Part shown: piece by piece, positions 1 through 52,633 of the stretch
Layout of the letters: every line of letters begins with the position of its first letter
Numbering within the stretch: position 1 is the stretch's first letter
Origin: Levilinea saccharolytica
GTDB lineage: Bacteria > Chloroflexota > Anaerolineae > Anaerolineales > Anaerolineaceae
NCBI RefSeq assembly: GCF_001306035.1
Contig: NZ_LGCM01000033.1
Span: 1 to 52,633, forward strand
Direction of reading: 5' to 3'
Length of the DNA: 52,633 bases
Notes under the pieces: model-generated
The model's database searches: none
What the model saw: only the letters and a program-made list of their open reading frames with translations
Told to the model about the DNA's origin: nothing
Position numbers and translations under genes: made by a program

Positions 1-2
1 CC

Positions 3-1091
3 CCCTGGGTCATGCCCACCCTGCTGCCCAGCCTCACGCCAAGTCCCTTGCCGCCGCCCACTCAGCCGCCTCCGCCTCAATTTACCCCCACCATCACCAC
101 CACCCCGGCCGTTATGGGGGTGTTTGGCTTTCCAGCGGGCGTCAACCCCCTTACCGGTCTCACCGTAGAAGACCTCACCCGCCTGGAACGCCGTCCGGTG
201 ATGGTCAAAGTCTCCAACGCCCCGCCCTCGGTTCGCCCCCAGGCTGGTCTATCCTTTGCTGATTTGGTATTTGAATATTACATTGGCGAAGGCGCCAACC
301 GCTTTTTAGCCGTTTTTTACGGTCAAGATGCCAGCCGTGCCGGTTCTTTGCGTTCCGGCCGCCTGATAGACGGCCAGCTGGTCAGCATGTATCAGGGGCT
401 TCTGGCCTACGGTTCCGCCGATCCTCAGGTGGACGAAGTTCTGGAAGAGACCCTGGGTGACCGCGCCATCTCGAACCTGGAAGCCAATTGCCCCACCTTC
501 TGCGGGCGCGACACCCACTCCTCCCCTTGGATCTACGCCAACACGGCTTCCCTCAGCAATTACGCCAACAAGCACGGCATCAGCAACACACGCCCGCCCC
601 TCAACGGCATGATCTTCCAAAGTGAGATCCCCGAATCCACCGGCGCGGGTCAGAAGATCGCCGTGGAATACAGCGCCTCGCGCGGCGAATGGCGCTATAA
701 CCCAGAATCTGGTCTGTATGAGCGCTGGGAAGAGCGCCGTCTCAATCCCGATGACCTCATCCCACTCACCGACCAGCTCAACGATCAACACCTGGCCTTT
801 GCCAATGTGATTGTGCTCTTCGCCGAATACACCGAATTCGCCCCCACACTGCACGACGTGGAGATCTGGGGCAATCAACTGGGGCGTAAAGCCCTCTTCT
901 TCCGCGATGGTATTCTCGTGGAAGGCTCCTGGCGCACGGTGGACCGCGGCCAACCCATTCAGTTTTTCAACCAATACGGCCTGCCCATGATCCTCAAACC
1001 AGGCACCTCCTGGATTCACATTGTGGGCCTCAACACCGATCTCAGCCAGCCGGAACCTGGGCACTGGGAACTGCGTTTCCACCTGCCCTAG
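3..1091 (+). CDS. DUF3048-family lipoprotein, 5'-truncated
   Basis: The frame is open to the left window edge, so the signal peptide and true start lie outside; an in-frame ATG at position 12 is probably internal. After a Pro/Thr-rich low-complexity stretch the protein shows the DUF3048 (YerB-like) hallmarks: VNPLTGL, RPVMVKVSN, RPQAGLSFADLVFEYYIGEG, then a Ser/Gly-Arg motif (SLRSGRLID) where its neighbour has PIRSARRVD. The C-terminal half matches the second DUF3048 domain and ends in a W-E-L-R-F strand. The following gene is a clear paralog of nearly the same layout 12 nt downstream, so the pair is a tandem duplication within an operon. The biochemical function of the family is not established; the protein is presumably anchored outside the membrane, like its neighbour. 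Confidence 0.8.
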   Translation, partial: PWVMPTLLPSLTPSPLPPPTQPPPPQFTPTITTTPAVMGVFGFPAGVNPLTGLTVEDLTRLERRPVMVKVSNAPPSVRPQAGLSFADLVFEYYIGEGANRFLAVFYGQDASRAGSLRSGRLIDGQLVSMYQGLLAYGSADPQVDEVLEETLGDRAISNLEANCPTFCGRDTHSSPWIYANTASLSNYANKHGISNTRPPLNGMIFQSEIPESTGAGQKIAVEYSASRGEWRYNPESGLYERWEERRLNPDDLIPLTDQLNDQHLAFANVIVLFAEYTEFAPTLHDVEIWGNQLGRKALFFRDGILVEGSWRTVDRGQPIQFFNQYGLPMILKPGTSWIHIVGLNTDLSQPEPGHWELRFHLP

Positions 1092-1103
1092 GCCCCCTTT
1101 CCT

Positions 1104-2309
1104 ATGAAAAACCCTCGCCTGTGGTGGTTCGCGCTTTGCCTGAGTCTGATGCTTTCGTCTTGTGCCGCCCCCACCCCAGTGACCATACCCTCTGCGCCGC
1201 CGACGCTCGCCGCCGCACCCAGCGCCGTCCCCACTCAGACGCCCTCTTCCACCCCTACTTTCACCCCGCCGCCCACCGCCAGCCCCGTTCCCAGCCTCAC
1301 TGCGCTTCCCCAGGCGGTCGGTCCGTCCAATTTCCCCGCGGCGGTCAACCCTCTCACCGGCCTGCCCGTTTCGGACCCCGCACTTCTCTCCCGCCCGCCC
1401 GTATTTGTCAAAATTGCCAATTTCCCGCGTGAAAGCCGTCCCCAATCTGGCCTCGCGAAAGCCGATCTGGTCTTCAACGATTACATCGGCGAGGGCACAG
1501 ACCGTTTCACCGCTGTGTATTACGGCCAGGACGCCGCCAAGGTCGGCCCCATCCGTTCCGCCCGCCGCGTAGACGCCCAGCTGGTGCGCATGTATCAGGG
1601 CATTCTGGCCTACGCTGGCGCCGACCCGGAGCGTGTCTTCCCCCTGCTAGACCGTTACCTCGGTCAGCGCGCCGTGAACGCCGCCCCCGCCACCTGCCCG
1701 GCCCTGTGTGACGTCGGCCCGCACACGGTGTTCAGCGTCTTCACGGATACCGCCCTGCTTTCTCGCTACGCCGCCGAAGAGCGCAAACTTGCCCCCGCCC
1801 GCCCTATCTTAGACGGCATGGCCTTTGATCCCCAACCGCCCAGCGGCGGCTTGGAAGGGGCTCAGGTATCCGTAACTTTCAACGCCTTCAACAAAGGTCT
1901 GTGGAAGTACGACTCCGCCTCCCAGCGCTATCTTCGCTGGCAGGAATCGGTGGGAGAAGAAAATTCCATCAGCATGCTGCCCCTCACCGACCGCGCCGCG
2001 GGCGTTCAGTTAGCCTTCGATAATGTCATCATCGCATTTGCCCCCTACCAAACCATTGCGCCCACACTGCACGATATTACAATATGGTATAACCAGGATG
2101 GACGCCGTGCGGTGCTCTTTCGAAACGGAACTGCCTTCGAAGGGCTCTGGCGCGCCCCTTCCGCCGACCGCCCCATGCAGTTCTGGACCCCCCAGGGGCA
2201 GCCGCTGGCCCTCAAACCGGGAAACACCTGGATTGTCCTGGCAGGCGTATCCTCCACCCTCACCCAGGATGCCCCCGGCATTTGGAATATGACCTTTTAC
2301 ACCCCCTAA
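1104..2309 (+). CDS. DUF3048-family lipoprotein (second copy)
   Basis: A 401-residue protein with a lipoprotein signal peptide (hydrophobic core, then LSSC with Cys20 as lipidation site), a Pro/Thr-rich spacer to about residue 75, and a DUF3048 domain pair: VNPLTGLPVSD, RPPVFVKIANFPRESRPQSG, VFNDYIGEGTDRF, VGPIRSARRVD and LAYAGADPE. It is paralogous to the gene immediately upstream and may be translationally coupled with it (12-nt gap). The conserved Arg/Ser/Asp residues suggest an enzymatic or binding site, but no activity is known for the family, so I only predict a surface lipoprotein. The next gene starts 7 nt downstream, extending the operon. Confidence 0.88.
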   Translation: MKNPRLWWFALCLSLMLSSCAAPTPVTIPSAPPTLAAAPSAVPTQTPSSTPTFTPPPTASPVPSLTALPQAVGPSNFPAAVNPLTGLPVSDPALLSRPPVFVKIANFPRESRPQSGLAKADLVFNDYIGEGTDRFTAVYYGQDAAKVGPIRSARRVDAQLVRMYQGILAYAGADPERVFPLLDRYLGQRAVNAAPATCPALCDVGPHTVFSVFTDTALLSRYAAEERKLAPARPILDGMAFDPQPPSGGLEGAQVSVTFNAFNKGLWKYDSASQRYLRWQESVGEENSISMLPLTDRAAGVQLAFDNVIIAFAPYQTIAPTLHDITIWYNQDGRRAVLFRNGTAFEGLWRAPSADRPMQFWTPQGQPLALKPGNTWIVLAGVSSTLTQDAPGIWNMTFYTP

Positions 2310-2316
2310 AGGCCCC

Positions 2317-3045
2317 ATGCGCGTCCTCGTCATGTCCGACATCCATGCAAATCTCACCGCCCTCCAGGCAGTTCTCGCTGCCGCGGGTGATTACGACGCT
2401 GTCTGGTGCCTGGGTGATCTGGTGGGGTACGGCCCTGACCCCAACGAATGTATTGAGGTCATGGCAGCCCTGCCCAACCTCACTTGCCTGCTCGGCAATC
2501 ATGACGCCGCCGCCCTTGGACAAATTGACCTGGAAACCTTCAACAAAGAAGCGCGAATTTCCGCCGCCTGGATGCAGAGCACCCTCACCGCCCGCAGTTT
2601 CCAATTTCTGACCACCCTACAGGAGAAAATTGTCCTGGGTCAAATCACCCTGGCCCACGGCAGCCCGCGCAACCCTGTGTGGGAATATCTCCTGGATAAA
2701 TTCACCGCCGCTCTGAACTTTCGCCACTTCGACACCCAGCTGTGTTTCACCGGCCACACCCACATCCCCTCGGTCTTCATTGAAAACGAAAGTCGGCGTG
2801 AGATTGAATGGCGGCGCATCCCCCCCAATTTCCCCCTCACCCTGCGTTCGCGCGCCATCCTCAACCCCGGCTCCGTCGGCCAACCCAGAGACCGCGACCC
2901 GCGCGCCTCGTTTGCGCTCTTTGATACCCACGCCAATACCTGGGAAATTCACCGCGTGACCTACGATGTCGTCAGCGTCCAATCGCGCATCCAACACGCT
3001 GGCCTCCCCGATCGACACGCCGTCCGCCTCTCCGCCGGGTGGTGA
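2317..3045 (+). CDS. Calcineurin-like metallophosphoesterase (YfcE/LpxH-type fold)
   Basis: A 242-residue cytoplasmic protein with the complete metal-binding set of the calcineurin-like phosphoesterase superfamily: D8-I-H10, GDLVGYG around residue 34, GNHD at 60-63, LAHGSP and GHTH, followed by the family's usual NPGSVGQPRD segment. Such proteins hydrolyse phosphodiester or phosphomonoester bonds with two divalent metals; the substrate cannot be told from sequence. It starts 7 nt after the DUF3048 gene and is likely cotranscribed. The last residues (after about 230) run into a Pro/Ser-rich tail that looks non-conserved. Confidence 0.88.
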   Translation: MRVLVMSDIHANLTALQAVLAAAGDYDAVWCLGDLVGYGPDPNECIEVMAALPNLTCLLGNHDAAALGQIDLETFNKEARISAAWMQSTLTARSFQFLTTLQEKIVLGQITLAHGSPRNPVWEYLLDKFTAALNFRHFDTQLCFTGHTHIPSVFIENESRREIEWRRIPPNFPLTLRSRAILNPGSVGQPRDRDPRASFALFDTHANTWEIHRVTYDVVSVQSRIQHAGLPDRHAVRLSAGW

Positions 3046-3123
3046 CGCAAGCCTGGAACCTTCCGCCCGGATTCGTCGTCTATGGGTTAACCCATTGGCT
3101 GTTCCCTTAAGGAGGAGAATCCC

Positions 3124-4086
3124 ATGTTCCGAAAAGTGCTCATCCCGCTCATTTTAACCGCGCTGCTGCTGGCTGCCTGCTCACCGGCTGCAAGCGCCCC
3201 AGCCGCCGACATGGCCGAACCAGGCATGGGCTTTGCCCCACCCTCGGCCCCCGCTGCTGCCCCCGAAATGGAAGAGGCCCGATCCTACGAAGGCGAATCC
3301 ACCAACTCCGTCAATGTGGAGGGCGCCGCGGTGGAACGCATCGTCATCATGAACGCCAACATGGCCATCGTGGTGGAAAACCCCTCGCAGGCCGTGGACG
3401 AGATCGCCAAGATGACCCAGGAAATGGGCGGCTTCATCGTCAATTCCAACCTGTACCAGTACACCACTGATGACGGCGAAAAGATCCCCGCTGCCTCCAT
3501 GACCGTCCGCGTTCCCGCTGAGCGCCTCACCGAAGCCCGCGACCGCATCAAAGCCCTGGTCGCCGACGGCAATCTGGACGTCACCACCGATAACGTCTCC
3601 GGTCAGGATGTCACCCGCGAGTACACCGACCTCAATTCGCGCCTGAAGAACCTGGAAATGGCCCAGGCTCGCCTGCAGAACATTTTAGACGAAGCCGTCA
3701 AAACCGAAGATGTTCTGGCGGTGCATCAAGAATTGACCCGCATCTCCGAAGAGGTTGAGGTCGTCAAAGGACAAATCAAATTCTACGATGAATCCTCACG
3801 CCTCTCCGCCATCACGGTGGATATCAAATCCAGGGCTTCCGTGGCCCCCCTCACCATCGGCGGCTGGCAGCCGGTGGGTGTCGCCCGCGATGCGATGCAG
3901 GCTCTCATCAACTTCGGCAAATTCCTGGGCAACGCCCTCATCTGGATCGTCATCTTCTGTCTGCCCTCCAGCCTGGTCACCATAGTCCCCCTGTTCTTCA
4001 TCATCCGCGGTATCGTCCGCTACGTCCGCCGCCGCAAGGCCGCCAAAACCGCCGCGGTGACGGAAGTGAACGCCCCACAAAGCTAA
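3124..4086 (+). CDS. DUF4349 membrane-anchored lipoprotein
   Basis: A 320-residue protein preceded by a strong RBS (AAGGAGG, 3114-3120 region). It has a lipoprotein signal with LLAAC (Cys19), then an Ala/Pro/Met-rich spacer. The DUF4349 domain (about residues 75-245) follows: IVIMNANMAIVVENPSQAVD, a GG-F-I segment, TVRVPAERL, and a long amphipathic helix region around DLNSRLKNLEMAQARL likely to form a coiled coil. A hydrophobic segment at about 268-302 followed by RRRK gives a C-terminal membrane anchor with a short basic cytoplasmic tail. The family is widespread in bacterial envelopes with no proven role. It closes the plus-strand cluster before a bidirectional terminator. Confidence 0.87.
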   Translation: MFRKVLIPLILTALLLAACSPAASAPAADMAEPGMGFAPPSAPAAAPEMEEARSYEGESTNSVNVEGAAVERIVIMNANMAIVVENPSQAVDEIAKMTQEMGGFIVNSNLYQYTTDDGEKIPAASMTVRVPAERLTEARDRIKALVADGNLDVTTDNVSGQDVTREYTDLNSRLKNLEMAQARLQNILDEAVKTEDVLAVHQELTRISEEVEVVKGQIKFYDESSRLSAITVDIKSRASVAPLTIGGWQPVGVARDAMQALINFGKFLGNALIWIVIFCLPSSLVTIVPLFFIIRGIVRYVRRRKAAKTAAVTEVNAPQS

Positions 4087-4105
4087 ACGCTCTCCCCACG
4101 CCCAA

Positions 4106-4139
4106 AAACGGCCTCTGCAATCCACCGCAGAGGCCGTTT
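4106..4139. terminator. Bidirectional terminator between convergent genes
   Basis: A perfect 13-bp inverted repeat (AAACGGCCTCTGC / GCAGAGGCCGTTT, 8-nt loop) sits between the DUF4349 gene and the convergent secreted-protein gene. It is flanked by an A-run on the left and T's on the right, so it can act on both strands. Confidence 0.88.
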
Positions 4140-4164
4140 GATATCACCAATAGTTCTCTAGCGG

Positions 4165-5760
4165 TTACGGAAGAATCGCGCCTTCCTGAATCAAATTCAG
4201 CCGCAGCTCAGCCCCGTCCGCCCCGCGGATCACCAGTTCATCTCCCTCCACACCCTCCAGCGCATACGGGCCGCTGCCGGGCAGGCCCACTTCCTTGCGC
4301 AGATCCACCAGTACGCGTTCCGCATCGTAACGCAGGATCACCACAATTCCGCGGGTTGGGTCCTCGCCGTCCGCTCCCACCATGACTTGCAAATAACCAT
4401 CCTGGCTCACCCCCTGCCAGCGCCGTGTAATCTGCGCCTGCCCGCTGCGGAACCAGCCCTCATCCCCTTCAAAAATTCCCGTCGCGAAGGGAGCCGCTTC
4501 CACCACCGGAACCTCTGGCGGGGGCATCCCTTCTGTTTCGGCCAGCAGCGCAGATACCCCCTGTTCCCGCTCCATGCGCAGCCACAGTTCCCGCTTTTCC
4601 TCCAGGTTGCTGCGCATCGAGGGTTCCAAATGGGTCTGCTGTAGCACCGCCTCAAGGGCCGCGGCCTGCCGCGCCGCACCGGTGGGCCGCATCTGCATCG
4701 CATCTGCTTGAATGGTCAGCGACGACCGCCACCACAAGATGTCCGTTGACCAGCGCAGCTCCTGTTTGGTGCGCGCGTCGCGGGCCAATTCATCATACAG
4801 CTGCTGCCAGCCCTCCTCAGGGCGGTTATCGAGCCCCGGGCCGCACCCGCTGGGGTACTGCTGGCAGGCCTGCCATTGGGTCATCACCCCCTGAATCTGC
4901 ATCGGCGCGCCCTTGTTCTGCGCCGCCCACAGGCTCATCAATGCCCACTGCTGCGCGTTTCCCGTGTCCGTCGCATAAATCAGGGGCAGCGGGAAAGCCG
5001 CCCCCACGCCGTAGGACACATACCACAGATCTTCTTTGGTCCAGGCGTCCTTGCAGTCCCAATCTGGGAAAATCCGTGTCGGGCAGCTGTTGGCGTCCCC
5101 AAAGTTCAGATAGGGGTACAGGTTCCCATCGTCGTAGCCGTTCACCCAATTGCGGGTCACATCCGGCGGGTTCCAGCCCAATTCGATATCAATCGCGCCC
5201 ACGGCCGCCACCCGGTGGTAATAGTTATTGTCTTTCAGCCAGCGGTTGACGTGATCCACGAAATTGTTCCAGGCGATCCCGCCGCTGTAGCGCACCATGT
5301 CGCCGTAATTGCTGGTTCCCAGGCCCAGCGTCACTGTGCTGAGCGTGTCCGCCCCCGCGCAGTCCACATATCCCATCGCAAACATGGGGATCAATGTTTC
5401 CAAAACGGTCGTGGTGGTCGGCGCCACATCAAAGAGACTGGCCCCGTACACTGTGCCGATCTTTACCGGCCTGCCAAAAGCCAGCACCACCAGGCTGTCC
5501 TGCGTCCCCGCCAGGCCAAGATCACGCTTTCCCTGCGCACAGCCCAGGTTGTAGTACGCATTCGGGTTGTTCGTGGTCATGTACACGCTGGTGCCAAAAC
5601 GCGGTGGGCCGGCTTCCACCTGCGGCACAGTTTTATGAACGATGGGGAAAAACAGCCGGTGGGGTTCAGCCCCCTTCACCGATGTTGACCCGCCTATCAG
5701 CCCTACCCATACCAAACCCAGTACCCATAGCTTGAACGCCCAACGGGCAGTTCGTTTCAT
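4165..5760 (-). CDS. Secreted protein of unknown function, coupled to GH36 gene
   Basis: A 531-residue protein with a Sec signal peptide (MKRTARWAFK then a hydrophobic core; cleavage likely near residue 30) followed by HRLFFPIVHK. I recognise a similar short F-x-P-I/V-V motif after the signal in many Chloroflexota secreted proteins, from experience rather than a search. The mature part has Cys pairs (GCAQG, YVDCAGAD, NSCPT, WDCKD, QQYPSGCGPG) suited to disulfides, Trp-rich segments (IAWNNF, ELGWNPPD) and an acidic C-terminal beta-rich region. I do not recognise the family; an extracellular hydrolase or carbohydrate-binding role is only suggested by its partner. Its start overlaps the stop of the upstream alpha-galactosidase gene (ATGA), indicating translational coupling. 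Confidence 0.75.
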   Translation of the reverse strand: MKRTARWAFKLWVLGLVWVGLIGGSTSVKGAEPHRLFFPIVHKTVPQVEAGPPRFGTSVYMTTNNPNAYYNLGCAQGKRDLGLAGTQDSLVVLAFGRPVKIGTVYGASLFDVAPTTTTVLETLIPMFAMGYVDCAGADTLSTVTLGLGTSNYGDMVRYSGGIAWNNFVDHVNRWLKDNNYYHRVAAVGAIDIELGWNPPDVTRNWVNGYDDGNLYPYLNFGDANSCPTRIFPDWDCKDAWTKEDLWYVSYGVGAAFPLPLIYATDTGNAQQWALMSLWAAQNKGAPMQIQGVMTQWQACQQYPSGCGPGLDNRPEEGWQQLYDELARDARTKQELRWSTDILWWRSSLTIQADAMQMRPTGAARQAAALEAVLQQTHLEPSMRSNLEEKRELWLRMEREQGVSALLAETEGMPPPEVPVVEAAPFATGIFEGDEGWFRSGQAQITRRWQGVSQDGYLQVMVGADGEDPTRGIVVILRYDAERVLVDLRKEVGLPGSGPYALEGVEGDELVIRGADGAELRLNLIQEGAILP

Positions 5761-8108
5761 CGGTCTGTCCTCCGCAGCCGGATTTCCACCGGCCCCATCC
5801 CCGCTGCTGGGATGTCCAAGTAGCCCCTCTCACTTTGTGTCTCAACCCGTTCGGCGCCCACCCAGGCTTCCCACATCCCCTGCGGTACGGCGCACACCAC
5901 CCTGCCCGCCACGCGGCGCCCAACATCCACCGTCAAATCCAGCCCCTCGGCGCTTTCCTGCCAGCGCTGTACCTCCAGCCCTTGCGAAAGGTGCAGATCG
6001 CTGCCCAGATATTGAACCCGTCCCGGCTCGGCCCGCCGTACTGCCGCGGCAAAGATCCCGTGCGGAGCCACTGTGCCAAAGTCCCAGGTCCTCCCCGCTG
6101 CCAGGAATTGTGTTCGTCCGCTCCAAAATTCCCGCACCCACAAATCCTGCGCAGCCAATTGGAATCGCGCTCTGTCCAACTGAAAGGTCTGCGCCGTATC
6201 CGCGCTGTTGTACCAGGCGATCAACTGCCATTCGCCCGCCGCCCCCTGCAAATCCAGGCGTAAGCATTCCGGCGTTGTCTTCTCCATGCCGTCCAACACC
6301 AGCGCGCGCTGGCCAATGGCCGGCAGCAGCGTCGCCGCAATCCGCCGCCGTTCCTCCGGCACCGCCGGTAAATCATCCGAAAGCAGTAGCAGCCCACCGG
6401 TCAGCGCCGCCAGGGTGGCGAAGGTGCGCACCTCATCCAGCGTCAATTCGCTGTCCGGCCGAATCAGCAGGCAGTCGGGGTCATTCCACCACCACCGCCG
6501 GTGCATTCCCGCCCGCGTGAGGATATTTTGAATCGCGTTGCGCGCTGCCGGCATGGGGGTGATCTTTTCAAACGGCCGCCGCCAGCCCGCAAAGCGCGGC
6601 GTCCAGGTTGGGGCGGTATCCGCCCCAATGCGCATGGCGTCCACCAGCCCCAAAACCGATCCCAAAGGCGCCCCGCAGCCCAAAAGCAGCGTCTCCGGCC
6701 CTGCCGCCCGCCGCAGCGCCTCCATTCCCCGCCGCAGCACCTGGGCCCGCGTTAAACTGGCATCTTTTCGCCGTCCGCGGATCGCCCCAGCATACAAGAA
6801 GTCCAGCTTCAAGTACGGGTATCCCCAGCGGTGCGCCGCCGTCTCAATCACCGTGTAGGCGTAGTCCATCGCCGCCGGGTGGGTCAGATCTAACCCCGCG
6901 GTGATCGCCCCCCAGTTATACCCGGCTGAGGCGGGCAGCCCCCACCGGCCTTTGACCAGCCAATCGGGGTGCTCGCGCGCCGTTTTGGAACGCGGGTGCA
7001 CAATGAACGGTGCCAGCCACAGGCCTGGCATCCGGCCCGTGGCACGGATCTCTTCCGCCAATCCGGCCACCCCCTGCGGAAACGTGGAACGGAATTTCAG
7101 CCAGTCACCCACCACTGCTTGAAATCCGTCGTCAATCTGCACCAGTTCCAGCGGCAGTTCCCGTTCCATCTGCGCAATTGCCCGCAAATTATCGCGAATC
7201 TGACCTTCGGTTACCCGGTCAAAAAAGTGATACCACGAGCACCAGCCCGCCGGCATCTGTTCCCGCAGCCGCACGCCGTTTTCTGCCCCGGCCGCATCGA
7301 AATAGCCGCCCAGGCAGTCCGGGTCGTGCACGTTCACCGGCCCGATCACCGCCCAGTCGGTCTCCAGCCGCTGCCCGGCTCCCAGCCAGACCCCATCGCC
7401 GTCCGCCCATAAGCGCAATGTGGGCAGTTTGCCGCGCAAATCCGCCTCAACCACCCCGAACTGCTCGCGTTGGCTCAAGAAGCCGCTCACCACCCCCAAC
7501 CCGGTTTTGCAGTCCGCCACCACGCTGAAAAAATCACTGGCAAAGCGTCCCACCTGCCGCGGGCGGGGCGTGTTGGCGTTGTACCACAGCGGCCCCTCCA
7601 GCCAATCCAACCAGGTGGCAGGTTGGCGCTGATCCGGGCCGTATACGCCCGCCGCCCCCCACGACTGCCAGCCGTTAACAAAGCAGCGCCAGTCCTGCGG
7701 CCGCGAGCCTTCACCCAGGTGCAGCCCCTCTCCCACCAGCAGGTTCAGCTTTCCCACCCGCACCCGCCGCCCGCCCCCATTCGTGATCACCCCCTTGCAG
7801 GCGAACAGCGCCTGCTGCGGGCCGCCGCGAAAATGCAGCTCCGCCGTCAGCCCAGCCTCATTCGGTTCAAAGGTCAGAATCCAGGTTTTCAACGCCCGCC
7901 CAGCCGCGTCCACATCCTGCAGAACGTGCGTTTCGCGCACCCGCCAGGGCTGATTGGGCAGCATCATATCTTCCCCACGGGCATCACTGACCCAAAAATG
8001 GATGCGTGCCGTCTCAATGCTCGCGGCGTGGGCCTCTTTTTCCCGAAATTCCAGAATGCCTTTCTTCGTGTCCAGGTGAATATCCCAGGCTGGATGATCC
8101 AAATTCAT
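5757..8108 (-). CDS. GH36-family alpha-galactosidase (melibiase-type)
   Basis: A 783-residue protein without signal peptide, so cytoplasmic. It shows an N-terminal beta-sandwich, then the GH36 barrel: GWCSWYHFFDRVTE, VQIDDGFQ, WLAPFIV, and the catalytic nucleophile in LKLDF (Asp436 from this start). The acid/base is in RIGAD (Asp497), and a C-terminal beta domain follows. GH36 enzymes hydrolyse terminal alpha-galactosides by a retaining mechanism; related plant-type members are transferases, so exact substrate is open. I chose the start at 8108 (MNLDHPAWD) because GAGAGGT lies just upstream; a longer frame to 8171 lacks an RBS and overlaps the promoter elements. It is the first gene of a two-gene minus-strand operon with the secreted unknown. 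Confidence 0.85.
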   Translation of the reverse strand: MNLDHPAWDIHLDTKKGILEFREKEAHAASIETARIHFWVSDARGEDMMLPNQPWRVRETHVLQDVDAAGRALKTWILTFEPNEAGLTAELHFRGGPQQALFACKGVITNGGGRRVRVGKLNLLVGEGLHLGEGSRPQDWRCFVNGWQSWGAAGVYGPDQRQPATWLDWLEGPLWYNANTPRPRQVGRFASDFFSVVADCKTGLGVVSGFLSQREQFGVVEADLRGKLPTLRLWADGDGVWLGAGQRLETDWAVIGPVNVHDPDCLGGYFDAAGAENGVRLREQMPAGWCSWYHFFDRVTEGQIRDNLRAIAQMERELPLELVQIDDGFQAVVGDWLKFRSTFPQGVAGLAEEIRATGRMPGLWLAPFIVHPRSKTAREHPDWLVKGRWGLPASAGYNWGAITAGLDLTHPAAMDYAYTVIETAAHRWGYPYLKLDFLYAGAIRGRRKDASLTRAQVLRRGMEALRRAAGPETLLLGCGAPLGSVLGLVDAMRIGADTAPTWTPRFAGWRRPFEKITPMPAARNAIQNILTRAGMHRRWWWNDPDCLLIRPDSELTLDEVRTFATLAALTGGLLLLSDDLPAVPEERRRIAATLLPAIGQRALVLDGMEKTTPECLRLDLQGAAGEWQLIAWYNSADTAQTFQLDRARFQLAAQDLWVREFWSGRTQFLAAGRTWDFGTVAPHGIFAAAVRRAEPGRVQYLGSDLHLSQGLEVQRWQESAEGLDLTVDVGRRVAGRVVCAVPQGMWEAWVGAERVETQSERGYLDIPAAGMGPVEIRLRRTDR

Positions 8109-8142
8109 GTTTACCTCTCGCCATGTCGTTGGGGTTTCCTTC

Positions 8143-8171
8143 AGTATAGAATCACCCGCTGCCCCCGTCAA
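8143..8171 (-). promoter_or_regulatory. Promoter of the GH36 operon
   Basis: On the minus strand TTGACG (8171-8166) and TATACT (8148-8143) are separated by 17 nt, close to sigma-70 consensus. The predicted transcript starts about 28 nt upstream of the GH36 ATG at 8108. Confidence 0.7.
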
Positions 8172-8276
8172 CCCTCATCCCTGAAAGGCCGCCCGCAGTC
8201 CGCATCAATCCGCGCACCTACCCAGCGCAATGCCTATACGCAGTTTTGGCGCGTTTTTCCCTCCCCGCCCTGGCAA

Positions 8277-8293
8277 TGGTATAATCTCATCCA
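8277..8293 (+). promoter_or_regulatory. Extended -10 promoter of dinG, likely leaderless
   Basis: TGG followed by TATAAT (8280-8285) forms an extended -10 element. Its expected start point, about 7 nt downstream, coincides with the ATG at 8293, and no Shine-Dalgarno sequence precedes that ATG. No good -35 is visible. The same TGG-TATAAT arrangement precedes the tRNA-Gly gene in this window. Confidence 0.6.
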
Positions 8294-11094
8294 TGCCTTC
8301 TTACGTCGCCCTCGATATCGAAACCACCGGCCTCGATCCCCAATCCGATGCCATCACCGAAATTGGCCTCGTGCGCTTTAACGGCCACCGTGTCGAAGCC
8401 GAGTGGTCCAGCCTGGTGAACCCCGGTCGGTCCATCCCGACCCCTATTACCATGCTGACCGGCATCACCAACGAGATGGTACGCAACGCCCCTCCGCTGA
8501 AGGCTGTTCTGCATGAAATTGCCGATTTTGTCGGCGACAGCCCCGTCGTCGGCCACAATATCCGCTTTGACCTCTCCTTTCTCCAGCGTCAGAACCTGCT
8601 CCTCGACAACCCGGCCATTGACACCTACGAACTGGCTGCCGTGCTGCTGCCCACAGCCAGCCGCTACAACCTCAGCGCCCTGGCCCAACTGCTGGGCATC
8701 CCCCTCCTTGAACATGCCCACCGCGCCCTGGCTGACACGCGCGTTACCCACGCTGTTTTCACTCGCCTGAGCGAGAAAGCACAGGATCTGCCCCTCGATC
8801 TGGTGGCAGAGCTGGTACGCGCCGGTGAGCCAATCGAATGGGGCGGACAATACTTCTTCCGCCAACTCCTGCGCACCCGCGCCCGCGCCGGGGTTTCCGC
8901 CGCGCGTCATGCAGATTCCGGTGCTCACGGCCCGCTCTTCGCCGCCGCCGAACCCCCATCCGCCCCCCTCCAGCCCGTCAATCCTCCTGAACCGCTCGAT
9001 GAAGAGGAAGTCGCTGCTCTGCTCGAATACGGCGGCCCTTTTGCGCGCTATTTCGAACAATACGAACACCGCCCCCAACAGGTGGGCATGCTTCGCTCGG
9101 TAGCCCATGCACTTTCCTATGGGCAGCACCTCATGGTCGAAGCCGGCACAGGCACCGGCAAATCCTTTGCCTATGTCGTTCCCGCGGCCCTTTTTGCCCT
9201 CCAGAACAATCTGCGCGTGGTCATCTCCACCAATACCATCAACCTGCAGGATCAGTTGATCAAAAAAGACATCCCCGATGTCCGCGCTGCCCTGGGCATT
9301 GATCTGCGCGCCACGGTCATCAAAGGCCGCGGAAATTACCTCTGCCCCCGCCGTCTGGATCATTTCCGCCACCGCGGCCCAGAAACAGCCGAAGAAATGC
9401 GCGTATTGGGCAAAATCCTGGTCTGGCTGAACGAAAACGGCAGCGGCGACCGCAGCGAGATCAATCTCAACGGCCCCATCGAGCGCGATATCTGGAACCG
9501 CTTTTCGGCCGAAGATGACGCCTGCAAGACCGAAGTCTGCCTCAGCCGGACCGGCGGCGCATGTCCCTTTTTCCAAGCCCGCTTGGCTGCTCAAAACGCG
9601 CATCTATTGATCGTCAACCATGCCCTGCTGCTCTCCGATGTGGCCACGGGAAACCGCGTCCTGCCGGAATACGATTTCCTCATTGTGGACGAAGCCCACC
9701 ACGTGGAAGCCGCCACCACCAACGCCCTCAGTTTCCGCGTCACCCAGGGGGATCTGGCCCGCGTGCTGCGCGAATTGGGCAGCACCAGCAGCGGCTTGCT
9801 AGGCCGCCTGTTGGGTGGGCTTTCGCATATCCTGCGCCCGTCCGATCTGGCCGCTTTTGAGCAGTCCGCCCGCCGCGCCACCGACCTGGCCTTCCGCCTC
9901 GATCACGACTTCCGCGAGTTCTTTGCTGCCCTCGATTCCTTCCTCACAGACCAGCGCGACGGCCGGCCCGTCAGCCCCTACGGCCAGCAAGAGCGCATCC
10001 TGCCCGCCACCCGCGCCCAACCCGCCTGGGGGGATGTGGAAGTGCAGTGGGATGTCGCCCACGAGACCCTCACCTTGCTGCTCACCCTCCTTTCCACCTT
10101 CAGCAAGAGTCTGGCGGATCACGCCGAGCTGCTGGATGAAGAGCTGGAAGACCTGCAAGGCAGCCTTTCCAACCTCAACCGCCGCTTTTCCGAAGTGGAG
10201 ATGAGCCTCAACGCCCTGGTCAGCAGCCCCTCATCGGACTTCATCTACTGGGTAGAAATTTCTCCCAATAACAACCAGCTCGCCCTGCAAATCGCCCCTC
10301 TCCACATCGGCCCCCTCATGCAGGAATACCTGTGGAACAAGAAAAGCAGCGTCATCCTCACCTCTGCCACCCTCACCGCCAGCGGTGACTTTGACTACCT
10401 CCGCGAGCGCCTGTACGCCGCAGATGCCGACGAACTCACCCTGGGTTCGCCTTTCGACTACCAGAGTTCAGCCCTGCTCTACCTGGTCAACGACATCGCC
10501 GAACCCGCCGATGCCAACAACTATCAGCGCTCGGTCGAGCAAACCCTCACCCGCCTGGCCAAAGCCACCGGCGGCAAAATGCTGGCGCTCTTCACCTCCT
10601 ATGCCCAGCTCAAGCGCACCTCCCAGTCCATCGGCCCTCACCTGGCTGAAGCCGGCATTCAGGTCTATGAGCAAGGCGAAGGCGCCTCGGCCAACACTCT
10701 GCTTGAAACCTTCCGCGAGGCCGACCGCGCCATCCTGCTCGGCACGCGCGCCTTCTGGGAAGGCGTGGACATCCCCGGCGCAGCCCTCTCCATCCTGGTA
10801 ATTGTCAAACTGCCCTTTGATGTCCCCTCTGACCCCATCGTGGCCGCCCGTTCCGAAACGTTTGAAGACCCCTTCTCCGAATACAGCCTGCCCGAAGCCA
10901 TCCTACGCTTCCGCCAGGGCTTTGGCCGCCTCATCCGCACCCAATCCGACCGTGGCATCGTTGCCATCCTCGACCGCCGCATCCTCACGAAGCGCTACGG
11001 CAAATTGTTCATTCAATCCTTGCCGGAGTGCAAACTCAAGATCGGCACGATGGCCGATCTGCCCGCTGCTGCGGTGCGCTGGCTGAACCTTTAG
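8293..11094 (+). CDS. dinG: DinG-type helicase with N-terminal DEDDh exonuclease
   Basis: A 933-residue protein. Residues 1-165 form a DnaQ-like 3'-5' exonuclease with all DEDDh residues visible: D8-I-E10, D93 in HNIRFD, H143 and D148 in HRALADT. The rest is an XPD/DinG superfamily 2 helicase: Walker A EAGTGTGKS near 285, DEAHH near 466, and the C-terminal motifs FWEGVDIPG and RFRQGFGRLIRT. Four cysteines (NYLC, then C-x4-C-x7-C in DACKTEVC...GACPF) lie where DinG carries its [4Fe-4S] cluster, so a cluster is plausible. The role is repair of DNA damage or R-loops. The start at 8293 (MPSYVALDIETTG) is set by the exonuclease motif and the -10 element; a longer frame to 8230 reads through the promoter. 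Confidence 0.93.
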   Translation: MPSYVALDIETTGLDPQSDAITEIGLVRFNGHRVEAEWSSLVNPGRSIPTPITMLTGITNEMVRNAPPLKAVLHEIADFVGDSPVVGHNIRFDLSFLQRQNLLLDNPAIDTYELAAVLLPTASRYNLSALAQLLGIPLLEHAHRALADTRVTHAVFTRLSEKAQDLPLDLVAELVRAGEPIEWGGQYFFRQLLRTRARAGVSAARHADSGAHGPLFAAAEPPSAPLQPVNPPEPLDEEEVAALLEYGGPFARYFEQYEHRPQQVGMLRSVAHALSYGQHLMVEAGTGTGKSFAYVVPAALFALQNNLRVVISTNTINLQDQLIKKDIPDVRAALGIDLRATVIKGRGNYLCPRRLDHFRHRGPETAEEMRVLGKILVWLNENGSGDRSEINLNGPIERDIWNRFSAEDDACKTEVCLSRTGGACPFFQARLAAQNAHLLIVNHALLLSDVATGNRVLPEYDFLIVDEAHHVEAATTNALSFRVTQGDLARVLRELGSTSSGLLGRLLGGLSHILRPSDLAAFEQSARRATDLAFRLDHDFREFFAALDSFLTDQRDGRPVSPYGQQERILPATRAQPAWGDVEVQWDVAHETLTLLLTLLSTFSKSLADHAELLDEELEDLQGSLSNLNRRFSEVEMSLNALVSSPSSDFIYWVEISPNNNQLALQIAPLHIGPLMQEYLWNKKSSVILTSATLTASGDFDYLRERLYAADADELTLGSPFDYQSSALLYLVNDIAEPADANNYQRSVEQTLTRLAKATGGKMLALFTSYAQLKRTSQSIGPHLAEAGIQVYEQGEGASANTLLETFREADRAILLGTRAFWEGVDIPGAALSILVIVKLPFDVPSDPIVAARSETFEDPFSEYSLPEAILRFRQGFGRLIRTQSDRGIVAILDRRILTKRYGKLFIQSLPECKLKIGTMADLPAAAVRWLNL

Positions 11095-11136
11095 TATTTT
11101 GGCGAATTAACCCCCATTTCTCTTTGATCCTTTCCG

Positions 11137-11168
11137 ATTCCGCAAAGCTCCGATAAGCTTTGCGGAAT
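11137..11168 (+). terminator. Terminator hairpin after dinG
   Basis: ATTCCGCAAAGCT (11137-11149) and AGCTTTGCGGAAT (11156-11168) pair perfectly over 13 bp around a 6-nt loop, 42 nt after the dinG stop. The T-tract is short (TTT), so termination may be partial. Confidence 0.75.
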
Positions 11169-11176
11169 TTGATACC

Positions 11177-11210
11177 TGACATTTGTCATATCGGTTTTAT
11201 GACATTTGTC
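11177..11210. repeat. Tandem TGACATTTGTC operator-like repeat
   Basis: TGACATTTGTC occurs at 11177-11187 and again at 11200-11210, 23 bp apart (about two helical turns, same DNA face). Each copy is a near-palindrome (TGACA-TT-TGTC/A). The pair lies about 48-81 nt upstream of the predicted start point of the peptide-importer promoter, a position typical of activator sites. The binding protein is unknown; I did not see the motif elsewhere in the window. Confidence 0.5.
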
Positions 11211-11222
11211 CAGGCAAACCCC

Positions 11223-11251
11223 TTGTAATTCAGCACCTCGTTGATTACAAT
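11223..11251 (+). promoter_or_regulatory. Promoter of the peptide ABC importer operon
   Basis: TTGTAA (11223-11228) and TACAAT (11246-11251) are spaced by 17 nt. The palindromic operator begins at the next base, over the expected start point. The resulting 5' leader is about 230 nt; within the gene-free stretch 11095-11487 I also see the dinG terminator, a tandem repeat and two leader hairpins. Confidence 0.72.
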
Positions 11252-11266
11252 GATATACGATATATC
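11252..11266. promoter_or_regulatory. GntR-type operator at the peptide importer promoter
   Basis: GATATA and TATATC flank a CGA centre, a perfect 6-bp inverted repeat covering the predicted transcription start. The 13-bp stretch ATATACGATATAT (11253-11265) is identical to the centre of the operator in front of the GntR gene (21700-21712). I infer repression by that regulator. Confidence 0.6.
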
Positions 11267-11392
11267 GGATATGTAACCTGTTACAATCACGATAACCATG
11301 CTCTCTCAATCCAGGCCTGCCTTGGCTGGAATCTCAATCCTCAGTAACCTAACGCTCAGTTTAATAACAGGTCTCCCTCTGCACATTTCCAC

Positions 11393-11450
11393 AGCTTGCC
11401 TTTGCAAGCTCCGTCCGTAGAACGCACACAGCCTGAGGCTGTTGTGTTTT
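11393..11450 (+). promoter_or_regulatory. Two hairpins in the importer leader, second terminator-like
   Basis: AGCTTGC-CTTT-GCAAGCT (11393-11410) is a perfect 7-bp hairpin. It is followed by CACACAGCC / GGCTGTTGTG (11425-11446, one bulge, 3-nt loop), which runs into TTTT. This second hairpin resembles an intrinsic terminator inside the leader, 37 nt before the ATG. It could be an attenuator. No known riboswitch class is evident. Confidence 0.4.
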
Positions 11451-11487
11451 CTGTCACCCACCGTTTTTCGACCCTTGAGGAGGATCC

Positions 11488-13185
11488 ATGAAAGTGCCCC
11501 GCACCCTGTTGTACCTGCTTTTGGTCGTATGTTTTGCCATGAGTGTGGTCGGCTGCCAACCGCCCGCTGCGGAAACCCCCGCTGCGCCCGAAGCCCCGGC
11601 CGCCACCCAGGCCCCCGCTGCTGAGCAGCCCGCCCAGCCAGCCCCCACCGAAGAGCCTAAGCCCGTCACGGCTGAGGATCTTCCCGTTCTGGTCATGGCC
11701 ATGCGCCTGGATGACGTCGTCACCCTGGATCCTGGCTATGCCGGTGAAACCACCAACCTCACCATCCACATCAACACCTACGACACCCTGGTGGATTTCC
11801 GCCCCGATGACCTCACCAACATGGTCGGTCGCCTGGCTGAGTCCTGGGAAAACAACGCGGACTTCACCGAATTCACCTTCAAACTCAAACCCGGCCTGAC
11901 CTTTGCTTCCGGAAACCCCATCACCGCGGAAGATGTTGCCTTCTCCTGGAACCGCATGATCAACATCGCCGGCGCCCCCGCCTGGAATCTGGACGGCGTC
12001 ACGGCTGTGGAAGCTGTGGATGAACTCACCGTCAAGGTGACCTGCGCCGAACCCAACCCGGCCTTCCTCTCCATTGCCGCCAACCCCTCCCTGGGCATCA
12101 TGGACTCCAAGCTGGTGAAGGAACACGGCGGCACGGACGCGAAAGACGCCGCCACCACCGACACCGCCAAGGAATGGCTCGATCAGAACTCCGCTGGCTC
12201 CGGCCCCTTCACCCTCGTGCGCTGGTCGCCCAAGTCCGAAATTGAGCTGGTCGCCAACATGACCTACTTCAAGGGCGCCCCCAAATTCGGCAAGGTCATC
12301 ATCAAGCACGTTGAAGACCCCACCACCCAGCTCCAAATGCTTCAGACCGGCGACGCCGACCTCATCGGCCAGCTCGATTCCGATCTGATGGAAGTGGCCC
12401 AGGCCGACTCCAACCTGGTTATCACCACCGACCAGACCCTGGACATGAACTACCTCGCCATGACTTCCAACTGCAAGACGGAAATCAGCCCCGAATCCTC
12501 CGCCCTGCTGTGCGACAAGCGCATCCGCCAGGCGGTGGCTTACGGTATTGATTACGACGGCCTGATCCAATCCGTCATGAACGGGTACGGCGTGCGCGCC
12601 CCCAGCATCATCCCTCTGGGCATCCTGGGTGTGGACCCCGCCAAGACCTGGGGCCGCGATGTCGAAAAATCCAAAGCGCTCCTGGCCGAGGCCGGTCACG
12701 CTGATGGCATCACCCTAGACTACTACTACGCCTCCAACGCCACCCGCGAAATCGTCGCCGCGAAGGTAAAGAATGACCTGGCCGAGGTCGGCATCACCCT
12801 CAACCTCAACCCCATGGAACAGAGTGTCTATCTCTCCGAGATGCGCGCCCAAAAACTGCCCATGGCCCAAGGCGGCTGGACTCCCGACTACCTGGATCCC
12901 ACCATGTGGACAGACTACTTCGCCCTGGGCGATCGCTCGGTTGCCTTCCGTATGTGGTACAAGAACGAGAAAGCCACCGAATTGGCCATGACAGTCCGCA
13001 CCAACATGGACCGCGCCGCCCGCGAGAAAGCCATTGTCGAACTGCAGGACATCCTCATTGACGACATGCCTTACACCATGCTCTGGCAAGGCGTTGGCAT
13101 CCATGCCCACCGCAACACCCTCACAGGTTACAAATTCCACCCGGTTTGGCTGGTGGATTTCTGGGAACTGGCTCCTGTAGAATAA
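11488..13185 (+). CDS. Peptide/nickel-type ABC importer, substrate-binding lipoprotein
   Basis: A 565-residue extracellular solute-binding protein of family 5 (DppA/OppA type), with GAGGAGGA as RBS. The lipoprotein signal ends in SVVGC (Cys23), followed by an Ala/Pro/Glu-rich tether to about residue 65. The mature domain shows family features: TLDPGYAGETTN, LAESWENNADFTEFTFKLKPG, EDVAFSWNRM, IRQAVAYGIDYDGL and a C-terminal GGWTPDYLDP segment. Members bind di- and oligopeptides but also other ligands, so specificity is uncertain. It is the first gene of an operon with two permease genes, and a strong hairpin separates it from them, consistent with higher expression of the binding protein. Its promoter carries the shared GntR-type operator. 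Confidence 0.92.
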   Translation: MKVPRTLLYLLLVVCFAMSVVGCQPPAAETPAAPEAPAATQAPAAEQPAQPAPTEEPKPVTAEDLPVLVMAMRLDDVVTLDPGYAGETTNLTIHINTYDTLVDFRPDDLTNMVGRLAESWENNADFTEFTFKLKPGLTFASGNPITAEDVAFSWNRMINIAGAPAWNLDGVTAVEAVDELTVKVTCAEPNPAFLSIAANPSLGIMDSKLVKEHGGTDAKDAATTDTAKEWLDQNSAGSGPFTLVRWSPKSEIELVANMTYFKGAPKFGKVIIKHVEDPTTQLQMLQTGDADLIGQLDSDLMEVAQADSNLVITTDQTLDMNYLAMTSNCKTEISPESSALLCDKRIRQAVAYGIDYDGLIQSVMNGYGVRAPSIIPLGILGVDPAKTWGRDVEKSKALLAEAGHADGITLDYYYASNATREIVAAKVKNDLAEVGITLNLNPMEQSVYLSEMRAQKLPMAQGGWTPDYLDPTMWTDYFALGDRSVAFRMWYKNEKATELAMTVRTNMDRAAREKAIVELQDILIDDMPYTMLWQGVGIHAHRNTLTGYKFHPVWLVDFWELAPVE

Positions 13186-13204
13186 TGCTGCCGTAGCATC
13201 GTGT

Positions 13205-13231
13205 GGGGGGCGGGATGGGGTCCCGCCCCCC
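13205..13231 (+). other. Intercistronic hairpin after binding-protein gene
   Basis: GGGGGGCGGGA and TCCCGCCCCCC pair perfectly over 11 bp around TGGGG. There is no T-run, so it is more likely an mRNA-stabilising or processing element (or weak terminator) lowering permease expression relative to the binding protein. Confidence 0.6.
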
Positions 13232-13266
13232 CAAATTCTTCCCTCCCTTTCATCGAGGAGAGCTGG

Positions 13267-14286
13267 ATGAACCTGATTTCTTACATCGTACGCCGCCTTT
13301 TGCTCATGATCCCCATGATCATCGGCATCACCATCGCACTGTTCGTCGTCACCCGTATTGTGCCCGTCAATCCGCTGGCGGTCATTCTGACTGAAAAATC
13401 AATGGACAACCCCGCTTCGGTGAAAGCTGCCACCGAGAAGTGGGGTCTGGACAAGTCACTCCCCGAGCAGTACTTCATCTACTTGAAAAATCTGGTGCAG
13501 GGCGACATGGGGATTTCCTTCAAGACCAAAAATCCGGTCACCAAGGACATCATCACCTTCCTACCCGCCACCATTGAATTGGGTATCGCCTCCTTTATCT
13601 TTGCCATCTTACTGGGTCTCCCCCTGGGCATCTTCGCAGCCCTGCGCGCCGGCAAATTCATTGACCATTTCAGCCGTGTATTCGCCCTCCTTGGCGCCTC
13701 CATGCCGCCGTTCTGGTCGGGGCTGCTCATGCTGTTCCTGTTCTATTACAAGCTCGGCGTGCTGCCCGGCCCTGGCCGTGTGGACGCCCGAATCGGCCCA
13801 CCCACCCATGCCACCGGGCTGTTCCTGTTCGACTCGCTCCTCGCCGGGGATATGCCCGCCTTCTGGAGTTCCCTCAGCCACCTCATCCTGCCCGCCATCA
13901 TCCTGGGCTGGTTCACCTTGGCCCTCATGGCGCGCATCACCCGCTCCTCGCTCATTGAGGTTCTCCAGCAGGATTACATCCGCACCGCCCGCGCCAAAGG
14001 TCTGCGGGAATCTGCGGTGGTGGTCAAACACGCCCTGCAAAACGCCCTTATTCCTATGGTCACCATCATGGGTCTGGCTTTCGCAGGCCTCATGACCGGC
14101 GCCATCATGACCGAAACCATTTTCGCCTGGCCGGGTATCGGCCGGTATGCCGTCGAAGCCTCGGTTAATCTGGATTATCCGGCCCTGATGGGCACTACAT
14201 TGGTCATCGCGATCCTGTACATGTTCATGAACCTCATCGTGGATGTCCTTTACGCGGTCATTGACCCCCGCATCCGGGAGGCTTAA
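13267..14286 (+). CDS. Peptide-type ABC importer permease (DppB-like)
   Basis: A 339-residue inner-membrane permease. The start at 13267 is set by CGAGGAG a few bases upstream and by the typical N-terminus MNLISYIVRRLLLMIPMIIG; the frame extends to 13201 without RBS. It has about six transmembrane segments, the first-permease signature (IVPVNPLA then GLDKSLPEQYFIYL, NLVQGDMGISF), and the EAA loop region near residues 230-260 (QDYIRTARAKGL) that contacts the ATPase. It forms the channel with the next gene product. The following gene starts 2 nt after its stop. Confidence 0.92.
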   Translation: MNLISYIVRRLLLMIPMIIGITIALFVVTRIVPVNPLAVILTEKSMDNPASVKAATEKWGLDKSLPEQYFIYLKNLVQGDMGISFKTKNPVTKDIITFLPATIELGIASFIFAILLGLPLGIFAALRAGKFIDHFSRVFALLGASMPPFWSGLLMLFLFYYKLGVLPGPGRVDARIGPPTHATGLFLFDSLLAGDMPAFWSSLSHLILPAIILGWFTLALMARITRSSLIEVLQQDYIRTARAKGLRESAVVVKHALQNALIPMVTIMGLAFAGLMTGAIMTETIFAWPGIGRYAVEASVNLDYPALMGTTLVIAILYMFMNLIVDVLYAVIDPRIREA

Positions 14287-14288
14287 TC

Positions 14289-15173
14289 ATGGCTCAATCC
14301 GACAACATCGCCAGTTTAAAGATCCAAAAATCCGACGCCCCCTGGAAACGCAGGGTGAAATCTCTCCTGCGAAACCCAATGGCCATGTTTGGCGTGGGTA
14401 TCATCATATTCTGGATCCTGGTCGCCTTCCTGGCCCCCGTCATCGCCCCCAAAGGCCCTCTGGAACAAAATATCGGTGACCGCATGCAGCCCCCATCCAG
14501 TCAATACTGGTTTGGCACGGATGAGCTGGGACGCGATGTCTTCAGCCGAGTCGTTTACGGTGCGCGCATTTCGCTGCCCATCGGCCTGATCGTGATCGTC
14601 TTCGCCATGATCTTCGGCTGTTTCATCGGGGCCACCGCTGGCTATTTTGGCGGCGTTTATGACCTGCTTATCATGCGCCTGGCCGACATCACCATGTCCT
14701 TCCCGTCCATCGTGCTGGCTCTGGCCATTGCTGCCGTCCTCGGACCCAGCCTCACCAATGCCCTCATTGCCATGATTCTGGTCTGGTGGCCGGAGTACGC
14801 CCGCCTCATGCGCGGGCAGGTGCTCAGCGTGCGCAACAATGAATATGTCGCCGCGGCCGTCCTCCTGGGGGCCAGTCAATCGCGCATTCTCTTCCGCCAC
14901 ATCCTCCCCAACACCTTTGGACCCATCCTGGTCAAAGCCTCGCTGGATGCCGGCAGCGCCATCCTCAACATCGCCGCCCTCAGCTTCATCGGTTTAGGGG
15001 CCGTGCCGCCCACCGCCGAATGGGGCGCCATGATCTCCACCGGACGCTACAAATTCTACAACTGGTGGATGACCACCTTCCCCGGTCTGGCCATCCTCAG
15101 CGTGGTCCTGGGTTTCAACTTCTTCGGCGACGGCGTACGCGACGCCTTTGATCCCCGAACCAACAAATCCTAG
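14289..15173 (+). CDS. Peptide-type ABC importer permease (DppC-like)
   Basis: A 294-residue second permease of the family 5 importer. It shows the N-terminal OppC-type segment (WKRRVKSLLRNPMAMFG with one helix), then GTDELGRDVFSRVVYGARISL, a hallmark of DppC/OppC. The EAA loop follows (NNEYVAAAVLLGASQSRILFRHILPN), and the C-terminus is GDGVRDAFDPR. It is adjacent to and likely coupled with the first permease. No ATP-binding subunit follows: the next element is a terminator and a convergent gene, so the ATPases must be encoded elsewhere. Confidence 0.92.
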   Translation: MAQSDNIASLKIQKSDAPWKRRVKSLLRNPMAMFGVGIIIFWILVAFLAPVIAPKGPLEQNIGDRMQPPSSQYWFGTDELGRDVFSRVVYGARISLPIGLIVIVFAMIFGCFIGATAGYFGGVYDLLIMRLADITMSFPSIVLALAIAAVLGPSLTNALIAMILVWWPEYARLMRGQVLSVRNNEYVAAAVLLGASQSRILFRHILPNTFGPILVKASLDAGSAILNIAALSFIGLGAVPPTAEWGAMISTGRYKFYNWWMTTFPGLAILSVVLGFNFFGDGVRDAFDPRTNKS

Positions 15174-15189
15174 TTTTCCCCATCCTCTC

Positions 15190-15231
15190 AAAACAAGACC
15201 CACCGGCGGCTCAGTGTCCCGCCGGTGGGTC
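15190..15231 (-). terminator. Terminator between permease operon and racemase gene
   Basis: A perfect 13-bp stem (GACCCACCGGCGG, 15197-15209; CCGCCGGTGGGTC, 15219-15231) with a 9-nt loop. Read on the minus strand it is followed by TTGTTTT, making it a good terminator for the racemase gene; on the plus strand the T-tract is missing, so it may be less efficient for the permease operon. Confidence 0.82.
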
Positions 15232-15252
15232 TATGAATCCAGGCTTACTTCC

Positions 15253-16380
15253 CTAATCCCGCACGTACACCCGCGGGATGCGTGCGTTGATCACCGCGGT
15301 CACATCCGCCTGCGAGGTCTTCCAGCGCGCCGAAAGATCTTCAATCTGAATGGCTTCCTGGCCCTGCTGTCCCAAAAGTACCACCTCGGTTCCCTCCGGG
15401 TAGGTCTGATCCAGCTTCACCATGCATGCGTCCGCGCAAACCCGCCCCACCACCGGCACACGCCGGCCATTCATTAGCACCTCGTTGTCGTACACCCGCC
15501 GGAAACCGTCCGCATAGCCCACCGGCAGTACACCGATCCATTCCGCGCCCTGCGTACGGTACACCTGCCCGTAACTCAGCCCCCAGCCGTCAGGCAGCAG
15601 CCGGCACGAAGCCAACTGCGCCTTCCAGCTCAACACCCGTCGCATCTCCGCAGGGAACGGCTCGAAATAGAATGGGCGAATCCCCACCAGCACCGACCCC
15701 GCCCGCGTCATGTTCATCCACGATGGCGGGTATCCCATCGCTGCGGCGGAATTGGCCGTGTGCAGCCAGCGCGGGTTTACCCCCACTCCTCGCACGCCTT
15801 CTACCGCTTGCCGGAAGCGTTCCATCTGTACCGGCGCCATCGGGTCATCCGGTTCATCGTCAATCATGGCAAAATGGGTGTAAATCCCCTCAATCTCAAT
15901 TCCCCCCAGCCCCACCGCAAAGGCCGCAAATTCACCCGCCTCCTCAGCCAGTACCCCCAGCCGCCCCATGCCCGTGTCAATCTTCAGGTGCACCTTAGCG
16001 GTCTTCCCCAGGGCTTTAGCTCGCTGGCTGATGCGCTCCGCGTTTTCACGGCTGTGCAGGGTCATGCGCACTTCCTGTCCAATGGCGGCCTCCACCTCCG
16101 GCAGGGTCGTCATACCAAACACCAGGATAGGTGCATCAACGCCCTCCTGCCGCAGCGCCGCCGCCTCACAATACCGCGCCACAGCTAGCGCCTTGGCCCC
16201 CGCCGCCAGCATCTCGCGTCCAATCGGTACTGCCCCCATGCCGTAGGCGTTGGCCTTCACCACTGCCATTAAGTCCACCCCCGTGCGTTCCAACAGCCGC
16301 CGTGTGTTATGCGCCACAGCCGAAAGGTTGATCTCTAGCCAGGTCGGGTAAGGCTGTACAGCCGTGCCAGGAGTGTTCAT
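15253..16380 (-). CDS. alr: Alanine racemase family (fold III PLP racemase)
   Basis: A 375-residue enzyme with both catalytic bases: Lys42 in AVVKANAYGMGA (Schiff base with PLP) and Tyr289 in PVGYADGF. Other family landmarks are KIDTGMGRLG, THFAMID, HTANSAAAM and NGRRVPVVGRVCADACMV. The usual GRVCMDQ is changed to GRVCADA and the usual Y-G after the MxRxG motif is VG, so specificity may differ from a strict alanine racemase. It is divergent from the Liv importer operon: its -35-like TTGTCA on the minus strand would overlap the liv -35. AGAGGA precedes the ATG. It could provide D-alanine for peptidoglycan or racemise the amino acid handled by the neighbouring aminomutase operon; the latter is inference. 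Confidence 0.9.
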   Translation of the reverse strand: MNTPGTAVQPYPTWLEINLSAVAHNTRRLLERTGVDLMAVVKANAYGMGAVPIGREMLAAGAKALAVARYCEAAALRQEGVDAPILVFGMTTLPEVEAAIGQEVRMTLHSRENAERISQRAKALGKTAKVHLKIDTGMGRLGVLAEEAGEFAAFAVGLGGIEIEGIYTHFAMIDDEPDDPMAPVQMERFRQAVEGVRGVGVNPRWLHTANSAAAMGYPPSWMNMTRAGSVLVGIRPFYFEPFPAEMRRVLSWKAQLASCRLLPDGWGLSYGQVYRTQGAEWIGVLPVGYADGFRRVYDNEVLMNGRRVPVVGRVCADACMVKLDQTYPEGTEVVLLGQQGQEAIQIEDLSARWKTSQADVTAVINARIPRVYVRD

Positions 16381-16420
16381 GTGCGATCCTCTAGGTTTAA
16401 TTTTGGTTGGAAATTCATGC

Positions 16421-16448
16421 TTGACAACCTCTCATTAATTCTTATAAT
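16421..16448 (+). promoter_or_regulatory. Consensus promoter of the Liv operon
   Basis: TTGACA (16421-16426) and TATAAT (16443-16448) are both perfect consensus hexamers with a 16-nt spacer. The start point is expected near 16455, giving a leader of about 250 nt before the binding-protein ATG; in that leader I see only the operator and nothing that fits a known riboswitch. Confidence 0.82.
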
Positions 16449-16453
16449 ACGGT

Positions 16454-16482
16454 ATATCAAGTATGGTGTATGATATATCATA
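16454..16482. promoter_or_regulatory. GntR-type operator downstream of the liv promoter
   Basis: ATATCA (16454-16459) and TGATAT (16471-16476) form half-sites separated by exactly 11 nt, the same layout as the outer arms of the operator before the GntR gene. Overlapping this is the 14-bp perfect palindrome TATGATATATCATA (16469-16482). The site begins at the expected transcription start, as suits a repressor. Confidence 0.62.
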
Positions 16483-16702
16483 TTATAGGATCATATGCCT
16501 TACTTGGCAACACATCCATCGTTTCCAACCCTTTTTACAATCGTACAGATTTTCAGTAACCAGGAGGTGCAGGCCAGTCCATTCTCAAAGGTTGTGCTGT
16601 CCGTTCATGGCTGCCACCCTTGATACCCAAACCCTATCCATCCCCTCTATTGTTTTCGCAGTCACTCACCCAACTCAAATCCCTAAGGAGAAATACGCAC
16701 AC

Positions 16703-17866
16703 ATGAAAAGCCGCATTCTCATTACCCTGATTCTCGTTGCGGTACTGCTCAGCAGCTTGCTGTCGGCCTGCAAGCCCGCCGAACCAGAAACCATCAAGAT
16801 TGGCAATCTGGTTGCGCTCACCGGCCCCAGCGCTACCTGGGGACAGTCGGAAAACAACGCCCTCATGCTGGCCGTGGATAAAATCAACGCTGCCGGCGGT
16901 ATTGACGGCAAGAAGATCGAAATCATCGCCTACGACAGCCGCGCCGACAAACTCGAAGCCGTGAACGTTGTCAAGCGCATGGTCGAACAGGACAAGGTCG
17001 TCGCCATCATCGGCCCCGGCCAGTCGGGTGTTGCCAACGCCGTCCGCGAAGTCAACAACTCCGCCAAAGTTCCCCTCATCGCCACCACCGCCACCAACCC
17101 CAAAGTCACCGTGGCCGATGACGGAACGGTTGTGCCCTTCACCTTCCGCGTGTGCTTCATTGACCCCTTCCAGGGTACCGTTGCTGGCCAGTTTGCCCTC
17201 AAAGACCTGGGCGCCAAGAAAGCCGCCACCCTGTATGACATCGGCGACGAGTACTCCCAGTTCCTGAGCAAATACTTCGTGGAAGCCTTCGAAAAAGGCG
17301 GCGGCACCATTACCGCCAGCGAAGCTTTCCGCTCCGGCGAGTTGGACTTCCGCGCGCAGTTGGGCAAGATCAAAGAAGGTAACCCTGACGTGATCTTTAT
17401 CCCCACCATGCAGAAGGAAGCCGCTTTGGCAGCCAAACAGGCCCGCGACCTGGGCATCACCGCCACCCTCATCGGCGGCGACGGCTGGGGCAGCCCCGAC
17501 ATCTTCGATCTGGCCGGCCCCGCCATTGAAGGCGCCTACTTCGTCAACCTGGCTGCCATGGAAGATCCCACCATCCAGGACTTCCTCAAAGACTACCGCG
17601 CCAAATACGGTGCCGACCCTGTGCTGCCCAACCCGTTGATGTCTTATGATGCCATGCTCTGGCTGGCCGACGCCATCAAGCGCGCTGGTTCCACCGACGG
17701 CACCGCCCTGCGCGACGCCCTCGCCGCCACCAAGGATCTGCAGGTTCTCACCGGCATCCTCACCATTGACCCCAGCAACCATAACCCCCTCAATAAGCCC
17801 GCCGTCATCCAGCAGTGCAAGGACGGCAAATTCACCTACGTGAAGACCTTCGTCACCACCGATTAG
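16703..17866 (+). CDS. livK: Branched-chain amino acid-type binding lipoprotein (LivK-like)
   Basis: A 387-residue periplasmic-binding-protein-fold lipoprotein of the Leu/Ile/Val family (family 6). The signal ends in LLSAC (Cys23). The mature protein begins IKIGNLVALTGPSATWGQ, with INAAGGIDGKKIEII, VAIIGPGQSGVANAV and the LRDALAATKDL region near the end. The start at 16703 is chosen from AAGGAG at 16685-16690 and the signal peptide; upstream in-frame sequence to 16463 is leader. Family members bind branched-chain or other amino acids, amides or aromatic acids, so the ligand is not fixed. Regulation by the GntR-type operator is likely. Confidence 0.92.
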   Translation: MKSRILITLILVAVLLSSLLSACKPAEPETIKIGNLVALTGPSATWGQSENNALMLAVDKINAAGGIDGKKIEIIAYDSRADKLEAVNVVKRMVEQDKVVAIIGPGQSGVANAVREVNNSAKVPLIATTATNPKVTVADDGTVVPFTFRVCFIDPFQGTVAGQFALKDLGAKKAATLYDIGDEYSQFLSKYFVEAFEKGGGTITASEAFRSGELDFRAQLGKIKEGNPDVIFIPTMQKEAALAAKQARDLGITATLIGGDGWGSPDIFDLAGPAIEGAYFVNLAAMEDPTIQDFLKDYRAKYGADPVLPNPLMSYDAMLWLADAIKRAGSTDGTALRDALAATKDLQVLTGILTIDPSNHNPLNKPAVIQQCKDGKFTYVKTFVTTD

Positions 17867-17883
17867 CCTTCTCTCTCCTCATG

Positions 17884-17918
17884 AAGTTCCGGCGGCTCAC
17901 CAATGGCCGCCGGAACTT
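17884..17918 (+). other. Intercistronic hairpin after LivK gene
   Basis: AAGTTCCGGCGGC and GCCGCCGGAACTT pair perfectly over 13 bp with a 9-nt loop, ending in TTTC. It lies between the binding-protein and permease genes, in the same relative place as the hairpin in the peptide importer operon. It probably sets the ratio of binding protein to permease. Confidence 0.68.
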
Positions 17919-17979
17919 TCAGAGATTTATCCCAGGGGCCCCGCTGGCGGCCCAACCCCCGCTACATTCGGAGGCTGCA

Positions 17980-18870
17980 TTGATTTTTCAAACCATTATC
18001 ACAGGTTTATCCATCGGGAGTATTTACGCCTTAATGGCGGTAGGGTACTCCCTGGTTTTTTCGGTGTTGAATTTCTCGAACTTCGCCCATGGTGCGGTGA
18101 TCACCCTCGGCGCCTATGTCGCCTGGGCTGTCATGGTCAATATCTTTCAGTTGCCCTTCCTGCCCGCCCTGCTCATCTCCATGCTCGGCGCCGGGATCAT
18201 CGCTTTCTTAGTGGAACGGATCGCTTACAGCTCCCTGCGGCACCGTCGCGCCCCCTCCCTTTATTTCATGATCAGCGCGATGGGTATGGCAATCGCTCTG
18301 CAAAACGTCCTCTATGCCACCATCGGCGCCAACCTCTATGCCCTTCCGCCGGTCTTCGCTCAAGACAGCATCCAGTTGGGCACCGCCGTCATCTCCAAGA
18401 TGGATCTTTTCGCCTTTGGCTTTTCCATTCTGGCCATCGCCCTGCTCACCTTTATCCTCAACTTCACCCGCGTCGGCACAGCCATTCGCGCCGCCTCCCA
18501 TGACGCCGAAATGGTCTCCGTCCTCGGCGTCAATCTGGATATGCTCGTGGCCGTGCTCTTCCTCTTGGCCGGAGCGCTGGGCGGCATGGCCGGGGTCTTC
18601 ATGGGCGTCAAGTACATGGTCTACCCCAGCATGGGTTGGATCACCAACAAAGCCTACATCGGCGCGGTTATCGGCGGCCTCGGCAGCCTGCCGGGGGCCA
18701 TCGTGGGCGGCATCTTGTTGGGCCTGGTAGAAGCCCTCATCTCGGTCAGCACCATCGGGGGCGTCCCCCTGTCCACCTACCGCGACGTTTTCAGCTTCGG
18801 TCTTTTGGCCCTCCTGCTCATCGTCCGGCCCACCGGCTTGTTTGGCCGGCACGTCGAAGAGAAACTCTAG
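17980..18870 (+). CDS. livH: Branched-chain amino acid ABC permease (LivH-like)
   Basis: A 296-residue membrane permease with eight or so hydrophobic segments. The start is a TTG at 17980, picked because GGAGG lies 5 nt upstream and the product then begins with the usual LivH N-terminus (IFQTIITGLSIGSIYALMAVG). Family motifs are LNFSNFAHGA near residue 40, GTAIRAASHDAEMVSVLGVN (the ATPase-contact loop), GAVIGGLGSLPGAIVGG and the terminal RPTGLFGR. It pairs with the LivM domain of the next gene, 12 nt downstream. Confidence 0.92.
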   Translation: MIFQTIITGLSIGSIYALMAVGYSLVFSVLNFSNFAHGAVITLGAYVAWAVMVNIFQLPFLPALLISMLGAGIIAFLVERIAYSSLRHRRAPSLYFMISAMGMAIALQNVLYATIGANLYALPPVFAQDSIQLGTAVISKMDLFAFGFSILAIALLTFILNFTRVGTAIRAASHDAEMVSVLGVNLDMLVAVLFLLAGALGGMAGVFMGVKYMVYPSMGWITNKAYIGAVIGGLGSLPGAIVGGILLGLVEALISVSTIGGVPLSTYRDVFSFGLLALLLIVRPTGLFGRHVEEKL

Positions 18871-18882
18871 GAGAGACCTGCT

Positions 18883-20832
18883 ATGGCTTACGCGCAAGCA
18901 ATTTTTACCAACGCAGCCATCTACATCATCGCCACCATGGGTCTGGCCATCTTCACCGGCTACACTGGCCTGTTCTCCCTGGGCCATGCGGCCTTCATGG
19001 CCATCGGTGGCTACACGGCGGCCATTCTGACCTATTTCTTCAAGGTGCCGCTGCTCCCTGCCCTCATCGCCGGGGTGATCCTCTCCGTCCTGGTGTCTGT
19101 CATTATCGGCTACCCCACCTTGCGGGTGAAACTGCGCTCCGACTACTTCGCCATTGCCACCCTCGGCTTCGGCGAGGCCGTCAAAGTCCTTCTGGAGAAC
19201 CTGGAAATCACCCAGGGCGCGCGCGGTCTCCCCGGCATCACCAAACTGGCTGATCCCTTCAACACCTTCCTGTTCATGATCCTAACCATCTGGCTGTGCC
19301 GCAACTTTCTCCACAGCAATTACGGCCGTAAGATCATCGCCATCGGTCAGGATCCCGTCGCCGCCGAAATGATCGGCATCCGCCTGCTGCCCAACCAGAT
19401 GCTCTCCCTGGCCATCAGCGCCGGTTTCGCGGGCCTCTCCGGCGGCCTCCTCGCCCATTACATCACCTTCATCCAGCCCGCCATCTTCAACATGGATCTT
19501 TCCAGCCTCATCACGGCGGGCGTGGTCTGCGGCGGCATGGGCAGCCTCACCGGTCCCTTCGTGGCGGTGGCCCTCTTCATCGTCATCCCTGAGCTGTTCC
19601 GCGGGCTGGCCCTCTGGCGTCTGGTGATGTACGGCGCGCTGCTGGTGGTCATCATCAACTTCCGCCCCAAAGGCCTCTTTGGTTACGAAGAAATCAACCT
19701 CAACAACGCTCCTAAGCTCTTCACCATCATCGGTATCACCGTCGGCCTCACCGTGGCCGCCAGCATCTACAACGAATATGCCAGCTACTGGGGGCGCTTC
19801 CCGTCTGTCCTGGCGGCACTGGCTGCTGCCGTGGCCATCTCTTTCATCGTGTCCTACGCAGGCCGCTGGCTTTCCTCGGCGCTCAAACCGTTCTCAGCCA
19901 AATTCAGCAAGTCAATGAGTGCGTTCTACGCTCGCTACGTGGCTGCCTTCCAAAAAGCCTTCACCCCCACCCGCCGCCTCGAGGTTCAGCTCAACGCTCT
20001 CAAAGAACGTCTGGCCGTCGTTCGCTTGGATCACTCCCAGCCGGTACTAAAAATTGAGCACCTCTCGAAAAAATTTGGCGGCGTGGTCGCTGTCAACGAT
20101 CTCAGTTTTGAAGTGCGCCCGGGTGAAATCCTCGGCCTCATCGGCCCCAACGGCTCCGGAAAAACCACCGTCTTCAACCTCATCTCCGGCGTCTACCCCA
20201 TCGACAGCGGCGATATTCTCTTCGAAAAGAAGAACCTGGTCGGTCAGCCCCCCACCGCCATCGTCCTCTCGGGCATCTCGCGCACCTTCCAGAACATCCG
20301 CCTGTTCGGCTCCATGACCGTTCTGGAAAACGTCCAGACCGCCCTGCACACCGCCAGCAACTACTCCCTGCTGGAAGCCTTCATCCAATGGCCCTGGTCG
20401 GTCAACCCAATGGAACAGCGCCAGCGTGAACAGGCACTGGAGCTGCTAAAATTAGTAGATCTGGAAGAGTACGCCGACCGCGTGGCCAAAACCCTGCCCT
20501 ACGGCCTGCAGCGAAAACTGGAAATCGCCCGCGCCCTGGCCCTCAACCCGCGCCTCCTGCTGCTGGATGAACCCGCCGCGGGCATGAACCCCAAAGAATC
20601 GCTGGAGCTTGTGGACCTCATCGCCCGCATCCACAAGCTGCGCAACCTCACCATCATCCTCATCGAGCACCACATGGATGTGGTCATGAACATTTGCGAA
20701 CGTATCGTGGTCATCAACTTCGGCAGCAAGATCGCAGAAGGCACCCCGCAAGAAATTCAATGCAACCCTGCCGTCCTCGAAGCGTATTTGGGCGACAAGG
20801 TGGAGGTGGAAGAATATGCTCCTCTCTGTTGA
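18883..20832 (+). CDS. LivM permease fused to LivG ATPase
   Basis: A 649-residue fusion. Residues 1-265 are a LivM permease (GYTGLFSLGHAAFMAIG, GARGLPGIT, MIGIRLLPNQ, GGMGSLTGP, ending FRPKGLFG). Residues about 275-340 add two further hydrophobic segments (LFTIIGITVGLTVAAS; VLAALAAAVAISFIVSYAG) and a basic amphipathic linker, which I do not expect in LivM. From about 388 comes a LivG-type ATPase: Walker A GPNGSGKTT near 421, a degenerate signature LPYGLQRKLEIA, Walker B LLLLDEPAAG and EHHMDV. The reading frame is continuous with no internal stop. The ATPase domain thus stays tethered to the membrane. Its 3' end overlaps the LivF gene by 17 nt. Confidence 0.92.
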   Translation: MAYAQAIFTNAAIYIIATMGLAIFTGYTGLFSLGHAAFMAIGGYTAAILTYFFKVPLLPALIAGVILSVLVSVIIGYPTLRVKLRSDYFAIATLGFGEAVKVLLENLEITQGARGLPGITKLADPFNTFLFMILTIWLCRNFLHSNYGRKIIAIGQDPVAAEMIGIRLLPNQMLSLAISAGFAGLSGGLLAHYITFIQPAIFNMDLSSLITAGVVCGGMGSLTGPFVAVALFIVIPELFRGLALWRLVMYGALLVVIINFRPKGLFGYEEINLNNAPKLFTIIGITVGLTVAASIYNEYASYWGRFPSVLAALAAAVAISFIVSYAGRWLSSALKPFSAKFSKSMSAFYARYVAAFQKAFTPTRRLEVQLNALKERLAVVRLDHSQPVLKIEHLSKKFGGVVAVNDLSFEVRPGEILGLIGPNGSGKTTVFNLISGVYPIDSGDILFEKKNLVGQPPTAIVLSGISRTFQNIRLFGSMTVLENVQTALHTASNYSLLEAFIQWPWSVNPMEQRQREQALELLKLVDLEEYADRVAKTLPYGLQRKLEIARALALNPRLLLLDEPAAGMNPKESLELVDLIARIHKLRNLTIILIEHHMDVVMNICERIVVINFGSKIAEGTPQEIQCNPAVLEAYLGDKVEVEEYAPLC

Positions 20833-21574
20833 GAACCTGAACGTCTTTTACGGTGAGGCTGTCCACGCCCTGCGGGATGTCTCCTTCCAGGTGGATCAAG
20901 GCGAAATCGTCTCCGTCATCGGGGCTAACGGCGCCGGAAAAAGCACCCTCATGTGGACCCTCATCGGCCTGCTGCGCCCCAAATCGGGTAAGATCACCTT
21001 TGGCGGGAAGACCATGAACGCCGTGCCCCACCAGGCGGTTCAAGGCGGCATGGCCCTGGTGCCAGAGCGCCGCCGCCTCTTTCCCAACCTCACCGTGCGC
21101 GAGAATTTGAGCCTGGGCGCCTACCTGCGCCACGACCGGGCCAAAATCGCCGAGGATGAGGCCTACGTGTTCTCCCTCTTCCCCATCCTCAAAGAGCGCC
21201 TCGGCCAATACGCCGGAACCCTCTCCGGCGGCCAGCAGCAGATGGTGGCCATCGCCCGCGGGCTGATGTCGCGCCCCAAACTGCTGCTCCTGGATGAACC
21301 CTCTCTGGGCCTGGCTCCCGTGCTGGTCAACCAGATGTTTGACTCCATCCAGCAAATCGCCCGCCAGGGAACCACCATCCTGCTGGTGGAACAAAACGCC
21401 CTGCAATCGCTCAAGATCGCCAACCGCGCTTATGTGCTGGAAGTTGGCCACATCGTCCGCGAAGGTACGGGGCAAGAGCTGCTGCGCGATCCATCCGTCC
21501 AGGCCGCCTATTTGGGCGTCCGCCAGAATAAAGAAGAAGTGCTGCAAAACGCGTCTGCTCCTCCGGCGGCGTAG
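20816..21574 (+). CDS. livF: Branched-chain amino acid ABC ATPase (LivF-like)
   Basis: A 252-residue ABC ATPase of the LivF subgroup: Walker A GANGAGKST near residue 40, ALVPERRRLFPNLTVRENL typical of LivF, signature LSGGQQQM, Walker B LLLDEPSLGLAP and H-loop region LVEQNA. It works with the LivG domain of the fusion as the nucleotide-binding dimer. Its start is inside the end of the fusion gene, which indicates coupled translation. A GC-rich hairpin follows the stop. Confidence 0.93.
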   Translation: MLLSVENLNVFYGEAVHALRDVSFQVDQGEIVSVIGANGAGKSTLMWTLIGLLRPKSGKITFGGKTMNAVPHQAVQGGMALVPERRRLFPNLTVRENLSLGAYLRHDRAKIAEDEAYVFSLFPILKERLGQYAGTLSGGQQQMVAIARGLMSRPKLLLLDEPSLGLAPVLVNQMFDSIQQIARQGTTILLVEQNALQSLKIANRAYVLEVGHIVREGTGQELLRDPSVQAAYLGVRQNKEEVLQNASAPPAA

Positions 21575-21583
21575 TGTTGGAAA

Positions 21584-21611
21584 GCTGGCGGGGTATCGCA
21601 GCCCCGCCAGC
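21584..21611 (+). terminator. Terminator hairpin of the Liv operon
   Basis: GCTGGCGGGG and CCCCGCCAGC pair perfectly over 10 bp around an 8-nt loop, 10 nt after the LivF stop. It is followed by AAATTTG rather than a T-run, so read-through is possible, but a separate strong promoter for the GntR gene follows. Confidence 0.68.
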
Positions 21612-21659
21612 AAATTTGCCTAATTTTGGTATTTTTTGAGGTACTTTCTGCAAAGTGGC

Positions 21660-21688
21660 TTGACAAACCTTTGAACCGGTCTTACAAT
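21660..21688 (+). promoter_or_regulatory. Promoter of the GntR gene and catabolic operon
   Basis: TTGACA (21660-21665) and TACAAT (21683-21688) are spaced by 17 nt. The start point is expected around 21695, the first base of the long palindromic operator, so the gene is probably autoregulated. Confidence 0.8.
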
Positions 21689-21694
21689 AGGTGC

Positions 21695-21717
21695 ATATCA
21701 TATACGATATATGATAT
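21695..21717. promoter_or_regulatory. 23-bp perfect palindromic operator of the GntR regulator
   Basis: Ten-base arms ATATCATATA and TATATGATAT flank a CGA centre without a mismatch. The outer arms give ATATCA-N11-TGATAT, as at the liv operon; the central 13 bp match the site at the peptide importer. Its position over the transcription start and next to a FadR-type gene identifies it as the probable regulator binding site. Confidence 0.75.
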
Positions 21718-21731
21718 AACGGAAGGATGAC

Positions 21732-22436
21732 ATGAACAATAACCCACTTTCCCCCGTTGCATCACCCACCTCTCTGGAAAAGATGGCCTATGAAGCGATT
21801 AAACAAGCCATCCTTTCCTTTCAATTTAAACCGGGTGAAAGCCTGGTGGAAAATGACCTCGCCCGGCAGCTCAATATCAGCAAAACCCCGGTTCGAGACG
21901 CCCTTTCGCGCCTGGAAAAAGAAGGCTTCATCGTCAAAATCCCCTACAAAGGCTATTACATCGCGGAAATTTCCCACCAATCCGTGATCGAAATCTTTGA
22001 AATCCGCGCCGTCCTCGAAGGCCTTGCCATCCGCCTGGCCGCCAAAAACTGCACCGACCAGGACGTTCAAACTGCCAGCGAACTGATCGAGAAGCATGCC
22101 CAGGCCGCCCGGGCCGGCAACATCGTCGAAGCCTCGCGCCTTAACCGCCAGTTCCACGACCTGCTCATTGACCGCTCTGGCAACGAACGCCTAATGCAGA
22201 TTTTGGGCAATTTAGAGGATCATCTCGTCCGCTACCGCACCCTCTCCAATTTTCAAAGCGGCCGCCTGGAGAAATCGGTCAGCGAACATAATGAGATCCT
22301 GCACGCCATCGTCACGCACGATTTGGACGCCGCCGAAAGCGCCGCCCGTGAGCATATCCTCAGCGTTTCCGCCGATCTCGCCCCCCAGGATTTCCAAGAG
22401 TTGGTCGAACGCATCAAACTTCAGCAAGAACCGTAA
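21732..22436 (+). CDS. GntR-family transcriptional regulator, FadR subgroup (FCD domain)
   Basis: A 234-residue regulator. Residues 14-80 form the GntR winged helix (LEKMAYEAIKQAIL, ENDLARQLNISKTPVRDALSRLEKEGF). Residues about 85-220 are the all-helical FCD ligand domain, with candidate metal-binding histidines at 142 (RQFHDLL), 186 (SEHNEIL) and 208 (REHIL). The Asp usually four residues before the first His is Asn138. FCD regulators sense small organic acids or amino acids and usually repress. It is the first gene of a run of catabolic genes on the same strand and has a perfect palindrome over its own promoter, so I predict autorepression and control of the two importers that carry related sites. 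Confidence 0.92.
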   Translation: MNNNPLSPVASPTSLEKMAYEAIKQAILSFQFKPGESLVENDLARQLNISKTPVRDALSRLEKEGFIVKIPYKGYYIAEISHQSVIEIFEIRAVLEGLAIRLAAKNCTDQDVQTASELIEKHAQAARAGNIVEASRLNRQFHDLLIDRSGNERLMQILGNLEDHLVRYRTLSNFQSGRLEKSVSEHNEILHAIVTHDLDAAESAAREHILSVSADLAPQDFQELVERIKLQQEP

Positions 22437-22467
22437 ACCCACGGACACCCAAGGAGAAAGGTATCAT

Positions 22468-23937
22468 ATGGCTAAGAAATTTCAATTCCGCTATCAAATG
22501 TACAAGCATCTGCAGGCCAACCAGGCCGGTATCTATGCTGAATGCCGCCAGGCCGCCGAGGAAGTCGGCATCACCGGCGAATGGAAGGGCAATGTAGGTC
22601 TCACCGGCGCGGTTTCGGGCTGCCACGGTCTGCTCGGCCGCAAAGTGGAAGACGCCATGAACGACGTCGCCCGCAAGGTGCTTCCCAGCGCCGTGCTGGA
22701 TGAGCGTCTGCGCGACGTGGTTAAAGCCTATTACGGTGACGAATACGACGCCGTTCTGGTTAACACCTGCGAAGCCGGCCTCAACACCGCTTTCGACGTT
22801 CTGTGCATGCCCCCCACCCTGGGCCGTGGTGAGCCCTACCGCGCCCGCTACCTGGCCCCCTACGAACGCCACACCCACCATCAGGCTGCCTACGGCCGCC
22901 CCTTCCCGCCCAAGTACAAAGAGGTCAACGCCGAGCGCGGTGAAGCTGCGGGCGAGTACGGTGTGCAGGGCAAACGCGCCTTCAATCTGGATACCGTCTA
23001 TGTTCGCCCCGTCGGCGCGGAATATCCCTGCCACGGTATCAAGAACAACCCCATCATCCACCTCAGCAATGTGGACGGCGGCAAGACGGTTGATCTCTTC
23101 GACACCATCGCCATGCGCCACATCGATACCCTCGCCGGTTTGGTGTGCGTCGGTTATGACACCCCCGGCTACGGCTACGGCGACCAGGATGCTGAAGGCA
23201 CCCCCGTCCTGCAGAAGGGCCTCGGCGACCTGGCCCTCAAGTATGACATCCCCTTCATTGTGGACAATGCCTGGGGCGTTCCATTCATCGGCACCGACAT
23301 CCGCAAGATCGGCTGCGACGTCATCATCTACTCGATGGACAAGGCCTCCGGCGCGCCCACCTGCGGTCTGATCATCGGTAAAGAAGAACCCATGGTGCTC
23401 ATGCGCCGCGCCCTGGGAGTCCACGGCGCTCGTTACGGCACGCTCTCTTCACACGGCAAAGCCGCTTACGTCGGTTTTGACCCCGGCAAAGAAGCCCTCG
23501 CGGGAGCCATCGCCGCCATGCAGATCCTCAAGGAAACCCCCGAAATCGCCCTGCAGGCCACTCAGGACCTCTACCGCATCTGCCTGGAAGAGTTCGAACT
23601 CCTGCCCGCCTCCCTCAAACCCGGTTGGAATATCTGCATGTCCAAGAACTCCCTGGCGGTCGAATTAAATTACTTCGACACCTGGAAACACAACGAAGCC
23701 GGTATCCCCGTCTTCTCCATCGAAGATATGTACGCCGGTTCTCACGTCCTTCAGAACGCCATGTCCCAGATGGGCATGGTCCCCACCATCGCCTACGACG
23801 CGAATATCTTTGTGTCCAACGGCATCGGCAACCTGGACGAAGAAGGCCGCCTGATGGAAAAACCCACCCGCATGTCCATCCGCGCCATGTTCAAAGCCAT
23901 CGAGATCATCAGCCGCTACGCGGGTCTCCTCGACTAA
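22468..23937 (+). CDS. PLP-dependent enzyme, SelA-like fold type I, unknown reaction
   Basis: A 489-residue enzyme with AAGGAG RBS, 31 nt after the GntR stop. It has the layout of fold type I PLP enzymes: FIVDNAWG with Asp266 (pyridine nitrogen) and Lys292 in IYSMDKASGAP, the likely Schiff-base lysine. A flanking APTCGLIIGKEEPM segment resembles SelA/DgaE-type proteins. An N-terminal motif GLTGAVSGCHGLLGRK and a His-rich YERHTHHQAAYGRPF segment are unusual to me. I cannot assign a reaction; a lyase, racemase or aminotransferase-like step on the amino acid handled by the downstream aminomutase is plausible from context. A hairpin after its stop separates it from the following four-gene run. 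Confidence 0.75.
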   Translation: MAKKFQFRYQMYKHLQANQAGIYAECRQAAEEVGITGEWKGNVGLTGAVSGCHGLLGRKVEDAMNDVARKVLPSAVLDERLRDVVKAYYGDEYDAVLVNTCEAGLNTAFDVLCMPPTLGRGEPYRARYLAPYERHTHHQAAYGRPFPPKYKEVNAERGEAAGEYGVQGKRAFNLDTVYVRPVGAEYPCHGIKNNPIIHLSNVDGGKTVDLFDTIAMRHIDTLAGLVCVGYDTPGYGYGDQDAEGTPVLQKGLGDLALKYDIPFIVDNAWGVPFIGTDIRKIGCDVIIYSMDKASGAPTCGLIIGKEEPMVLMRRALGVHGARYGTLSSHGKAAYVGFDPGKEALAGAIAAMQILKETPEIALQATQDLYRICLEEFELLPASLKPGWNICMSKNSLAVELNYFDTWKHNEAGIPVFSIEDMYAGSHVLQNAMSQMGMVPTIAYDANIFVSNGIGNLDEEGRLMEKPTRMSIRAMFKAIEIISRYAGLLD

Positions 23938-23962
23938 TTTCTGGTTCGGTCCCCCTGTCTAC

Positions 23963-23988
23963 AGAGACGCCCCTCCGGGGGCGTCTCT
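23963..23988 (+). other. Intercistronic hairpin before the aminomutase genes
   Basis: AGAGACGCCCC and GGGGCGTCTCT pair perfectly over 11 bp around TCCG. There is no T-run. It may protect the upstream message or partly terminate, lowering expression of the aminomutase genes relative to the PLP enzyme. Confidence 0.6.
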
Positions 23989-24049
23989 CACACTACCCAC
24001 TCACCCGCCGCACACCTCGCGCACACCCACCCCAAGAAAGGAGCGCCTC

Positions 24050-24289
24050 ATGCCCAAAGCCCTGGATCAGGTTGTGGACGCCTTGGATATTGAGACTTAT
24101 CTGTATTGCAAAAGTGAAGAAGAAGCCAAGGAATTGGCCGAAGCGCTCGCCGCAGAAATGAATCTGCCGCATCCCGATATCGTGTTTTTAGAGCACCGCG
24201 GCTGGGGCGCGCGTGTGCGCATCCGTACCTATGTGCACCGCCCCGGCGACCATTACCGCTGGCTGGAAGAAGCGGGAGGCCAGGCATGA
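24050..24289 (+). CDS. Small aminomutase subunit: OAM/KamE dimerisation-type domain alone
   Basis: A 79-residue protein with RBS AAAGGAG. Its core, ETYLYCKSEEEAKELAEALA then AEMNLPHPDIVFLEH, matches by eye the dimerisation segment that precedes the B12-binding domain in D-ornithine 4,5-aminomutase OraE and lysine 5,6-aminomutase beta subunit KamE. Those have a strand, a helix rich in A/E/K, then K-M-(N/G)-L-E-E, then a beta hairpin. In the known enzymes this segment is part of the large or beta subunit; here it is a separate protein. Its stop overlaps the ATG of the next gene (ATGA), so the two are coupled and probably form one complex. Ascribed from remembered family sequences, without alignment software. 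Confidence 0.65.
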   Translation: MPKALDQVVDALDIETYLYCKSEEEAKELAEALAAEMNLPHPDIVFLEHRGWGARVRIRTYVHRPGDHYRWLEEAGGQA

Positions 24290-26115
24290 AAACCGTACTC
24301 CTCGCCCCACTCGACCCCGTGCACGACAACGCTGTCAAGCTGCTCAAACGCAGGCTGGACGAAGCCGGCTATCAGGCCCTCACCATGCCCCCCGGCACCA
24401 CCGTGGAAGAAGTGGTGGAAAAGGCTCTCGCCGTTCATCCCGCCGCCATTCTGGTCAGCCGCACCCTCGGCTATAAGGTCGCCGAAACGCTCGGCCAATT
24501 GGTGGACCTGGCCGAAGCCTCCGGCCTGCGTGAAACCACCCGCCTGGGCGTGGGCGGCATGGCCATCACCAAAGAAACCGGCGCCGAGCTGGGCTTTGAC
24601 GGCACTTTTGTCGGCGCTTTGAATATTAAAGAAGTGATTGCCTTCATCGAAGGCCGCCAGGGTGTGCTGGAAGAAGATCACAGCGCCCAGGTGCAGCGTC
24701 CCAAACCCGATGTCGTTGCCGGGCATACCTACGCCTGGAAAGACCGCAAAATCGAAGCCCTGCTGGATACCATCACCGACCAGATTTTGGACTGGACGAA
24801 AGGCAAAACCAGCGACGGCATCCAGCGCGCCCTCATCCGCACCGAAATGCTGGAGGCCGGGGTGGCCCACCGCGCATCCCCCCAATCTCCAGTCCGCCAG
24901 CGCCTCTTAGAAAAATACCTCTCCTTCTGCGATGCAGAAATCCAGGCCGCCTATCAGGAGGGTAAACTTCCCTCAGGCGTCCGGCCTTTGGATCAAGCCG
25001 AAATTGACCGTCTGCCTGAACGCCTGGCTGGAGGACATTTTGAATTCCAGCCCCTCCGCCATGTGGGCGACAAGCCCCTCTTCTTCGCCCAATACGGAAC
25101 CGGCTGCCCGGTGATGGACGTGGTCCACATCAAAACCACCGAAGCCTGGGGCGCAGACGGCGTGCTGCATTTCGACCCCTCCTGGGGCGCCCAGCGCGAA
25201 GGCCTGCTGCAAGGTCATCTCACCCATGAACACGACGGCACCATCCTGACCCTGGAAAACTTGAGCTTCATCCGTCAGCACATGGAAGCCCCCACCCTGT
25301 GGAACGTGCGCGGCCACCGCGGTCTCAACACCCCCGAAACCCAGGTGCTGGCCCATGCCGCGGGTGCTGACCTGCTGAAAATCAACATCCCTTACGGCGG
25401 CACCGCCGGCGGCACAGACCCCGAACGCCTCACCGTGGATGGTGTTTTCGCCCTGCGGCTGGCCGCCCAATACGGCCTGCCCTTTGACATCCCCGGCAAC
25501 GACGAACTCAGCGGCGTTCCGCCCCACAAGACCTTCGCCGGCCTGCTCATCATGATGATGCTCGGCCTCAAGCTGGGCGCGCGCCCCATTCCCAAGCCCC
25601 TGCTGTGCTACTCGCCCCACATGACCATCTACGGCCACATGGATGACAACATGGTGGATATGAACGTGGCCAAGCTGGCCGTCTGGCAGGAGATCGTGGA
25701 TACCCCTGTCTGGCCGGGAGAGCCCGTCGGCTTCATGACCCACACCCCCGACCGTGTACAGTCCGCCGTCACCACCGCCAACCACGCTGCTCTGGCTGCC
25801 AGCATGGGCGTGTCGGCCATGACCTTCGCCTCCTCCGATGAGGCCTATTCCAAAGGCCCCATCTCCGTTCCCGCCCGCGTAGACACCCTGCGGGCTGTGC
25901 GCGAGAGTCTGCGCTTCCTCGGCAGTGCCCACTTCCAGCCCACCCCCGCCGCCCAGCGCATGCAGGCCCAGCTCCACCTGGGCATCACCGCCGTCTTGGA
26001 AAAAATCGCCCAGCGCGGAGATTTCGTCGCATCCATCTACGAAGGACTGCTCGGCGACCAGGAAGACGGCCTCTACCCCGGCCGCACAGGCCGCGGAACC
26101 GTCCGCGCCGAATAA
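24286..26115 (+). CDS. Adenosylcobalamin/PLP aminomutase-like enzyme, B12 domain first
   Basis: A 609-residue protein. Residues 1-125 form a B12-binding Rossmann domain like KamE/OraE: LAPLDPVHDNAVKLL with His13 in place of the cobalt-ligating His, LVSRTLGYKVAE with Lys64 aligned to the KamE lysine that holds PLP in the resting state, and LGVGGMA. Residues about 145-580 resemble the KamD/OraE barrel: GADGVLHFDP, then LLQGHLTHEHDGTILTLEN matching the region in KamD with the pattern G-G-T-x-x-T-x-E-N. Such enzymes move an amino group between adjacent carbons of D-ornithine or lysine. The domain order (B12 domain before barrel) is reversed from OraE. The B12 motif DxHxxG is degenerate (P-V-H-D-N-A). 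The substrate is unknown. Confidence 0.72.
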   Translation: MKTVLLAPLDPVHDNAVKLLKRRLDEAGYQALTMPPGTTVEEVVEKALAVHPAAILVSRTLGYKVAETLGQLVDLAEASGLRETTRLGVGGMAITKETGAELGFDGTFVGALNIKEVIAFIEGRQGVLEEDHSAQVQRPKPDVVAGHTYAWKDRKIEALLDTITDQILDWTKGKTSDGIQRALIRTEMLEAGVAHRASPQSPVRQRLLEKYLSFCDAEIQAAYQEGKLPSGVRPLDQAEIDRLPERLAGGHFEFQPLRHVGDKPLFFAQYGTGCPVMDVVHIKTTEAWGADGVLHFDPSWGAQREGLLQGHLTHEHDGTILTLENLSFIRQHMEAPTLWNVRGHRGLNTPETQVLAHAAGADLLKINIPYGGTAGGTDPERLTVDGVFALRLAAQYGLPFDIPGNDELSGVPPHKTFAGLLIMMMLGLKLGARPIPKPLLCYSPHMTIYGHMDDNMVDMNVAKLAVWQEIVDTPVWPGEPVGFMTHTPDRVQSAVTTANHAALAASMGVSAMTFASSDEAYSKGPISVPARVDTLRAVRESLRFLGSAHFQPTPAAQRMQAQLHLGITAVLEKIAQRGDFVASIYEGLLGDQEDGLYPGRTGRGTVRAE

Positions 26116-26138
26116 CCCGTACGCTCGAAAGGCCAGCC

Positions 26139-27197
26139 GTGCAGACCATCAGTTTTGCAGGCACCGCAAAAAACACCGGCAAAACCACCACCGCCCTTCA
26201 CATGGTGGAGCGCTGCCACGCGCGCGGTCTGCGGCTGGCCCTTACCAGCATCGGCTATGACGGTGAAATCAAAGACAACGTCACCGGCCTGCCCAAACCG
26301 CGTTACGTGCTTCAGCCCGGCGATTGGGTAGCCACTGCCGAAAAATGCCTCAAAACTGGTACAGCCGGCTACCACATCCATCACACATCCTCCATTTACA
26401 CCGTCCTGGGCCGCATCGTTTTCGTGGAAATCACCTCCCCGGGTCTGGTGGTTTTGGCGGGCCCCAACCGCCGCACAGATTTGGAACAGGTCTTAGCAGA
26501 TTTTCGCCGCATCGGGGTGGACTGGGTGCTGGTGGACGGCGCCCTCAACCGCCTGGCCCCCATGATCTGCACCGGCGGGCTGGTGCTCTCCACCGGCGCA
26601 GCCTTCACCGAAGATATCCCCACCCTGGCCGAACATGCCCGCGCCCTGTGCGCCATGTTCCAATTTCCCCTCTCGTCCCTGCCGCCCACAGCGGCCGTTA
26701 CCCTATCCCTCCCCAACAGCGACCAGGAAATAAAGCTGGACAGCGGCTCTTTGCTGAGCCAAGCCGCCTTTCAAGCGCTGGAGGCCGCCGCAGAAGCCGC
26801 CCCACCCCAGCACGTACGCATCCCCGACGCCTGCCATCCAGCCTGCTTGCTGGACCTTCTCACCCGCAAGCCCGCCTTATGCCAGGCGCAATGGGTGTTT
26901 GGCAGCCCCCTCAAGCTGCTTGCCTCCGGCGACCCGCGCCTTTGGGAAGCAGTTTGGGCGCGCCTCCAGCATCCCCCGCAGTATTTCGAAACTCTGCCCC
27001 TGCGCTGCCTCACCCTCAACCCCTTTTACCCCTCGTACCACGCTGCCACATGGAGCTACAGCGAGAAATTCCTGGATGCTAACGCCTTGCTAACTGCGGT
27101 CCGCGCCCAGGTGACGGCCGTCCCCGTGCTTAACCTGCGCCAGCCGCCCATCCCCGACCTACTCGACCTGCTGACCCCCTCGTGCACCCCCTCCTAA
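26139..27197 (+). CDS. P-loop NTPase, candidate aminomutase reactivation factor
   Basis: A 352-residue protein starting at GTG (26139), with AAAGG upstream. Walker A lies at the N-terminus: GTAKNTGKTTTAL (Gly8 to Thr16), a form seen in MobB/CobQ-like or SIMIBI-type NTPases. It continues with ALTSIGYDGE, GPNRRTDLEQVL and WVLVDGALNRLAPM, where the Asp of VLVDGA is a possible Walker B. The C-terminal third is not conserved to my eye. Lysine 5,6-aminomutase clusters encode reactivating proteins (KamB/KamC) near the enzyme; position and an ATPase fold make a similar job reasonable here. That is inference: I do not recognise direct sequence identity. Confidence 0.6.
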   Translation: MQTISFAGTAKNTGKTTTALHMVERCHARGLRLALTSIGYDGEIKDNVTGLPKPRYVLQPGDWVATAEKCLKTGTAGYHIHHTSSIYTVLGRIVFVEITSPGLVVLAGPNRRTDLEQVLADFRRIGVDWVLVDGALNRLAPMICTGGLVLSTGAAFTEDIPTLAEHARALCAMFQFPLSSLPPTAAVTLSLPNSDQEIKLDSGSLLSQAAFQALEAAAEAAPPQHVRIPDACHPACLLDLLTRKPALCQAQWVFGSPLKLLASGDPRLWEAVWARLQHPPQYFETLPLRCLTLNPFYPSYHAATWSYSEKFLDANALLTAVRAQVTAVPVLNLRQPPIPDLLDLLTPSCTPS

Positions 27198-27206
27198 GGA
27201 GTTCCC

Positions 27207-27662
27207 ATGCCCGATCCCTATGCCAATCAGTTATTCAGCACCTCCGGCACACCCTGTGTCGAAAAAACCCCCGTCACCGGTGTGATCAACTGCACCCTCC
27301 ACGCCCGTTCCGAACGCCGCGGTTTGGAATTGGCCGCTTTTCCTTCGCGCGCCCTGCTGAAAAATGAAATCCACGAGCTGATCCTCACCGCCGAAGAGTG
27401 TGGCCCCGGCAAAACCGTCAATCAAATTGCCTACCTGGGATTTTTTGAAATCCAGCAAGGCGGCATCCTGTGGGTCGGCGACCGCGTAACCCTCAACGGT
27501 GAAACCATCGGCGTGCTCGCGGGTTACGATCTCACCCACTTCCCCAACCATTTCAATATCGTCATCAAAGCCCCGGCCCCGCTGAAAACGGGTCTCGAAT
27601 CCGGCGTTCACCCCGGCGATACCGTGGCTTTCATATTTGAGAAACCCGAATCCCAATCCTGA
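27207..27662 (+). CDS. Conserved-looking 151-residue protein of unknown function
   Basis: It follows the P-loop gene by 9 nt, with AAGGAG in the gap. The sequence is beta-rich (GVINCTLHARSERRGLELAAF, KNEIHELILTAEECGPGKTV, NIVIKAPAPL, GDTVAFIFE) and suggests a small barrel, for example a binding or cupin-like fold, without clear metal ligands. Its size and place recall the small OrtA subunit of ornithine degradation clusters, but I see no convincing similarity and no OrtB partner follows. Translation is tightly packed with the next gene, whose RBS overlaps this stop codon. Function not assigned. Confidence 0.65.
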   Translation: MPDPYANQLFSTSGTPCVEKTPVTGVINCTLHARSERRGLELAAFPSRALLKNEIHELILTAEECGPGKTVNQIAYLGFFEIQQGGILWVGDRVTLNGETIGVLAGYDLTHFPNHFNIVIKAPAPLKTGLESGVHPGDTVAFIFEKPESQS

Positions 27663-27674
27663 GGAGCCACTACC

Positions 27675-28583
27675 GTGGAATCAAAAATCAAAGTTACCGT
27701 AATGGGCTGCGGCCATGTGGGGCAGTATTCCGCCCGCGCAACCCAGCTTGCCCCCGATATGGAGCTGACCGGCATCATCGAAATGGGCTGCCGGCTGGAT
27801 GAGATCCGCTGCATGTTCAGCGGTATCCCTGTGGTGGAATCCGTTGAAGAACTCCCCGAAAAACCGGATGTCGTCATCCTTGGCGTTCCCTCCCGCACTG
27901 TCATCGAAACTGCCCCCAAACTGCTGGCAGCCGGAATCCGCACCGTGGACGCTTTCGACATGCACGGCGATCCCTTCCTGAATCTGCGCGAGACCCTCGG
28001 CCCCATCGCCCGTGAAAACGGCTCCGCCGCCATCATGGGCGCGGGCGTAGACCCCGGTGTCAGCACCATCATCCGCTCCATCTTCGAGATGTGGGCTCCC
28101 ACCGGTCTGACGTATGTCACCTACGGCCCTGGCATGAGTATGGGCCACACCGTCGCCGCCAAATCCTATGCGGGCGTGCGCAACGCCCTCTCCATCACCC
28201 GCCCCGGCGACCCTGGCTGCCATAAGCGCGACCTCTATCTAGAAATTGCCCCCGGCTTTGAGTTTGAAGAAGTCAAAGGCCGCGTGTTAGCCGACCCTTA
28301 TTTCAACCATGATGATGTGCGCGTCTTCCAGGTGGAAGATGTCAATCCGCTGATTGATATGGGCCACGCCATCCAGATTCACCGCAAAGGCGGCGCCTCT
28401 GGCATTGACAACCAGCTCCTCAGCTTTGAAACCACCTTCCACAACCCCGCCTCCACCGCCCAGGTCATGGTTTCGGCCGCCCGCGCCGTCACCCGCCTGC
28501 AGCCCGGCGCCTACACGATGATGGAAGTTCCCCCCTTAATGTACCTGCTCGAAGGCGAGCGGCTGCTCAAGCGCTTGTTCTAA
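27675..28583 (+). CDS. Diaminopimelate-dehydrogenase-like NAD(P)-dependent oxidoreductase
   Basis: A 302-residue protein starting at GTG (27675), GAGGAG upstream. The N-terminal Rossmann motif is VMGCGHVGQYSA (GxGxxG at 11-16). It then tracks meso-diaminopimelate D-dehydrogenase (Ddh) by eye: VDAFDMHGDP for VDTYDNH, GAGVDPGVST for GWDPGM, YGPGMSMGHT for WGPGLSQGHS, CHKRDLYLE, and YTMMEVPPLM near the end. Ddh oxidatively deaminates the D-centre of meso-DAP. Ornithine and lysine fermentation also use a dehydrogenase on the diamino acid made by the aminomutase, so I infer it deaminates the aminomutase product. It is the last gene of the operon, before a terminator. Confidence 0.72.
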   Translation: MESKIKVTVMGCGHVGQYSARATQLAPDMELTGIIEMGCRLDEIRCMFSGIPVVESVEELPEKPDVVILGVPSRTVIETAPKLLAAGIRTVDAFDMHGDPFLNLRETLGPIARENGSAAIMGAGVDPGVSTIIRSIFEMWAPTGLTYVTYGPGMSMGHTVAAKSYAGVRNALSITRPGDPGCHKRDLYLEIAPGFEFEEVKGRVLADPYFNHDDVRVFQVEDVNPLIDMGHAIQIHRKGGASGIDNQLLSFETTFHNPASTAQVMVSAARAVTRLQPGAYTMMEVPPLMYLLEGERLLKRLF

Positions 28584-28604
28584 CCCTTAAACCCAGCCGT
28601 CAAA

Positions 28605-28638
28605 AAAAGGCTGTCCGAAACCACCCGGACAGCCTTTT
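28605..28638. terminator. Bidirectional terminator of the catabolic operon
   Basis: AAAAGGCTGTCCG and CGGACAGCCTTTT pair perfectly over 13 bp with an 8-nt loop, with A-tract before and T-tract after. It lies between the dehydrogenase gene and the convergent regulator gene and serves both. Confidence 0.92.
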
Positions 28639-28654
28639 CGCGTTTCTAGCAGGT

Positions 28655-29293
28655 CTATTCAGCGTCTTCTTCACCAGGTTTGCCTTGCAGGGTCACCGTG
28701 TGAAATTCAACTGGCCGCTCCGTCTCATCGTAGCCGCTGATCACAATGATCAGTGTAGCCACATTCGGCCCATTATTTCGCCAGCGGTGGGTCATCTGCG
28801 CGGCAAAGATCAAGGTATCGCCAGCCGAAAGCGTGTACACATCCTGCCCCACCTCGTATTCCACCGTGCCCCGCAAGCAAAACACAAATTCGTGCCCCCC
28901 GTGCACAATTCCAAATGATCCGCTGCTGCCGCCCGTCTCCAGCGTCAATGCAAAAGCCTCCATGCGGCCCGCAAAGTTTTCGCTGCCCAGCCCTTCCCAC
29001 AAACCCCGCAGGAACGGCAGCCGCGAACGCTGCGAGGCCCTGCAGTACACCACCGGCTGACGTTGTGATTCGATGCGGAAGAAGGCGGTGATGGGCACTT
29101 CCAACGCCCCTGCCAGCTTGTTCAGCGTGCTCACCGAAGGAGAAGTCAGGCCCCGTTCAATCATGCTCAACGCGTTGGCTGAAAGTCCGCTCAAACGAGC
29201 CAGCTCGCGCATGGAGATCTTGCGCTCTTCCCGCAGCCTGCGCAGCTGCATTCCCACGTCCACCGATGCTGCCTCTCGATCCATTAATTCCAT
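28655..29293 (-). CDS. XRE-family regulator with C-terminal cupin
   Basis: A 212-residue regulator: helix-turn-helix at about 17-70 (LRRLREERKISMRELARLSG, LSANALSMIERGLTSPSVSTL) and a cupin_2 domain at about 130-200 (GGHEFVFCLRGTVEYEVG, LSAGDTLIFAAQMTHRWRN). This architecture is common in regulators of amine, amino acid or sugar-acid metabolism, where the cupin senses a small molecule. The start at 29293 has GGAGG 6 nt upstream. It is convergent with the aminomutase operon and lies 36 nt downstream of the YdcF-like gene on the same strand, so the two may be cotranscribed. Targets are unknown. Confidence 0.88.
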   Translation of the reverse strand: MELMDREAASVDVGMQLRRLREERKISMRELARLSGLSANALSMIERGLTSPSVSTLNKLAGALEVPITAFFRIESQRQPVVYCRASQRSRLPFLRGLWEGLGSENFAGRMEAFALTLETGGSSGSFGIVHGGHEFVFCLRGTVEYEVGQDVYTLSAGDTLIFAAQMTHRWRNNGPNVATLIIVISGYDETERPVEFHTVTLQGKPGEEDAE

Positions 29294-29329
29294 CCTCAGC
29301 CTCCATTTCGCCGCGCACCGCGCAGCCGG

Positions 29330-30121
29330 TTACAACCATCCTCTTAGCCGGTAAACCCACATACCGATATATTCCTTCAGCGAGTTCGTCGTTAATCCCA
29401 GATCGCTCGCATTGGGCATGAGGTAAATCAAACGGTTCGCAATCGAGCCGTTATGCAGGTCGTCCCACCCTTTCTGGGTCACCTTAAAATCCACCGGCGC
29501 CGGGGTCACCTGCATACCCTGCTTTTCAAACAGCGCCAGCGCCCGCGGCATGTGCGACGCCGAGGTCACCAAAAGAATACGCTGCACGCCCATCTCTTTC
29601 AGCATTTCGCAGGAATACAGCGCGTCTTCGTAGGTATTTTGCGAGCGTCCTTGCAGCAAAAGCCGCTCCTCCGGCACACCCAAAAGGTCCAACAGCGCGC
29701 CCATATCCGCCGCCGGATTACTGGTCTGGCCTGTCATCCAGGTGGTTCCCCCGCTGATGAGGATCCGTTCCGCCTTGCCCTGCTGGTACAGATACGCCGC
29801 GTAAACAATCCGATCCCCCGCCCCGTTCAGCTCCACCATCGGCCTGGGCGGTTCCGGCGGTTCGGTGCCCCCACCCAACAGCACAATCACCTCGGCGTTT
29901 GGCATTTCCGCAGGCGGTAAATGTTTCCACTCCAGGTTTTTTGTCAGACTGTAAGACACCCAGCGGTTGCCGCCCAAGAACAGCACCGCCAGCGCACCAA
30001 TCAGCACAGCTCGCTGCCAGCCAGGGTGTTTTCGCAGGAGCAAAGCCGCCGCCACCAACAAAACCACCAGCCCCAGCGGGTATACAAAAGGCGGTAAAAA
30101 TTTCGAAAGAAAAACAAACAT
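29330..30121 (-). CDS. YdcF/ElyC-like DUF218 membrane protein
   Basis: A 263-residue protein with two N-terminal transmembrane segments (FVYPLGLVVLLVAAALLL and AVLIGALAVLFLGG). The DUF218 domain follows: EVIVLLGGGTEPP, GDRIVYAAYLYQQGKAERILISGG, QGRSQNTYEDALYSCEML and ILLVTSASHMPRALALFEKQG. ElyC and SanA relatives act in envelope or peptidoglycan precursor homeostasis; the molecular activity is unsettled. The ATG has AAGGATG upstream and an extended -10 (TGT-TAGAAT, minus strand 30165-30157), which may be its promoter. Confidence 0.86.
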   Translation of the reverse strand: MFVFLSKFLPPFVYPLGLVVLLVAAALLLRKHPGWQRAVLIGALAVLFLGGNRWVSYSLTKNLEWKHLPPAEMPNAEVIVLLGGGTEPPEPPRPMVELNGAGDRIVYAAYLYQQGKAERILISGGTTWMTGQTSNPAADMGALLDLLGVPEERLLLQGRSQNTYEDALYSCEMLKEMGVQRILLVTSASHMPRALALFEKQGMQVTPAPVDFKVTQKGWDDLHNGSIANRLIYLMPNASDLGLTTNSLKEYIGMWVYRLRGWL

Positions 30122-30274
30122 GGCATCCTTCTTGAATTCACCAGTTCAGAGCTTAAATTCTAACACATCCCCCAAGGCATTTCTGAGCGCGGAAAAAACC
30201 CAGCCCGTCCGTCAAAGAACCTTAAATTTTTCACCAAACTGTTCCCCTTGCCCTTTTCGCTTGTGCGCACAATC

Positions 30275-30283
30275 TGGTATAAT
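30275..30283 (+). promoter_or_regulatory. Extended -10 promoter of the tRNA gene
   Basis: TGG-TATAAT (30275-30283) lies 12 nt before the mature tRNA 5' end. The -35 region is poor, so the extended -10 probably suffices. Confidence 0.65.
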
Positions 30284-30295
30284 ACCTTTGTTCAT

Positions 30296-30367
30296 GCGGG
30301 TGTAGTTCAGTGGTAGAACGCTTGCTTCCCAAGCAAGATATCGTGGGTTCGAATCCCATCACCCGCT
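30296..30367 (+). tRNA. tRNA-Gly (anticodon CCC)
   Basis: A full cloverleaf can be drawn. The acceptor is GCGGGTG / CACCCGC with discriminator T, as usual for tRNA-Gly. The D-arm includes AGTTCAGTGGTAGA. The anticodon stem is CTTGC / GCAAG with loop TTCCCAA, and the T-arm is GTGGG-TTCGAAT-CCCAT. The CCA end is not encoded. The gene is followed by a terminator. Confidence 0.96.
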
Positions 30368-30380
30368 CAAACATCTCCCC

Positions 30381-30427
30381 CAGAACGGATTGCCCTTTCC
30401 ATCGGAAGGTGGCAGTCTGTTTTTTTA
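30381..30427 (+). terminator. Terminator after tRNA-Gly
   Basis: An imperfect stem (GGATTGCC...CTTTCC with GGAAGG...GGCAGTCT, some G-T pairs) ends in a run of seven T's, a classical intrinsic terminator. Confidence 0.82.
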
Positions 30428-30517
30428 ATTTGCGCTTTACAGATTTGTTATTTTAGCCCATATTCGGAATGATTATGGGGCGATTATGTTAAAATGCAAA
30501 TTAGAAGGATTATACTC

Positions 30518-30898
30518 ATGCCCAAACCTATCACCATTCTCTATGTTGAAGATAATTTTGAAAACCGCATGTTGGTGCGGCGGCTGCTGACGGTTGAAGG
30601 GTACGAGATTGTCGAAGCAGAGAACGCTCACAAAGCCCTGGCAATCATCCCTTCCATCGAGCCGGATTTAATCCTCATGGATATGAACATGCCAGATATT
30701 GACGGCTACACGTTGACCGCCCAGCTCAAGGAAATTCCCAAGCTGGCCGCCGTGCCCATTATTGCCATCACCGCCAACGTCATGCGCGGCGATCGCGAAA
30801 AAACCATGCAGGCGGGCTGCGACGGCTATATCGAAAAACCCATTAATGTGGATAAGTTCACCGAACAGGTAGAACGATTCTTGCACGGTGTTAAGTAG
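30518..30898 (+). CDS. Single-domain response regulator (receiver only)
   Basis: A 126-residue stand-alone REC protein: acidic pair in YVEDN, phospho-acceptor Asp55 in LILMDMNMPDIDG, T in ITANV and K in YIEKP. The sequence is closest in style to DivK/CheY-type receivers that relay phosphate rather than bind DNA. The start at 30518 is preferred over 30494 because AGAAGGA lies about 9 nt upstream and the product then starts at the first strand. It opens a 20-kb same-strand run of signalling genes and could receive phosphate from the hybrid kinase at its far end. Confidence 0.92.
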   Translation: MPKPITILYVEDNFENRMLVRRLLTVEGYEIVEAENAHKALAIIPSIEPDLILMDMNMPDIDGYTLTAQLKEIPKLAAVPIIAITANVMRGDREKTMQAGCDGYIEKPINVDKFTEQVERFLHGVK

Positions 30899-30929
30899 GC
30901 TGGAACCGAGATAAGGGTACAAACAACCA

Positions 30930-31382
30930 ATGTCTGAAAACGAAACCCCTTCCGACGCTCTGCGGCAAAATCGAAAACCCATCAATCTCAAAGAGATCAC
31001 GGTTCTCGTCGTTGAGGACAATGTATCCAACTTTGTCCTGATTGCGCGCCTCTTAGGCTTCCTCGGCATCCACTGCGAATGGAAGACTTCGGGCTACGAA
31101 GTCGTGGAGTATGCCGACACCCTCCCCCGCGTGGATCTCATCCTCATGGACATCCGCCTACCCTACGAAGACGGCTACGGCGCACACGCGAAAATTCGCC
31201 AATCCGGCCGCTTCAAAGATGTCCCTGTCATTGCCGTCACCGCCGAAGCCAGTATTGAACAGATTAATAAAGCCCGCAAAGCCGGGTTTGACGGCTTCAT
31301 CGGTAAACCCCTTGATCCGGATCGTTTTCCGGATCAGATTAAACGCATTTTGTCTGGCGAACCCGTTTGGGAAATGGGCTAA
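30930..31382 (+). CDS. Single-domain response regulator (second receiver)
   Basis: A 150-residue receiver with a 20-residue N-terminal extension: VVEDN, Asp74 in LILMDIRLPYEDG, VTAEA and FIGKPLD. There is no output domain. It begins 31 nt after the first receiver gene and its stop codon overlaps the RBS of the large sensor gene. Two stand-alone receivers next to sensors lacking kinase domains suggests a phosphorelay in which the parts are on separate proteins. Confidence 0.92.
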   Translation: MSENETPSDALRQNRKPINLKEITVLVVEDNVSNFVLIARLLGFLGIHCEWKTSGYEVVEYADTLPRVDLILMDIRLPYEDGYGAHAKIRQSGRFKDVPVIAVTAEASIEQINKARKAGFDGFIGKPLDPDRFPDQIKRILSGEPVWEMG

Positions 31383-31394
31383 GGAGAGCTTGGT

Positions 31395-34300
31395 ATGGCC
31401 TTTTTGCAGAGACTGCTGGAAAAAAAACCTAAACCCGCTCCATCCACCACGGACAAGCAATTTCGGGGCAGTCTCGCCCGCAATGTAATTTTCCTGCTCG
31501 TTCTCCTGTCCATCATCCCGCTGCTTATCACCGGTACAGCCACCGTGCTGCGCTCGCGCGAACTGGTTCGTAATCAAACCAGCACCCAGCTCGAATCCAT
31601 CGTCAAAAATCAAGCCACGCAGTTGGCTCAAGTGGCCGCCACCAGCACCAACGTGATCGCTGAGCTGGGCACGCGCGAATCTTTTATCGCCAATCTGCGC
31701 GAACTGGCCGAAGATCCCACCAGCGAATCCAAACAGTTCCCCGTCCTTTTCCAACTCCTGCGTTACCAAAACTCCACCATCGGCGATACCTATGCCAACG
31801 TGGATCACCTTTTTGTCCTGCTCCCCGACGGCTCTCTTGTCGCCTCCACCAACGACGCCTGGAAAAACCTGAACGTCGCCACCGCCGCCGATTTGATGCG
31901 CCTGGTGGGTCGGAACGACACCCTCGCCCTCTACAACCCCGCCCCGCTCTATTTTAACCGCCTGGTCATCTTCAGCACCCTCACCGTTTTCGACGATCAG
32001 AAAAACCCCCTGGCCACTGTCGTTTGCTCCTCGCTCTCCAACCAGCCCAAAGGCGTGCTCATCTCTGCTGGCTCCTTCTTCCCCTCCGCCAATGCCTACA
32101 TGATCACCGAAAACCGCTCCATGCTGGGCATCAACCCCACCGGTGAAGAACTCATCCAGCTGCAAATTTCACCCGCCTACGAACAGGAAGTTAATAATCT
32201 TCTGGGGCAAAACCGCGACGGCCGCCTGGGCAGCTATGTTTCCCTCGGCGGCATCCCTGTTTTTGCCTACACAAAGTGGATCCCAGAGCTTCAGCTCGCC
32301 CTCACTCTCGAAGTCCCTGAGCGCGTCGTTTACGCTCAAACCAACCTGCTCACCCCCACCAACATCATCCTCTTTGGGCTGACCTTGCTGGTCGCTGGCG
32401 TTATCGCTTCCATCGTTTCTGCGCAAATCGTCCGCCCCATCCTCGACCTGGTGAGCCGCGCCCGCAGTTTCTCAGCAGGCAACTGGGATCAACGCGCGCG
32501 CGTCACCCGCCGCGACGAAATCGGCCTTTTGGCTCACTCCTTCAACGGCATGGTTGAGCAGCTCAGTGATCTTTACCGCTCGCTGGAACAAAAAGTGGAG
32601 CAGCGCACCCAACAGGTGCGTATGGCTTCCGAAGTGGCCCAAATGGCCACCTCTTCCTTTGTTCGCGATGAAATCGTGGCCCGCACGGTGAATCTGGTCA
32701 TTGAACGCTTTGATTATCTCTACGCTTCCATTTTCCTGATTGACGATACCGGTACGGTGGCTTCAATGGAAGCGGAAGACTGCCGCGTCGATCCTTACAA
32801 CAAATACACTGGCCTGCGCCTGCGCCTCGGTTCCGACTCTCTGGTGGGCTGGGTGGCTGCCAACAATCAGGCGCGCGTGATCCAGGACGTGTCCAACGAT
32901 AGCTATCCCCAACAGGTTCTGCAGGAATTAGCTCGTTCCGAAGCCGCCCTGCCCATCAGCATCGGCAATCAGGTGTTGGGCGTGCTCGAAGTGCAGTCCG
33001 ACCAACCCGAAGCCTTCGACCCGGATGTCGTTCCCGTCCTGCAAACCCTTGCCAACCAGATCGCCTCTGGTCTCCAGAACATCCGCCTGCTCGAATCCAC
33101 CCAGATTAACCTGCAAGAGACCTCCCTCCTCTACCGCACCAGCCGTCAGATCACCCAGGCTCAGGGTCCCGAAGAGGCCACAGAACTGCTGATTTCCATT
33201 TTGCAGGAAATCCCCTACGTCTCCGGCGTCTATTCGGTAGAAGAAGACCACCTGCGCATCATTCACATCCACGATCCTAAAGACCGCATGGCGCGCTCCA
33301 CCGCCCAGGGCATCACCCTTCCGCTTCAACACCTCGCCTCTCAACTTACCAACCGATCCATGGTGCTTTTGGACGATCTCAGCCAGCGCACCGAGCTGCA
33401 AAGCCTGATTTCGTTCTTCGCCCGCCGCGGCTGCGTGGCCGCCGCCATCTTCCCCATCCATGTCAACGGCGTCCTCTCTAAAGTCATCGTGCTCAGTACG
33501 CGCGAGGCGCGCCAAATTTCTGAAACCGCCTTGCAGCCCTTCGCCAACCTCATCGAAGTCACCTCCACCACCCTGGGCCGCTTTGGCATCCTCAGCAGCC
33601 TCGAAACCAAGGTCAACGAGCTGCAAATCCTTTCAGAAGCCTCCCGCGGCCTGTCCAATGAAATTGACCGTTCCCGCCTCTTCGAGCAGATGCACGCAGC
33701 GGTTCGAGAAATTGTCGGCGGTGATGTCAGTTTCTACGTTGCCACCTACAACGCCGAACAGCAGACCATCGAGATCCCATACCTGTATGACAACACCGAG
33801 GTCAGCAGCATCCCCCCCTTCCCCCTGGGTGAAGGCATCACCTCAGTGGTCATCAAGAGTTTGCAGCCCTTGCTTCTCAACCGCGACACCGAACGACAGG
33901 CCCAGGCCCTGGGCGCAAAACTCGTCGGCAAAACCCCCAAATCCTGGCTGGGTATCCCCCTCATCGTTGCCAACCAGGCGGTCGGCGCTCTGGTGGTTCA
34001 GGATATGCAGACCGAAGAGCGCTTCACCGAAGACCATCTGCGCCTCTTCAACACCCTGGCCCCCCAAATGGCCACCGCCATGCGCAACGCTGACCTGCTC
34101 GACCAGATGAGCAAAGCCCTGCACGACTATGATCAGGAACGCTTCCTGCTCAACACCCTGCTCAAAAACCTGCCGGATCTCATCTACTTCAAAGATGCCG
34201 CGGGGCAATTCATCCGTGTCAGCGATTCCTTTGCCAAACGCTTCGGTTACGACAAGCCTGAATCTTTGGTCGGTATGACCGATTTCGATCTCCTCGGTCA

Positions 34301-35735
34301 GGATATCGGTTCCAAGATTTTCCAGGAAGAAATGGAAATCATCCGCCTCAACGAGCCTCAGTTAGGCAAAGTGGAGCAGGAAATCAGTTTTGGCAAGAGT
34401 CCTCGCTGGCGCATGGTCAACCGCATTCCCATGCTCACCGAAAGCGGCGACGCCACCGGGCTGCTGGGCATCACCCACGACATCACCGACTTGAAGCAGG
34501 CTCAGGAGCTGGCCCAAAAGAACGCCCGCCAGCTGCGCATTGCTGCCGAAGTTGCCCGCGACACCTCCAGCACCCTCTCCACGCGCGACCTCATGCAGAA
34601 ATCGGTCAACCTCATCCGCGACCGTTTCGGTTTCTACCACGCCTCCATTTTCCTCTTGGATCCCCTGGGTGAATATGCCGTTTTGCAGGAATCCACGGGT
34701 TTGGCGGGCGAGCGCCTGAAAGAGGCCAAACACCGCCTGGCGGTTGGTTCGCGCTCCATCGTAGGTCAGGCTACCCAGGCCGGCGAACCGATGGTGATCA
34801 ATAATGTGCATGTGGATCCTAACTACTTCCCCAACCCGCTCCTCCCCGAAACCAGCGCCGAACTGGTCATCCCCCTCAAATCTGCCGGGCGGGTTATCGG
34901 CGCCATTGATGTACAGTCCACCCAGGTAGACGCCTTCTTGCCCGAAGACATCAGCATTCTTGAGATCATGGCCGACCAGCTCGCCATCGCGGTGATCAAC
35001 GCCCAGCTCTACGACCAGGCGCAAGATACTCTGGCCCGCCACCGCCTGCTGCACAAAATCACTGCTGAATCTGCCACCACCACCTCCGTGCAGGAAGCCC
35101 TGGTGGCCACCGCCCGCAGCCTTCAGACCAATAATCCCGACGACCGCATCGCCATTTACCTCTACAACGAAAACCGCTCCATCCTGGAGCTGCGCGCCAC
35201 AGCCGGGTACAAAGAGGCTGCGCCGCTCCCGCCCAGTATTCGTATGGGAGAAGGTGTTATCGGCCGAGTGGGCGAAACCCGCACCCCGCGTCTTCTTCAC
35301 GATGTACGCTCTGAAGACAACTATCTGGTGATTGACGAAACCACGCGTTCTGAACTGGCCGTTCCCATCATCTACCGCGGCAACCTTATGGGGGTACTTA
35401 ACATCGAAAATCCCCAAATCGCCGCCTATGACGAGACAGATCAAGAAATTTTCAACACGCTGGGAACTAACCTCGGTACCATTCTCTACAACTCGCACTT
35501 GATCGAAGAAATTCGCCAGCAGGTCGAGCGTCAGCGTGTCATTTACGAAACCACCACCCGCATCCGCCGTGCGGTGGATATCCAAAATATTCTGGAAACC
35601 ACTGCCACTGAAGTGGCCCGTGCCCTGGGCGCGCGCCGCTCGCAAATTGCCATCACCGCCGGAACCCTCACTGAATCCCCCGCCGAGCCTACACCGCCCA
35701 ACGGTAAGAAAAACGGCAAGGAGGCACAGTCATGA
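31395..35735 (+). CDS. Large membrane sensor: Cache-HAMP-GAF3-PAS-GAF2, no kinase
   Basis: A 1446-residue protein. One transmembrane helix at about 30-53 and another at about 321-346 enclose an extracellular double-Cache-like sensor. A HAMP follows to about 402, then GAF (409-566), a divergent GAF (576-730), GAF (744-904), PAS (916-1036, LLKNLPDLIYFKDAAGQFI), GAF (1046-1209) and GAF (1214-1370). The end at 1376-1426 (QRVIYETTTRIRRAVDIQNI, ILETTATEVARALGARR) is only the first half of a GAF domain. There is no HisKA, HATPase, GGDEF, EAL or methyl-accepting region. It must pass its signal through contacts, perhaps with the hybrid kinase. The stop overlaps the next start (ATGA). Confidence 0.9.
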   Translation: MAFLQRLLEKKPKPAPSTTDKQFRGSLARNVIFLLVLLSIIPLLITGTATVLRSRELVRNQTSTQLESIVKNQATQLAQVAATSTNVIAELGTRESFIANLRELAEDPTSESKQFPVLFQLLRYQNSTIGDTYANVDHLFVLLPDGSLVASTNDAWKNLNVATAADLMRLVGRNDTLALYNPAPLYFNRLVIFSTLTVFDDQKNPLATVVCSSLSNQPKGVLISAGSFFPSANAYMITENRSMLGINPTGEELIQLQISPAYEQEVNNLLGQNRDGRLGSYVSLGGIPVFAYTKWIPELQLALTLEVPERVVYAQTNLLTPTNIILFGLTLLVAGVIASIVSAQIVRPILDLVSRARSFSAGNWDQRARVTRRDEIGLLAHSFNGMVEQLSDLYRSLEQKVEQRTQQVRMASEVAQMATSSFVRDEIVARTVNLVIERFDYLYASIFLIDDTGTVASMEAEDCRVDPYNKYTGLRLRLGSDSLVGWVAANNQARVIQDVSNDSYPQQVLQELARSEAALPISIGNQVLGVLEVQSDQPEAFDPDVVPVLQTLANQIASGLQNIRLLESTQINLQETSLLYRTSRQITQAQGPEEATELLISILQEIPYVSGVYSVEEDHLRIIHIHDPKDRMARSTAQGITLPLQHLASQLTNRSMVLLDDLSQRTELQSLISFFARRGCVAAAIFPIHVNGVLSKVIVLSTREARQISETALQPFANLIEVTSTTLGRFGILSSLETKVNELQILSEASRGLSNEIDRSRLFEQMHAAVREIVGGDVSFYVATYNAEQQTIEIPYLYDNTEVSSIPPFPLGEGITSVVIKSLQPLLLNRDTERQAQALGAKLVGKTPKSWLGIPLIVANQAVGALVVQDMQTEERFTEDHLRLFNTLAPQMATAMRNADLLDQMSKALHDYDQERFLLNTLLKNLPDLIYFKDAAGQFIRVSDSFAKRFGYDKPESLVGMTDFDLLGQDIGSKIFQEEMEIIRLNEPQLGKVEQEISFGKSPRWRMVNRIPMLTESGDATGLLGITHDITDLKQAQELAQKNARQLRIAAEVARDTSSTLSTRDLMQKSVNLIRDRFGFYHASIFLLDPLGEYAVLQESTGLAGERLKEAKHRLAVGSRSIVGQATQAGEPMVINNVHVDPNYFPNPLLPETSAELVIPLKSAGRVIGAIDVQSTQVDAFLPEDISILEIMADQLAIAVINAQLYDQAQDTLARHRLLHKITAESATTTSVQEALVATARSLQTNNPDDRIAIYLYNENRSILELRATAGYKEAAPLPPSIRMGEGVIGRVGETRTPRLLHDVRSEDNYLVIDETTRSELAVPIIYRGNLMGVLNIENPQIAAYDETDQEIFNTLGTNLGTILYNSHLIEEIRQQVERQRVIYETTTRIRRAVDIQNILETTATEVARALGARRSQIAITAGTLTESPAEPTPPNGKKNGKEAQS

Positions 35736-37435
35736 GCTTCTTCCGACCTTTCTTCCCCAACCGCGTTCCACTGCCGCTGCGAGGTAAGTCCGAAAGTTGG
35801 ATTATCCGCGAGCGCATCTTCCAGACCATTCTGCTGGGCGGTCTGGGGGTATCCACCATCACCACCTCCACAGTGCTGCTGTCCGGCGTCAATGTGGCCA
35901 ATTCTGGGCTGTTCATATTCTCGGTGATCTACCAGGTCAGCTCGATCATCCTCGTCCTCACCCGCCGCCAGTCCTACATTCTGCGCTCCGGCTTGTTTAT
36001 GGTTCTGATCTATGCCCTGGGGCTCTACAGTCTGATGGCCAACGGTCTTTCCGGCATCGGTCTCCTCGTCCTGCTTGCCCTCATCTCACTATCGGCTGTA
36101 TTAGCCGGGCCAAGAACCGGCTTAGCCTTCTTTGTGATCTCCCTGTTCACGGTGTATTTGGCAGCCTCTTCACATACGGGATCCAGCGACCTGCTGCAAA
36201 TCGCCACACGCTATTACGACTCCAAAGCCACCGCCGATTGGCTGTCCATCGGTGCGTTCTTTACCGTCATGTCGGTGATGATTGTCATTTCACTGGGTAT
36301 GCTTCTAGGCAGCATGCAGCGGGCGATGGACTTACGTATTAAAATGGCTGAACAGGTGGAAATGGAACGTGCCGGCCTGGAGCAGCGTGTCAAAGAACGC
36401 ACCTCCGAATTGGAACGCCGCCTGGTTCAAATCCGCACTGCCGCAGAAATTTCCCGCGTTATCAGCTCGATTTTGGACAGCCAATCCCTCTTCCAGCAAG
36501 TGGCCGATATCATCCAGCAGCGCACCGGCCTTTACTATGTGGGTATCTTCATCGTGGATGAAGCCGGTCAATATGCAGTTCTGCGCGCTGGCAGCGGTGA
36601 AGCCGGTCAAAGAATGGTGGCCGAAGGTCACCGCCTGGTCGTCGGCGGTAACTCCATGATCGGGTGGGCCACAGCCAACCGCCAGGCTCGTATCGCCCTG
36701 GACGTGGGTGTGGAAGCCGTCCGCTTCAACAATCCTCACCTGCCGGAAACCCACTCCGAAGTCGCCATTCCCATCCTGGGCCGGTACAAGACTCTGGGCG
36801 CACTATCCATTCAATCCAAAGAATCGAACGCCTTTGACGAAGGCGACATCGTCATCCTGCAAGGTATTGCTGACTCTCTGGCCATCGCCATCGAAAATAC
36901 GCGCCTCTTCCAACAAAGCCAGCTAGACCTGGAAGAGATCCGCTCCCTCAACCGCCAGTATCTGGAACAGGCCTGGTCCGAGGTGCTCGTCAGCTCTGGC
37001 CAGTTGCAGTACAGCTATGAAAACCCCAGCCTGGCGGCGCGCTCCGGTGAGGTTCACCCCCACCAGTTCCCCATCCTCCTCCGCGATCAGGCTATTGGTG
37101 AGCTGATCCTGGAAACACCTCTGGAAAACCTTTCTTCTGAAGACCGTGAGATGGTCGAAACCATCCTGGCTCAAACCGCTCTCACCCTCGAAAGCGCCCG
37201 TCTTCTGGCAGAAACCCAGCGCAAAGCCGCCCAGGAGGAAAAGATTAACGAATTCACAACCCTCTTTACCCGCGCGCTCAATATCGAAGAAATTCTAAAG
37301 ACCGCCGTCCAAGAAATCGGCCAGCTGCCAACAGTGGCCGAAGCCTCGGTGTATCTCGCCCCCAGCGGCATGGACTTGATCGCCTCAGAAAATCAACCCA
37401 AGCATAACGGCCATAACCAGGAGGCCAACCAATGA
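35732..37435 (+). CDS. Integral membrane GAF sensor with half-GAF tail
   Basis: A 567-residue protein. Residues about 25-200 hold six or so transmembrane helices; a coiled coil (residues 205-235, VEMERAGLEQRVKERTSELE) leads to a GAF domain at about 233-400 (GLYYVGIFIVDEAGQYAVLR, LPETHSEVAIPIL). A divergent GAF-like module begins with NRQYLEQAWSEV, and the tail at about 503-547 (KINEFTTLFTRALNIEEILK) is a half-GAF. No enzymatic output domain is present. It overlaps both neighbours by ATGA and is paralogous to the next gene over its whole length. Confidence 0.88.
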   Translation: MSFFRPFFPNRVPLPLRGKSESWIIRERIFQTILLGGLGVSTITTSTVLLSGVNVANSGLFIFSVIYQVSSIILVLTRRQSYILRSGLFMVLIYALGLYSLMANGLSGIGLLVLLALISLSAVLAGPRTGLAFFVISLFTVYLAASSHTGSSDLLQIATRYYDSKATADWLSIGAFFTVMSVMIVISLGMLLGSMQRAMDLRIKMAEQVEMERAGLEQRVKERTSELERRLVQIRTAAEISRVISSILDSQSLFQQVADIIQQRTGLYYVGIFIVDEAGQYAVLRAGSGEAGQRMVAEGHRLVVGGNSMIGWATANRQARIALDVGVEAVRFNNPHLPETHSEVAIPILGRYKTLGALSIQSKESNAFDEGDIVILQGIADSLAIAIENTRLFQQSQLDLEEIRSLNRQYLEQAWSEVLVSSGQLQYSYENPSLAARSGEVHPHQFPILLRDQAIGELILETPLENLSSEDREMVETILAQTALTLESARLLAETQRKAAQEEKINEFTTLFTRALNIEEILKTAVQEIGQLPTVAEASVYLAPSGMDLIASENQPKHNGHNQEANQ

Positions 37436-39165
37436 GCATGGGCTTCCTCCAAAACACCAATCCGGCCCACACACCCGCCGGAGTTGACCCCCAAAACACC
37501 CTCATGGTCTTCCGTGAGCGCGTCTTGCAGAGCATCTTGCTGGGGATGGTCGTTGTTGGTACTGTCGCTTATGTCGGTGCCATGTCCGCTATCATCCAAC
37601 GCCAAATTTGGGCTGCGGTCATCATTTACACACTGTGCTACATCACCCTGATCACCCTGGCTTTTTGGCGCAGCCTGAATTATTACCTGCGTGCCGTCTT
37701 ATTCCTCGTCGTGCTGTCCGTGTTGGCCTTCACCAGCCTGACACAGTTCGGCATGAGCGGTATCGGCCGACTTCTGCTCCTCCCCATCCCCGTGTTAGGC
37801 GCACTTACCCTGGGAATCACCGGCGGTATCCTCACCACCCTGCTCGCCAGTCTAGGCCATTTCATCATCGGCGTCCTCATGGTGAACGGCAACATCCCCG
37901 CCCCCTCCATCCAAATTCAAGCCAACGCCGCGCGTATCAGTGATTGGAACACCTCCTCATTGATCTTTCTGTTGGTCGCTGCGCTCATGATCTTCGGGCT
38001 AAACCTGCTGTTCGGCAACCTCGACCGCTCCATGAAAGAGCAAGCCCGCCTGGCTAAAGATCTGGCGGAGGAGCGCGACACCCTTGATCAACGCGTAGAT
38101 GAACGCACCAACCAAATACGCCGTCGCGAGGCTGAATTGTTTGCAGCCTCCCGCCTCGCCCATGAAATCGCCACATCAGAAAACCTCGACGATCTCCTGG
38201 ATAAATCCGCGGATATGATCCGCGACACCTTCGGCTTCTACCACGCCGGTATTTTCCTCCTCGATGAGAAAAAGGAATACGCCGTCCTGCGCTCCGCCAC
38301 CGGTGAAGCTGGGCGCATCATGCTCGCCCGCAACCACCGCCTGAAAGTGGGTGAAGTCGGTATCGTCGGTTACGTGGTCAGCCGCGGCGAGCCGCGCATC
38401 ACCATGGATGTATTGCAAGACTCCTTCCACTTCAAGAACCCCATCCTCCCCGAAACCCGCGCGGAAATGGCCATTCCCATGCGCATGGGCAGCGAAATCA
38501 TGGGTGCGCTGGACGTTCAAAGCACCCAACCCAACGCCTTCACCACCGATGATATCCGCATGTTCCAAACCATTGCAGACCAGTTAGCCATCGCCATTGA
38601 CAAGGCCCGCCTGGTTCAAAAACTGCAAGCATCCATCGAAGAAATGGAAAAAAGCTACCGCCAAACCACCCGTCAGGGCTGGCAGTCTTACGTGCGCGCC
38701 TCTCGCCGTCACTATTCCTTCCGCTACAACCAGCAAGCCTTAGAAGCAGGTGTGCTGGAAACTCCCGAAGTTCACGAGGCTCGCCGGCAGAATCAATTGG
38801 TGGTTAAAACCATCCCTGCTGAACAGCCCGACCAAAACCCAGTCTCGGTCATCGCTGTACCCATTAAACTACGCCAGGAAGTCATCGGCGTGCTCGATAT
38901 CCGCGTCCAGGCTGAAACCGTTTCTAAAGAATTATTGGAGCTGCTGGAAGTCACCTCCAACCGTTTGGCGCTGGCCCTAGAAAACGCCCGCCTGGTCGAG
39001 ACGGTTCAAATCCGCGTGGACCGCGAACGCCTCGTATCCGAAATTTCCAACCGTGTGCGCGCCTCCACCGATGTGGACGGCATCCTGCGTACCACGGCGG
39101 CTGAACTGGGCCGCCGCCTGGGCGTTTCAGAAGTTGTCGTCCAGCTCCGTTCCGATGAACAATAG
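37432..39165 (+). CDS. Integral membrane GAF sensor with half-GAF tail (paralog)
   Basis: A 577-residue protein built like its upstream neighbour: six or so transmembrane helices (about 25-200), a coiled coil (RDTLDQRVDERTNQIRRRE), GAF at about 233-403 (FYHAGIFLLDEKKEYAVLR, LPETRAEMAIPMR), and a divergent module starting YRQTTRQGWQSYVRA. The half-GAF tail is at about 527-573 (ERLVSEISNRVRASTDVDGI). No kinase domain. Its start overlaps the preceding stop (ATGA), so the paralogs are coexpressed, perhaps as heteromers. Confidence 0.88.
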   Translation: MSMGFLQNTNPAHTPAGVDPQNTLMVFRERVLQSILLGMVVVGTVAYVGAMSAIIQRQIWAAVIIYTLCYITLITLAFWRSLNYYLRAVLFLVVLSVLAFTSLTQFGMSGIGRLLLLPIPVLGALTLGITGGILTTLLASLGHFIIGVLMVNGNIPAPSIQIQANAARISDWNTSSLIFLLVAALMIFGLNLLFGNLDRSMKEQARLAKDLAEERDTLDQRVDERTNQIRRREAELFAASRLAHEIATSENLDDLLDKSADMIRDTFGFYHAGIFLLDEKKEYAVLRSATGEAGRIMLARNHRLKVGEVGIVGYVVSRGEPRITMDVLQDSFHFKNPILPETRAEMAIPMRMGSEIMGALDVQSTQPNAFTTDDIRMFQTIADQLAIAIDKARLVQKLQASIEEMEKSYRQTTRQGWQSYVRASRRHYSFRYNQQALEAGVLETPEVHEARRQNQLVVKTIPAEQPDQNPVSVIAVPIKLRQEVIGVLDIRVQAETVSKELLELLEVTSNRLALALENARLVETVQIRVDRERLVSEISNRVRASTDVDGILRTTAAELGRRLGVSEVVVQLRSDEQ

Positions 39166-39201
39166 AATGCTGCCCAATGACCGTTATTTTGGAGAGTTCT
39201 T

Positions 39202-42144
39202 ATGATGACTGCGCAAGCGAATAATCCCGATCAGCCTAAAAACCCAATGGTCGGTTTGCAGAACGCTGCCGGGCGTGCGCTGAACTTAATGACCATCTCA
39301 GTTGTGATCGGCCTCATCTATTTGGCCGGGGCAGCCCTCTTCCTCTCGCGCGCTTTTCAACTGACCGGTACCAACAGCGTCGAACAACCCATTTACTACG
39401 CCCTCGGCTTCGTCTTCAGCATAGTGGTAATCATTTGCGGTGTCGCCGCCACCAATTTCTTCATCCGCTCGGTCACCCGCCGCGCCATGCTGCTGGCTGT
39501 AGCCGTGCAGCTCAGTCTGGTTATGTTCTCTATCCGCGTCGCCGATCTGGGCGTTCCCATCGCTATCATCGCCCTCATCTTCACCACGGTTTTAGGTTTT
39601 GCCACCCTCCGCCGCGAACAAAGCGACCTCATGACCAATCTTGGCATCTTCAGTGCCGTACTCATGGCTCTGATCAACATTCTGGCACCCCTCAATCAGG
39701 TGGAAATTCGGGAGCTCAAGGTTTTTGTGCCCACCATTTTGGGCATCCAGGTCATGATCTACATCGTCCTCATGGCTATGGAACTGGTCTCCGCCACCTT
39801 GCGCATCAAAACCACCAGCGCCTTCCTGGCCATCACTCTGGTTCCGGTGGCGCTCCTGGCGGTCATCCAATCCAACTTTACCCAGCGCGCGTTGCGCACC
39901 CAAAACAACGAAGGTTTGGTGCTGGCCGCCGTTCAGGCAAGCAACGTCATTGAAGAATTCATCAAGACCAATCGCTACAACACCAGTCTGGACGCATCCC
40001 TACCCATCGTAACCGAATTCGTAGAAGCGGATCCTTACGAACGACAAGAGGCTGAGCTTCAGCAAGAGCTTGAATACGCGCTTTCCATTCTCACCCGTTC
40101 GCGCCAGCAAAATTACTTGAACTCCTATGCCATCCTGGATAAAAACGGCCGGAATATTTACGACACGAATAAGTTCCAACAGGTGCAGAACGAAAGCTCT
40201 CAGGAGTTTTTCGTCTCGCCTCTCATCAGCGGCCGCCCCTACGTTTCCCCGATCTTTTTTGACGATGACGATAATCCGTATATCGTCTTCAGCGCACCCA
40301 TCTTCAACCGCGATCGCGAGGTCATCGGCGTGCTGCGTGTGCGCTACATGGCCATTGCCTTCCAACGCTCACTGGAAAACTACAAAGGCCTCTTTGGCCG
40401 CCGCTCCTACCCCATCCTGCTGGATGAAAACTTCGTCCGCGTGGCGGATGTCAGCAACCCCGGCCTCATCTACCGCCCCATCGAACCGATCAGCGCCGCC
40501 AACATGCTCATCCTGCAGTCCACCCGGCGCACACCAGCCAACGCCCTCAGCGACGATGAAACTGTCACACCCTACATCCCGGAGATGGCCAAAGCCCTGC
40601 GCAGCAGCGCTCCCAACCCGTACTTCACCTTCTCCGACCCAGGCACCACCGGCCAGATTCTCACCGCCGGAACCGCAGTTCGCCTGAGCAGCACCAAATG
40701 GTATCTGGTCTATATCCAGCGCCTCGACCTGCTCGCACAGTTGTTCGAAGAGCAAAATCGGGTTTCCTTGCTGGTGGCCACCCTCATTGCTGGTATGGTC
40801 AGCATCGTCGCCAGCCAGATCTCGCGCATCCTCTCCAGCCCCATTATCAACCTGACGGCCACTGCCGAGCGCATTGCTGGCGGTGATCTGGAAGCCGAAG
40901 CCGCTGTGGAATCGGGCGATGAAACCGGCGCCCTGGCCTTGGCTTTCAACCAGATGACCGCACAGGTACGCACGCTGATTAACGAGTTGGAAGACCGCGT
41001 GAAAGCCCGTACCCAGGAATTGGCCGCCCAAAATGAAACTCTGGTGCTTCGCTCTCAGCAGCTCCAAACCGTTTCCGAAGTGGCCCGCGGTATCACTTCC
41101 ACCCGCGAATTGGAACGCCTGCTCACTCAGGTGACCGAGCTGATCAGCGAGCGCTTCAATTTCTATCATGTCGGCGTCTTCCTGATTGACGAACAGGGTG
41201 AATTCGCCGTCCTGCGCGCCGCCAACTCTGAAGGCGGCCAGCGCATGTTGGCCCGCCAGCACAAACTGCGCGTCGGCGCCGTCGGTATCGTCGGCTACAC
41301 CACCGGTTACGGCGTACCCCGCATTGCCACCGATGTCGGTCAAGACGCCGTGTTCTTCAACAACCCCGACCTGCCCCTCACCCGCTCCGAAATGGCCTTG
41401 CCGCTCAAGGTGGGCGATCAAATCATCGGCGCGATGGACGTACAGTCCACGGAAGCCAACGCCTTTACCGCAGAAGATATCGAACTCTTCTCCGTTTTGG
41501 CCGACCAGGTCGCCATCGCCATCTTGAACAACCAGCTTTACGAAGAAACCAACCGCGCCCTGGAAGAATCCCAGGCCCTCCACCGAAATTATCTGCGCAT
41601 GGAGTGGACGCGCGAAGGCATGCAGCGCCGCATCAACTCTTACGCCTATACGCAAAAAGGCGTCGAACCGCGGCCTGTGGTGCTCACACCCTCTATCGAA
41701 AAAGCCCTCACCACCGGCGAAACCCAGGTGCAAACCCAAGAGGAATCCACCCTCACCATCCCCATCTCCCTGCGCGGTGAACCCATCGGCGTCATCCACC
41801 TTCAGGAGCAATCCAACGCCCAGCGCGATTGGACCGAGGAAGACATCACCACCGTCCAATCCGTCGCCGATCAAATTGCCCAGACCCTGGAAAACGCCCG
41901 TCTGTTCGAACAAACCATGCGCCGCGCGGAACGCGAACGCAAGGTGCTCGAAATCACCAGCAAGATCCGCTCCACCAACGATATCCAAACCATGATCCAG
42001 ATTGCTGCCCATGAATTGCAGCAAACCCTCAACGCCAGTCAAACGCAGGTCATCCTGCAAGCTGCCCCCTCAACCCCAGCCCAGGAACCCAACGGCGGCA
42101 ACGGCCGTTCCGGCAACGGGCACCAGCCGGACGGCGTGGATTAA
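39202..42144 (+). CDS. Membrane sensor: multi-TM, Cache, HAMP, GAF, half-GAF tail
   Basis: A 980-residue protein. Several transmembrane helices at about 27-230 precede an extracellular Cache-like domain (230-516, with SYAILDKNGRNIYD and YVSPIFFDDDDNPYIVFSAP typical of dCache). A last helix is at 518-543, a HAMP at 543-600, coiled coil, and GAF at 620-780 (FYHVGVFLIDEQGEFAVLR). A divergent GAF module (793-906) follows, and then the half-GAF tail at 912-955 (ERKVLEITSKIRSTNDIQT). The end is a Gly/Asn-rich spacer. No catalytic output domain. An N-terminal membrane bundle joined to a Cache loop combines the designs of the sensors upstream. The ParA-type gene follows after 16 nt. Confidence 0.88.
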   Translation: MMTAQANNPDQPKNPMVGLQNAAGRALNLMTISVVIGLIYLAGAALFLSRAFQLTGTNSVEQPIYYALGFVFSIVVIICGVAATNFFIRSVTRRAMLLAVAVQLSLVMFSIRVADLGVPIAIIALIFTTVLGFATLRREQSDLMTNLGIFSAVLMALINILAPLNQVEIRELKVFVPTILGIQVMIYIVLMAMELVSATLRIKTTSAFLAITLVPVALLAVIQSNFTQRALRTQNNEGLVLAAVQASNVIEEFIKTNRYNTSLDASLPIVTEFVEADPYERQEAELQQELEYALSILTRSRQQNYLNSYAILDKNGRNIYDTNKFQQVQNESSQEFFVSPLISGRPYVSPIFFDDDDNPYIVFSAPIFNRDREVIGVLRVRYMAIAFQRSLENYKGLFGRRSYPILLDENFVRVADVSNPGLIYRPIEPISAANMLILQSTRRTPANALSDDETVTPYIPEMAKALRSSAPNPYFTFSDPGTTGQILTAGTAVRLSSTKWYLVYIQRLDLLAQLFEEQNRVSLLVATLIAGMVSIVASQISRILSSPIINLTATAERIAGGDLEAEAAVESGDETGALALAFNQMTAQVRTLINELEDRVKARTQELAAQNETLVLRSQQLQTVSEVARGITSTRELERLLTQVTELISERFNFYHVGVFLIDEQGEFAVLRAANSEGGQRMLARQHKLRVGAVGIVGYTTGYGVPRIATDVGQDAVFFNNPDLPLTRSEMALPLKVGDQIIGAMDVQSTEANAFTAEDIELFSVLADQVAIAILNNQLYEETNRALEESQALHRNYLRMEWTREGMQRRINSYAYTQKGVEPRPVVLTPSIEKALTTGETQVQTQEESTLTIPISLRGEPIGVIHLQEQSNAQRDWTEEDITTVQSVADQIAQTLENARLFEQTMRRAERERKVLEITSKIRSTNDIQTMIQIAAHELQQTLNASQTQVILQAAPSTPAQEPNGGNGRSGNGHQPDGVD

Positions 42145-42160
42145 TACCGGGAGATGCTGA

Positions 42161-42940
42161 ATGTACACCATCGCCTTCTCAAATGAAAAAGGTGGCGTCG
42201 CCAAAACCACCACCACCGTGTCATTGGGAGCCTGCCTCGCGGAAGCGGGCCGAAAAGTCCTGGCGGTTGACCTGGATCCTCAGGCCAATCTCACCCTGGC
42301 TTTAGGTGTGGAGCCAACCCGTGTGGTCCACTCCACGGCCTCCATCCTTCTGCACGACCTGCCCTTGCGTCAGGCCATCCTGCCCAGCAGCGTCTCGAAT
42401 CTGGACCTGATTCCCGGCTCCAGCGAAACCAGCCAATCAGAACGCTATCTGCCTGTCCGCGAACGCTACGAGTACCTCCTGCGTGACGCCTTTCAGCAAG
42501 CCGCGCTCCAATACGACTTCGTCCTCATGGACTGCCCGCCCGCCCTGGGGTCGGTCACTCTCAACGCGCTGGTCGCGTCCAATCTGCTGCTCATCCCTAC
42601 CCAGGCCGAGTTTTTCTCGATTTACGCCCTCAAGAATTTGATGAATTGGGTCCGCCGCATCCGCAGCGAATATAACCCTCATTTGACTTACCGCCTGCTT
42701 TTAACCCTCTTCGACCGCCGCAACCGCATTCACCGTCTGCTCAGTGAGCAGCTCCGCTCCAATTTCAACAACGGTGTCCTAGAAACTGTGATCGAAGTGG
42801 ATACCAAACTGCGCGAAAGCCCCATTGCGGGCGCCCCCATCATTTTCCACGCCCCCAAGAGCCGCGCCGCCGCCCAATACCGCGCCCTGGCCCAGGAGAT
42901 TATTGCCTATGTCGAAAAAGCAAATCTACAGCCGGCTTGA
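42161..42940 (+). CDS. ParA/Soj-type ATPase in a signalling operon
   Basis: A 259-residue ATPase with the deviant Walker A of the ParA/MinD group (EKGGVAKTTTTVSLG, signature Lys10 and Lys15), LAVDLDPQANLT (Walker A'), and FVLMDCPPALGS (Walker B). It has the size of a small chromosomal ParA without N-terminal DNA-binding extension. No ParB gene or parS-like repeat is nearby. ParA homologs outside segregation position chemosensory arrays and other cargo (ParC, PpfA). The setting, between membrane sensors and a giant kinase, makes cargo positioning of a signalling complex an attractive inference. The next gene starts inside its end, a 32-nt overlap. Confidence 0.92.
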   Translation: MYTIAFSNEKGGVAKTTTTVSLGACLAEAGRKVLAVDLDPQANLTLALGVEPTRVVHSTASILLHDLPLRQAILPSSVSNLDLIPGSSETSQSERYLPVRERYEYLLRDAFQQAALQYDFVLMDCPPALGSVTLNALVASNLLLIPTQAEFFSIYALKNLMNWVRRIRSEYNPHLTYRLLLTLFDRRNRIHRLLSEQLRSNFNNGVLETVIEVDTKLRESPIAGAPIIFHAPKSRAAAQYRALAQEIIAYVEKANLQPA

Positions 42941-45900
42941 CGATTTCTTCACGAATCTGGAAGAAACCGCCATCCCCCAACCCGGCGAAATCTCCGCTGG
43001 CGAAACGGGCTGGCAGTTCCAGTGCGACCCCCAGGGCCGCCTGACCAGCTGCACCCCCCAGGTGACGGACTTTCTCGGTTACGCGCCCGATCAAATCATC
43101 GGCCGCCATCTCACCGAGCTGGCCCACCCCCACACCGCCGATTCGCTGCGCCACACCCTCAATAACGGCAGCACCCAGGCCGAGCTTCAAGGGAAATGGC
43201 AGCATACCCAGGGCAGCTGGGTCGAGGTCAGCATCCTTCTGGAACCGCTGAAAGATACCGACGGCGGCCTTTTGGGTTGGCGCGTCACCAACAGCGCCCT
43301 CCCCGCGTCGGCTGCGCCCGCCGCGGCGGCCCCCGTCCTTCCGGCCCCGCCCGAAAAAGCACCGGCCGCTCGCAAGAAACCGGCGCGCCCAGCCTCACCT
43401 CGTGCACAGGCCCCCGCCCAACCCATTTTTGAATCCACACCGGCCCCTGCTGCGCCGGCCTATCCGGTTCGCCCGCTGACGCTGGAGACCCCCTCCAAGC
43501 CGCTCACCTCTGCAGGGATGCGCAGTTTGCAGGAGTTTCAGCCCATCACCCAAAACGCCGCCGCCAACGCCCCCGCCGCACTGGCCGTTCCCTTCCGCCT
43601 CGGTGAACAGAACCGCGGCCTGCTCGAGATCGTCGATGAGCAGGACCAAAAACGCACCTGGACCGAAGATGAGCGCGCCCTGGTGCAGGAAGTGGCCAAC
43701 CAGCTCGGCCTTGCCATTGAAAATGCCCAGCTGTACGCCGTCGTCCAGCAAGAATTGGCCCAAAAGGTTAAAGCAGAGCAAGAAACCCTCCGCCGCAACC
43801 GCGATCTGGCCGCCCTCAACCGTGTGGGTCAAGAGCTTTCGCGCCTTACCGATCAAGATGCCATCATCCAGACTCTGCACTCCACCATTGACCAACTGGC
43901 CAGCGCCGGCAATCTGATCATTGCAATTACTGACCCCCAAACCCGGCAGCTCTCCTTCCCGGTGCATTCCGTAGACGGTCAGCACCAAGATGAGCCGCCA
44001 GCCCCCATGGCAGCTCGTGTCTTTGAACATACCTTCACCACCCGCCGCCCGCTGGTTCTGCAAAGCGGTGTCGCGGCTTTCCTGGCCGAGCAGAATATCC
44101 CCCTGCCCGTCCCCACCCCAGCTTCTCTGGCGGCCATCCCCATGTTGGCTGCCGAGCGCGCCGTAGGCGGTATCCTCATTCAAAACTTTGAGACTGAAAA
44201 CGCTTTCGCCGACAGCGACCTGGAACTGCTCTCCACCATTGCCTCACAAACCACCACCGCGCTGGAGAACGCCAACCTCTTCACAGAAATCCGCGGCGCC
44301 CTGGAAGCCATTGAAAACCGCGAACGTTACCAGGCAAACGTCACCCGCGCCGTCGCCTACCTGTCAGAGTCCGGCACGCGCTCATTGCCCGAAGTGCTTG
44401 AGGCCCTCGGTCAGGCCGCCCAATGCAGCCGTGTGTATTACGCCCAAATCCAGGAAGACCCCAGCGGCATGCACTGGCGCGCTGTGGCCGAATGGATCAA
44501 TCCCGAAACGCCGACTTATTACGAGCGCGGTGCCAGCCAGCATCTTCCTACCGCCCTCTTCTCCCATTGGGCTGCAGCATTGCGCGAAAAGAGTATGCTG
44601 ACCGCTACTCAAGCCGATTGTCCGCACCCAGAACTGGAATACCTCTCCAGCCAGCAAATCCAATCCACCCTGCTTCTGGCCGTCCCCGGCAAAACCGCCA
44701 TTCCCTCCTTCATCGGCTTTGATCAGGTAGACCGTCCGCGCCGCTGGCTCAACGAGGAAATCTCAGTTCTGCGCGTCTCCACCGACGCCCTCGCCAACAC
44801 CATCGTCCGCGAAGACCTGTTGGAACAGCTTCAGGTCTCCCTGGATGAAACCGAACACCTGTACAAAGCCAGCCACCGCCTGGCCCTGGCCAATGACATG
44901 CAGGAAATGGTCGCTGCCATCTCGATGGCCCTGCATACCCCCGTCATCAACCGCGTGGTTTTGGCCCTCTTTGAAGAAGACTCATCCGGCAACGTGGAGC
45001 ATATTCGGGTGGCCGCCTCCTGGTACAGCAACCGCGGCGCGCCCCCGCCAGAAAATGGCACCGAATACGACCTCGCCATCTACGGCAAATTCCTGCGCAC
45101 CTCCAACGCGGCCTTCATGGATGACATCAACCATCAGCCCATGGATGACATCCTCCGTGAGGAGTTGAAGCGCAATAACGTCCGCTCCCTGGCCATGCTC
45201 CCCCTGTGGGCTGGTAAACACCAGCTCGGCGCCATCCTCATGCTGTCCGAAGAGCGCCACCACTTCTCCGGTCTGGAAATTCGCTCGTACCCGCCGCTGG
45301 TCGACCAGATGGCCACTTCGGTGGAAAATGCCCGCCTCTTCCAGCAGACCCAGGAAGCCCTGGCCGAATCCGAACAGCTCTACAAGATTGCTTCTGGGAT
45401 TGCTCAGGCCACCTCCACGGAAGACCTAATCACCCTCATTGCTGAAACTGTTCTCCCTGAGAATGCCGAACGTGTTTCCTTGACGGAGGTCTTCAACAAC
45501 GAAGAGGGCGAGCCCATTGAGCTGTCCGTGGTCGGTTTCCATGACCGTCTGGAAAAATATCAACGCATGGGCATGCGTTTCTCGCACCAGGCCTTGCCTA
45601 TTCTGCGCAAGCTGACCCAGGATGCGCTCATCATTGATGATGTAACCAACAGTCCCGTGCTGGATGACACCTCCCGCCGTACCCTGCTGCGTCTGGACAT
45701 TCACGCGGTTATCATCGTTCCCCTGCGCTCTGCTGGCCGCTTGGTGGGTTTGCTCGACATCTCCTCTCGTCAACCCACCACCTTTAGCAAAGATGATGTC
45801 CAAATACTCCAGGTGGCAGGCGCCGGTATTGCCGTCGCCCTCGAAAGACAGCGCTTGCTCCAGGAAGCCCAGCGCCGCGCCCTCGAATTGCAGGCCGCTG

Positions 45901-47912
45901 CCGAAATCGCCCGCGACACCACCTCCACCCTCGCCCTGGATGCCCTCCTGGCGCGCATCGTGAACCTGGTCTGCCAGCGCTTCAATTACGAACACGCCTC
46001 CATCTTCTTGCTGGATGAATCGAGCAATTATGCGGTCGTCCGCGAGGCCACCGGTGAGGCCGGCGTTCAGATGAAGGCTTCCGGCCACCGTCATGCAGTT
46101 GGTTCGCGCTCCATTATTGGCAATGTCATGGCCAGCGGCGAGCCGGTCATCGTCAATGATGTCTTCAACAGCCTCATCCACGTTCCCAACCCGCTGCTGC
46201 CCAACACCCGTTCTGAAATCGGCCTGCCCCTGCGCATTGGCGACCGTGTTATGGGCGCCCTGGATATTCAATCCAACCACCAAAACGCCTTCGCCCCCAA
46301 CGATGTCGCCGTGCTCCAAATTTTGGCCGACCAGATCGCCGTCGCCATCGACAACGCCCAGGCTTACGAATTGACTCAAAAAGCCATCTTGGAAATGCAG
46401 GAAGTGGATCGCCTCAAGAGCCAGTTCCTGGCCAACATGAGCCACGAACTGCGCACCCCGCTCAATTCCATCATCGGCTTCTCGCGCGTCATCCTCAAAG
46501 GCATTGACGGTCCCATCAATGATATTCAGACCCAGGACCTCACCGCCATTTACAACTCCGGTCAGCACCTCCTCAACCTCATCAACGACATCCTCGACCT
46601 CTCCAAGATCGAGGCGGGTAAGATGGAATTGTCCTTTGCCGATGTGGATCTCAATGACCTGGTTAATTCCGTCCTCTCCACCGCCATCGGCCTGGTCAAA
46701 GACAAACCCATCAAATTGCAGCATAACCTGCCTGTCAATTTGCCGCTCATCTACGCGGATCCCACTCGCGTGCGCCAGGTTCTGCTGAACCTGATCTCCA
46801 ACGCTGCCAAATTTACCGATGAAGGCTCCATCACCGTTGAGCTTAGCACCGTCACCAGCCCCGAAGACCGCCCGGAAGTGATGGTTGCCGTCGTGGATAC
46901 CGGTGCAGGCATCGCCGAAGAAGATACCGTCAAGCTCTTCCAGCCCTTCTCCCAGGTGGACGACTCCCCCACCCGCAAGACGGGTGGAACTGGCCTGGGC
47001 CTCTCCATCTGCCGCTCCTTCATCGAAATGCACGGCGGCCGCATCGGGTTGCTCCGCAGCGAAATCGGGGTTGGCTCCACCTTCTTCTTTACCCTCCCCA
47101 TCCCTGTCAAAGAAATTCCCATTCCTGCGCCGGAAATCGACAGCGACGAAAAAGCCGTCATCTTGTCCATTGATGATGATGCCCAGGTCATCAGCCTGTA
47201 CCAGCGCTATCTGTCGCCCCACGGCTATTCGGTCGTCCCCCTCACCGACCCCAAACAGGCCGTTGAGGAAGCCCGCAAAATTAAGCCGCTGGCCATCACC
47301 CTCGACATCATGATGCCCGAAAAAGACGGCTGGTCTGTGCTGCACGACCTCAAAAATGATCCAGAAACTCGCCAGATTCCGGTCATCATTTGCAGCATCC
47401 TGGAACAAGAGGAAAAAGGTTTCAGCCTCGGCGCCTCCGATTACCTCACTAAACCCTTCTTGCACGAAGACCTCATCGCTGCCATCAGCCGCCTCAACCG
47501 CGATGAAACCATACACAACATCCTCATCATTGATGATGACCCCGACGATCAGCGCCTGGTGCAGAAAATGTTGGAAGATTCGGGCAAATTCCAGCTGACC
47601 ACCGCCAACAGCGGCGCATCCGGCTGGGATGCGATCCAACAGAACCGCCCCGACGCCGTGATCATGGATCTGTTCATGCCCGATATGGACGGCTTCACCC
47701 TACTCAGCAAACTGCGCTCTGACCCCGACCTGCGCTCTCTGCCCGTCCTGGTCATCTCCGGCGTGGACCTCACCGCTGAACAGCACGCCCAACTGGCTGA
47801 ATTCGGCCAACAACTGCTCACCAAGGGTTACCTGCGCGAAAGCGAACTGCTGGATCATCTTGAAGGCGCGCTGCACAAGCTCCGCAGTACAAATCACGAA
47901 AAGGAGGCGTGA
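42909..47912 (+). CDS. Giant hybrid histidine kinase: PAS, multiple GAF, HisKA, REC, REC
   Basis: A 1667-residue soluble protein. A PAS domain lies at about 15-115 (DPQGRLTSCTPQVTDFLGYA), then an Ala/Pro-rich linker (about 125-200), a divergent GAF (205-285) and five further GAFs to about 1154. The HisKA has His1179 in NMSHELRTPLNS, and the HATPase shows LLNLISNAAKF, VVDTGAGI and GGTGLGLSICRSF. Two receivers follow, with Asp1466 (ITLDIMMP) and Asp1587 (VIMDLFMP). It has no transmembrane segment, so membrane signals must arrive from partners. I start it at 42909 (MSKKQIYSRLDDFF), inside the ParA end; the frame is open to 42825 but that part only mirrors ParA coding sequence. It is the only kinase in this operon and likely its hub. 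Confidence 0.92.
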   Translation: MSKKQIYSRLDDFFTNLEETAIPQPGEISAGETGWQFQCDPQGRLTSCTPQVTDFLGYAPDQIIGRHLTELAHPHTADSLRHTLNNGSTQAELQGKWQHTQGSWVEVSILLEPLKDTDGGLLGWRVTNSALPASAAPAAAAPVLPAPPEKAPAARKKPARPASPRAQAPAQPIFESTPAPAAPAYPVRPLTLETPSKPLTSAGMRSLQEFQPITQNAAANAPAALAVPFRLGEQNRGLLEIVDEQDQKRTWTEDERALVQEVANQLGLAIENAQLYAVVQQELAQKVKAEQETLRRNRDLAALNRVGQELSRLTDQDAIIQTLHSTIDQLASAGNLIIAITDPQTRQLSFPVHSVDGQHQDEPPAPMAARVFEHTFTTRRPLVLQSGVAAFLAEQNIPLPVPTPASLAAIPMLAAERAVGGILIQNFETENAFADSDLELLSTIASQTTTALENANLFTEIRGALEAIENRERYQANVTRAVAYLSESGTRSLPEVLEALGQAAQCSRVYYAQIQEDPSGMHWRAVAEWINPETPTYYERGASQHLPTALFSHWAAALREKSMLTATQADCPHPELEYLSSQQIQSTLLLAVPGKTAIPSFIGFDQVDRPRRWLNEEISVLRVSTDALANTIVREDLLEQLQVSLDETEHLYKASHRLALANDMQEMVAAISMALHTPVINRVVLALFEEDSSGNVEHIRVAASWYSNRGAPPPENGTEYDLAIYGKFLRTSNAAFMDDINHQPMDDILREELKRNNVRSLAMLPLWAGKHQLGAILMLSEERHHFSGLEIRSYPPLVDQMATSVENARLFQQTQEALAESEQLYKIASGIAQATSTEDLITLIAETVLPENAERVSLTEVFNNEEGEPIELSVVGFHDRLEKYQRMGMRFSHQALPILRKLTQDALIIDDVTNSPVLDDTSRRTLLRLDIHAVIIVPLRSAGRLVGLLDISSRQPTTFSKDDVQILQVAGAGIAVALERQRLLQEAQRRALELQAAAEIARDTTSTLALDALLARIVNLVCQRFNYEHASIFLLDESSNYAVVREATGEAGVQMKASGHRHAVGSRSIIGNVMASGEPVIVNDVFNSLIHVPNPLLPNTRSEIGLPLRIGDRVMGALDIQSNHQNAFAPNDVAVLQILADQIAVAIDNAQAYELTQKAILEMQEVDRLKSQFLANMSHELRTPLNSIIGFSRVILKGIDGPINDIQTQDLTAIYNSGQHLLNLINDILDLSKIEAGKMELSFADVDLNDLVNSVLSTAIGLVKDKPIKLQHNLPVNLPLIYADPTRVRQVLLNLISNAAKFTDEGSITVELSTVTSPEDRPEVMVAVVDTGAGIAEEDTVKLFQPFSQVDDSPTRKTGGTGLGLSICRSFIEMHGGRIGLLRSEIGVGSTFFFTLPIPVKEIPIPAPEIDSDEKAVILSIDDDAQVISLYQRYLSPHGYSVVPLTDPKQAVEEARKIKPLAITLDIMMPEKDGWSVLHDLKNDPETRQIPVIICSILEQEEKGFSLGASDYLTKPFLHEDLIAAISRLNRDETIHNILIIDDDPDDQRLVQKMLEDSGKFQLTTANSGASGWDAIQQNRPDAVIMDLFMPDMDGFTLLSKLRSDPDLRSLPVLVISGVDLTAEQHAQLAEFGQQLLTKGYLRESELLDHLEGALHKLRSTNHEKEA

Positions 47913-47935
47913 CCTTTCCACAGGTCACTTCATCC

Positions 47936-49615
47936 ATGATGCCTTTACCGTTTGACATCGAATGTCTGGATTGCGGTTACCGGTCAAATTACCACCCGAC
48001 CCAGCCCACCTGCCCCATGTGCGGGTCAGCCTGGCGAGAGGTGCGCTATGATCTGCCCCAAATTGCCGCTGACTTGCCCAAAAAGTTGGCGCGCCGTCCG
48101 TTTGACCTGTGGCGCTACCGCGAGCTGCTCCCTGTTCAATCCCCCGACCCCAACCTGTACCTGGGCGAAGGTGGCACACCCCTGATTCACGCCCACAACC
48201 TGGGCATGATGTTGGGCAATAACAACATTTACATCAAAGACGAGCGCCAGGGTCCCACCACCTCCTTCAAAGACCGCCAGGCCGCTGTCACCATCGCAGC
48301 CCTCAAAGAAGCTGGCATCGCCGATCTTGTGGTCGCATCCACCGGCAACGTAGCGATCGCCTACTCCGCTTACGCCGCCCGCACCGGGATTAAGTGCTGG
48401 GCTTTCCTCACCAGCCTCGTGCCTGCCTCTAAAATGCGCGAAGTCGCCATCTACGGCACCCAGGTGGTCAAGGTCACCGGTTCGTACGACCAGACCAAAA
48501 AAGTGGCCTCGGAATTCGCGCAGCAGCACGATTTTTACCAGGATTCCGGCGCACGCTCCATCCCCTGCGTCGAGTCCATGAAAACTATTGCCTTTGAAAT
48601 TGCCGAGCAGCTCGGCCAGCCTGACTCAACCGTTGTGGATGAAATCCCCTCCTTCAAAGCGCCTGATTGGTATATTCAGGCGGTCAGCGGCGGCATGGGC
48701 CCCATTGGCGTCATCAAAGGCTTCCAAGAAATGCTGGAGATGGGCTGGACGGACAAAATCCCTGCGGTGGCCATCATCCAAGCCGAGGGCTGCGCGCCGA
48801 TGGTGCACGCCTGGAAACAGGATCGCGATCAGGCCTTGCCCGTCAAAAACCCGCAGACACTCATTGAAACCCTGGCCACCGGCGACCCTGGGCGCTCCTA
48901 TACCCTGCTTCGTCAAAAAATGCTGGCCGCCTCCGGCGGGGCGATGGAATCCGTTACAGATGAAGAGGCCTTCCGCGCCATTCACCTCCTGGCCAAAATG
49001 GAAGGCATGTCGGTCGAGCCTGCCGCCGCGGTGGCCATCGCCGGGCTGATCAAGCTCATTCGCAATGGTCAAATCAAACCAGATGAAACCGTGGTCATCA
49101 ACTGCACTGGCCACACCATGCCGGTAGAAAACAACATCCTGGGCGATAACTGGGCGCGCAACCTGGTCTTCCCCACCCAAAATGCCCCCGCGCAAAAACA
49201 AGAAGAAGGCCTTTTAGCTGCCCTCTCTCACGTAGCCAGCGATCGCTTCCCGCGCATCGCCATCGTGGATGACATGCCCGAAGTCCGCACCCTTGTCAAA
49301 CGCATTTTGCAGTCACAGGGTGCATACACCCTCTTCGAAGCCAGCAACGGCCGAGAAGCCATCGAAATGATCCGCCGAGAACTGCCCAACCTGGTCATCC
49401 TGGATCTGATGATGCCAGAGGTGGACGGCTTCTCCGTTTTAGATACCCTCAAATCGCAGCCGGAAACTGCTGAAATCCCGGTCATCGTGGTCACCGCGAA
49501 AGAGCTAACCCCAGCAGAAAAAGAACGGCTAAAAGGGCGTATCCAATCCTTGATGCAAAAAGGCGATTTCATGAGTGACGAACTCTTGGACGAGGTTCGC
49601 ACACTCCTCAATTAA
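47936..49615 (+). CDS. thrC: Threonine synthase fused to a C-terminal receiver domain
   Basis: A 559-residue fusion. Residues 1-35 form a zinc ribbon (CLDCGYRS...CPMCG). Residues about 50-415 are a threonine synthase-type fold II PLP enzyme: TTSFKDRQAAV with Lys112 as PLP lysine, ASTGNVAIAYSAYAA, VSGGMGPIGVIKGFQ and NCTGHTMP. Residues about 437-555 are a complete REC domain: IVDDMPEV, Asp490 in VILDLMMPEVDG, VVTAKE. The REC K region reads MQKGD. Threonine synthase converts O-phosphohomoserine to threonine. Start is uncertain: GTG at 47909 overlaps the kinase stop but sits 1 nt after AAGGAGG; ATG at 47936 has only AGG 11 nt upstream. Cotranscription with a hybrid kinase suggests phosphorylation of the enzyme. 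Confidence 0.87.
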   Translation: MMPLPFDIECLDCGYRSNYHPTQPTCPMCGSAWREVRYDLPQIAADLPKKLARRPFDLWRYRELLPVQSPDPNLYLGEGGTPLIHAHNLGMMLGNNNIYIKDERQGPTTSFKDRQAAVTIAALKEAGIADLVVASTGNVAIAYSAYAARTGIKCWAFLTSLVPASKMREVAIYGTQVVKVTGSYDQTKKVASEFAQQHDFYQDSGARSIPCVESMKTIAFEIAEQLGQPDSTVVDEIPSFKAPDWYIQAVSGGMGPIGVIKGFQEMLEMGWTDKIPAVAIIQAEGCAPMVHAWKQDRDQALPVKNPQTLIETLATGDPGRSYTLLRQKMLAASGGAMESVTDEEAFRAIHLLAKMEGMSVEPAAAVAIAGLIKLIRNGQIKPDETVVINCTGHTMPVENNILGDNWARNLVFPTQNAPAQKQEEGLLAALSHVASDRFPRIAIVDDMPEVRTLVKRILQSQGAYTLFEASNGREAIEMIRRELPNLVILDLMMPEVDGFSVLDTLKSQPETAEIPVIVVTAKELTPAEKERLKGRIQSLMQKGDFMSDELLDEVRTLLN

Positions 49616-49669
49616 CCGAAACGACCCACCGCCCCGGACGTGCATCTCCGGCGCCAGTAAAGGAAGTGG

Positions 49670-50623
49670 ATGAGCGCCTCTCTCCGCAAGATAGGCATCC
49701 AAGCTGCCTTAGCTTCAGCCATCTTTTCGGGATGTGCCCCCATTTTTGGGAAACAGGCCATCCTCTATGGCTTCTCGCCTCTGGCGGTCACGGCCATCCG
49801 CACCACCCTGGCGGCCGTTGCCCTGCTCATCCTCATGGCGGTCTTCAAGCGCAGCTACCTTTACATGTACCCCGTGGGGCTCATCGGCTGCGCCCTGGCT
49901 GGCTTTGTCAACGGCATCGGCTCTATCCTCTATTACTCCGCCATCTCCCGCCTGGATGCCTCCCTGGGTCACCTGTTGTATTCTTTCTACCCGCTTTTCA
50001 TGGCTTTCTGGATGTTAGTGGACTTGCAACCCATCAGCCGCATCACCGCTCTGCGCCTGGTGGTGGCCTTGCCGGGGGTTTACTTGCTCATTTCCAACAG
50101 CAGCACCGGCGTGGATTTAATCGGCGCCGGAATGATGATCGGGTCTGCCGTCCTCTACGCCCTCCATATCCGCATCACCCAACGCATCCTTTTTGAAGCC
50201 CCCGCCCAATCCGTCACCCTCTACACCCTCATGGCCATGGGCCTCACGGTGCTGATTGCCTACCTGCTCTTTGACCGCAATCTGCCCGCCGCAGGTACCC
50301 CCTGGTGGCCGCTCATCGGCATGGCCTTCGTCACCTTTTTCTCCCGCTTCACCCTTTTCTTGGGGGTCAAACACCTGGGGGGCATACAAACAGCCCTCCT
50401 CGGCCTGGGAGAGCTGTTGGTCACTGTTGTTCTGGCGATGGTCTGGCTGGGTGAACGCCTGACCCCTCTGCAATGGCTGGGCGGCTTCATTCTGGTGGTC
50501 AGCTTGCTCATGGTCGGCTTCGACCGCCACCCCCCTGAGAAAAGGCGCAGCAGCGGACTGCTGGCCTGGCTGAATCCCTCTCCCCTCGGTAAAACTGACT
50601 TCCCCTGGCAGCCTCACCCCTAA
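49670..50623 (+). CDS. DMT-superfamily (EamA) transporter
   Basis: A 317-residue membrane protein with ten predicted transmembrane helices in two EamA repeats (GCAPIFGKQAILYGFSPLAV starts the first; ALHIRITQRILFEAPAQS and ARYTL-like SRFTLFLGVKHLGG mark the second). AGGA lies 5 nt before the ATG. EamA proteins of this type (RhtA, YdcZ relatives) often export amino acids or metabolites. Position 54 nt after the threonine synthase fusion makes threonine or homoserine export a reasonable guess, not shown by sequence. It ends the plus-strand run and converges on the OmpR-type regulator with 5 nt between stops. Confidence 0.86.
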   Translation: MSASLRKIGIQAALASAIFSGCAPIFGKQAILYGFSPLAVTAIRTTLAAVALLILMAVFKRSYLYMYPVGLIGCALAGFVNGIGSILYYSAISRLDASLGHLLYSFYPLFMAFWMLVDLQPISRITALRLVVALPGVYLLISNSSTGVDLIGAGMMIGSAVLYALHIRITQRILFEAPAQSVTLYTLMAMGLTVLIAYLLFDRNLPAAGTPWWPLIGMAFVTFFSRFTLFLGVKHLGGIQTALLGLGELLVTVVLAMVWLGERLTPLQWLGGFILVVSLLMVGFDRHPPEKRRSSGLLAWLNPSPLGKTDFPWQPHP

Positions 50624-50628
50624 GGGGT

Positions 50629-51363
50629 TTACACCACCGGGCTGATCAAATACCCCGCACCGCGCACGGTTTGGATGACTGCGCCCTGGCAAGGGGTCTC
50701 ATCCAATTTCTGCCGCAGCCGGCTCACCATTGGACGCAAAATCACCGCAGCTTCTTCTTCTTCCACATGATAGCCGTGAACCTTGTAGACCAGATCCACA
50801 TAGCTTAACACCGCGCCTTTGCTCTCCAAAAGCGCCCCCAGAAACCGGCTCTCGCTGGGGGTCAAATTGCGGCTTTCGTCTTCCCAATAAATCCGCTGCA
50901 ATTTGGTGTTAACGGTCACGCTTTCGCACAGCACCCAGTTGGAGTCATCCCGCCGCCCATATTCCAACCGGGCTTCGGCCAATTCGATTTCCTGTGCGCT
51001 CTCTTCAAAAGCCCGCTGCACGCTGACCAAAATTTCTTCCATCGTCACCGGTTTGAGCATATAGTCGTGCAAACGCTGGCGCAGCGCCTCAACCGCCGTT
51101 TTTACCGTACCGTGAGCGGTAATGACGATGATCTTCATCCGCGGGTATTTTTCCAATACCCGCTGAATCAATTCCATCCCACCCATTCCCCCCATCTTAA
51201 GATCCACAATCAGCAGCGCAAATTCCTGCTGTTCCAAAACCGTCAGCGCGGCTTCGCCTGAGTTCACATCTGAAACCAGATACCCTTCCAATTTCAAGAT
51301 TTTCGAAAAGGTCATCCGGATGACGTCGTCATCATCCACGATCATAATTCGCTTCTCAACCAT
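50629..51363 (-). CDS. OmpR-family response regulator
   Basis: A 244-residue two-domain regulator. The receiver (1-120) has IVDDDD, Asp54 in LIVDLKMGGMGG, a T/H segment ITAHGT and K in MLKPVT. The C-terminal winged helix (about 145-242) has LTPSESRFLGALLESKGAVLSY, AAVILRPMVSRLRQKL and VRGAGYLI, typical of OmpR/PhoB. The receiver itself reads like NtrC-type receivers (MGGMGGMELIQ). I start it at 51363 (MVEKRIMIV) with GAGAGGAGG upstream; the frame extends further but only mirrors the kinase gene. It lies 4 nt after the kinase stop, a cognate pair. Confidence 0.92.
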   Translation of the reverse strand: MVEKRIMIVDDDDVIRMTFSKILKLEGYLVSDVNSGEAALTVLEQQEFALLIVDLKMGGMGGMELIQRVLEKYPRMKIIVITAHGTVKTAVEALRQRLHDYMLKPVTMEEILVSVQRAFEESAQEIELAEARLEYGRRDDSNWVLCESVTVNTKLQRIYWEDESRNLTPSESRFLGALLESKGAVLSYVDLVYKVHGYHVEEEEAAVILRPMVSRLRQKLDETPCQGAVIQTVRGAGYLISPVV

Positions 51364-51367
51364 TGGC

Positions 51368-52495
51368 CTAAGCCTCCTCTCGGGGCAAGGAGATTTCAAA
51401 GCGGGCGCCTGTTCTGTGAATGGGAGATACAATGCTTAGGCTCCCGTGATGATCTTGCACTATTTTATAACAAATTGACAAACCCAACCCTGTACCGGTC
51501 TCCTTGGTGCTGAAGAACGGCTCAAAAATCCGGGCCTTCATCTCCGCTGTCAGCCCATTACCCGAATCCTCCACCGCCAATTTCACCCACTCTTCGCCGG
51601 GAAAGATCTCCACCCAAATTTTGCGCTCCCCTTCGCGCTCTTGCAGCGCTTCCACCGCATTGACGATCAAATTAAAGATCACCTGCTGAATCTGATTGCG
51701 CATGATGCACACCGGCGGCAGGTCCTTGGGGCTGTCCAAAACCACAATTACGTTTTCCGTCTTCAAATGATGATCCAGCAAATCCAACACTTTGCCCACC
51801 AGCCGATCTAGAAACACCGCTTCTTTCTCACGGTTCGCCGGCCGGTAATAATCCATCATCGTCGCCACAATTCCCGCCAACCGGTCAAATTCCGATTTGG
51901 CCAGCTCGGAATACTGCGCCTGCTCTTCAGGCGACAAATCCGCGTGTGTGGCCAAATGCAGGCAGTTCCGAACGGCCTGCAGCGGGTTATTGATCTCATG
52001 TGCCACCGAAGCCATCAGCCGTCCAACTGCCGCCATCTTCTCTGATTGGATCAACGCCCGGTTTGAATCCTCCAAACGCACAATCGTCGTGCGCAGCTCT
52101 GTGTTCAGCTGTGAATTTTCCAACGCAATGGCTGCCTGGCGGGCCAAAATCCCAAAAAGTTCTTCATCCGCATCAGCAAAGGGCTTTAACCCCATCTCGC
52201 GGCCGGCAAAGAACAAATAGACATCTTCGCCGCGGGCCACAGAAGAAATCATCACCGACTGCAGCCGGTGTTCCTCTAACAGCATGGCCACATCCCCATC
52301 CACAAAACCCATCTGAAAACGAAGGTCAGCGCTGGGGATTCCCACCTGATCCATCAATTTATCGCCAAAGCCGCGCCCATCCCAGCGGATAAAATGCGGC
52401 CCAAAATCCGAAATCCGCTCAAATTTGGGCTGACCCGCCTGGCGCAAGAAAACCCCCGCGCGCGTGGCCTGCAGCAGGTCGTAAATGAAATCCAA
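51368..52495 (-). CDS. Soluble GAF-type histidine kinase
   Basis: A 375-residue kinase without transmembrane segments. A short divergent GAF (1-130, ending ILARQAAIALENSQL) is followed by a HisKA with His166 in ASVAHEINNPLQAV (ResE/AtoS-like HxxNNPL) and a HATPase (255-370: NQIQQVIFNLIVNAVEAL, VEDSGNGL, FFSTKETGTGLGLSICY). The predicted start is TTG at 52495; no better start exists before residue 48, and an upstream stop limits the frame at 52525. The RBS is poor. It is in an operon with the OmpR-type regulator and is probably its partner. The truncated-looking N-terminus leaves some doubt about the true start. Confidence 0.88.
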   Translation of the reverse strand: MDFIYDLLQATRAGVFLRQAGQPKFERISDFGPHFIRWDGRGFGDKLMDQVGIPSADLRFQMGFVDGDVAMLLEEHRLQSVMISSVARGEDVYLFFAGREMGLKPFADADEELFGILARQAAIALENSQLNTELRTTIVRLEDSNRALIQSEKMAAVGRLMASVAHEINNPLQAVRNCLHLATHADLSPEEQAQYSELAKSEFDRLAGIVATMMDYYRPANREKEAVFLDRLVGKVLDLLDHHLKTENVIVVLDSPKDLPPVCIMRNQIQQVIFNLIVNAVEALQEREGERKIWVEIFPGEEWVKLAVEDSGNGLTAEMKARIFEPFFSTKETGTGLGLSICYKIVQDHHGSLSIVSPIHRTGARFEISLPREEA

Positions 52496-52537
52496 AATTA
52501 ACCGGCCTAGCCACCTGACACTTTAACAAAAGAATAG

Positions 52538-52565
52538 TTGATCGGCACCAGATCTCCACTAAAAT
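52538..52565 (+). promoter_or_regulatory. Promoter of the gene at the right edge
   Basis: TTGATC (52538-52543) and TAAAAT (52560-52565) with a 16-nt spacer, about 30 nt before a well-placed RBS and ATG. It is divergent from the kinase gene. Confidence 0.5.
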
Positions 52566-52602
52566 AGGTTTTCCGGAAGCATTTTAGAAACGGAGTAAAC
52601 CA

Positions 52603-52633
52603 ATGCCGACCGACCTCCTTTATCATAACTGGT
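52603..52633 (+). CDS. Start of an unknown gene, truncated by the window edge
   Basis: ATG at 52603 is preceded by GGAG with a 7-nt spacer and by a plausible promoter. Only the first ten codons (MPTDLLYHNW) are visible, too few to name a product. The call rests on the initiation signals alone. Confidence 0.45.
   Translation, partial: MPTDLLYHNW

Follow-up and report, generated by a model that had tools for sequence, protein, structure and literature searches.

A split and permuted AdoCbl mutase-like protein pair, seemingly without a canonical PLP site, in a conserved operon of Levilinea saccharolytica

What kind of enzyme is encoded by two coupled genes of Levilinea saccharolytica whose products resemble a rearranged B12-dependent aminomutase, and does it use PLP? 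The window, which is the whole stretch of DNA analysed, is 52,633 nucleotides of contig NZ_LGCM01000033.1. A preliminary description had read the pair as a B12/PLP aminomutase. The relevant features are as follows.

24050..24289, + strand: 79-residue free-standing dimerisation subunit with a predicted OAM_dimer-like fold (AF2, Foldseek, VIA, gene neighbourhood)
24286..26115, + strand: 609-residue AdoCbl mutase-like protein; predicted B12 Rossmann domain (residues 1-121), linker and KamD/GlmE-like TIM barrel (residues ~150-609)
24322..24324, + strand: codon of His13, the putative axial cobalamin ligand (alignment with corrinoid protein 4jgi; codon checked)
25840..25842, + strand: codon of Glu519, the putative equivalent of GlmE Glu330, near the Ado ribose (hhalign to GlmE; codon checked)

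The open reading frames at 24050-24289 and 24286-26115 share an ATGA overlap, which confirms the coupling described previously. The pair was found at eight loci, including the window, and the two genes adjoin in every case. They overlap in seven of the eight (by 4 bases in six, and by 1 base in L037) and are separated by a 3-base gap in L051. The carriers are some Anaerolineae-type bacteria. No relative was encoded by 28 pattern-matched viral stretches, and there was no match on plasmids. Beyond the phylum, relatives were sought in one genome-contig scan, sensitive to close relatives only. Literature on this architecture, on Anaerolineae amino-acid fermentation or on DAP catabolism was not among the matches listed; several lists held the best 8-12 of 22-85 matches, and this is no proof of absence.

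The AF2 model of the 79-residue protein had a pLDDT of 82. In a Foldseek search of the PDB, LAM beta and OAM chains occupied ranks 1-7 and 9; the best E-value was 0.024 and no match reached E ≤ 0.001. VIA gave Z scores of 5.6-6.2 to LAM/OAM, tied with dodecins (5.3-5.8), all rows being below 8. The sequence match to Pfam OAM_dimer was weak (E 0.12, 13.3 bits against a cut-off of 25), and the hhalign score was equalled by 18 of 150 shuffled decoys for KamE and by 4 of 150 for OraE. The predicted fold thus argues for an OAM dimerisation domain, as first suggested, with weak sequence support.

Residues 38-121 of the 609-residue protein matched the KamE model NF052385 (E 2.9e-10, 40 bits against a cut-off of 280). 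The match to Pfam B12-binding was also below cut-off (E 8e-4). Corrinoid proteins, 4jgi (E 3e-4) and 1y80, were matched by the same domain. The alignment with 4jgi places the axial ligand at His13, which is invariant in all eight sequences, within a degenerate DxHxxG motif (PVHDNA). The protein is therefore predicted, from its sequence, to contain a Rossmann B12 domain with an axial histidine.

The AF2 model of the 609-residue protein, for which the input was seven mostly close sequences, had a mean pLDDT of 66.5, with five models spanning 66.5 to 42.6. Values fell below 50 at residues 371-376 and 516-550, covering the loop after Tyr370 and Glu519. When the model was searched with Foldseek, rank 1 was 1xrs_A (E 3e-9, TM 0.44). 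VIA returned Z scores of 19.1-19.6 for KamD, 17 for glutamate mutase and 15 for OAM, against ~9-11 for unrelated TIM barrels. The hhalign scores to KamD (E 6e-4, probability 29%) and to GlmE were each reached by none of 150 shuffled decoys; two of 150 reached the score to the OraE barrel. By tblastn, KamD recovered just two of the eight loci at E ≤ 0.01. The KamD model NF052384, on which OraE of the same genome scores 146 bits, had no match to the 609-residue protein at E ≤ 1. Searches of Pfam, NCBIfam and PDB sequences gave no credible cover of the barrel. Taken together, the modelled fold indicates a KamD/OraE-type TIM barrel. The proposed order, Rossmann domain before barrel, is upheld, as is the assignment to the LAM/OAM branch of the AdoCbl mutases. 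So too is the idea that KamE has been cut between its domains, with the Rossmann part now fused ahead of the barrel.

The C-terminal half of the barrel also aligned with GlmE, confidently at residues 474-579 (E 8e-5). The KamD and GlmE profiles did not detect each other (hhalign probability 0.3%). Hence, at that sensitivity, the double resemblance is not due to their mutual likeness. The glutamate mutase model TIGR01503 had no match in the genome at E ≤ 0.001, nor to the 609-residue protein at E ≤ 1. The GlmE alignment pairs Glu519, invariant in all eight sequences, with Glu330, whose position was checked on 6h9e_B. This placement comes via GlmE only; in the KamD-OraE alignment, Glu341 and Glu338 fall in different columns.

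We compared the PLP contacts of the aminomutase, as given in PMC3958899. The PLP lysine (Lys144 of the beta subunit, or Lys629) lies 11 residues after the axial histidine and is a lysine in two KamE and two OraE sequences. The same position is Leu24 in all eight members of the 609-residue family, and the distance from the histidine to the next strand is 26 residues, nine fewer than the 35 of KamE in genome G290. Lys64, previously proposed to hold PLP, aligns instead with the lysine of the KamE 'TQK' motif and was rejected. Seven barrel contacts (Arg184, Ser189, Tyr236, Ser238, Tyr263, Arg268 and Asn299) served as a control and were identical in two KamD and two OraE sequences. One of the eight PLP side-chain contacts was retained: Tyr370, which in the hhalign alignment to KamD corresponds to Tyr263 and matches the PLP-stacking tyrosine. 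The equivalents of the other six barrel residues were replaced in all eight sequences, including both PLP-phosphate arginines, Arg184 and Arg268. An invariant Gly/Thr-rich loop, GxTxGGTD, occupies the Arg268 site. The invariant lysines of the barrel are Lys365, 415, 429, 437, 463 and 523. Thus, the protein keeps its B12 parts and seems to have lost the canonical PLP site, and the designation B12/PLP aminomutase is unsupported. Because Tyr370 is retained and the Gly/Thr-rich loop lies at the Arg268 site, PLP might still be bound in a different manner.

The pair lies within a conserved operon, and the neighbouring features are listed here.

16703..21574, + strand: Liv-type amino acid ABC transporter (binding protein, LivH, fused LivM-LivG, LivF), upstream
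21732..22436, + strand: GntR/FCD regulator, immediately before the operon (Pfam FCD and GntR)
22468..23937, + strand: PLP enzyme, probably of fold type I, family unplaced; first gene of the operon (Aminotran_5)
26139..27197, + strand: KamB-like reactivase, a P-loop protein (NF052386)
27207..27662, + strand: DUF6917 protein (PF21891, E 1.6e-42)
27675..28583, + strand: meso-diaminopimelate dehydrogenase-type enzyme (TIGR01921)

The transporter adjoins the operon in four of the eight loci. The PLP enzyme is present in seven and scored 24.2 bits on Aminotran_5 (cut-off 21.5); its best match in the other 300 phylum genomes searched had E 2.7e-8 and 26% identity. The reactivase occurs at all eight loci, although in L038 the contig stops within the gene. 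It aligned with NF052386 over residues 1-325 of 326 (E 5.8e-55, 186.5 bits against a cut-off of 210). The KamB beside KamCDE in G290 scored 299, and tblastn identity between the two was 27-37%. The DUF6917 protein is possibly a distant relative of OrtA, a lead only: the hhalign match had E 0.005 and a probability of 7%, none of 150 decoys reached its score, and no OrtA model in NCBIfam matched at E ≤ 1. DUF6917 occurs in seven other genomes of the 301 from the phylum. The other operon enzymes were absent from five neighbourhoods of those genes, two of these being contigs shorter than 6 kb. We found no literature on DUF6917. Neither OraS nor KamC had a tblastn match (E ≤ 0.01) at any of the eight loci, the window included, which bears out the reported absence of an OraS-like protein. 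The KamC query was above its NCBIfam cut-off; the OraS query is a protein that we take to be OraS from its position.

The dehydrogenase offers a clue to the substrate. It scored 196.1 bits on TIGR01921 (cut-off 180.6) and is 48% identical to S. thermophilum DAPDH. D92, D122, M152, G153, Y205 and N253 are among the DAPDH substrate contacts given in PMC6085447. All nine contacts compared were retained in five of five copies, and both carboxylate sites of a dicarboxylate are present. We take the other three, H227, T171 and R181, to be the counterparts of the C. glutamicum L-centre residues. None of the DAPDH residue names looked for occurs in PMC11082193. W121 is replaced by Val in all five copies and F146 by Tyr in four. 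Because of these replacements, the substrate of the dehydrogenase may differ from meso-DAP itself. The gene is missing from the operon in L037. No second DAPDH was detected in the genome, so the enzyme may also serve biosynthesis. Since the substrate contacts are kept, we infer a diamino-dicarboxylate, perhaps meso-diaminopimelate, as the substrate of the pathway. To judge by these residues, the dehydrogenase points to such a compound and away from lysine or ornithine. A DAP-like substrate for the pathway as a whole is a tentative proposal, with the balance somewhat against it.

The canonical ornithine pathway was considered for the operon and ruled out, because the ora genes lie together elsewhere in the genome and none is found beside the operon. 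That separate cluster encodes Ord, OrtA, OrtB and OraE, each above its NCBIfam cut-off. It also encodes an Orr-like racemase and a GlmL-type accessory protein, both below cut-off, and a putative OraS that matches no family and is named by position. By tblastn, none of the ora-cluster proteins was encoded beside the operon; a 25% match to OrtB lies far off, at 48170-49117 of the window.

We put it at about even that the pair is a two-component AdoCbl radical mutase without a canonical PLP site, belonging to the LAM/OAM/glutamate mutase superfamily. The most substantial alternative, which we regard as unlikely, is that it is still a PLP and AdoCbl aminomutase, with PLP on another lysine, Lys365 for instance, and its phosphate bound by a new Gly/Thr loop. 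The barrel and dimerisation domain are nearest to LAM/OAM, and Tyr370, the invariant barrel lysines, the GxTxGGTD loop and the KamB-like reactivase would all fit. However, the Lys144 equivalent is gone from a stretch nine residues shorter, and the six barrel contacts lost from every member have survived the divergence of KamD from OraE. A stand-in for lysine 5,6-aminomutase, acting on lysine or beta-lysine, would suit a genome in which KamA is present (above cut-off at G000:C45), KamDE was not found and OraE is the sole full-length KamE-type match; the reactivase would suit it too. Yet this KamA lies outside a lysine-fermentation cluster, as judged by eye from ORF translations, whereas KamA, KamB, KamC, KamD and KamE adjoin in G290. 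The lack of a KamC match at the loci of the pair, the two carboxylate sites of the dehydrogenase and the absent canonical PLP site also make this reading improbable.

Loss of the PLP contacts and retention of the Ado-activating glutamate would suit a 1,2-elimination equally well as a rearrangement. An AdoCbl-dependent eliminase of the ammonia-lyase or dehydratase type, without isomerisation, is nonetheless a slim prospect, as the closest folds are mutases and the reactivase is of the KamB type. A corrinoid methyltransferase is the least credible of the candidates, and very much so. Such enzymes can also combine a B12 domain with a TIM barrel, and the matches to 4jgi and 1y80 would agree with this, but the nearest barrels are KamD and GlmE, the Ado glutamate is retained, and a dimerisation subunit and KamB-like partner are present.

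The architecture is a circular permutation of OraE, with a gene break between the dimerisation and Rossmann domains. If the pair is an AdoCbl radical mutase, substrate would bind in the barrel and the B12 domain would then close over it. Glu519, by the Ado ribose, could assist Co-C homolysis; the 5'-deoxyadenosyl radical would take a hydrogen, and the substrate would rearrange. The KamB-like protein would strip inactivated cobalamin. The operon would probably be catabolic for a diamino-dicarboxylic acid, for example meso-diaminopimelate. In the order of steps that we infer, the dehydrogenase would oxidise a D-amino-acid centre, either of this acid or of the isomer that the mutase makes from it; the PLP enzyme would act afterwards on a product. 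Few reactions are known for the AdoCbl mutases, and PLP is taken as defining the LAM/OAM branch. If the PLP site is truly absent, the pair would reveal which components of the 'locking' machinery can be uncoupled from PLP chemistry, and would connect the branch with glutamate mutase. The boldest version is a rather doubtful one: a PLP-independent AdoCbl mutase on an aminomutase scaffold that bridges to glutamate mutase, a new rearrangement of DAP or a closely similar diamino-dicarboxylate, and a B12-dependent pathway by which DAP from peptidoglycan is fermented. The substrate can be tested with the help of the conserved operon, which suggests meso-DAP-type candidates and supplies the dehydrogenase as the coupling enzyme.

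Among known systems, lysine 5,6-aminomutase (KamD and KamE) shares the KamD-like barrel, the KamE-like Rossmann and dimerisation folds and a KamB-like reactivase. Unlike that enzyme, the present pair has KamE split between its domains and the Rossmann domain fused to the barrel front; the PLP lysine and most PLP contacts are gone, and no KamC was found. D-ornithine 4,5-aminomutase (OraE and OraS) has the same three domain types. In OraE, however, the order is barrel, dimerisation, Rossmann; here the order is permuted, OraS and the PLP contacts are missing, and a KamB-like protein replaces the GlmL-type accessory. Glutamate mutase (GlmE and GlmS) is not known to use PLP and holds glutamate with an arginine claw. 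The C-terminal half of its barrel aligns with ours and the Glu330 equivalent is kept, whereas GlmE Lys326 is Ala515. In addition, our B12 domain is fused, a dimerisation subunit is present and the partner is KamB-like, not GlmL-type. Isobutyryl-CoA mutase IcmF has an N-terminal B12 domain, a precedent for the domain order, which a GTPase separates from a barrel for CoA substrates; the Foldseek match of IcmF runs along the entire 609-residue chain at a low TM of 0.14. Finally, the Symbiobacterium-type meso-DAP dehydrogenase is 44-50% identical to the operon enzyme, which keeps the DAP contacts but differs in Trp121 to Val, in Phe146 to Tyr (four of five copies) and in being encoded within a B12 operon.

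The 79-aa ORF and the B609 ORF overlap by an ATGA. The relevant features of the window are as follows.

15253-16380: alanine racemase gene (TIGR00492 above cut-off), adjoining the transporter; L039 has a racemase fragment at the matching position
18883-20832: single 649-aa gene fusing LivM permease and LivG ATPase, as in L034, L035 and L039
24050-24289, plus strand: 79-mer
24286-26115, plus strand: B609
27207-27662: DUF6917 gene
33223-33315, minus strand: ARAGORN tRNA call with a stop anticodon (tta), within a long ORF on the plus strand (31395-35735); likely spurious

We compared eight loci: the window, L034-L039 and L051 (genome G405, same family). G400 (L032) is near-identical to L034 and was left out as a separate locus. 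The window genome comprises 65 contigs (4.23 Mb). The closest named relative is a Levilinea MAG, with 98% identity in B609; of the remaining five MAGs with names, two carry the label Anaerolineaceae and one each Anaerolineae, Longilinea and simply Chloroflexota. The 79-aa gene precedes B609 in all eight loci, overlapping it in seven, and a KamB-like gene follows in all eight (truncated at the contig end in L038). DUF6917 lies downstream in 7/7 contigs long enough to show its position, with Ns breaking the L039 copy. The diaminopimelate dehydrogenase (DAPDH) gene is present in six of the seven contigs extending to DUF6917, and missing from L037. A PLP enzyme gene is upstream of the pair in 7/8 loci (L038 is the exception) and a Liv-type transporter adjoins in 4/8. 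Hence, the 79-aa gene and B609 are a conserved unit, not a chance arrangement. In L037, an FAD-dependent oxidoreductase gene (1200-2480) is upstream, and is a possible substitute for the missing dehydrogenase. In L035, a PALP-type gene (4100-5077) separates the transporter and GntR genes. It scores above cut-off for the D-cysteine desulfhydrase family (TIGR01275); its closest model, D-cysteate sulfo-lyase, scores under cut-off.

The unit is rare. Among 400 genomes of the phylum, scoring up to three candidate places in each, the only full-length B609 match was in the window genome; matches in 34 others were confined to parts of residues 1-134. A family profile (E<=1e-20) found only the window genome among 396 of the class. 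G400 and G405, outside both samples, were found by searching close relatives. The operon PLP enzyme had only distant matches, in 45 of 300 other genomes searched (best E 2.7e-8).

The preliminary description proposed a KamD-like barrel, a KamE-like Rossmann domain and an OAM-type 79-mer fold in permuted order, and this architecture holds. B609 residues 38-121 resemble KamE (NF052385, E 2.9e-10; PDB KamE chains, profile E 1e-11), and His13 aligns with the histidine of corrinoid protein 4jgi. For the barrel, neither Pfam nor NCBIfam nor the PDB sequences yielded a credible match. It did not match the KamD model, on which OraE of the same genome scores 146 bits. With KamD of G290, a genome of the same family, tblastn reached the barrel at E 2e-4, and only 2/8 loci at E<=0.01. 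Using hhalign, the barrel scored 38.0 against KamD (decoy maximum 26.8) and 44.4 against glutamate mutase E (GlmE; decoy maximum 22.6), with 0/150 decoys reaching either score; that against OraE was equalled by 2/150. The AF2 model of B609 (mean pLDDT 66.5) ranks KamD top in the PDB; VIA then places GlmE (Z 17) and OAM (Z 15). Foldseek hits to the 79-mer model (pLDDT 82) at ranks 1-7 and 9 are LAM beta/OAM chains, the best E being no lower than 0.024.

The PLP site was compared using the LAM contacts listed in PMC3958899, numbered by counting along the 1xrs_A sequence. Each B609 residue below is invariant in 8/8 sequences.

KamE Lys144 beta: Leu24
KamD Arg184: Asp297
KamD Ser189: Ala302
KamD Tyr236: Val341
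KamD Ser238: Arg345
KamD Tyr263: Tyr370 (retained)
KamD Arg268: Gly375
KamD Asn299: Asp406 (Glu407 if shifted one residue)

Thus, 7/8 of these contacts are replaced, and the PLP part of the earlier assignment does not hold. As a control, the seven barrel contacts are identical across two KamD and two OraE sequences. Nor is Lys64 the PLP-holding lysine, as had been suggested: the Lys144 beta position is Leu24, and Lys64 aligns with a different KamE lysine. Two KamE and two OraE sequences have a lysine at His+11. The stretch between the histidine and the next aligned strand measures 26 residues in B609 versus 35 in KamE of G290, where it contains the PLP lysine. PLP is possibly held differently in B609, since the underlying KamD alignment is of low confidence (E 6e-4, probability 29%), model quality is poor over residues 371-376 and 516-550, and a Gly/Thr loop occupies the Arg268 position. 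The Ado-ribose glutamate is retained, as Glu519 lines up with glutamate mutase Glu330. This placement rests on GlmE because the corresponding Glu341 and Glu338 fell in different columns of the KamD-OraE alignment.

The operon dehydrogenase scores above the DAPDH cut-off and shares 48% identity with its S. thermophilum counterpart. T171 and R181 are among the DAPDH contacts; together with H227 they correspond to the site for the L-centre carboxylate in the C. glutamicum enzyme. Trp121 is Val in 5/5 copies and Phe146 is Tyr in 4/5. All nine contacts compared are retained in 5/5 copies (five used of six). Six of the nine (D92, D122, M152, G153, Y205 and N253) come from PMC6085447, and H227 is named as an engineered residue in PMC7797136. 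The operon copy is the sole DAPDH found in the genome (E<=0.01), so it may also be biosynthetic. The reactivase is KamB-like, scoring under cut-off. DUF6917 may, by sequence, be a distant OrtA relative (hhalign 0/150 decoys, but probability 7%); the other operon enzymes are absent beside it in five other Chloroflexota neighbourhoods (L085-L089).

Elsewhere, the genome carries a canonical ornithine-type cluster, ord-ortA-ortB-(oraS)-oraE-accessory-orr (L050, 4599-12562). Ord, OrtA, OrtB and OraE score above cut-offs, the Orr-like and GlmL-type accessory proteins below theirs, and the putative OraS was assigned by position. The genome also has an isolated KamA (lysine 2,3-aminomutase; L109, 8862-10205), among whose neighbours no lysine-fermentation genes could be picked out by eye. 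No KamDE-type match was found in the genome at the search threshold. G290 has adjoining KamA-KamB-KamC-KamD-KamE genes (L073), an ora cluster elsewhere and no B609 match. Further upstream, the window encodes an ABC transporter of the oligopeptide type as well as the alanine racemase. Taken together, the dehydrogenase contacts, KamB-like reactivase, separate ornithine cluster, isolated KamA without KamDE, racemase and transporter fit catabolism of a cell-wall diamino-dicarboxylate; we infer the chemistry of each step. For the gene pair, this is a specific substrate hypothesis.

The gene pair appears to encode a novel form of AdoCbl mutase. Its coding order is dimerisation, then Rossmann-barrel. 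Relative to the barrel-dimerisation-Rossmann order of OraE, the domains are circularly permuted and the gene break has shifted. In IcmF the B12 domain leads, a precedent for its position in front in B609.
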